The notes under the pieces: model-generated
The model's input: the letters and a program-made list of their open reading frames with translations, nothing else
What the model was told of the DNA's origin: nothing
The model's database searches: none
Translations under genes and position numbers: made by a program
In this document: piece by piece, positions 1 through 32,711 of the stretch
How the letters are laid out: the number at the start of each line of letters is the position of its first letter
Numbering within the stretch: the first letter of the stretch is position 1
DNA from: Gammaproteobacteria bacterium
Lineage (GTDB): Bacteria > Pseudomonadota > Gammaproteobacteria > Eutrophobiales > Eutrophobiaceae
Direction: 5' to 3'
DNA: 32,711 nucleotides
Assembly (NCBI GenBank): GCA_026709915.1
Contig: JAPORZ010000116.1
Location: 1 to 32,711, forward strand

Positions 1-189
1 ATCTTTTTGGAATAAAAAACCCTCTCTTTATATCAAAAAGTATGATCTTGCCCTAATCCTGTCAAAACAATAATGCCGCCGGCTTCTCATATCTATCAAA
101 GTGGAGGCAAGGTAGAAAAAGTGTTTCCCCCTGGATAGTCGTTTTCATAGGATTTTGACACCGGCTTCCGCCAAGGCAAACTTGTTTCT

Positions 190-1362
190 TCACTTATCGC
201 TGGTCAGTACCTGCCCGAGATTTTTCAGGGCGTAGTCGATGGGCAGGACGGTGATATCTTCAAGGTGCTGGGGGACGGTCCCGCCGTAGAACAGGTAACA
301 ACGGGCGGGGGGATAATCTTTTTTGAATTCCCGCAATGCTCGCGTTTGTTTGAACTGGACTTGTGGTGAGCGTTTCACCTCAATGGCCAGCAGCCCGCAC
401 GGGCCGTACAGGACAAAGTCGATTTCCAGGTTGGTGCGCGTGCGCCAGTAATATATCCCATATTCACAGCCGAGATAATCATTCAGCGCCCTTAGCTCCT
501 GCAACACCAGTGTCTCCAATGCGGGGCCGTCCAGTTCGGCATCAGAGTCCAGCGGACCGCTGGGCCGGATCGCCCGGAACACGCCGGCATCGAAAAAATA
601 AAATTTCCTGTGTGTGGTGAGCTGCCGTTTTGCCTTGCGGCTGAATACCGGCAGGCGCATGGCTAACAGCAAGTCTTCCAGTATGGAGAAATAGTTCTCG
701 GCAACCGGCCGCGCAACCTGTGCCTCGCGTGCGGTGTTGCTGATATTGACGATGGCTCCCTGGGAGAAACTGGCTACCTCCAAAAACCGGGAAAAATGGC
801 CGATGTTACGTGTGAGTCCTTCTTGCATGACTTCTTCCCTGAGGTAGGTCTGCACATAGTCCTTGAGATATTTGCCAGGATTACCCTCGCTGAACCGGGC
901 CGGCAGGTGTCCGAGTTGTATGGAGTTGCGCAGATCGAATGCGTCTTGCTGTTCCATTACCGTCAATGGGTGCATGAAATACGTCAGGGCGCGGCCGGCC
1001 AGCAGGTTGACCCCTTTGCGCCGTAACGCTCGTGCACTTGAACCGGTCAGCACAAAGTTCAGCTTGCTTGATTCGATCAGATCATGTACTTCGTTCAGCA
1101 GCGCTGGGATACGCTGTACTTCGTCGATAATCACCCGTTCCGCGTGACCGGGAGGGATTAGCTCCCTGAGGTATCCCGGGTTCGCAGACAGGCGATTATA
1201 GAATTCGGACTGAAGCAGGTTGATGAACAGCGCCTCAGGCAGATGGTGTTTTAACCAGGTGGTTTTGCCGGTACCTCTGGGGCCAAAGAGAAAAAAGCTC
1301 TTGCGTGATTCCAGTGGTTTTTTAATGAGTCTTTTGAACATAAACAGAGTATTCGCCTTCAT
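190..1362 (-). CDS. AAA_14/DUF4143-family ATPase
   Basis: A 390-residue protein with the layout of the widespread AAA_14 plus DUF4143 ATPases, whose cellular role is mostly unknown. Seen: a Walker A motif GPRGTGKTT at residues 27-35, a Walker B strand ending VIIDEVQR at 77-83, a sensor-like segment FVLTGSSAR near 103-111, a helix-turn-helix-like middle around 200-225, and a C-terminal nuclease-like fold signature with E313-x-D315 followed by E328-V-K330, the PD-(D/E)xK pattern usual in DUF4143. The length is typical and the frame intact. The first ATG has GGGAG directly against it, so spacing is poor; an alternative ATG lies 7 codons in but has no ribosome binding site. It stands alone and diverges from the sga cluster. 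Family assignment is firm; function is not assigned. Confidence 0.85.
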   Translation of the reverse strand: MKANTLFMFKRLIKKPLESRKSFFLFGPRGTGKTTWLKHHLPEALFINLLQSEFYNRLSANPGYLRELIPPGHAERVIIDEVQRIPALLNEVHDLIESSKLNFVLTGSSARALRRKGVNLLAGRALTYFMHPLTVMEQQDAFDLRNSIQLGHLPARFSEGNPGKYLKDYVQTYLREEVMQEGLTRNIGHFSRFLEVASFSQGAIVNISNTAREAQVARPVAENYFSILEDLLLAMRLPVFSRKAKRQLTTHRKFYFFDAGVFRAIRPSGPLDSDAELDGPALETLVLQELRALNDYLGCEYGIYYWRTRTNLEIDFVLYGPCGLLAIEVKRSPQVQFKQTRALREFKKDYPPARCYLFYGGTVPQHLEDITVLPIDYALKNLGQVLTSDK

Positions 1363-1371
1363 CTCCCGGTT

Positions 1372-1400
1372 ATTATACGAGTTTTAATTAAAAAATGAAA
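1372..1400 (-). promoter_or_regulatory. Possible promoter of the ATPase gene
   Basis: On the minus strand a perfect TATAAT lies at 1372-1377, ten bases before the ATG of the ATPase. The -35 box at 17 bases spacing (TTTCAT, 1395-1400) is poor. If used, the transcript would have almost no leader, consistent with the very close GGGAG. Support is only the -10 box within AT-rich DNA. Confidence 0.3.
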
Positions 1401-1666
1401 TAAAAAAGTGAAATTTGCATGAATTTATTAAGTTTTAAGGTAAATAAAAATAACGGTTGCATAAAAGGCCACGCTGATATAAGCTGACCACCTCATGGAG
1501 CTGGCAAGGCAGCGCCGGCCCGTGATCTTACCGAGGGTGATGCCCTGGAAATCCCGTATTGAACGACAACGCGGTTTGTCGGGTGGCGGTGTTATGGGAT
1601 GACCTTGTGGAATGTGGCATTTCTTACCTTGAACCTGTCCCTGATATCCTCAGCGAACGCCTCGTG

Positions 1667-1691
1667 CGCCGTCAAACCCGGCGGCTTTTTT
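1667..1691 (+). terminator. Terminator-like hairpin in the sga leader
   Basis: Stem CGCCG (1667-1671) pairs with CGGCG (1679-1683) over a 7-base loop; GC and then six T follow (1686-1691). It ends 23 bases before the sga start codon and just upstream of its ribosome binding site. In that position it could attenuate the carbon cluster. The stem is short, so it could be chance. Confidence 0.35.
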
Positions 1692-1714
1692 ATACCGATA
1701 CCTGGAGAGTGACT

Positions 1715-2893
1715 ATGCCCGGTCGAAATTTTTTACACATACCCGGTCCCACGCTTGTGCCCCAGCGCATTCGAAATGCCATGGCAATAGAGCAGGAGGA
1801 TATGCGCGCGGCGGATTTCCCTGAGTTTACCTTGCCGTTGTTCAACGACCTGAAACAGATCTTCAAGACCGAAACGGGGCGGGTTTTCATCTTTCCCTCA
1901 TCCGGCACTGGCGCCTGGGAGGCCGCTATCAGCAATACCCTGTCAGCAGGTGACAAGGTACTGATGTCGCACTTCGGCCAGTTCAGCCAGTTGTGGGTGG
2001 ATATGTGCCGGCGCCATGGCCTGGATGTGAACGCCATCGAGATGGATTGGGGTGAAGGTGTGCCGGTGACGCGCTATGCCGAGATTCTCAAGGCTGATAC
2101 CAACAAGGAGATTAAGGCGGTATTTGCTACGCATAATGAAACGGCAACCGGGGTCAGGAGCGACATTGCCGGCGTGCGCAAAGCCCTGGACGAAGCCGAC
2201 CACCCGGCCCTGCTGTACGTGGATGCGGTGAGTTCTCTGGCCAGCCTGGACTTCCGCATGGATGAGTGGGGTGTGGACCTGGCGGTATCCGGCTCACAGA
2301 AAGGTTTTATGCTACCCACCGGGCTCGGTATCCTCGGCGTCAGTGAAAAAGCCCTGGCCGCCCGTGCCGATGCGACCCTGCCGCGCACCTATTTCTCGTT
2401 CGACGACATGATTGCCGCAAATGACAACGGCTATTTCCCCTATACCCCCAATACCATCTATCTTCGGGGGTTGCGAGAAGCAGTCAATATGCTGCTGGAG
2501 GAAGGGCTGGAGAATGTGTTTGCCCGTCATACCCGCTTGGCCATCGCAGTGCGTAAGGCGGTGGCGGCCTGGGGCCTGTCCCTGGTTGCGAAGGATGAGA
2601 ACTGGTATTCCGATACAGTCAGCGCAGTGTGGATGCCGGCAGGCTTCGACGGCAATGAGGTCGCGCGCCACAGCTACCGGTACTACAATGTAGCCCTGTC
2701 CATCAGCCTCGGCAAGATCGCCGGGCAGGCATTCCGCATTGGCCATCTGGGTGATTTGAACGAGGTGATGGTACTGACCCCGTTGAACGCGGCCGAGATG
2801 TCCATGAAAGATCTGGGTATCAATATTGAACTCGGTAGCGGCGTGGCAGCCGCCCAGGAATACCTGCGCAGCACCCGTCAGGCGCGGTTCTGA
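1715..2893 (+). CDS. sga: Serine-glyoxylate aminotransferase
   Basis: A class V PLP-dependent aminotransferase of 392 residues, the usual length. In the serine cycle it moves the amino group of serine to glyoxylate, giving hydroxypyruvate and glycine. Seen: the N-terminus GRNFLHIPGPTLVP typical of the AGXT/SGA group; a phosphate-binding segment PSSGTGAWEA near 61-70; D150-A-V-S, which should hold the PLP ring; and the lysine that binds PLP, K196, in SGSQKG. The ATG at 1715 is chosen because GGAGAG lies 5 bases upstream and the protein then begins as its relatives do. A longer in-frame start (TTG at 1559) is rejected. The stop overlaps the next start by one base (TGATG), indicating translational coupling to malyl-CoA lyase. 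Alanine-glyoxylate activity is the main alternative, but the neighbours favour serine. Confidence 0.93.
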   Translation: MPGRNFLHIPGPTLVPQRIRNAMAIEQEDMRAADFPEFTLPLFNDLKQIFKTETGRVFIFPSSGTGAWEAAISNTLSAGDKVLMSHFGQFSQLWVDMCRRHGLDVNAIEMDWGEGVPVTRYAEILKADTNKEIKAVFATHNETATGVRSDIAGVRKALDEADHPALLYVDAVSSLASLDFRMDEWGVDLAVSGSQKGFMLPTGLGILGVSEKALAARADATLPRTYFSFDDMIAANDNGYFPYTPNTIYLRGLREAVNMLLEEGLENVFARHTRLAIAVRKAVAAWGLSLVAKDENWYSDTVSAVWMPAGFDGNEVARHSYRYYNVALSISLGKIAGQAFRIGHLGDLNEVMVLTPLNAAEMSMKDLGINIELGSGVAAAQEYLRSTRQARF

Positions 2894-3852
2894 TGAGTTT
2901 TACCCGGTACCCGTCGGCGCCCACCCGCTTGCAGCGCAGCGAACTGGCGGTGCCCGGCTCCAACCCCGGCATGTTCGAGAAGGCCGCCGGCTGCGCCGCG
3001 GATTACATCTTTCTGGATTGTGAGGACGCAGTCATCCCCGATGATAAGCCCCAGGCCCGCAAGAACATCATCGAGGCTCTGAACGATATCGACTGGCAGG
3101 GCAAAACCATGTCAGTGCGCATTAATGGCCTGGACACCCATTACATGTACCGGGATGTGGTGGACATCGTCGAACAGGCCGGGCCGCGGCTCGACACCGT
3201 ACTCATTCCTAAGGCCGGCACGGCTGCCGACATATATATGGTGGACTGCCTGTTGACGCAGATTGAAGAGGCTATGGGGCTGGAAAAGAAAATCGGCATA
3301 GAGTGCCTGATTGAAACCGCGCTGGGCGGTGCCAACGTCATGGCCATCGCACAATCCTCCCCGCGTCTCGAAGCCTTGCACTTCGGCGTGGCAGACTACG
3401 CCGCCAGCATGCGTGCGCGTACCGTGAACATCGGCGGGCTGAATCCCGACTACCAGTGCGACGGCGCCCTGGGCGACCAGTGGCACAGCGCCCTGGTGAA
3501 CATGGTAACAGCCTGTCGGGCCTGCGGTCTGCGCGCGATTGACGGGCCGTTTGGTGACTTCAATGACGCCGAGGGTTACCGCGCCGCGGCCCGGCGCGTG
3601 GCGGCGCTGGGGTATGAAGGCAAATGGGCGATACACCCCAACCAGATCGCATTGGCCAACGAGATCATGTCCCCGCCGGAGGCAGAGGTTACCCGCGCCC
3701 GTCGGGTACTGGAAGCCTTGCGGGAAGCCGCCCAACAGGGCAAGGGCGCGGCACAACTGGACGGCAAGATGATTGACGCCGCCTCGGAACGCATGGCAAG
3801 AAATATCGTGCGTCAGGCGGAATTGATAAGTGCGGGCGCCGGCATCCAGTAG
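2893..3852 (+). CDS. mcl: Malyl-CoA lyase (CitE-like superfamily)
   Basis: 319 residues, the normal size for L-malyl-CoA lyase/beta-methylmalyl-CoA lyase, a Mg-dependent TIM-barrel enzyme of the HpcH/HpaI and CitE superfamily. It cleaves malyl-CoA to acetyl-CoA and glyoxylate. Seen: the LDCEDAV strand at 41-47, R76 in SVRING (substrate binding), E141 in IECLIETALG and D168 in FGVADYAASM (metal ligands in the family), and the C-terminal KWAIHPNQ segment that closes the active site. The gene overlaps sga by one base and precedes the genes that make its substrate, which supports malyl-CoA over citramalyl-CoA or citrate. From sequence alone it is not possible to exclude use with beta-methylmalyl-CoA as well. 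Confidence 0.92.
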   Translation: MSFTRYPSAPTRLQRSELAVPGSNPGMFEKAAGCAADYIFLDCEDAVIPDDKPQARKNIIEALNDIDWQGKTMSVRINGLDTHYMYRDVVDIVEQAGPRLDTVLIPKAGTAADIYMVDCLLTQIEEAMGLEKKIGIECLIETALGGANVMAIAQSSPRLEALHFGVADYAASMRARTVNIGGLNPDYQCDGALGDQWHSALVNMVTACRACGLRAIDGPFGDFNDAEGYRAAARRVAALGYEGKWAIHPNQIALANEIMSPPEAEVTRARRVLEALREAAQQGKGAAQLDGKMIDAASERMARNIVRQAELISAGAGIQ

Positions 3853-3896
3853 CTTAACAGGCGCGACAGGCGCATTTTACGATGAGGTAACAACCA

Positions 3897-5084
3897 ATGG
3901 AAATTCACGAATATCAGGCCAAAGAGATACTGTCCGATTTCGGTGTGCCGATCCCGCGCGGCGGTCTGGCATACAGCCCGGAGCAGGCGGTGTATCGCTG
4001 CCATGAAATCGGTGGTGACGCCTGGGTCGTCAAGGCACAGATCCACTCGGGCGGCCGCGGCAAGGCCGGCGGCATCAGGTTCTGTCAGGACGATGAGCAG
4101 ATCTGGCAGGCTGCCGACGAACTGCTGGGGCGCCGCTTGATCACCAACCAGACCGGCAGCGCCGGCAAGATCATCCACCGGTTGTACGTGGAAGAAGCCA
4201 GTGACATCGCCAACGAGTATTACATCGGCTTCGTACTGGACCGGCAGAAGGAACGGATTGCCGTGGTGGCCTCGTCGGAAGGCGGTGTAGAGATTGAGGA
4301 AATTGCCCACGAACGGCCGGAATCGCTGATTCGCGTCGTGGTTGAGCCGGCGGTGGGCATGCAACCGTTCCAAGCGCGCGAGATCGCCTTCAAACTGGGC
4401 ATCGACAAGGCCTTGATCAGTCAGGCCATTACCACCTTGCTGGGCTGCTACCGCGCGTTTCGCGATCTCGATGCCACCATGGTGGAGATCAACCCGCTGG
4501 TAGTGACCGCAGATAACCATCTGGTGGCGCTGGATGCGAAAATGGGGTTTGATGACAACGCCCTGTTCCGGCGCCCGAACATTTCCGAATTGCGCGATAA
4601 ATCCCAGGAGGACCCACGCGAAATGAAGGCCGCCGACCGTGGCCTCAGTTACGTGGGGCTGGAAGGCAATATCGGCTGCATCATCAACGGCGCCGGTCTG
4701 GCCATGGCGACCATGGACATGATCAAGCACGCCGGCGGCGAGCCGGCCAACTTCCTGGACATTGGCGGTGGCGCTTCGCCGGAACGCGTGGCAAAGGCCA
4801 TTAACCTGGTGCTCAGCGACAGGAACGTCAGGGCGATACTGGTGAATATTTTTGCCGGCATCAACCGTTGCGACTGGGTGGCAGAAGGCATCGTGCAGGC
4901 GGTAAGCAAGATAGAGGTCAACCTGCCCTTCATCGTCAGGCTGTCCGGCACCAATGTGGAGGAGGGCAAGGAGATATTGCGCAACAGCGAGTTGCCCATC
5001 ATCATGGCGGACACCTTGCAGGAGGCCGCAGACAATGCGGTCGCTGCCTGGCAGGACTATGAGCGCAACCAGGGAGCACAATAA
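3897..5084 (+). CDS. mtkA: Malate-CoA ligase (malate thiokinase) beta subunit
   Basis: 395 residues, homologous to the beta subunit of succinyl-CoA synthetase. With MtkB it makes malyl-CoA from malate, ATP and CoA. Seen: the N-terminal HEYQAKEIL start of the ATP-grasp domain, the nucleotide-binding [16 protein letters not shown] at about 44-59, metal-binding VEINPL near 199, and the CoA-ligase domain with FLDIGGGAS at 286-294 and a C-terminal VNIFAGI. AGGT lies 8 bases before the ATG. Its stop overlaps the mtkB start (TAATG). Distinguishing malate from succinate use rests on context: it sits between mcl and hprA, not beside 2-oxoglutarate dehydrogenase genes. Confidence 0.9.
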
Positions 5085-5971
5085 TGGCAATCCTGATAAA
5101 CAAAAACTCGAAAGTCATCGTGCAGGGCTTTACCGGCCAGATCGGGACGTTTCATTCCCGAGACATGATCAATTACGGCACCAACATCGTTGGCGGCGTC
5201 ACCCCGGGCAAGGGTGGCGTCACTCACCTGGAGCGGCCGGTGTTCGACACGGTGAAAGACGCGGTGACCGAGACCGGCGCCGACAGCAGCATCATCTTCA
5301 TTCCGCCGCCGTTTGCCGCAGATGGCATTATGGAAGCGGCCGACGCCGGCATAAAATACTGTGTGTGTATCACCGACGGCATCCCCGCACACGACATGAT
5401 TCGGGTAAAACGCTACATGCGCCGCTACCGTGTGGAAGATAAAATGGTGCTGACCGGACCCAACTGCGCCGGCACCATCAGCCCCGGCAAGGCGATGCTG
5501 GGCATCATGCCGGGTCATATTTATATCCCTGGCAGGGTAGGGGTGATCGGCCGCTCTGGCACCCTGGGCTACGAAGCAGCCTCACAGATGAAGGCCGAGG
5601 GTATCGGCGTATCTACCAGTGTTGGTATTGGCGGCGACCCCATTAACGGCAGCTCGTTCAAAGACCATTTGACACGGTTTGAACAGGATCCGGAAACTGA
5701 TGCCGTAGTAATGATAGGCGAGATCGGCGGGCCGCAGGAGGCCGAGGCCGCGGAGTTTTACCGTGATAATATGAGCAAGCCTGTGATCGGATACATCGCC
5801 GGGCTGACCGCGCCCAAGGGTAAACGCATGGGACACGCCGGCGCCATTATTTCCGCGTTCGGCGAGAGCGCCGCGGAAAAGGTGGAAATTCTGCAGGAAT
5901 GCGGCGTCACCATTGTGCCCAGGCCGTCCGAGTTTGGCAGTACGGTCAAGGCCGCGCTGGCGTCATTGTAA
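5084..5971 (+). CDS. mtkB: Malate-CoA ligase (malate thiokinase) alpha subunit
   Basis: 295 residues, homologous to succinyl-CoA synthetase alpha; partner of MtkA. Seen: an N-terminal CoA-binding Rossmann domain beginning VIVQGFTGQIGTFH, PNCAGTISPG near 126-135, the ligase domain GRSGTLGYE at about 156-164, and the histidine expected to be phosphorylated during catalysis, H251 in MGHAGAI. The length is normal. Translation is coupled to mtkA by a one-base overlap. A plain succinyl-CoA synthetase is the alternative, but linkage to mcl, sga and ppc is the usual serine-cycle arrangement. Confidence 0.9.
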   Translation: MAILINKNSKVIVQGFTGQIGTFHSRDMINYGTNIVGGVTPGKGGVTHLERPVFDTVKDAVTETGADSSIIFIPPPFAADGIMEAADAGIKYCVCITDGIPAHDMIRVKRYMRRYRVEDKMVLTGPNCAGTISPGKAMLGIMPGHIYIPGRVGVIGRSGTLGYEAASQMKAEGIGVSTSVGIGGDPINGSSFKDHLTRFEQDPETDAVVMIGEIGGPQEAEAAEFYRDNMSKPVIGYIAGLTAPKGKRMGHAGAIISAFGESAAEKVEILQECGVTIVPRPSEFGSTVKAALASL

Positions 5972-5994
5972 ATGTATGAATTAGGGAAATGGTT

Positions 5995-6966
5995 ATGAAC
6001 AGACCCAAAGTAATAGTCAGCCGTAAATGGCCGGAAGAAGTCGAAGGCCGGATGCAGGAACTCTTCGACGTACAGTTGAACAAGACGGATACGCCCCTGA
6101 CGGCTGTGCAAATGCAGGCGGCGCTGCAAGGCGCGGATGCGTTCTGCCCCACCGTATCCGATAACGTCAGCGCCGAGGTGTTGTCTGTGGACAACCTGCA
6201 CGCGCGCATTATCGGCAGTTATGGCGTCGGTTTTAACCACATCGACCTGGAGGCGGCAAAATCCCGTGGTCTGGTAGTGACCAATACCCCGCAGGTGCTG
6301 ACCGACTGCACTGCCGATCTTGCCATGACCCTGTTGCTGATGACGGCGCGGCGCGCCGGGGAGGGCGAACGGCATGTGCGTAACAAGGAATGGCGCGGCT
6401 GGCGGCCGACCCACATGATGGGCGCCAAGGTCACCGGCAAGACTCTGGGCTTGATCGGGATGGGCCGCATCGCCCGGGCCATGGCGCAACGGGCATTCCA
6501 CGGTTTCGGCATGAAGATTATCTTTACCGACCCTTATCCGCCACCGGACGAGGTGGTCAACGCCTTACAGGCGCAGGCGCGCGCCTCCATTGATGAGGTG
6601 CTGCAAGAGGCGGACTTTGTCTCGTTGCACTGTCCCGGCGGCAAGGAAACCTGGCATTTGCTCAACGCCGAACGTCTGGCGCTGATGAAGCCCGGCGCAT
6701 TCCTGATCAACAGCGCGCGCGGTGATGTCATCGACCAGGCGGCCTTGATTGAGGCGCTGGATCAAGGTGTCATTGCCGGCGCCGGTCTGGACGTATATGA
6801 AGGCGAGCCGGCAGTGCCGGAGCAACTTCTGTCCATGCAGAACGTGGTGTTGCTGCCGCACCTTGGCAGCGCCTCCAGAGAAACCCGGGTCGCCATGGGC
6901 ATGCGGGTGGTTGACAACCTGCAAGCATTTTTCAAGGGTGAGGCCCCGCGCGATCGCGTTGCCTGA
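5995..6966 (+). CDS. hprA: Hydroxypyruvate/glyoxylate reductase (D-2-hydroxyacid dehydrogenase)
   Basis: 323 residues from the chosen ATG. It belongs to the NAD(P)-dependent D-2-hydroxyacid dehydrogenases and in this cluster most likely reduces hydroxypyruvate to D-glycerate. Seen: the dinucleotide fold LGLIGMGRIARAM (about 151-163, with Ala for the third Gly of GxGxxG), catalytic R242 in NSARGD, E271 in DVYEGEP and H289 in LPHLGSAS. An ATG six bases upstream (5989) is in frame, but AGGGA at 5983-5987 is better spaced for 5995. The domain pattern is nearer to glyoxylate reductases of the GyaR/GhrB type than to the shortest HprA proteins, so the substrate preference between glyoxylate and hydroxypyruvate is open. 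Confidence 0.85.
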   Translation: MNRPKVIVSRKWPEEVEGRMQELFDVQLNKTDTPLTAVQMQAALQGADAFCPTVSDNVSAEVLSVDNLHARIIGSYGVGFNHIDLEAAKSRGLVVTNTPQVLTDCTADLAMTLLLMTARRAGEGERHVRNKEWRGWRPTHMMGAKVTGKTLGLIGMGRIARAMAQRAFHGFGMKIIFTDPYPPPDEVVNALQAQARASIDEVLQEADFVSLHCPGGKETWHLLNAERLALMKPGAFLINSARGDVIDQAALIEALDQGVIAGAGLDVYEGEPAVPEQLLSMQNVVLLPHLGSASRETRVAMGMRVVDNLQAFFKGEAPRDRVA

Positions 6967-7121
6967 GGTTTTCCTGGCGTGCGCGTTGTCGGCCGGAGGC
7001 CGCGCCGGCATGTTGTCAGCCGGGAGATTGGCCGCTATCCGGCTACAAGGAGGCAAACGGACGGCGCGGGCAGGGCTTGTAAACCAACACGGAAGCAAGG
7101 CAATCTTCCCGGCCTGTAACA

Positions 7122-9848
7122 ATGTCCTCCTTTGATTTCCCACAACAGTTATCAGCCGCCGCCATGGACTCCGCGGCAGCCAGCTACGCCGGCAACCTCA
7201 TAGCACTGCTGGCGCAGCAGTTGCGCCAGGTTATCAGCCAGAGAAAACCCGAGGTGCTGCCGGTTTTTGACGGCAGACAACCCCTGCCCAGGGATGACAA
7301 CGAGTTGTTACAGGCCGGCCTGCAAGCCTGGGGTATCTGGTTTCAACTGCTCAATGTCGCTGAGGAAAATACCGCCATGCGTCGCCGCCGGGTTACGGAA
7401 AGCAGCCAGGGCTTGGAGCCTGTTTCCGGCACCTTCGCCAACGTCATCGCACAGGCCGCAGAGCTGGGTCTATCCCACCGGGAAGTCCAGGATTTGCTGA
7501 ATAATGTGCAAGTCACGCCCACCATCACCGCGCATCCCACCGAAGCGAAGCGGGTCACCGTATTGCAGATCCACCGGCGCATCTACGTTATCCTGTATCG
7601 TCTGGAAGCCACGCGCTGGACTCCGCGCGAACGCGAGTCCCTGGAGCAACAACTGCGCAACGAGATCGACCTGCTCTGGTTGACCGGTGAGCTACGCCTG
7701 GAAAAGCCTTCCGTGCAGCAGGAAATCAGGTGGGGCCTGCATTTCTTTGAACAAACCCTGTATCGGCGCGTGCCGGAGACCCTGGAACGGCTGGACCTGG
7801 CCCTGGCCGGCCACTATCCCGGCGCCACCTTCACGGTGCCGCCGCTGTTCCGCTTTGGCACCTGGATAGGCGGCGACCGGGACGGCAATCCCTTCGTGAG
7901 CAATGCCGTGACTCGTGAAGCCCTGCTCATGAACAGACAGGCCATATTGCAGCATTACCATATCCGGTTGGAAGAATTGTTTCTCAAACTCAGCGTTTCC
8001 ATTCATGCAATAAGCCCTGCCAAGACCTTTTTGCAACACCTGGACAGCTTGCTGGATGCAAGCGGGCGCAGAAAAAAACTGGAACAACGCAACCCCGGCG
8101 AGATCTTCCGTCAGTTTGTCTTTTGCCTGCAGGAAAAAATAAGGAATACTGAAAAGAAAAGCACTCTCAGCAGCTTTGCCTACGATTCTGCCGACCGCTT
8201 TATCCAGGATTTGACAACACTGGAACTGGGTTTGCAACAGGCAGACTGCGGGCAGCTCGCACAGGCCCACGTCACGCCGCTGCGGCGTCAGGCCGAGTCC
8301 TTCCGGTTCTGTAGCGCGCGCCTGGACCTCAGGCAAAATTCCACGATTATCACCGGCACGTTGCAGGATATCTGGCGCCAGCGTCACCAGCAGGGAACCC
8401 CACCTGAGGCAAATTCCGGCGACTGGCTGGAATGGATACAGGCAGAACTGGCTACGCCATTTGAGCAGCCGCTACACTTTTCTTTCAGTGACCGGCACAG
8501 CGCCTCAACATTCGGCTTGTTCCAGCTGCTGGCAGAGACCCGCCAGACCCTGGATCGGGATGCCATAGGCGGCTTCATCCTGAGCATGACCCGCTCGGTG
8601 GCCGATGTGCTGGGCGTGTATCTGCTGGCCAAATATACCGGCGTATTTATCGACAGCCAGGGGGTGGAAAGTTCTCCCCTGCCGGTGATACCGCTGTTCG
8701 AGACCATCGCAGACCTGCGCGCCGCGCCGCGCATCATGCACACCTTGTTGCAGACCCCGGTAGTGCGGCGCAGTTTGAGAGAGCAGGGCGGCATCCAGGA
8801 AGTCATGATCGGTTATTCGGATTCCAATAAGGACGGCGGCTTTCTTACGGCCAATTTTGAGCTGAGCCGGGCGCAGCTGGCGCTGACCCGGGTCGGCGTC
8901 AAGTGCAAGACGCCGATTGTCTTCTTTCACGGGCGCGGCGGCTCGGTCAGCCGCGGCGGCGCCCCCACCGGCGCGGCCATTGCCGCGCAACCGGCGGGCA
9001 CCGTAAACGGTAAATTGCGTATTACCGAGCAGGGTGAAGTTGTGTCCTCCCGGTTTGCCAACCACGGTACCGCGCAGTACGAACTGGAGCTGCTGGCGGC
9101 CAGTGTCATGGAACACACCCTTAATTCAATACGCACGCAGCAGTCGGCGCCGGAACCGGAATTTGAACAGGCCTTAGAGGCCCTGTCCAGCCTGGCTTAC
9201 ACGGCGTACCGGCGCCTGGTGGAGGCAACCGGTCTGGTGGATTACTACCATGCGGCCAGCCCGGTACAGGAACTTGGCAAACTGCGTATCGGCTCGCGCC
9301 CGGCTCGGCGTTTCGGCGCCGGCACGCTGGACGACCTGCGCGCCATTCCCTGGGTGTTCGCTTGGACGCAGAATCGTCATCACGTTCCGACCTGGTACGG
9401 ACTGGGCAGCGCAGTGCAGAATTTCGTGAGGGTGCGCGGGCCGGAAAGCGTGGCGCTGTTGCGCGACATGTATGCAAACTGGCCGTTGTTCCGGCTGGTC
9501 ATTGACGAAGTGGAAAAAGCCCTGGCTTTTGTGGACCTCGAGGTCATGCGCGGCTATGCCGGCCTGTCTGCACGGGAGGCAACCGGGGAGCAGTTCCAGA
9601 CCCGGATCACCAGCGAATATGAACGCTCCATCGAACAGGTGCTGCTGATTACCGGCGAGACGACCCTGTGCGAGCGTTTCCCCCGCTTCAGCCGGAAACT
9701 TGAACGCCGCGGCGACATCCTCAAACAGGTGGGCCTGGCCCAGGTCGAATTGCTCAAGCGCTTTCGTGCAGAAGGCAAACAATCAGACCTGATAGCGCTG
9801 CTGCTTTCCATCAACTGCGTCAGCGCCGGCCTGGGCTGGACGGGATAA
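7122..9848 (+). CDS. ppc: Phosphoenolpyruvate carboxylase
   Basis: 908 residues against 883 in E. coli. It carboxylates PEP with bicarbonate to oxaloacetate, the CO2-fixing step of the serine cycle and an anaplerotic reaction elsewhere. Seen: catalytic H138 in TAHPTEAKR, GGDRDGNP at 250-257, YSDSNKDGG at 565-573, the glycine-rich loop around H603 to P615 (FHGRGGSVSRGGAP), QNRHHVPTWYGLG near the end, and a C-terminus ending in TG. In the glycine-rich loop a serine replaces the glycine of the E. coli GRGGSIGRGG form. The gap of 155 bases from hprA contains a 12-base imperfect direct repeat (6985-6996 and 7012-7023) but no clear promoter. The upstream ribosome binding site is weak, so the exact start is less certain. 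Confidence 0.95.
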   Translation: MSSFDFPQQLSAAAMDSAAASYAGNLIALLAQQLRQVISQRKPEVLPVFDGRQPLPRDDNELLQAGLQAWGIWFQLLNVAEENTAMRRRRVTESSQGLEPVSGTFANVIAQAAELGLSHREVQDLLNNVQVTPTITAHPTEAKRVTVLQIHRRIYVILYRLEATRWTPRERESLEQQLRNEIDLLWLTGELRLEKPSVQQEIRWGLHFFEQTLYRRVPETLERLDLALAGHYPGATFTVPPLFRFGTWIGGDRDGNPFVSNAVTREALLMNRQAILQHYHIRLEELFLKLSVSIHAISPAKTFLQHLDSLLDASGRRKKLEQRNPGEIFRQFVFCLQEKIRNTEKKSTLSSFAYDSADRFIQDLTTLELGLQQADCGQLAQAHVTPLRRQAESFRFCSARLDLRQNSTIITGTLQDIWRQRHQQGTPPEANSGDWLEWIQAELATPFEQPLHFSFSDRHSASTFGLFQLLAETRQTLDRDAIGGFILSMTRSVADVLGVYLLAKYTGVFIDSQGVESSPLPVIPLFETIADLRAAPRIMHTLLQTPVVRRSLREQGGIQEVMIGYSDSNKDGGFLTANFELSRAQLALTRVGVKCKTPIVFFHGRGGSVSRGGAPTGAAIAAQPAGTVNGKLRITEQGEVVSSRFANHGTAQYELELLAASVMEHTLNSIRTQQSAPEPEFEQALEALSSLAYTAYRRLVEATGLVDYYHAASPVQELGKLRIGSRPARRFGAGTLDDLRAIPWVFAWTQNRHHVPTWYGLGSAVQNFVRVRGPESVALLRDMYANWPLFRLVIDEVEKALAFVDLEVMRGYAGLSAREATGEQFQTRITSEYERSIEQVLLITGETTLCERFPRFSRKLERRGDILKQVGLAQVELLKRFRAEGKQSDLIALLLSINCVSAGLGWTG

Positions 9849-9906
9849 TGGCTTTCATTTTTGTTGTGATTTTTCTCTGGTAGCAATTTTTTATGTGATT
9901 TTCTTC

Positions 9907-9936
9907 TTGACATCCTGATAAAAAGGGAATTATACT
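9907..9936 (+). promoter_or_regulatory. Strong sigma-70-type promoter before rpsL
   Basis: TTGACA at 9907-9912 and TATACT at 9931-9936 with an 18-base spacer, in an AT-rich stretch 58 bases after the ppc stop. It is the best-looking promoter in the window and is placed to drive the ribosomal genes. Expected transcription start is near 9943, leaving a leader of about 170 bases before rpsL. Confidence 0.75.
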
Positions 9937-9997
9937 CCCGCTTCTTTTTGGGAAGTTGCCGGGGACGGGTGTCCGACCTGCCTTTGAGGCGCCAGAA

Positions 9998-10024
9998 AAC
10001 GACCGTTATTGCGGTTGTTTTTTT
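9998..10024 (+). terminator. Attenuator-like hairpin in the rpsL leader
   Basis: AACGACCG (9998-10005) pairs with CGGTTGTT (10012-10019) over six bases with one G-T pair, and the arm runs into seven T ending at 10024. This is the form of an intrinsic terminator. It lies 55-80 bases downstream of the expected start of the rpsL promoter and about 90 bases before rpsL, so it may act as an attenuator, or end a short leader RNA. It could less likely terminate ppc transcripts. Confidence 0.5.
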
Positions 10025-10051
10025 ATTTGGAAAAGCGCCTCGCGGCGTTCC

Positions 10052-10099
10052 CCCTGTAGCGCTGCTAACCACTTATGCAACAGGGTTGATAACCACTTA
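10052..10099 (+). repeat. Leader hairpin and 10-base direct repeats before rpsL
   Basis: CCCTGT at 10052-10057 is the inverse of ACAGGG at 10080-10085; after an A-A mismatch two or three more pairs extend the stem, giving a long-loop hairpin. TAACCACTTA occurs twice, at 10066-10075 and 10090-10099, 24 bases apart, one copy in the loop and one after the stem. The function is unknown; a binding site for a ribosomal protein or an antitermination element is a guess. Confidence 0.4.
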
Positions 10100-10115
10100 C
10101 ACAGACCAAGGTGCT

Positions 10116-10490
10116 ATGACTACAATTAGTCAACTGGTGCGCAAGCCGAGAAAACGGCAGCGAGTAAAGAGCAACGTTCCGGCGCTGGACAGTTGTCCGC
10201 AGAAGCGCGGGGTGTGTACCCGCGTATATACCACGACGCCGAAAAAGCCCAACTCCGCCCTGCGTAAGGTGGCCCGGGTGCGCCTGACCAATGGTTATGA
10301 GGTAACCACCTATATCGGTGGCGAGGGGCATAACCTGCAGGAACATTCGGTCATCCTTATTCGTGGCGGCAGGGTGAAAGATCTACCGGGCGTGCGTTAC
10401 CACACGGTCAGGGGCACACTGGATACCTCAGGTGTGGCTGAGCGGCGTCAGCGTCGTTCCAAGTACGGCGCCAAGAAGCCCAAGTCGTAA
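10116..10490 (+). CDS. rpsL: 30S ribosomal protein S12
   Basis: 124 residues, identical in length to E. coli S12 and very similar throughout. It forms part of the decoding centre. The loop [14 protein letters not shown] (about 39-52) and [14 protein letters not shown] (84-97) are intact; K43 and K88, the positions usually changed in streptomycin-resistant strains, are both lysine. The frame is open upstream, but ATG 10116 gives the conserved [12 protein letters not shown] start and has AAGG five bases ahead. First gene of the str group; 20 bases separate it from rpsG, too few for the roughly 100-base S7 regulatory site found in E. coli. Confidence 0.97.
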
Positions 10491-10510
10491 CAGGAACAGA
10501 GACCAGCGTC

Positions 10511-10981
10511 ATGTCCAGAAGAAGAGAAGCCGAAAAAAGGGAGATTTTGCCGGACCCGAAATACCACAACACGGTGCTGGCGAAATTTATCAACATGGTC
10601 ATGCGCAGCGGCAAGAAGTCCATTGCCGAAAGAATCGTTTACGGCGCCCTGGACCAGATCAGCGCCAAAAAGAAGGCGGATTCTCTGGAGATATTCATAC
10701 AAGCCCTGGATAACGTAAAACCCGTTGTCGAGGTAAAATCGAGGCGTGTCGGCGGCGCTACCTACCAGATACCCATAGAAGTGCGCGCCGAACGCAGTGT
10801 GACCCTGGCGATGCGCTGGCTGGTGGATGCCTCCAAGAAGCGCGGCGAGAAGAGCATGGGCATGCGGCTGGCAGGGGAAATCATGGACGCCTCGGATAAC
10901 AAGGGAACTGCCATCAAGAAGAAAGAAGACACCCACAGAATGGCCGAAGCCAACAAGGCTTTTTCCCATTACCGCTGGTAG
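10511..10981 (+). CDS. rpsG: 30S ribosomal protein S7
   Basis: 156 residues, the common bacterial length. S7 starts assembly of the 30S head by binding the 3' major domain of 16S rRNA and contacts E-site tRNA. The N-terminus [18 protein letters not shown] and the [17 protein letters not shown] region are typical, and the C-terminal helix ends in FSHYRW. In E. coli S7 is also the translational repressor of this operon; the short upstream gap here suggests that control works differently or is absent. Confidence 0.97.
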
Positions 10982-11006
10982 GAACTAAGGAAGGAGTTAT
11001 TCAGTC

Positions 11007-13112
11007 ATGCCGCGCAGTACACCCATTGAGCGTTATCGTAATATCGGCATTATGGCCCATATTGACGCAGGCAAGACGACTACCACAGAGCGTATTCTGT
11101 ATTACACCGGCGTTTCCCACAAGATTGGCGAGGTGCACGACGGCGCCGCAACCATGGACTGGATGGAACAGGAGCAGGAACGTGGCATCACCATCACTTC
11201 CGCTGCGACCACCTGTTTCTGGAAAGGTATGGCCGGTCAATATCCGGAACATCGCATCAATATCATCGACACCCCCGGGCATGTGGACTTTACCATTGAG
11301 GTGGAGCGCTCTCTGCGGGTGCTGGATAGCGCTTGCGCGGTATTTTGCGCCGTCGGTGGGGTCGAGCCGCAATCAGAAACAGTATGGCGTCAGGCCAACA
11401 AATACCAGGTGCCAAGACTGGCCTTCGTCAACAAGATGGATCGCTCCGGGGCAGATTTCGCCAGGGTGGTGAACCAGATCCGGGAACGGCTGGGCAGCGC
11501 GCCGGTGCCGCTGCAGCTGCCGATTGGCGCGGAGGACAAATTCCGCGGCGTTGTTGACCTGATCCGCCTCAAGGCGATTTGCTGGGACGACCAGAACAAG
11601 GGTATGACCTTTGCCGAAAAAGACCTTCCGGCCGAGCTGGCGGATGCCTGTAGGCAAGCCCGTGAGCAGCTGGTGGAAGCCGCCGCAGAAGCTGATGATA
11701 CATTGATGGAACAGTACCTGGAAGAAGGTGATTTGACGGAAGCAGAGATTAGACGCGGCCTCAGGGCCAGAACCCTGGCCAACGAGATAGTGCCGGTGCT
11801 GTGCGGTTCTGCATTCAAGAACAAGGGTGTGCAGAGCATGCTCGATGCGGTCATCGACTATCTGCCCGCGCCGGTTGACGTGCCTGCGGTAAAAGGCATG
11901 CGAGCAAATGGCGCCGAGACCGAAATTACCCGGCAATCGTCCGATACCGAACCGTTCGCCGCGTTGGCCTTCAAGATAGCCACCGACCCGTTTGTCGGGT
12001 CTTTGACCTTTTTCCGGGTTTACTCCGGCGTATTGAAATCCGGTGATACGATCCTGAACTCGGTAAAAGGCAAGAAAGAACGCATCGGACGCATTTTGCA
12101 GATGCACGCCAACTCGCGCGAAGAAATAAAAGAAGTACGCGCGGGTGATATCGCCGCGGCAGTGGGCCTTAAGGATGTCACGACCGGTGATACCCTGTGT
12201 CCGGCGAATGACTCCATTATTTTAGAGCGAATGGAATTTCCCGAACCCGTCATCTCCATTGCCGTCGAGCCGAAAACCCGCCCCGACCAGGAGAAAATGG
12301 GTCTGGCGCTGGGCAAGCTGGCCCAGGAGGACCCCTCGTTCAAGGTGCATACCGACGATGAATCCGGGCAGACCATCATTTCCGGCATGGGTGAGTTGCA
12401 CCTGGAAATCATCGTCGACCGGTTGAAACGGGAGTTCAAGGTTGACGCCAATGTGGGCAAGCCCCAGGTGGCTTACCGGGAAACCATACGCAAGCCGGTA
12501 GCAAAGGCGGAAGGCAGGTTTGTGCGCCAAAGCGGTGGTCGTGGCCAGTACGGTCACGTGATACTGAAAATCGAACCGCAGGAGCCTGGTCACGGTTATG
12601 AATTTATCAACAAGATTGTCGGCGGCGCAGTGCCTAAGGACTTTATCCCGGCCGTGGACAAGGGCATACGGGAGCAGATGGAGAACGGCGTGATAGCCGG
12701 TTACCCGGTGGTGGACGTGAAAGTTACCTTGTATGACGGTTCCTACCATGAAGTTGACTCAAGCGAAATGGCCTTCAAAATAGCCGGCTCCATGGGCTTT
12801 AAGGACGGCGCCGGCCGGGCTGCCCCGGTATTGCTGGAGCCGCTTATGGAGGTGGAGGTAGTGACGCCGGAAGACTACTTGGGTTCAGTGACCGGTGATC
12901 TGAGCCGGCGTCGGGCCATGTTGTCGGAGACAGTCAGTTCGCCCGCCGGCACTATCATCAAGGCGCAAGTTCCGCTTGAGCAGATGTTCGGCTATGCCAC
13001 TGCGTTGCGGTCTGCCACCCAGGGGCGCGCCACTTACACGATGGAATTCTCCAGATATACGCCGGTTCCCTCCGGCATCTCGGATGAAATCACGAAAAAA
13101 TCGGCATCCTGA
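11007..13112 (+). CDS. fusA: Elongation factor G
   Basis: 701 residues (704 in E. coli). A translational GTPase that drives translocation and, with RRF, ribosome recycling. Seen: G1 AHIDAGKTT (17-25), the switch I region ending in RGITI (59-63), G3 DTPGH (88-92), G4 NKMD (142-145), then domains II to V, including GGRGQYGHV and the GYPVVD segment. AAGGAG lies 11-16 bases before the ATG. It is followed after only 27 bases by rpsJ, whereas tufA usually lies between them. The protein itself looks normal, so the loss of tuf has not affected fusA. Confidence 0.97.
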
Positions 13113-13139
13113 TAATCCCGGGCAGAGAGCGATAAAGTA

Positions 13140-13454
13140 ATGGCACAACAACAGGTTATAAGAATAAGGTTGAAAGCGTTCGACCACCGGCTGATTGATC
13201 AGTCGACTCGGGAAATCGTCGAGACTGCGCGCCGTACCGGCGCCCAGGTGAAGGGGCCGATTCCACTGCCGACTAAAAAAGAACGCTACACGGTACTGAT
13301 CTCTCCCCACGTCAACAAGGATGCCAGAGATCAATACGAAATCAGGACACACAAGCGCCTGGTGGACATCATCAACCCTACCGACAAGACGGTTGATGCA
13401 TTGATGAGGCTGGATCTGGCCGCCGGTGTGGACGTCCAGATAAAACTGAGTTGA
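13140..13454 (+). CDS. rpsJ: 30S ribosomal protein S10 (NusE)
   Basis: 104 residues (103 in E. coli). A component of the 30S head that also acts, with NusB, in transcription antitermination of rRNA operons. The start [19 protein letters not shown] and the block [21 protein letters not shown], in which the tRNA-contacting loop lies, match well. It normally opens the S10 operon behind a long leader through which L4 regulates; here only 27 bases separate it from fusA, so no such leader exists. Confidence 0.96.
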
Positions 13455-13483
13455 TCGGCGCGGATCGGCAACGGGGCGAGACT

Positions 13484-14125
13484 ATGGCAATCGGCATTGT
13501 GGGCAAAAAGCGAGGTATGTCCCGGGTCTTCACCGACGCCGGTCAGTCCGTGCCGGTGACGGTGATTGAAGCCATCCCCAACCGGGTTACCGCCTTGGCC
13601 ACTGCGGAGCAGCGCGGGTACAGCGCGGTGCAGGTCGCTTACGGTAGCAAGCGGCGCAACCTGATCAACAGACCGCTGGCGGGGACATTGGCCCGGGTTG
13701 GCGTCGAGGCTGCCGAGGGGCTGCATGAGTTTCGGCTCGATGGCAACGAGTTCGGTGATCTGGCAGCAGGTTCGGAAATTACGGTAAGCATTTTTGCGGC
13801 CGGACAGAAGGTGGACGTGAGCGGCAAGACCATTGGAAAAGGTTTTGCCGGCGCCATAAAACGGCATAATTTCAGCGGCCAGCGTAACAGTCATGGTAAT
13901 TCCCGCGCCCATCGGGCGCCCGGCTCGATAGGCCAGAATCAGTCCCCCGGGCGTGTTTTCCGGGGCAAGAAAATGGCCGGACACATGGGTAACGTAACAC
14001 AAACAGCGCAAAACCTTGAAGTTATCAAGGTTGATGCAGAGCGGAATCTGGTGCTGGTCAAGGGTTCCGTCCCGGGCGCGGCCGGCGGAACGCTGATCAT
14101 CCGCCCGGCGTTGAAGTCGAGCTGA
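13484..14125 (+). CDS. rplC: 50S ribosomal protein L3
   Basis: 213 residues (209 in E. coli). One of the two initiators of 50S assembly; its long loop reaches the peptidyl transferase centre. The start MAIGIVGKKRGMSRVF at ATG 13484 is conserved and preceded by GGGGCGAG; the upstream in-frame extension is rejected. The loop SHGNSRAHRAPGSIG followed by GQNQSPGRVF is intact; Q151 probably corresponds to the glutamine methylated by PrmB in E. coli. Confidence 0.96.
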   Translation: MAIGIVGKKRGMSRVFTDAGQSVPVTVIEAIPNRVTALATAEQRGYSAVQVAYGSKRRNLINRPLAGTLARVGVEAAEGLHEFRLDGNEFGDLAAGSEITVSIFAAGQKVDVSGKTIGKGFAGAIKRHNFSGQRNSHGNSRAHRAPGSIGQNQSPGRVFRGKKMAGHMGNVTQTAQNLEVIKVDAERNLVLVKGSVPGAAGGTLIIRPALKSS

Positions 14126-14141
14126 ACCCTGGAGATATACT

Positions 14142-14870
14142 GTGGAATTGGCGCTGCATAAAGCGGGGAATAAACAGACGGGACAGGTCACGGTGGCCGA
14201 CGATGTGTTTGCCGCGGAGTACAACGAGGCATTGGTGCATCAGGTATTGACCTCTTACCTGTCAACGGGCAGGTCTGCATCCCGGTCCTTGAAAAACCGC
14301 GCCGCAGTGCGCGGCGGCGGTAAAAAGCCCTGGCGTCAGAAAGGCTTGGGCCGCGCACGCGCCGGCACCACCCGCGGGCCGTTGTGGCGTGGCGGGGGCG
14401 TGACGTTCCCGAATAATGAGCGCACGTTTGCCAGAAAAATAAATAAGAAGATGTATCGCGGCGCGCTGCGCTCCATTTTCTCAGAGTTGGTGCGCCAGGA
14501 ACGGTTGTTGTGTATTGATCAGTTGATTGTCGGTGAGACGAAGACAAAGGCCGCGTTGCAGTTGCTGGCAGGGCTTGGGCTTGAGGAAGTGTTGATTATT
14601 ACCGACACCATCAGCGACGAGTTGCGCCTTGCGACGCGTAACCTGACGCGCGTAGCCGTTATCAATACCCAGGAGATTGATCCCTATTCGTTGATTGGCT
14701 TTGACCGGGTATTGATCACTGCGGGTGCGTTGGCACAGGTGGAGCAGTGGTTGTGTCGGAGCGCCGTAGATAAGGCGCCGGATGCAGCGGTAGCGACGCC
14801 TGAGGCAGAACCGAAAGGAACGGAGGTGGCGACGCCTGAAGCAGAACCGGGAGGAGCTGACGATGAATGA
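14142..14870 (+). CDS. rplD: 50S ribosomal protein L4 with a C-terminal acidic tail
   Basis: 242 residues against 201 in E. coli. Residues 1 to about 205 form a normal L4: the start MELALHKAG (GTG start), the exit-tunnel loop GGGKKPWRQKGLGRARAG around 58-75, the KMYRGAL block and a C-terminal region ending VEQWL. About 37 further residues follow, rich in Ala, Pro and Glu, with the 8-residue unit VATPEAEP present twice 12 residues apart. L4 lines the tunnel, and in E. coli it represses its own operon. The tail overlaps the ribosome binding site and first bases of rplW (8-base overlap). It may lie on the ribosome surface; its role is unknown. Confidence 0.95.
   Translation: MELALHKAGNKQTGQVTVADDVFAAEYNEALVHQVLTSYLSTGRSASRSLKNRAAVRGGGKKPWRQKGLGRARAGTTRGPLWRGGGVTFPNNERTFARKINKKMYRGALRSIFSELVRQERLLCIDQLIVGETKTKAALQLLAGLGLEEVLIITDTISDELRLATRNLTRVAVINTQEIDPYSLIGFDRVLITAGALAQVEQWLCRSAVDKAPDAAVATPEAEPKGTEVATPEAEPGGADDE
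14790..14849 (+). repeat. Tandem 24-base repeat inside rplD
   Basis: Two copies, 14790-14813 and 14826-14849, differ at two third-codon positions and begin 36 bases apart. Both read VATPEAEP in frame. The high nucleotide identity suggests a recent duplication that lengthened the L4 tail. Confidence 0.8.
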
Positions 14871-15156
14871 CGAGAAGTTAATGAAAGTGTTGCTGGCGCC
14901 GCGGGTGACGGAAAAAAGCACAACTGCCGCCGACCAGCGCCGCCAGTTCGTGTTTAAGGTTGTGCGCGACGCGAGCAAGCCCGAGATCAGGCAAGCGGTG
15001 GAGAAAATGTTTGAGGTTGAGGTTGAATCGGTGCAAGTACTGAATGTGCGTGGCAAGAATAAGATGTTCCGACGCGCCCCGGGCAAACGTCCGGATTGGA
15101 AGAAGGCCTACGTGAAGCTGAAGCCCGGCTTTGATATTGATTTCGGCGGCGCCTGA
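14863..15156 (+). CDS. rplW: 50S ribosomal protein L23
   Basis: 97 residues (100 in E. coli). It lies at the tunnel exit and is the main docking site for trigger factor and SRP. Seen: the start NDEKLMKVLLAPRVTEKS, including the glutamate of the TEK motif that in E. coli contacts trigger factor, and a loop with VRGKNKMFRRAPGKRPDWKK. The ATG at 14863 aligns with the family and lies 8 bases inside rplD; the ribosome binding site GGGAGGAG is within the L4 tail codons. Confidence 0.95.
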   Translation: MNDEKLMKVLLAPRVTEKSTTAADQRRQFVFKVVRDASKPEIRQAVEKMFEVEVESVQVLNVRGKNKMFRRAPGKRPDWKKAYVKLKPGFDIDFGGA

Positions 15157-15168
15157 GGAGTCTGAAAG

Positions 15169-15993
15169 ATGCCCTTGATTAAACCAAAACCAACCTCGCC
15201 CGGTCGCCGGGGCATGGTGAAGGTAGTCAGTCCGGACTTGCACAAAGGCAGTCCGCACAACCCGCTGGTGGAAAAACAGGGACAGAATGCGGGTCGCAAC
15301 AATCGCGGCAGGATTACCGTAAGACATAGGGGCGGCGGCGCCAAACAGCGCTACCGCATTATTGATTTCAAGCGGGACAAGGATGGGATACAGGCCCGGG
15401 TGGAGCGGATCGAATACGATCCGAATCGTACCGCCCACATAGCCTTGCTATGTTACGAGGACGGCGAGCGCCGCTATATCATTGCCCCGGCCGGCGTCAA
15501 GGCCGGCGCCCGTTTGATGTCCGGGACACGCGCCGAGATTGCGCCTGGGAATTGCCTGGCGTTGCGCAACATTCCCGTAGGCACGATCGTCCATTGCGTG
15601 GAGTTCAAGCCGGGCAAGGGCGCGCAGCTGGCGCGTAGCGCCGGCGCCAGTGTGCAACTGGTGGCGCGCGAAGGCGCTTATGCGACCCTGCGCTTGCGTT
15701 CGGGTGAAATGAGAAAGGCGCCGCTGGATTGCCGGGCCACCATCGGTGAGGTGAGCAACGTCGAACACTCGTTGCAAAAACTGGGCAAGGCCGGCGCCAA
15801 GCGCTGGCGCGGGGTTCGGCCTACGGTGCGTGGGGTTGCCATGAATCCGGTCGATCATCCGCATGGCGGTGGCGAGGGGCGTTCCTCTGGTGGGCGTCAT
15901 CCATCCACCCCCTGGGGTTATCCGACCAAAGGTTATAAAACCAGGAAGAACAAGCGCACCGACAACATGATTATTCGTAAACGGAAAAACTGA
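15169..15993 (+). CDS. rplB: 50S ribosomal protein L2
   Basis: 274 residues (273 in E. coli). A core 23S rRNA-binding protein needed for subunit joining and peptidyl transferase activity. The conserved [12 protein letters not shown] block begins at residue 226; H230 is the counterpart of E. coli H229. The start [15 protein letters not shown] and the end [17 protein letters not shown] are typical. GAGGAG precedes the ATG; the stop overlaps the rpsS start by one base. Confidence 0.97.
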
Positions 15994-16268
15994 TGCCGCG
16001 TTCGATTAAAAAAGGCCCGTTCATAGACCATCACTTGCTGAGAAAGGTCGAAGCCGCACGTCAGAATAATGACAAGCGCCCGATCAAGACCTGGTCGAGA
16101 AGGTCCATGATCATACCGGATATGGTCGGCTTGACCATGTCGGTGCATAACGGCCGCGACCATGTGCCGGTGTTTATTACCGAGAACATGGTCGGGCACA
16201 AATTGGGCGAGTTTGCTATGACCCGCACCTTCCGCGGTCATGCCGCAGACAAAAAGACTTCGAAGTAA
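15993..16268 (+). CDS. rpsS: 30S ribosomal protein S19
   Basis: 91 residues (92 in E. coli). It forms a head complex with S13 and contacts the large subunit. The start [16 protein letters not shown] and the block [21 protein letters not shown] match, with the C-terminal GHAADKK tail. Coupled to rplB by TGATG; rplV follows after 9 bases. Confidence 0.96.
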
Positions 16269-16277
16269 GAGTGTGAT

Positions 16278-16613
16278 ATGACAACTGCATGTCTTAAATA
16301 TGTGCGTATGGCGCCACAGAAAGTGCGGCTGGTTGCCGACCAGGTGCGTGGGCTGCCGGTGGATCGCGCCATAAACATTCTGACTTACAGCAACAAAAAG
16401 GCTGCCGGTATCGTCAAAAAAGTACTGGAATCGGCGATGGCAAACGCCGAGCACAACGACGCCGCCGATATAGACGAGCTGAAAATCAGCGCCATCACCG
16501 TGGACCAGGGGGCCAAGCACAAGCGCTTGCGTACCCGGGCCAGGGGGCGCGCCGACCGGATTTTCAAACGCACCTGCCACCTGAATATCACGGTCACAGA
16601 GACGACAGAGTAA
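16278..16613 (+). CDS. rplV: 50S ribosomal protein L22
   Basis: 111 residues (110 in E. coli). It binds all domains of 23S rRNA, and its hairpin lines the exit tunnel near the macrolide site. Seen: [16 protein letters not shown], the [13 protein letters not shown] helix and the beta-hairpin region [16 protein letters not shown]. No deletion is evident in the hairpin tip. Confidence 0.96.
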
Positions 16614-16619
16614 TACGCC

Positions 16620-17291
16620 ATGGGACAGAAAGTACATCCGACGGGAATACGTATCGGTATCATCAAGGATTGGACATCAACCTGGTATGCCGATACCAAA
16701 CACTATGCCGAATATTTGAATACAGACCTGAAGGTGCGTGAATTTTTGAGAAAAAAGCTGGCCAATGCTTCGGTCAGCCGGATCCAGATTGAGCGCCCGC
16801 CCAATGAAATCAAGGTGATCATCCACAGCGCCAGACCGGGTATTGTTATTGGTAAGAAAGGCGAAGACATCGAACGTCTGAGCCAGGAAGTTTCCAGCAT
16901 GATGGGCGTCAGGGCCAAGGTCAGCGTGCAGGAAATCAGGAAGCCCGAGCTCGACGCAAATCTGGTGGCAGAAAACGTGGCCCAGCAAATTGAACGCAAG
17001 ATCATGTTCCGGCGCGCCATGAAGCGGGCGGTAACCAATACCATGCGCCTAGGCGCGCTGGGTATAAAAATCAACGTCAGCGGCCGTTTGAACGGTGCTG
17101 AGATCGCCCGCTCCGAATGGTATCGGGAAGGCCGGGTGCCCTTGCATACCTTGCGCGCAGACATCGATTATGGCACTGCCAACTCGAATACAACTTATGG
17201 CGTCATCGGCGTGAAGGTCTGGATCTTCAAGGGCGAGGTGTTTAATGTCAATGACCGCACTGAGGACGAGGCGCCAGTGAGCGGGGCATAA
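16620..17291 (+). CDS. rpsC: 30S ribosomal protein S3
   Basis: 223 residues (233 in E. coli, slightly shorter tail). It forms the mRNA entry channel with S4 and S5 and has helicase activity. Seen: the start [18 protein letters not shown], a type II KH domain with the loop [14 protein letters not shown] (about 74-87), the C-terminal domain [20 protein letters not shown] and the [21 protein letters not shown] block. Six bases after rplV and four before rplP. Confidence 0.97.
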
Positions 17292-17295
17292 ATCG

Positions 17296-17709
17296 ATGTT
17301 GCAACCGAAACGAACCAAATTCAGGAAGCAGAGCAAGGGCAGGAACCGCGGGCTGGCCAACAACGGCAACAAGGTCAGTTTCGGTGAATTCGGCTTGAAG
17401 GCAACGACCCGGGGACGCATTACCGCACGTCAAATAGAAGCTGCTCGCAGGACGATCACCCGCAAGGTCAAGCGCGGCGGCAAGGTCTGGATTCGCATTT
17501 TTCCTGACAAGCCCATTACCACGAAGCCGCTGGAAGTGCGGCAGGGCAAGGGCAAGGGCAACGTCGAGTACTGGGTTTCCGTGATCCAGCCAGGCAAGAT
17601 GTTGTACGAAATTGAAGGAGTGCCGGAAGAGCTGGCGCGAGACGCATTCAAGCTCGCTGCGGCAAAGTTACCGGTCAAGACCGTATTCGTGGGCAGGACG
17701 ATTTTGTGA
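17296..17709 (+). CDS. rplP: 50S ribosomal protein L16
   Basis: 137 residues (136 in E. coli). It organises the A-site side of the 50S and is added late in assembly. The start [19 protein letters not shown] and the block [18 protein letters not shown] are typical, as is GKGNVEYWV. Its stop overlaps the rpmC start (TGATG). Confidence 0.97.
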
Positions 17710-17906
17710 TGAAGGCCGCGGAACTGAGAACCAGAAAACCCGCTGAGCTGCAGGCACAGCTGGTGGAGTTGCTGCGCGAGCAGTTCAACCTGCGCATGCA
17801 GAAAGGCTCCGGCCAGCTTGGCAACCCGGGTCGCTTCAAGCTGCTGCGCCGGGAAATTGCCAGGATTAAGACGGTACTAAGCGAGAAGGCGAAACAAGAT
17901 GGGTGA
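17709..17906 (+). CDS. rpmC: 50S ribosomal protein L29
   Basis: 65 residues (63 in E. coli). A two-helix protein at the tunnel exit beside L23. Seen: [21 protein letters not shown] and the second-helix motif [19 protein letters not shown]. The ATG at 17709 is chosen over the GTG three bases earlier because it gives the usual TGATG coupling to rplP. The end overlaps rpsQ by 8 bases. Confidence 0.95.
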
Positions 17907-18165
17907 ATCTGCCAAAACAGTCAGGTCCCTGACCGGGACCGTGGTGAGCAACAAGATGGACAAGTCGATTGCGGTCACGATCCAGCGTACCGTAAAGCAT
18001 CCGCTATACGGCAAATATATCCGGCGCACCACCAAGTTGCTTGCCCATGATGAAAACAACGAGTGCAATATAGGCGATACGGTGATTATCGAAGCATCCC
18101 GGCCTGTTTCGAAGAACAAGGCCTGGCGCTTGCGCAGTGTTGTCAGCAAAGCCCAGAACGTGTGA
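17899..18165 (+). CDS. rpsQ: 30S ribosomal protein S17
   Basis: 88 residues (84 in E. coli). A primary binder of the 5' domain of 16S rRNA with an OB fold. Seen: [20 protein letters not shown], then [19 protein letters not shown] and the [20 protein letters not shown] block. It begins 8 bases inside rpmC. Confidence 0.96.
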
Positions 18166-18187
18166 AGAGAGCGTCCGGAGCAGAACA

Positions 18188-18556
18188 ATGATACAGATGC
18201 AGACAGTACTGGGCGCCGCAGACAACAGTGGCGCGCGACGTCTCTTGTGTGTGAAAGTCCTGGGTGGTTCGAAGCGACGTTATGCAGGAATTGGCGATGT
18301 GATAAAAGTCAGTGTCAAGGAAGCCATTCCCAGAAGCAAGGTCAAAAAGGGCGAGCTTTACAACGCAGTGGTGGTGCGCACCAGAAAAGGGGTGAGGCGG
18401 CCGGATGGTTCCCTGATTCGCTTCGACAGCAACGCCGCAGTGCTGCTCAATAACCAGTTACAACCCATCGGCACCCGGATCTTCGGCCCGGTTACCCGTG
18501 AACTCAGGAGCGAGAATTTTATGAAAATAGTCTCTCTCGCCCCCGAGGTGCTATAG
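18188..18556 (+). CDS. rplN: 50S ribosomal protein L14
   Basis: 122 residues (123 in E. coli). It forms intersubunit bridges and is the site where the silencing factor RsfS binds in other bacteria. The start [20 protein letters not shown] at ATG 18188 is conserved, with GGAG upstream; an in-frame upstream extension is rejected. The end [15 protein letters not shown] is typical. Confidence 0.97.
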
Positions 18557-18570
18557 CTGCGGCGCCGCTC

Positions 18571-18891
18571 ATGAACAGGATACGCAAAGGTGACGAAGTC
18601 GTTGTGATTGCCGGCAAGGATAAGGGCAAGCGCGGTGTGGTACTGAAAATTGATCGGGAAAAACACAGGGTGATAGTGGAAAATATCAACATGGTCAAAC
18701 GCCATACCAAGGGCAATCCCATGCGCGGAACGCCAGGCGGGATCATCGAGAAAGAGATGCCGTTTGCAATTTCCAACGTGGCGCTGTGGAACTCCGTGGC
18801 CAGCAGGGCCGACCGTGTCGGCTTTCGCTTTCTGGAAGACGGTCGCAAGGTGCGTTATTTCAAATCCAATAACGAAGTGGTTGACGTCTGA
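18571..18891 (+). CDS. rplX: 50S ribosomal protein L24
   Basis: 106 residues (104 in E. coli). With L3 it starts 50S assembly. Seen: the KOW motif [20 protein letters not shown] near the N-terminus and the VKRHTKGNP block. It overlaps rplE by one base. In E. coli the S8 repressor site spans the rplX-rplE junction; here there is no untranslated gap for it. Confidence 0.96.
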
Positions 18892-19430
18892 TGGCCAGAT
18901 TACAGGAACATTACCGGACTACGGTTGTGCCGCAACTGATGGAAAGGTTCGCCTACCAATCGGTGATGCAGGCGCCGAAGGTCACCAAAATTACCTTGAA
19001 CATGGGGCTGGGCAAGGCCATGTCCGACAAGAAAATGATAGAACACGCGCTGGATGATATGGCCCGCATTGCCGGCCAGAAACCGGTCCTGATCAAGGCC
19101 AGGAAGTCTGTGGCCAACTTCAAGGTCAGGAAAGGCTTTCCGAATGGCTGCATGGTTACCCTGCGACGTGAACGCATGTATGAGTTTTTGGATCGGCTGA
19201 TCAGCATTGCAATTCCCAGAATCAGGGATTTTCGCGGTCTTAATCCGCGTTCATTTGACGGGCGCGGCAATTACAGCATGGGCATTAAGGAACAGATTAT
19301 TTTCCCCGAAATCGATTATGACAAAATCGACACGTTACGTGGTCTTGACGTCACGATCACGACATCGGCAAAAACGGATGAAGAAGCGAAAGCGCTATTG
19401 CAGTCCTTCAATTTTCCGCTGCGCGGGTAA
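18891..19430 (+). CDS. rplE: 50S ribosomal protein L5
   Basis: 179 residues, as in E. coli. It binds 5S rRNA and contacts the P-site tRNA. Seen: [60 protein letters not shown] and a C-terminus SFNFPLRG. Intact and translationally coupled to rplX. Confidence 0.97.
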
Positions 19431-19445
19431 CGGAGCACAATAGTT

Positions 19446-19751
19446 ATGGCAAAGCAATCAATGGTAAACCGGGAGCGGAAAAGGGCGCGACTGGTTGCAA
19501 AATATGCTGAGAAACGGGACAAATTAAGACGCATTATCAAAGACATGTCGTTAGCGCCGGAAGCGCGTAAAGAGGCGAGGATTCAATTGAACAAGATGCC
19601 CAGAGATTCCAGCCCGTCGCGGCTGCGGAATCGGTGCAGCCAGACCGGTCGGCCGAATGGCTACTACCGGAAGTTCGGCCTGGGCAGGAACAAGCTGCGC
19701 GAGGCGGCCATGCGTGGGGACATACCGGGCCTGGTCAAGGCGAGTTGGTGA
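19446..19751 (+). CDS. rpsN: 30S ribosomal protein S14 (zinc-independent type)
   Basis: 101 residues, the long form as in E. coli. It is added late to the 30S head. Seen: [20 protein letters not shown] and the [20 protein letters not shown] block with a single cysteine; the CxxC pairs of the zinc-binding short form are absent. 40 bases follow before rpsH. Confidence 0.96.
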
Positions 19752-19791
19752 GTGACGCGCATTATGAGCAAGAGCTACGAGCAAGACTGAT

Positions 19792-20187
19792 ATGAGTTTA
19801 CAGGATCAAATCGCGGACATGCTGACGCGGGTTCGCAACGGCCAGGAACGAATGAAGCAGGAAGTCGGTATGCCTTCATCGAAGTTGAAGATCGCGGTGG
19901 CTGAAATCCTTCAGCAGGAAGGTTATATCAAAGACTACAGTGTGAGTGAAGACAAGGTGAAGCCGGTGTTGACTATCAGGTTGAAGTATTTTGAAGGCAA
20001 GCCGGTTATTGAGTTGTTAAAGCGTGTAAGTTCACCCGGACTGCGCCGCTACAGCCCGACCAACAAATTACCTCGGGTATACGGCGGGCTGGGTACAGCC
20101 ATCGTCTCTACTTCCAGGGGTGTCATGACTGATCGCAGCGCCAGACAACTTGGCATTGGCGGCGAGATTATTTGCATTGTGGCGTAG
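19792..20187 (+). CDS. rpsH: 30S ribosomal protein S8
   Basis: 131 residues (130 in E. coli). A primary binder of the 16S central domain and, in E. coli, repressor of the spc operon. Seen: the start [17 protein letters not shown] and the signature block [20 protein letters not shown]. Intact. Confidence 0.97.
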
Positions 20188-20205
20188 GGTAGGGCGGAAT
20201 AAGTT

Positions 20206-20739
20206 ATGTCGAGAATAGCCAACAACCCGGTAACAGTTCCAGGCGGCGTCGAGGTTGATGTGCGCGGCGCGCAGGTTCGGGTTAAAGGTGGCAAAGGCGC
20301 ACTGACGCATCAGCTCCATGCGTTGGTGAGTATGGACCAGGACGGTGAGTTGCTCAGGTTCTCGGCAAGGAATAATTCCAAATCGGCCCGAGCGCTGGCC
20401 GGCACCACCAGAGCAATATTGCAAAACATGGTCACCGGCGTGTCTGAGGGCTTCGAGATCACGCTTGAAATCGTTGGGGTGGGCTACCGGGCGCAAGCGA
20501 CGCCTGCTGGCATCGAGCTGGCGCTGGGCTTCTCGCACCCGGTGCAGTTGGCCGTTCCTGACGGCGTTACCGTCGAGACCCCCAGCCAGACACAGATTAT
20601 CGTCAGGGGCGCAGACAAGCAGCAAGTCGGACAAGTGGCCGCCGATATTCGCAATTACCGGCCGCCCGAACCTTACAAGGGCAAAGGCGTGCGCTATGCC
20701 GATGAACAAGTCCTGCGTAAGGAAGCGAAGAAAGCCTGA
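20206..20739 (+). CDS. rplF: 50S ribosomal protein L6
   Basis: 177 residues, as in E. coli. It lies near the factor-binding site and the sarcin-ricin loop. Seen: two repeated domains beginning [18 protein letters not shown] and near residue 82, then the C-terminal signature [16 protein letters not shown]. Intact. Confidence 0.97.
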
Positions 20740-20753
20740 CCCGGTTGATTGTT

Positions 20754-21107
20754 ATGAAAAAGAAGACGGCAAGATTGAGAAGGGCAGTTAAAGCCCGCAT
20801 GCGCATCAAGGCACAGGGCGTCAGTCGCCTGTGCGTATTCCGTACCCCACGGCACATTTATGCGCAGGTTATCGCCGCCGGTGGCGCGCAAGTGCTGGCC
20901 AGCGCTTCCACTCTCGACAAGGAAGTGCGCGGCAGGATTAACAATGGCGGCAACAAGGAAGCCGCGGGGATAGTAGGCCAGGTGGTGGCCGAACGCGCCC
21001 TGAAGGCTGGTATTTCCACAGTTGCCTTTGACCGTTCCGGGTTCAAGTTCCACGGCAGAATAAAAGCGCTGGCGGATGCAGCCAGGGCACAAGGTGTGAA
21101 ATTTTAA
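20754..21107 (+). CDS. rplR: 50S ribosomal protein L18
   Basis: 117 residues, as in E. coli. It binds 5S rRNA. Seen: [19 protein letters not shown], the [11 protein letters not shown] strand and [17 protein letters not shown] at the end. The frame stays open to a TTG at 20745, but ATG 20754 matches the family start. No strong ribosome binding site is visible, so coupling to rplF is likely. Confidence 0.95.
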
Positions 21108-21121
21108 TGAGGCTCTGAACA

Positions 21122-21153
21122 GGCCTGTCCCCGTCTCAACTATGGGACAGGTT
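21122..21153 (+). other. Hairpin in the rplR-rpsE gap
   Basis: A perfect 8-bp inverted repeat, CCTGTCCC (21124-21131) and GGGACAGG (21144-21151), with a 12-base loop and two further possible G-T pairs outside. It fills the widest gap (72 bases) in the ribosomal cluster. No T-tract follows, so it is not an intrinsic terminator. It could stabilise or process mRNA, or bind a ribosomal protein. Confidence 0.6.
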
Positions 21154-21179
21154 CCGGATCGCGAGGAGACAAAAGTAAT

Positions 21180-21686
21180 ATGGCGTTAACAGATTCAATT
21201 ACCGGTAACGAAGATTTACTGGAAAAACTCGTTGCAGTCAACCGGGTAGCCAAGGTCGTTAAGGGCGGGCGCATTTTCGGTTTTACCGCGCTGACCGTCG
21301 TCGGTGACGGCAACGGCAAGGTCGGTTTCGGGCGCGGCAAGGCGCGTGAAGTGCCTGTGGCAATACAGAAGGCGATGGAAAAAGCGCGCCGCAATATGGT
21401 TAACGTTCCGCTTAAGGGCGATACCCTGCACTATGCGGTAACGGCGAGACACGGCGCGGCCCAGGTGTACATGCAGCCTGCTTCCGAAGGCACCGGCATT
21501 ATCGCTGGCGGCGCCATGCGGGCGGTATTCGAATGTGCCGGCGTGCAGAACGTGTTGGCCAAATGCACCGGTTCAACCAACCCGATTAACGTAGTGCGTT
21601 CGACCATGAAAGGTCTGCAATCAATTGCCGCCCCTGAATATTTTGCGGCAAAACGCGGCAAATCGGTTGAGGAAATCAGCGCCTGA
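21180..21686 (+). CDS. rpsE: 30S ribosomal protein S5
   Basis: 168 residues (167 in E. coli). It affects decoding accuracy and mRNA entry. Seen: the N-terminal loop [40 protein letters not shown] and a C-terminal block with [25 protein letters not shown] lies before the ATG. Intact. Confidence 0.97.
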
Positions 21687-21725
21687 GCGTGGTGATACGG
21701 TGAGATAACGAGCCGGATGGTGACA

Positions 21726-21917
21726 ATGACAGCAGCAAAGAAACAGCTCAGGGTGACACTCAAGCGCAGTATCAACCGCAGGACTGCACAGCACAAGGCT
21801 TGTGTGGCGGGGTTGGGGTTGCGCCGTATCGGACATTCGGTCATGGTTGCAGATACCGCGGAAAACCGTGGCATGATCAACAAAGTAGCCTATTTGCTGG
21901 CAGTGGATGAGACCTGA
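21726..21917 (+). CDS. rpmD: 50S ribosomal protein L30
   Basis: 63 residues from this start (59 in E. coli). A small late-binding 50S protein of the ferredoxin-like fold. Seen: [17 protein letters not shown] and the signature [20 protein letters not shown] followed by [10 protein letters not shown]. An in-frame ATG at 21717 would add three residues; neither start has a decisive ribosome binding site. One base separates it from rplO. Confidence 0.93.
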
Positions 21918-21918
21918 T

Positions 21919-22353
21919 ATGAGACTTAACTCAATTAAGCCGGCCGAGGGCGCCAAGCGTGCAGCCAAACGGGTAGGTCGCGGTATCGGCTCCGGGCATG
22001 GCAAGACTGCGGGGCGCGGTCATAAGGGGCAGAAATCCCGCTCCGGCGGCTACCACAAGGTGGGGTTCGAAGGCGGACAGATGCCCTTGCAACGACGCCT
22101 GCCCAAGGTAGGTTTCCGCTCCTATCTGGCCCGGGTCACCGATGAAGTGCGTCTGGATGAGTTGGCAAAGGCCGCTGCCGACGTTATCGACTTGAAGGTG
22201 CTGCAGCAAGCCGGCCTGATCTCAAAAAAAATAAAACGGGTCAAAATCATCGCCAGCGGAACCATCGCCAAAGCGGTTACTGTGAAGGGACTGCGAGCAA
22301 CGAAAGGGGCGCGGGCTGCCATTGAGGCAGCTGGCGGCAAGTTCGAGCAGTAG
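21919..22353 (+). CDS. rplO: 50S ribosomal protein L15
   Basis: 144 residues, as in E. coli. It binds 23S rRNA and supports later assembly steps. Seen: the glycine- and arginine-rich N-terminus [20 protein letters not shown], the block [20 protein letters not shown], and a conserved C-terminal [15 protein letters not shown]. The start at 21919 follows rpmD by one base; an upstream in-frame ATG at 21907 is rejected. Confidence 0.97.
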
Positions 22354-22365
22354 GGAGGCTGGCGT

Positions 22366-23715
22366 ATGGCGGCAAGAAACCCTGCTGTGCCGGGCGGGCT
22401 GGCCGGGCTGACCCAGGTCACGGAGTTACGCCGGCGCCTGCTGTTTGTTCTGTTTGCCTTGTTTGTTTACCGTATCTGTACCTTTATTCCCGTGCCGGGA
22501 ATCAATCCGGATGCGTTGGCGCAGTTGTTCGAGCAGCAACGCGGCACTATCCTGGATATGTTCAACATGTTCTCCGGGGGCGCGCTGGAGCGTCTGTCGG
22601 TGGTCGCGCTTGGCATCATGCCTTACATTTCCGCCTCCATCATCATGCAGATACTGTCATTTGTTGACCCGCGCCTGAAACAGTTGCGCCGGGAAGGTGA
22701 GGCCGGACGCCGCAAGATCACCCAATATACCCGTTATGGCACGGTGCTGCTGGCCACTTTTCAGGCTCTGGGCGTGTCGCTGGCGCTGGAAGGACAGCAG
22801 GTACTGGGGGGCTCGGTGGTGCTTGACCCCGGCATCGGTTTCCGTATCACTGCGGTAACTACGTTGGTAACCGGCACCATGTTCCTGATGTGGCTGGGTG
22901 AACAAATCACCGAACGGGGTGTGGGTAACGGCATCTCACTGATTATTTTTGCCGGTATTGTCGCCGGCTTGCCGGCTGCCATCGGCGGCACCCTGGAGTT
23001 GTCTCGTACCGGAGAGTTACACTTGATCATGGTGTTCACCCTGTTTGCTCTGGCCGTTGCCGTCACGGGTTTTGTTGTATTTGTAGAACGAGGACAACGC
23101 CGGATCACGGTGAACTATGCCCAGCGTCAGGTGGGTCGGAAGATGTACGCAGGCCAGTCCAGTCACCTGCCCCTGAAACTGAATATGGCCGGCGTCATTC
23201 CCCCGATATTTGCTTCCAGCCTGATTCTGTTTCCGGGAACACTGGCAAGCTGGGCGGGCCAGTCCCAGCAAATGCGCTGGCTGCAGGATCTGGCCGTGCT
23301 GCTGCAACCCGGCCAGCCTATCTATGTCGCGTTTTATGCGGCCGGTATCATTTTCTTTTGTTTTTTCTACACTGCCGTTGTGTTCGACCCCAGGGAAACT
23401 GCGGACAACCTGAAAAAATCGGGCGCCTTCATTCCCGGGATGCGACCGGGAGAGCAGACTGCCCGGTATCTCGATGGGGTGCTGACGAAACTGACCATGG
23501 TGGGCGCTATTTATATTACGTTTGTATGTCTGTTACCCGAATTCCTGATCCTGCAATACAATGTGCCGTTTTATTTCGGCGGTACGTCATTGTTGATTAT
23601 CGTAGTGGTCGTCATGGACTTCATGGCGCAAATCCAGGCTCATCTCATGTCGCACCAGTATGAGGGAGCGTTAAAAAAGGCCAATTTGAAGAGTCACGGG
23701 CGGCGACGTGTATAG
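22366..23715 (+). CDS. secY: Protein translocase subunit SecY
   Basis: 449 residues (443 in E. coli). The channel subunit of the SecYEG translocon in the inner membrane. About ten hydrophobic segments are visible, beginning with [20 protein letters not shown]. Also seen: the [20 protein letters not shown] signature, the conserved [12 protein letters not shown] cytoplasmic loop before the fifth-to-sixth segment region, and [20 protein letters not shown] in the large C-terminal loop. It ends with basic residues KSHGRRRV. Confidence 0.97.
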
Positions 23716-23740
23716 CGGGTGCAGCTAACGAGAGAATGAA

Positions 23741-23854
23741 ATGAAAGTCAGGGCTTCAGTAAAAAAGATTTGTCGTAACTGCCGCATTATCCGCCGACGC
23801 GGGCGCGTCCGGGTCATCTGTTCAGACCCGCGTCACAAGCAACGGCAAGGCTGA
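23741..23854 (+). CDS. rpmJ: 50S ribosomal protein L36 (zinc-binding type)
   Basis: 37 residues, beginning [19 protein letters not shown]. It has the full zinc ribbon: C11, C14, C27 and H32. It sits in its usual place between secY and rpsM. This short gene was found by translating the gap. A zinc-binding L36 together with a zinc-free S14 is common in gammaproteobacteria. 37 bases follow before rpsM. Confidence 0.95.
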
Positions 23855-23891
23855 GCGGACAGAGCAACCTAACAAACTACAGAGAAATCTT

Positions 23892-24248
23892 ATGGCTCGC
23901 ATAGCAGGTGTAAACATTCCGGACCAGAAGCATGTCCGCATTGCATTGACCCATATCTATGGCATTGGCAGGACAGCCGCCGGGAAGATTTGTATCGCGA
24001 CGGGAGTAAAGCCGAATATCAAAGTGTCGGCGCTCACTGAAGAACAGCTTGATCAGTTGCGCGCGGAAGTCACCAACTATGAGTTGGAAGGCGATTTGCG
24101 TCGGGATATATCCATGAATATCAAACGCTTGATGGACTTGGGTGCGTATCGGGGGATCCGCCATCGGCGTGGCCTGCCCCTGCATGGTCAGCGTACCCGC
24201 ACCAATGCAAGAACCCGCAAGGGGCCGCGCCGCCTCATCAAGAAATAA
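23892..24248 (+). CDS. rpsM: 30S ribosomal protein S13
   Basis: 118 residues, as in E. coli. It forms intersubunit bridges of the head and touches P-site tRNA. Seen: [20 protein letters not shown], the helix-hairpin-helix segment [16 protein letters not shown] and the C-terminal block [19 protein letters not shown]. In E. coli a pseudoknot before rpsM is the S4 repressor site; the gap here is only 37 bases. Confidence 0.97.
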
Positions 24249-24264
24249 CGTTACGAGAAGGTCA

Positions 24265-24651
24265 ATGGCAAAACCGAGAAGCACCAGAAAAAAGGTCAAG
24301 AAAACTGTTGTTGATGGTATCGCGCATGTACATGCGTCCTTCAACAACACGATCATCAACATCACCGATCGGCAGGGGAATACCCTGGCTTGGGCCACGG
24401 CCGGCGGTAGCGGTTTTCGCGGGTCACGCAAGAGCACTCCGTTTGCGGCGCAGATCGCTGCCCAGAAGGTGGGTGAAGTGGTGAAAGAGTTTGGCATGAA
24501 AAACCTGGACGTGAATATCAAAGGTCCGGGACCGGGACGGGAATCGGCGGTGCGCGCATTGAACGCGCTGGGTTATAAAATTACCAATATTACCGACGTG
24601 ACTCCCATCCCACATAACGGTTGTCGCCCGCCGAAAAAAAGGCGGGTATAA
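24265..24651 (+). CDS. rpsK: 30S ribosomal protein S11
   Basis: 128 residues (129 in E. coli). A platform protein at the mRNA exit near the Shine-Dalgarno helix. Seen: [39 protein letters not shown] and the end [19 protein letters not shown]-like block (here [18 protein letters not shown]). ATG 24265 gives the conserved [13 protein letters not shown] start. Confidence 0.97.
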
Positions 24652-24673
24652 ACAGGCAGAACCTGGAGGAGAT

Positions 24674-25294
24674 ATGGCTCGATACCTGGGTCCCAAATGC
24701 AGACTGAGTCGACGCGAAGGCGTGGACCTGTTCTTGAAAAGCCGCGCCCGGCCGCTTGAATCCAAATGTCAGATAGACAAGCCCCCCGGTGAGCAGGGAG
24801 TCAGGTCGAAGCGGTTGTCGGACTATGCGGTGCAACTGCGCGAAAAGCAGAAACTGCGGCGCATTTACGGTGTGCTGGAAAAGCAGTTCCGGCGCTACTA
24901 CCAGGAAGCGGTCCGCCGCAAAGGCTCAACCGGCGAGAACCTGCTGCAAATCCTGGAATGCCGTCTGGATAACGTGGTATTCAGGATGGGGTTTGGTTGT
25001 ACGCGCAACGAAGCCAGACAGTTGGTGAGCCATAAATCAGTAATGGTAAACGGACAGTCAGTCAATATCCCGTCTTACCAGGTCAACCCCGAGGACAAGG
25101 TTGAGATCAGGGAAAAGAGCAAGCAACAACTGCGTATCCAGGATGCCCTGAACGTGGCAGAACAAATCGGGTTTCCTGAATGGGTTGAAGTGGACGTCAA
25201 AAAAATGGTGGGGATCTTCAAATCCACACCCGAGCGTGGTGAGTTACCTTCGGATATCAACGAACAGTTAGTGGTGGAGCTTTATTCCAAATAA
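24674..25294 (+). CDS. rpsD: 30S ribosomal protein S4
   Basis: 206 residues, as in E. coli. It starts 30S assembly, affects accuracy and represses the alpha operon in E. coli. Seen: [20 protein letters not shown] with only two cysteines in the N-terminal domain (zinc-free type), then an S4 RNA-binding domain with [20 protein letters not shown] and [21 protein letters not shown] precedes the ATG. Confidence 0.97.
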
Positions 25295-25316
25295 GCCAGC
25301 CAGAGGAATCCTATCT

Positions 25317-26339
25317 ATGCCCTCAACATTCAGTGAATTGTTAAAGCCGCGCCGGGTGGACGTGGAGAGCGTCAACGCGACCATGGCAAAAATTACCATA
25401 GAGCCGCTAAACAGGGGTTTTGGTCATACCCTGGGCAATGCCTTGCGCCGGGTGTTGTTGTCATCCATGTCCGGTTGTGCGGTCACGGAAGTGGAAATTG
25501 ACGGTGTGCTGCATGAGTACACGACCATTGACGGCGTCCATGAAGACGTCACCGATATCCTGCTCAACCTCAAGGAACTGGCGATCAGCGTGCACGCCCG
25601 GGACGACGTTACCCTGAGCCTGAACAAGTCCGAGCCGGGTGAAGTCCGGGCCAGCGACATCAAGCTTGACCACGGCGTGGAGATTGCCAATCCTGACCAG
25701 TTGATCGCGCATATTACCCGGCCCGGTTGTGAGCTGAACATGAATATCATCGTTGAGCGCGGACGCGGGTATCGGCCGGTTGTTGTCGGTAATCCTGAAG
25801 ACGAGGACGGACAAAGCATCGGCCGGTTGAAACTGGATGCCTCGTTCAGTCCGATCAAACGCGTTTCCTACGATGTCCAAAGCGCCCGTGTAGAGCAGCA
25901 GACCGACCTGGACAAGTTGATCCTGGAAGTGGAAACGAACGGCACCATCAACCCGGAAGAAGCCATCAAGGAAGCAGCGCTGATCCTGCGCAACCAGTTG
26001 TCGATTTTTGTTGATCTGGAGGCGGAGCAGACCGAGGAAACCCCAACCGCCAGTAATGAACCGGACATCGATCCCATCCTGTTGCGCCCGGTCGATGATC
26101 TGGAGCTCACGGTGCGTTCAGCAAACTGTCTGAAAGCAGAGAGTATTTACTATATCGGCGACCTTATCCAGCGCACGGAAATGGAGTTGTTGAAAACCCC
26201 GAACCTGGGCAAGAAATCTCTGACGGAAATCAAGGATGTGTTGGCCTCTCGCGGTCTGACGTTGGGCATGAGACTGGAGGTCTGGCCGCCCTCTGACTTA
26301 TATGAAGAAAGGGAAATGTCTCCCGTCATCTCACATTAA
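25317..26339 (+). CDS. rpoA: RNA polymerase alpha subunit
   Basis: 340 residues (329 in E. coli). The N-terminal domain (1 to about 235) dimerises and binds beta and beta-prime: [19 protein letters not shown] near 33-51 is intact. A flexible acidic linker (about 236-260) leads to the C-terminal domain, which contacts UP elements and activators: [10 protein letters not shown] at 266-275, with R267 at the place of E. coli R265, then [14 protein letters not shown]. The extra length is in both termini and the linker. Confidence 0.97.
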
Positions 26340-26357
26340 CAGGGGTGGGTAGTCGAA

Positions 26358-26759
26358 ATGCGTCATAGAGAAAGCGGACGGAAACTGAACCGGAACAGCA
26401 GCCATCGTACGGCAATGTTTCGTAATATGGCTGCCTCGCTGGTGCAGCATGAAGTGATTAAAACCACTCTGGCCAAAGCGAAGGAGCTGCGGCGTGTCGC
26501 GGAACCATTGATTACCATGGCAAAAACGGATTCCGTTGCCAGACGCAGGCTGGCATTCTCCCGGCTGCGCGACCGGGCGACGGTGACCAAACTGTTTAAC
26601 GAACTGGGGCCGCGTTACCGCAGTCGTCCGGGCGGCTACCTGCGCATCCTTAAATGCGGCTACCGTGCTGGCGACAAGGCGCCCATGGCTATCGTGGAAT
26701 TGGTCGATCGGCCGCTGCCGAACTTGGAAGAAGATGAGGGCGCTGCAAGCTCTGGTTGA
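26358..26759 (+). CDS. rplQ: 50S ribosomal protein L17
   Basis: 133 residues (127 in E. coli). Seen: [20 protein letters not shown], the block [17 protein letters not shown] and [20 protein letters not shown]. The last residues form an acidic tail ending [10 protein letters not shown]. The final 26 bases also carry the start of the dioxygenase alpha gene in another frame. It would normally end the alpha operon; no terminator is visible after it. Confidence 0.97.
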
Positions 26760-28023
26760 ACCTGCCAGGGTACACCGGGACGTCTATACCAGGGAAGATA
26801 TTTTCAAACTGGAACTGGAACGCATCTGGGGGCAGGCGTGGGTTTACGTCGGCCATGAAAGTCAGGTCAAAGCTCCGGGCGATTATCTCACCACCCATAT
26901 CGGCCTGACCCCGGTCATCATGGTCAGGGACATGAACGGCAAGGACATTAACGTGCTGGTGAATCGCTGTGGGCACCGCGGCGCCCAGGTATGTCAGGCT
27001 CGCAGCGGCCACGCCAACGGGCTCTTCAAGTGTCCTTATCACGGTTGGACCTTCCACACAGACGGCTCATTACGCTCACAACCCAGCCCCGGCGGCTATC
27101 AGGATGTGGGTTTTGACCGCAACGCGGCCGCATTTGGTATGACCCCAGTGGCCCGGACGGAACAATACCGCGGCTTTGTGTTCTCTTCTCTCGCCGCCAC
27201 TGGCCCTGAGCTGACCGTTTTCCTGGGACAAATGTGCGCCACCATAGACAATATGGTCGACCGGGCGCCGACGGGCGAGGTTGAGGTGACCGGCAAGACC
27301 TGCCACCGCTTCCGCCACCCGGTCAACTGGAAGTTCTTTACCGAAAACCTGCATGATGCCATGCACCCCATGGTCGCCCATGCCGGCACCAGCGATGCCG
27401 TGCGCCAATATCTGGAGCAACTGCCGCCTGCTCATGAGCCCTTGCCGGAAGCTGAAGTCATCGCCCCGTTCGGTGGTTCATACCACTTCTTTGATGAAAT
27501 GGGTTTTGTCGGGTTGCCGCGCGGGCACGGCTACATGGGTGGCAAGACCAGCATCTTCAGCCACTACCAGGTTTATCCTGATTACCTGCAGGCGATGGAA
27601 CAGGCTTACGGCAGGGAGCGCACCGAAGAAATCCTCTCGTTCAACCGTCACAATGGCCTGATCTACCCGTCTTGTACGATACGCGACAATATCCAGTCGG
27701 TGCGCGTGGTCATACCGGTTTCGGTCAACGAGACTATTATCGAATCCTGGACGTTCAGGTTGAAAGGCGCGCCGCCCGCCATGCTGCAGCGCACCCTGCG
27801 CTATTCCCGCCTGATCAATTCCCCGGCGTCGATGGTAGGCCCGGACGATCTGGACTGTTATATCCGTATCCAGCAGAGCGCCGCCGCCAGCGCCATTGAA
27901 TGGATAGACATGCAGCGCCATTTCGGCAGGGAAACCCGGGATGGGGAACGGCAGCAGGCTATCGGCACCAGCGATCTGGCGCTGCGCAACCAGTATACCG
28001 CCTGGCTTGAATACATGACCTGA
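26734..28023 (+). CDS. Rieske aromatic ring-hydroxylating dioxygenase, alpha subunit
   Basis: 429 residues, the usual size for the catalytic subunit of Rieske non-heme iron oxygenases, which insert O2 into aromatic rings using electrons from a reductase and ferredoxin. Seen: the Rieske [2Fe-2S] ligands C79-x-H81 and C100-x-x-H103 (CGHRG and CPYHGW), then the mononuclear iron site in [19 protein letters not shown] with D208, H211 and H216; a later D in [10 protein letters not shown] is the likely third ligand. The ATG at 26734 fits relatives beginning ALxxLVEPxRVHR and has GGAAG upstream; it starts 26 bases inside rplQ. The substrate cannot be told from sequence. No ferredoxin or reductase gene is nearby. 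Confidence 0.9.
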
Positions 28024-28024
28024 C

Positions 28025-28519
28025 ATGTCGGACGACAACTTACAAGGCGCCTTGCACAATGATATCAAGGATTTGATTCGCCTGGAGACCCGCTGCCTGA
28101 ACGCAGCAGACCTGGAAACCTGGAGTTCCCTGTTTACGGAAGACGGCTACTACTGGATGCCGCTGGAACGCACACAGACCGACCCGGAACAGCACGACTC
28201 CCTGATCTACGACAACCGCGCGCTGATGACAATGCGCAGGTACAACCTGCACAATCCATTATCGCCGTCGATGCAGCGCGAGGTGCGTTCGGTGCGTATC
28301 CTGTCGGAACCGGATATAGATTTGTCCGCAGCACCCGGTGGCGACATCATCGTCAGGGCCGATGTTATTGCTGTCATCCATCATCGCAAGCAGGATACCT
28401 TCGCCGGCGCCGTCACCTGGCGCCTGGTGCGCACGGATGCCGGTCTGAAAATCAAGTCCAAGCGGGTAGATCTGCTGAATGCTGACGCGCCGTTAGACAG
28501 CATTATGATGTATATCTAG
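28025..28519 (+). CDS. Ring-hydroxylating dioxygenase, beta subunit
   Basis: 164 residues of the small-subunit family with an NTF2/SnoaL-like fold, which supports the alpha subunit in an alpha3beta3 complex. Seen: an early helix ending ETRCLNAADLETWSSLFTED, then GYYWMPLERTQTDP, and the characteristic C-terminus KRVDLLNADAPLDSIMMYI. One base separates it from the alpha gene, so the two are surely co-translated. No terminator is visible in the 26 bases before the converging remnant gene. Confidence 0.9.
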   Translation: MSDDNLQGALHNDIKDLIRLETRCLNAADLETWSSLFTEDGYYWMPLERTQTDPEQHDSLIYDNRALMTMRRYNLHNPLSPSMQREVRSVRILSEPDIDLSAAPGGDIIVRADVIAVIHHRKQDTFAGAVTWRLVRTDAGLKIKSKRVDLLNADAPLDSIMMYI

Positions 28520-28545
28520 AAACGTAACTACTCGCCCCTTGGTCG

Positions 28546-28963
28546 TCACTCATTGCGTCCAGGGATACTGTCCTCAAGCCGCCTCTTTGCGATCGCCAGG
28601 TACGAGGCCTCCTGCTCGCAACCAATAAACTTGCGCTGGTGCTTGATGGCGGCAACGCCCGTCGTAGCGCTACCGGCGAACGGATCAAAAACCCAGTCAC
28701 CTGCCTCGCTGCAGGCCAGGATAATCCACTCGAGCAACGCCAGGAGCTGTTGTTCCGGGTGGGTTCCAAATGCCTTTTCGTTCTTTCTTGGCAGCTTAAT
28801 CGTCCAGACGGTGCCCAGTTGCTTGCCGTCCTGCTCCGTCCGTAGCCGGTCATAGAGGATCAGCAACGATCAGATCAAACAAGCCCGCCGGCTGCTGCTC
28901 AATCAGGGAATCCATCAATGCCAGACAGTCATAGTGATATAATATGGCGTGCTTGCTATTCAA
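28546..28963 (-). pseudogene. Remnant of a DNA adenine/cytosine methyltransferase with an internal deletion
   Basis: Two frames together recall an N6/N4 DNA methyltransferase of the beta class (PF01555). From TTG 28963 the first frame reads an N-terminus with YDCLALMDSLIEQQPAG and DLIVADP, the start of the catalytic DPPY motif, then stops at 28850-28852. The other frame, open from about 28866 to 28546, has the C-terminal part: LYDRLRTEQDGKQLGTVWTI, then AFGTHPEQQLLALLEW (normally HPTQKPLALLE) and the AdoMet motif DPFAGSATTGVAA. The central part with DPPY completion and the target-recognition region, probably well over 100 residues, is missing. The C-terminal frame alone (106 codons) looks like a gene but lacks the catalytic motif, so it cannot be active. 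Confidence 0.75.
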
Positions 28964-29084
28964 TACGGGGCAGATTGTCATGACAGTCAACTAATCGTCT
29001 TGTCTGGCGGCGCGGCCGTTTCCAGGTTGCGTTGTTTGTTTGGCATCGGTGTGGTGCCAGAGGGGAAGGACATTGACCGCAATT

Positions 29085-29822
29085 CTAGCGGCGCAAGGCG
29101 GTTTTGACAACTCCGATGTCTTGCAGTCGAGCCAGCGTGGTCTTCCCTGCCGGGTATTCGCCCTGGACCAGCACCTTGGCCAGCGCCCGCAATCCCAGCA
29201 GCGAGACCGGCTCGTAATCCAGTTGTTCCACGGAGACGTTGATGTGTGGTGTCTGCCGGGGCGGGTTGTCATGGACATGACCGTGAATATTGATATACCC
29301 GTTCGGCACCTCGTTCAACGGATAGTGCGTCCAGATGAGCGGCGGCTCTCCCCCGGATACCAAAAGTGACCAGACATGATCGAACCCCTGTACGCGCAAC
29401 TGGCCGGCGCCCGTCAGGTCGTGGTTGCCGAGCACCAGGTGCCGTCCACGGCAATCCAGCTCCCGGACCTGCTTCCAGGTCGCCGCGCTCAACGCCTCTC
29501 GCATGGCCAAGTCGCCGACCACGACCAGCACCTTGTCCGGCGCCAGCGCCGCGTGCATGTAGTCCCACAACGTCCTGTTCATGTCGTCCACGTCCAGAAA
29601 CGGGCGATCGCAATACTTGATGATATTCTCATGACCCAGGTGCAGGTCGGAGCAGACCAGCACGTCCTCGTCCGGTTCGTTGAATTCACCGGCGGGGTGT
29701 TGCGGCACCGCCCGTAACATGGCATTGAGTCCCTGTGTCCCCCTCACCTTCTTCCCCGGCTCGGGGCGGCGTTGCGCGTCAATCTCTGCGAGGTAGTGTT
29801 TGCGTGCGTCAGATGTTTTCAT
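29085..29822 (-). CDS. Calcineurin-like metallophosphoesterase
   Basis: 245 residues from the chosen start. All metal-binding motifs of the family are present: D59-x-H61 (SDLHLGHEN), G103-D104, G132-N133-H134-D135, H166 in THYPL and G181-H182-x-H184. The SDLHLGHENIIKYCDRPF type is common in small phosphoesterases of phages and accessory regions; the substrate is unknown. About 50 N-terminal residues precede the domain. The ATG at 29822 has AGGAAA seven bases ahead; a longer frame to 29930 lacks such a site. It overlaps the upstream small gene by 14 bases, suggesting one operon. Confidence 0.85.
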   Translation of the reverse strand: MKTSDARKHYLAEIDAQRRPEPGKKVRGTQGLNAMLRAVPQHPAGEFNEPDEDVLVCSDLHLGHENIIKYCDRPFLDVDDMNRTLWDYMHAALAPDKVLVVVGDLAMREALSAATWKQVRELDCRGRHLVLGNHDLTGAGQLRVQGFDHVWSLLVSGGEPPLIWTHYPLNEVPNGYINIHGHVHDNPPRQTPHINVSVEQLDYEPVSLLGLRALAKVLVQGEYPAGKTTLARLQDIGVVKTALRR

Positions 29823-30093
29823 GATGGTTTCCTGCGTTGATGAAGACCGGCTCATCCAACCCGGCCGGCAACGGGTCAGGCCAGCGCGTGCGGACATCTG
29901 GGTAGCACCGATGCACCTCGCGCGAAACAAACACCGGGGCCAGAGGGTTTCGTGCGAACTGGCACAGCAGGTCGACGAGCGACCGTGTCAGGCCAATTTC
30001 CTGCGCTGGCGCCAGCATCAGGGTGGAACCGGGACGCTGCGCAAAGCGGAGGATATCCTGACTGATATAGTCCGCCACCGGGTCATGGCCCAT
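29809..30093 (-). CDS. Hypothetical protein, 94 residues
   Basis: I do not recognise this protein. From ATG 30093 it reads MGHDPVADYISQDILRFAQ and continues with Pro- and Leu-rich sequence to GNHHENI. The frame is open back to a TTG at 30231 (140 codons) across AT-rich DNA with different base use, so the start is uncertain. Its end overlaps the phosphoesterase start by 14 bases in the same direction, the main support that it is real. No membrane segment or cysteine motif is visible. Confidence 0.45.
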   Translation of the reverse strand: MGHDPVADYISQDILRFAQRPGSTLMLAPAQEIGLTRSLVDLLCQFARNPLAPVFVSREVHRCYPDVRTRWPDPLPAGLDEPVFINAGNHHENI

Positions 30094-30530
30094 CTGGGGG
30101 GCCGGAGTGCCCCTCGCAGAGTCATTAGTAACTCTTGGTGAGTTTACTTTTGGGGAGATGAAATATGGGGGTGAAGTTACAAAACAAAAAGGCACAGCTA
30201 AGTCTCTTGCCCTTATCTTGAGAGAATTCAACCAAAATCTTTTAGGAACGATTAAGCAAATATAAACACGGGATCACTAGTGTCCGGTTAATAATCGAAT
30301 AAATTCAATTGGTTAGAGAAGGCGTCATGGTTCATGTTGGTCTTACAGTCGATAAGTAGTTGATTCAGGGGCATTCTTTCGACCTGTCAAGAGGCCTGCC
30401 ATGATGACGACACCGTTCCCACATGATTTCAGTGGTATGCGCTACTGCAAGGCATTAAAGGAGTTATTCAAAGCCGGCAATGGCGTCGCCCCGCCCACCC
30501 TCGCCGGGCGCGGTCAATGAGCAAAGGCGC
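30094..30530. other. AT-richer intergenic stretch, possible mobile-element scar
   Basis: About 440 bases with no convincing gene. From about 30120 to 30350 the DNA is clearly richer in A and T than its neighbours. A 35-codon plus-strand frame (30158-30265) follows GGGGAG and could be a tiny gene or a fragment. The 8-base palindrome CACTAGTG at about 30276-30283, followed by TCCGGTTAAT, resembles insertion-sequence termini I have seen, but no matching second end or transposase was found. A second fragment-like frame begins at about 30401 (ATGATGACGACACCG) and stops at 30520. Confidence 0.35.
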
Positions 30531-30585
30531 TTGACAATCTGTTTCATGGTGCATATATTGACAGTTTTAGTATAAAATATTGTCA
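30531..30585 (+). promoter_or_regulatory. Promoter and possible operator of the abiE pair
   Basis: TTGACA at 30531-30536 and TATATT at 30554-30559 are 17 bases apart, a good sigma-70 promoter. Just downstream, TGACA (30559-30563) and TGTCA (30581-30585) form an inverted repeat, and TGACA also lies in the -35 box. AbiEi antitoxins are known to bind inverted repeats at their own promoter, so this is a likely autoregulation site. Confidence 0.55.
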
Positions 30586-30601
30586 TTAATAGCGAGAAAG
30601 A

Positions 30602-31189
30602 ATGAAGCAGATCGAGGCGGCGAAACGCCTGATCAGTATTGACCGCGATGAAGAGGTCTGCGTGTTTACGAAAATGGATTTGAAGACCATTTTTCGAGAA
30701 GACAACGGACATGCGCTAGATGCGACCCTAAAAGGCCTGCTCCGGGCCAATATCCTCACGAGGGCGGTCAACGGGGTCTATGTTTATGCCCTCACCGATC
30801 ACCGCGCCGATCTGATCGAGCATATCGCGCGCGCCATGCGGCGCGGCGAGTACAACTATGTCAGTTTGGAGTCGGCCTTGTCGGAGTACGGCGTTATCTC
30901 CCAGGTTCCCATGTGCCTGACGGTCATGACCACCGGGCGGCGCGGGCGCTACCAGACGCCGTTTGGCGCGGTGGAGTTTACCCATACCGAGCGCCAATGG
31001 GTTGATATCATCCACGACGCGGTGGAGGTGGGGCGTCCGCTGAAATTAGCAAAAAAGCATGTGGCCTGGCGAGATCTCAAGCGTACCGGACGCAACATCT
31101 ACGAGATTGACGAAGATCTATTATTTGATGGGGAGGCATTGGAAGAAAATGACGACCACACTCACAACACTCGCCCGGGCGGCCCTTAA
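30602..31189 (+). CDS. abiEi: AbiEi-type antitoxin / transcriptional regulator
   Basis: 195 residues. It resembles AbiEi antitoxins of type IV toxin-antitoxin systems, which have an N-terminal winged helix and a larger C-terminal domain. Seen: a helical N-terminus MKQIEAAKRLISI with FTKMDLKTIF, LLRANILTRAVNGVYVY (winged-helix wing, about 46-62), then YVSLESALSEYGVISQVP, a block characteristic of the family. GAGAAAGA precedes the ATG. The last 41 bases overlap the toxin gene, as expected of this type of pair. It probably represses the operon and counters AbiEii by an indirect route. Confidence 0.85.
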   Translation: MKQIEAAKRLISIDRDEEVCVFTKMDLKTIFREDNGHALDATLKGLLRANILTRAVNGVYVYALTDHRADLIEHIARAMRRGEYNYVSLESALSEYGVISQVPMCLTVMTTGRRGRYQTPFGAVEFTHTERQWVDIIHDAVEVGRPLKLAKKHVAWRDLKRTGRNIYEIDEDLLFDGEALEENDDHTHNTRPGGP

Positions 31190-32078
31190 AGACAACCACG
31201 ATGAAACCAGGTTGCCGGTGGTGCGCAAGGAGCTGCTGCATTACGACATCCTGTTCGCCCTCAAGCAGTCAGGCCTGCTCGACGGGCTGGTATTCCAGGG
31301 CGGCACCTCCTTGCGTCTGTGTTATGGCTCGGGGCGCTACAGTGAAGATTTGGATTTTGCCGGCGGCAAAGACTTCACATCGTTGGCGTTAGCTGATCTC
31401 AGAGGTTGCATTGAATCGTATTTGGGCGAGCGCTACGGTCTGGCGGTGGCCGTCAAAGATCCCGCTTCCTTGCGAGCGGATGAACCGATACAGGCGGCAT
31501 TGAACGTGGACAAATGGCAGGTGGCCGTTACCACCGATCCGGGGCGACCGGACCTGCCCAAACAACGGATCAAAATTGAAGTGGCCAATGTGCCCGCCTA
31601 TACGGTGGTGGCTCGCAAACTGCAGGGTAATTACCGGTGTCTGCCCGATGGTTACAAAGATGTCCTGCTCGAGGTCGAAACAGCCGATGAGATTATGGCC
31701 GATAAACTGGTCGCGCTCGCGGCGTCACAGAAGTATGTGCGCCATCGGGACATCTGGGATCTGATCTGGCTGCGCGAACGCGGCGCTTCGGTGCGCGCTG
31801 AGCTCGTAGAGCGTAAAATTGAGGATTACCGAGAGTCGTGCTACGAAGATAAACTGATCGGGTTTATCGAACAGGCGCCGACTTTAATAGCGTCTGGCTT
31901 CCAGGAGACCATGGAGCGCTTTTTGCATCCTGCAACGTATCATCGCACCTTGGCCGATCCACGCTATACACAATACATCACGCGTGAACTGACCGCGCTG
32001 TACACAGAGCTGCGCGGATTGCTGTATGGGTGCCCAAACAAGGCGCAGACACCCCTCCCGGCGCCCCCATTGCGCTGA
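31149..32078 (+). CDS. abiEii: AbiEii-type nucleotidyltransferase toxin
   Basis: 309 residues, the usual size of AbiEii/AbiGii toxins, DUF1814-type nucleotidyltransferases. Relatives use NTPs to modify RNA such as tRNA ends and stop growth during phage infection. Seen: the family motif VFQGGTSLRLCYGSGRYSED with GG at 51-52, then D67-L-D69 as metal-binding acidic pair, and later EIMADKLVALAASQKYVRHRD-type helix (KLVAL and RHRDIWDL), also characteristic. The ATG at 31149 has GGAAGA upstream and lies 41 bases inside abiEi. The protein looks intact. Confidence 0.87.
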   Translation: MTTTLTTLARAALKDNHDETRLPVVRKELLHYDILFALKQSGLLDGLVFQGGTSLRLCYGSGRYSEDLDFAGGKDFTSLALADLRGCIESYLGERYGLAVAVKDPASLRADEPIQAALNVDKWQVAVTTDPGRPDLPKQRIKIEVANVPAYTVVARKLQGNYRCLPDGYKDVLLEVETADEIMADKLVALAASQKYVRHRDIWDLIWLRERGASVRAELVERKIEDYRESCYEDKLIGFIEQAPTLIASGFQETMERFLHPATYHRTLADPRYTQYITRELTALYTELRGLLYGCPNKAQTPLPAPPLR

Positions 32079-32150
32079 TTGAGTGCCATACCATTCACCC
32101 CATTTTACAAGTAGATATGGAACTATGTGGAAAGGTGCAACAGGGGTAAT

Positions 32151-32507
32151 TGGTGGAGGCGGCCGGAGTCGAACCGGCGTCCGCGAGCCATCAACCTTCG
32201 GTTCTACATGCTTAGCCGTCTCGTTAAATTTAATCGCCTGTTACCCGAAACGGCGGGGGAACGCAGGCAACGATTCCCTTAAGATTTAGCGCTTCCGCCC
32301 GGGACAGACTGCAGCGCGATCTTGTGGTTATGACCTCTGGACAGACAGCACAAGCACCAATCAGTCAGAGGCTGGCCGGTTCAAGCGGCCAGAGCGTAGT
32401 TGTACTTTTCGTCAACTATTGAAGTTTGCAGATGGATTAACGAGGTACTCTGCACCTCGGCATGCCCCTTGGGCTTCAGTACCCTCGTCGAAACCAGGTA
32501 CGCCCCC
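32151..32507 (-). ncRNA. ssrA: Transfer-messenger RNA
   Basis: A 357-base tmRNA. The 5' end GGGGGCG pairs with the 3' CGCCTCC over seven bases, followed by ACCA. The hallmark 5' segment (TTTCGACGAGGG, CCCAAGGGGCATGCCGAGG) and the 3' segment (GGCTAAGCATGTAGAACCG, GGTTCGACTCC in a 5-bp T-arm) are present. The tag frame runs from 32413 to 32381: after AATAGTT the resume codon GAC gives D-E-K-Y-N-Y-A-L-A-A and TGA. It rescues stalled ribosomes with SmpB and marks proteins for ClpXP. Tags usually start with Ala; this one seems to start with Asp. Confidence 0.95.
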
Positions 32508-32548
32508 ACGGAAACGGACGATATTCAGTGTCCTGAACATCGGCCCGC

Positions 32549-32577
32549 AATATAACGTTTTCCTGAACCGAAGTCAA
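32549..32577 (-). promoter_or_regulatory. Promoter of ssrA
   Basis: On the minus strand TTGACT (32572-32577) and TATATT (32549-32554) lie 17 bases apart. Transcription would start about 35 bases before the mature 5' end, consistent with a precursor trimmed by RNase P. Confidence 0.7.
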
Positions 32578-32659
32578 GACTATCTTCAGATCAAAATTGA
32601 CACAGGTCGTGGTCCGGCATTAAAATTTGCAACATCGGCCTGGTACTCTTTCCATTTAA

Positions 32660-32686
32660 GGCCACCTCTAAAAATTAGAGGTGGCC
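32660..32686 (-). terminator. 12-bp perfect hairpin at the right edge, terminator-like
   Basis: GGCCACCTCTAA (32660-32671) and TTAGAGGTGGCC (32675-32686) form a perfect stem with a 3-base loop. On the minus strand it is followed by TTAAAT, a weak T-tract, so it may end a gene lying beyond the window. A minus-strand frame also runs from the edge through it to a stop at 32586-32588 (41 codons, ending RPVSILI), which could instead be the 3' end of that gene. Confidence 0.45.
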
Positions 32687-32711
32687 GTGCAGCATAATGG
32701 ATATGCTGCCA

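Follow-up and report, generated by a model that had tools for sequence, protein, structure and literature searches.

A terminator-like hairpin close behind the rpsL promoter: a probable lineage-specific attenuator ahead of a gammaproteobacterial ribosomal superoperon

Attenuators upstream of rpsL have been proposed in distant species, and the accessible part of the survey describing them reports antiterminator alternatives in each rpsL-leader consensus and no global common feature (Naville & Gautheret 2010, PMC2965389); this paper was the only return of a literature search by leader name. Regarding the Rfam families, RF01773 matches three Pseudomonas loci (L084, L091 and L100) among the seven named loci that were given. 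Its first two stems overlie the −35 and −10 elements in these loci, where they may be non-transcribed, and its third hairpin, which carries a U-tract, lies just behind the promoter. In Candidatus Pelagibacter ubique, an rpsL motif folding into a three-stem junction is located between rpoC and rpsL, as the leader of a fused ribosomal superoperon, and is described in the available sections of the report as found only there and in marine metagenomes (PMC2704228). In E. coli the same operon is controlled by S7, whose target, as far as the accessible part of the source describes it, lies in the rpsL-rpsG gap and acts on translation (PMC10931766). Shorter rpsL transcripts have also been reported by a 2023 3'-end study of stationary-phase enteropathogenic E. 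coli, the portion at hand not naming the leader as the place of these ends.

The window analyzed here, a stretch of 32,711 nt, belongs to a 2.6 Mb draft genome assigned to the Eutrophobiaceae. Like the superoperon of Candidatus Pelagibacter ubique, its run of ribosomal genes (rpsL-rpsG-fusA-rpsJ ... rpoA-rplQ, about thirty genes, from rpsL at 10116 to 26759) is preceded by an rpsL leader. The gene before rpsL is ppc (7122-9848), and the interval between the two holds a promoter, the remnant of a first hairpin (hairpin 1), a second hairpin (hairpin 2) with seven T, a pairing with a long loop and a 10-nt repeat in two copies (Table 1). ppc closes a gene group including a class V aminotransferase, an HpcH/HpaI lyase, two CoA-ligase subunits and a 2-hydroxyacid dehydrogenase, which we take to resemble serine-cycle genes. 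The str operon has been relocated within the genus (window 1559-9848; L258; L259): it follows ppc of this serine-cycle-like cluster in the window (genome G000), a PP2C/FHA pair, with the PP2C-like gene next to rpsL, in G002, and rpoC in G001, G004 and G006. Elsewhere in the window, tuf is missing between fusA and rpsJ, as in G001, and is present at this place in G004 of the same genus (loci: window 13112-13140, L279 and L280 2808-3998); two genes like the large and small subunits of a ring-hydroxylating dioxygenase, with scores below the curated family cut-offs, directly follow rplQ (26665-28519); and a tmRNA gene with the tag DEKYNYALAA lies on the minus strand (32151-32507).

Table 1. Features of the rpsL leader and of the first gene of the superoperon, in window positions.
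Feature	Position	Strand	Observation
Sigma-70-type promoter TTGACA-18-TATACT	9907..9936	+	11 of 12 consensus positions
Discriminator CCCGC (G+C-rich), then a pyrimidine-rich start region	9937..9946	+	class-wide position counts resemble TCCGCnTCTTT
Hairpin 1, decayed local form of the promoter-proximal hairpin of family and class	9950..9982	+	no stabler than shuffles
Hairpin 2 and T7, probable intrinsic terminator/attenuator	9996..10024	+	z −5.95; paired in 98% of 50 cells, five genus members
Long-loop hairpin CCCTGT/ACAGGG, weak	10052..10085	+	z −1.39; shuffle-level frequency; arms retained solely in L002 and L003
TAACCACTTA repeat, copy 1	10066..10075	+	exact 10-nt repeat; not retained in nearest relatives
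TAACCACTTA repeat, copy 2	10090..10099	+	exact 10-nt repeat
rpsL (S12), opening the superoperon	10116..10490	+	Pfam PF00164

A previous reading of the window, made from its letters alone (hereafter the sequence-only reading), had placed a near-consensus promoter ahead of rpsL. This is borne out, and the promoter agrees with the consensus at 11 or 12 of 12 positions in each of five genus members. At the scale of the class, 140 genomes yielded 126 with rpsL and, once L163 had been dropped as too short, 125 loci; in 115 of these, a promoter agreeing with the consensus at 10 or more of 12 positions precedes rpsL, as against 2.2% of 625 shuffles. Transcription of the window leader would begin near 9943-9946. 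G+C-rich discriminators, such as the one found here, are regarded as pointers to stringent control. Several other candidate features of the leader were rejected. The start region CTCTTTGACA is boxA-like, a likeness judged too weak for boxA/NusB antitermination; among the 111 class leaders that reach this promoter threshold and span at least 45 nt, boxA matches of 9 of 11 occur in one and of 8 of 11 in eight (mononucleotide shuffle means of 0.1 and 1.1, respectively). An open frame from 9948 could in principle lengthen rpsL at its N-terminus, but this was discarded because the leader lengths in the five genus members (179, 199, 203, 228 and 165 nt) do not preserve the frame. A leader peptide ATGCAACAGGGTTRA (MQQG-stop), present in three genus members, was discarded as well, since it sits in the arm of the hairpin and lacks a clear ribosome site.

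The hairpin with a seven-T run announced behind this promoter is likewise present, as a terminator-like hairpin and T-tract between the promoter and rpsL. Hairpin 2 pairs AAAACGACCG with CGGTTGTTTT across 6 nt (9996-10021, 10 pairs), the seven T occupying 10018-10024, and its fragment folds at −15.3 kcal/mol, a stability equaled by none of 200 shuffles; the stretch taken for L023 was excluded from the set of folds. Hairpin 2 was not picked up by a simple terminator scan, probably owing to the overlap of stem and T tract. In the genus sample (seven genomes including the window's own, five of them with a matching rpsL), hairpin 2 is found at a matching distance in all five members read, being interrupted by a bulge in L004. 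The covariation alignment that the sequence-only reading had proposed for both hairpins thus yields conserved pairing of hairpin 2 within the genus, but negligible covariation: a single pair is doubly changed, as many as in 91 of 500 shuffles, and two of the five sequences, L002 and L003, hardly differ from each other. By BLAST, G001 and G002 match bases 1-92 of the leader query, G001 also 104-158, and G006 1-158, no such match being returned for G004; towards its 3' end the leader is different in G002 and G004. No conserved antiterminator was noticed in the course of these comparisons, and the minimum-energy fold of the whole leader retains hairpin 2. A stem GAGGCGC/GCGCCTC around hairpin 2 was also rejected, its sequence not being conserved and similar short pairings in relatives being recognized by eye only. 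As for the second, long-loop hairpin and the two repeats, their letters are there, but their support is weak or they are confined to this genome. The window leader has one 6-bp long-loop pairing where shuffles have 0.91 on average, and this hairpin is not conserved in relatives beyond L002 and L003. A repeat as long as TAACCACTTA arises in 1.5% of 3000 dinucleotide shuffles, and its first copy is not retained in the nearest relatives.

Hairpin 1, whose position (9950-9982) was absent from the features listed by the sequence-only reading, is best understood from the window's family. Across 38 family leaders (35 distinct rows), it consists of 11 pairs, the first of them some 10-13 nt downstream of the −10 box. 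All 11 pairs are changed on both sides, in 62 such cells as compared with 15.5 in column shuffles (none of 500 as high), and 91.4% of cells are paired, a proportion falling to 33-45% when one arm is slid. The window's own copy has four mismatched pairs in the family register and has lost its T-tract. Under one uniform rule, a terminator-like hairpin lies within the first 110 nt of 29 of the 38 family leaders, compared with 4.25 in shuffles, the nine others being L009, L010, L013, L019, L022, L030, L147, L149 and L255. Among these, L009, from another genus, has a different extended stem followed by T7, with a loop too large for the rule. L004 combines a perfect hairpin 1, followed by TTATTTT, with hairpin 2, and looks like an intermediate because both hairpins are present. 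The forms seen in L004 and L009 suggest that the stop signal is retained as its form changes, and we infer that hairpin 2 has replaced the ancestral hairpin 1 in the window's genus.

The same layout extends to much of the class. Directly behind the promoter, a strict hairpin is present in 74 of the 111 class leaders (shuffle mean 16.8), and a strict hairpin plus T-tract in 56 (shuffle mean 1.9); the window is among the 37 leaders without a strict hairpin. A frequent form in the class is GACAGGCCGG...CCGGCCTGTC, then GTTTnTTTT. A model of the promoter-proximal hairpin trained on the window's family only (R1) matched the leader, with an E-value of 0.01 or lower, in 45 of the 90 loci taken from other families and in three of the other 34 (L241, L263 and L276), the searches of the 90 and of the 34 having been run on databases of differing sizes, with E-values that are roughly calibrated; among 11 named loci in the second search, it gave 0.006 for Arenimonas (L089) and only 0.7-0.8 for Pseudomonas (L084 and L100). 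R1 found no match in Kosakonia and Citrobacter (L070 and L071), whose leaders have a smaller hairpin, then TCGTTTTATTA. The window's hairpin 1 scores 23.3 bits against R1, a value obtained with a copy that was in the training set, and the window lacks the typical R1 arrangement, in which a hairpin with a T-tract behind it begins some 10-15 nt downstream of the −10 box: its stem is mismatched, the T-tract is lost and hairpin 2 is there instead. Regarding described families, the covariance-model search suggested earlier returned no Rfam family for the window leader at gathering, and RF01773 in particular has no window match at gathering (70 bits), nor at E up to 10 within 9800-10200. The third hairpin of RF01773 stands at the place of hairpin 1, which relates the window leader to RF01773 by position, but by score the window is not a member. 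In the rpsL-leader attenuators already described (PMC2965389; Rfam RF01773 in Pseudomonas), hairpin 1 corresponds to the portion next to the promoter.

With a probability of roughly two in three, we propose that the strong promoter, with its G+C-rich discriminator, and the promoter-proximal intrinsic terminator fused to it constitute a lineage-specific rpsL-leader attenuator, with partial termination at hairpin 2. RNA polymerase starting near 9943-9946 would reach hairpin 2 and its U-tract some 80 nt later, where some transcripts would end, the rest continuing into the approximately thirty ribosomal genes. Termination at this site, and its partial character, are predicted from the arrangement; the leader would most likely lower expression via premature termination, and it may release a short RNA of about 80 nt. 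Like the leaders surveyed in 2010, this one has a terminator-like hairpin and T-tract between promoter and rpsL; no antiterminator was noticed in the comparisons made here, in contrast to the alternatives reported in the accessible part of that survey (PMC2965389), and the promoter-plus-hairpin layout is common across the class.

It is unlikely, by comparison, that the hairpins serve to terminate the upstream gene (rpoBC, here ppc) and stand behind the str promoter by chance. The upstream gene is rpoC in most relatives, and no other terminator was seen in the window between the ppc stop and the promoter, as such a role would predict. However, within a single genus the promoter and leader, with hairpin 2, accompany str behind each of three upstream genes (rpoC, ppc and the PP2C gene); as they stay constant behind different genes, the terminator therefore belongs to the str operon. 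Furthermore, rpoC of G000 ends on another contig, without rpsL, beside a convergent ketopantoate reductase-like gene, and any terminator located downstream of the str promoter would necessarily act on str transcripts as well.

An equally improbable function for a hairpin at the 5' end would be mainly to shield the mRNA from decay, without terminating transcription. The ancestral hairpin, beginning almost at the 5' end, would suit this role, but protection does not need the T-tracts that follow the stems well above chance in the class leaders, and the stable hairpin of the window is the one with T7, about 50 nt inside the transcript.

Control by S7 had been another element of the sequence-only reading, which noted a 20-base gap between rpsL and rpsG and suggested the leader as a replacement control element. 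The gap is indeed 20 nt, against 97 nt for Kosakonia and 95 nt for Citrobacter, and the window lacks the extended intercistronic region of an E. coli-type S7 target. Yet short gaps are the rule in the family (20-79 nt in loci with both genes whole), including in members whose leaders have a quite different 3' half, and no S7-like site emerged from the analysis. What stands of the earlier proposal is the attenuator-like arrangement, kept at the level of genus and family and across much of the class with a hairpin within about 90 nt of the promoter; the replacement of a lost S7 control is not supported. A mimicry of the S7 site of 16S rRNA was also set aside, being absent from L031 and, in L004 and L002, a likeness seen by eye only. 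In three sister genera, a 32-pair RNA domain occupies the 3' half of the rpsL leader (L005, L006, L007, L008, L010, L018 and L142-L150). Fifteen of its 32 pairs are changed on both sides (43 cells, compared with 15.1 in shuffles), no Rfam family matches it at gathering in eight family loci, and its model (R2) finds two of 274 genomes in the class, both from sister genera. It is a candidate ribosomal protein leader. Leaders ahead of rpsL thus vary in kind, and so far nothing ties that of the window to S7. Least probable of all is that the window's leader binds a ribosomal protein (S7, S12 or another) in place of intercistronic S7 control: the short gap, the structured rpoC-rpsL leader described, in the available text, in Candidatus Pelagibacter ubique, also with fused operons (PMC2704228), and the covarying domain in the same leader of sister genera are compatible with it, but this domain was not found in the window or its genus (no R2 match in 26 sources, the window and 25 other loci), the long-loop hairpin is unsupported and absent in L031, and the resemblance to 16S helix 43 was judged by eye only.

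Finally, beyond the lineage-specific attenuator, a broader reading can be put forward tentatively, and we consider it rather less probable than its contrary: the promoter and its self-terminator might form a portable str control cassette across Gammaproteobacteria, in which a stop within the first 40-90 nt would be selected, the hairpin repeatedly replaced (hairpin 1, hairpin 2, extended stem) and read-through into the superoperon regulated. While rpsL attenuators were already known as a kind, what is added here is a layout shared across the class, where the 2010 survey, in its accessible part, found no common feature (PMC2965389). A common promoter-plus-hairpin layout, with turnover of the terminator within a single genus and travel with the operon, would offer a testable shared design for ribosomal protein control, including in genomes whose rpsL-rpsG gap is almost too short for E. 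coli-type control by S7.
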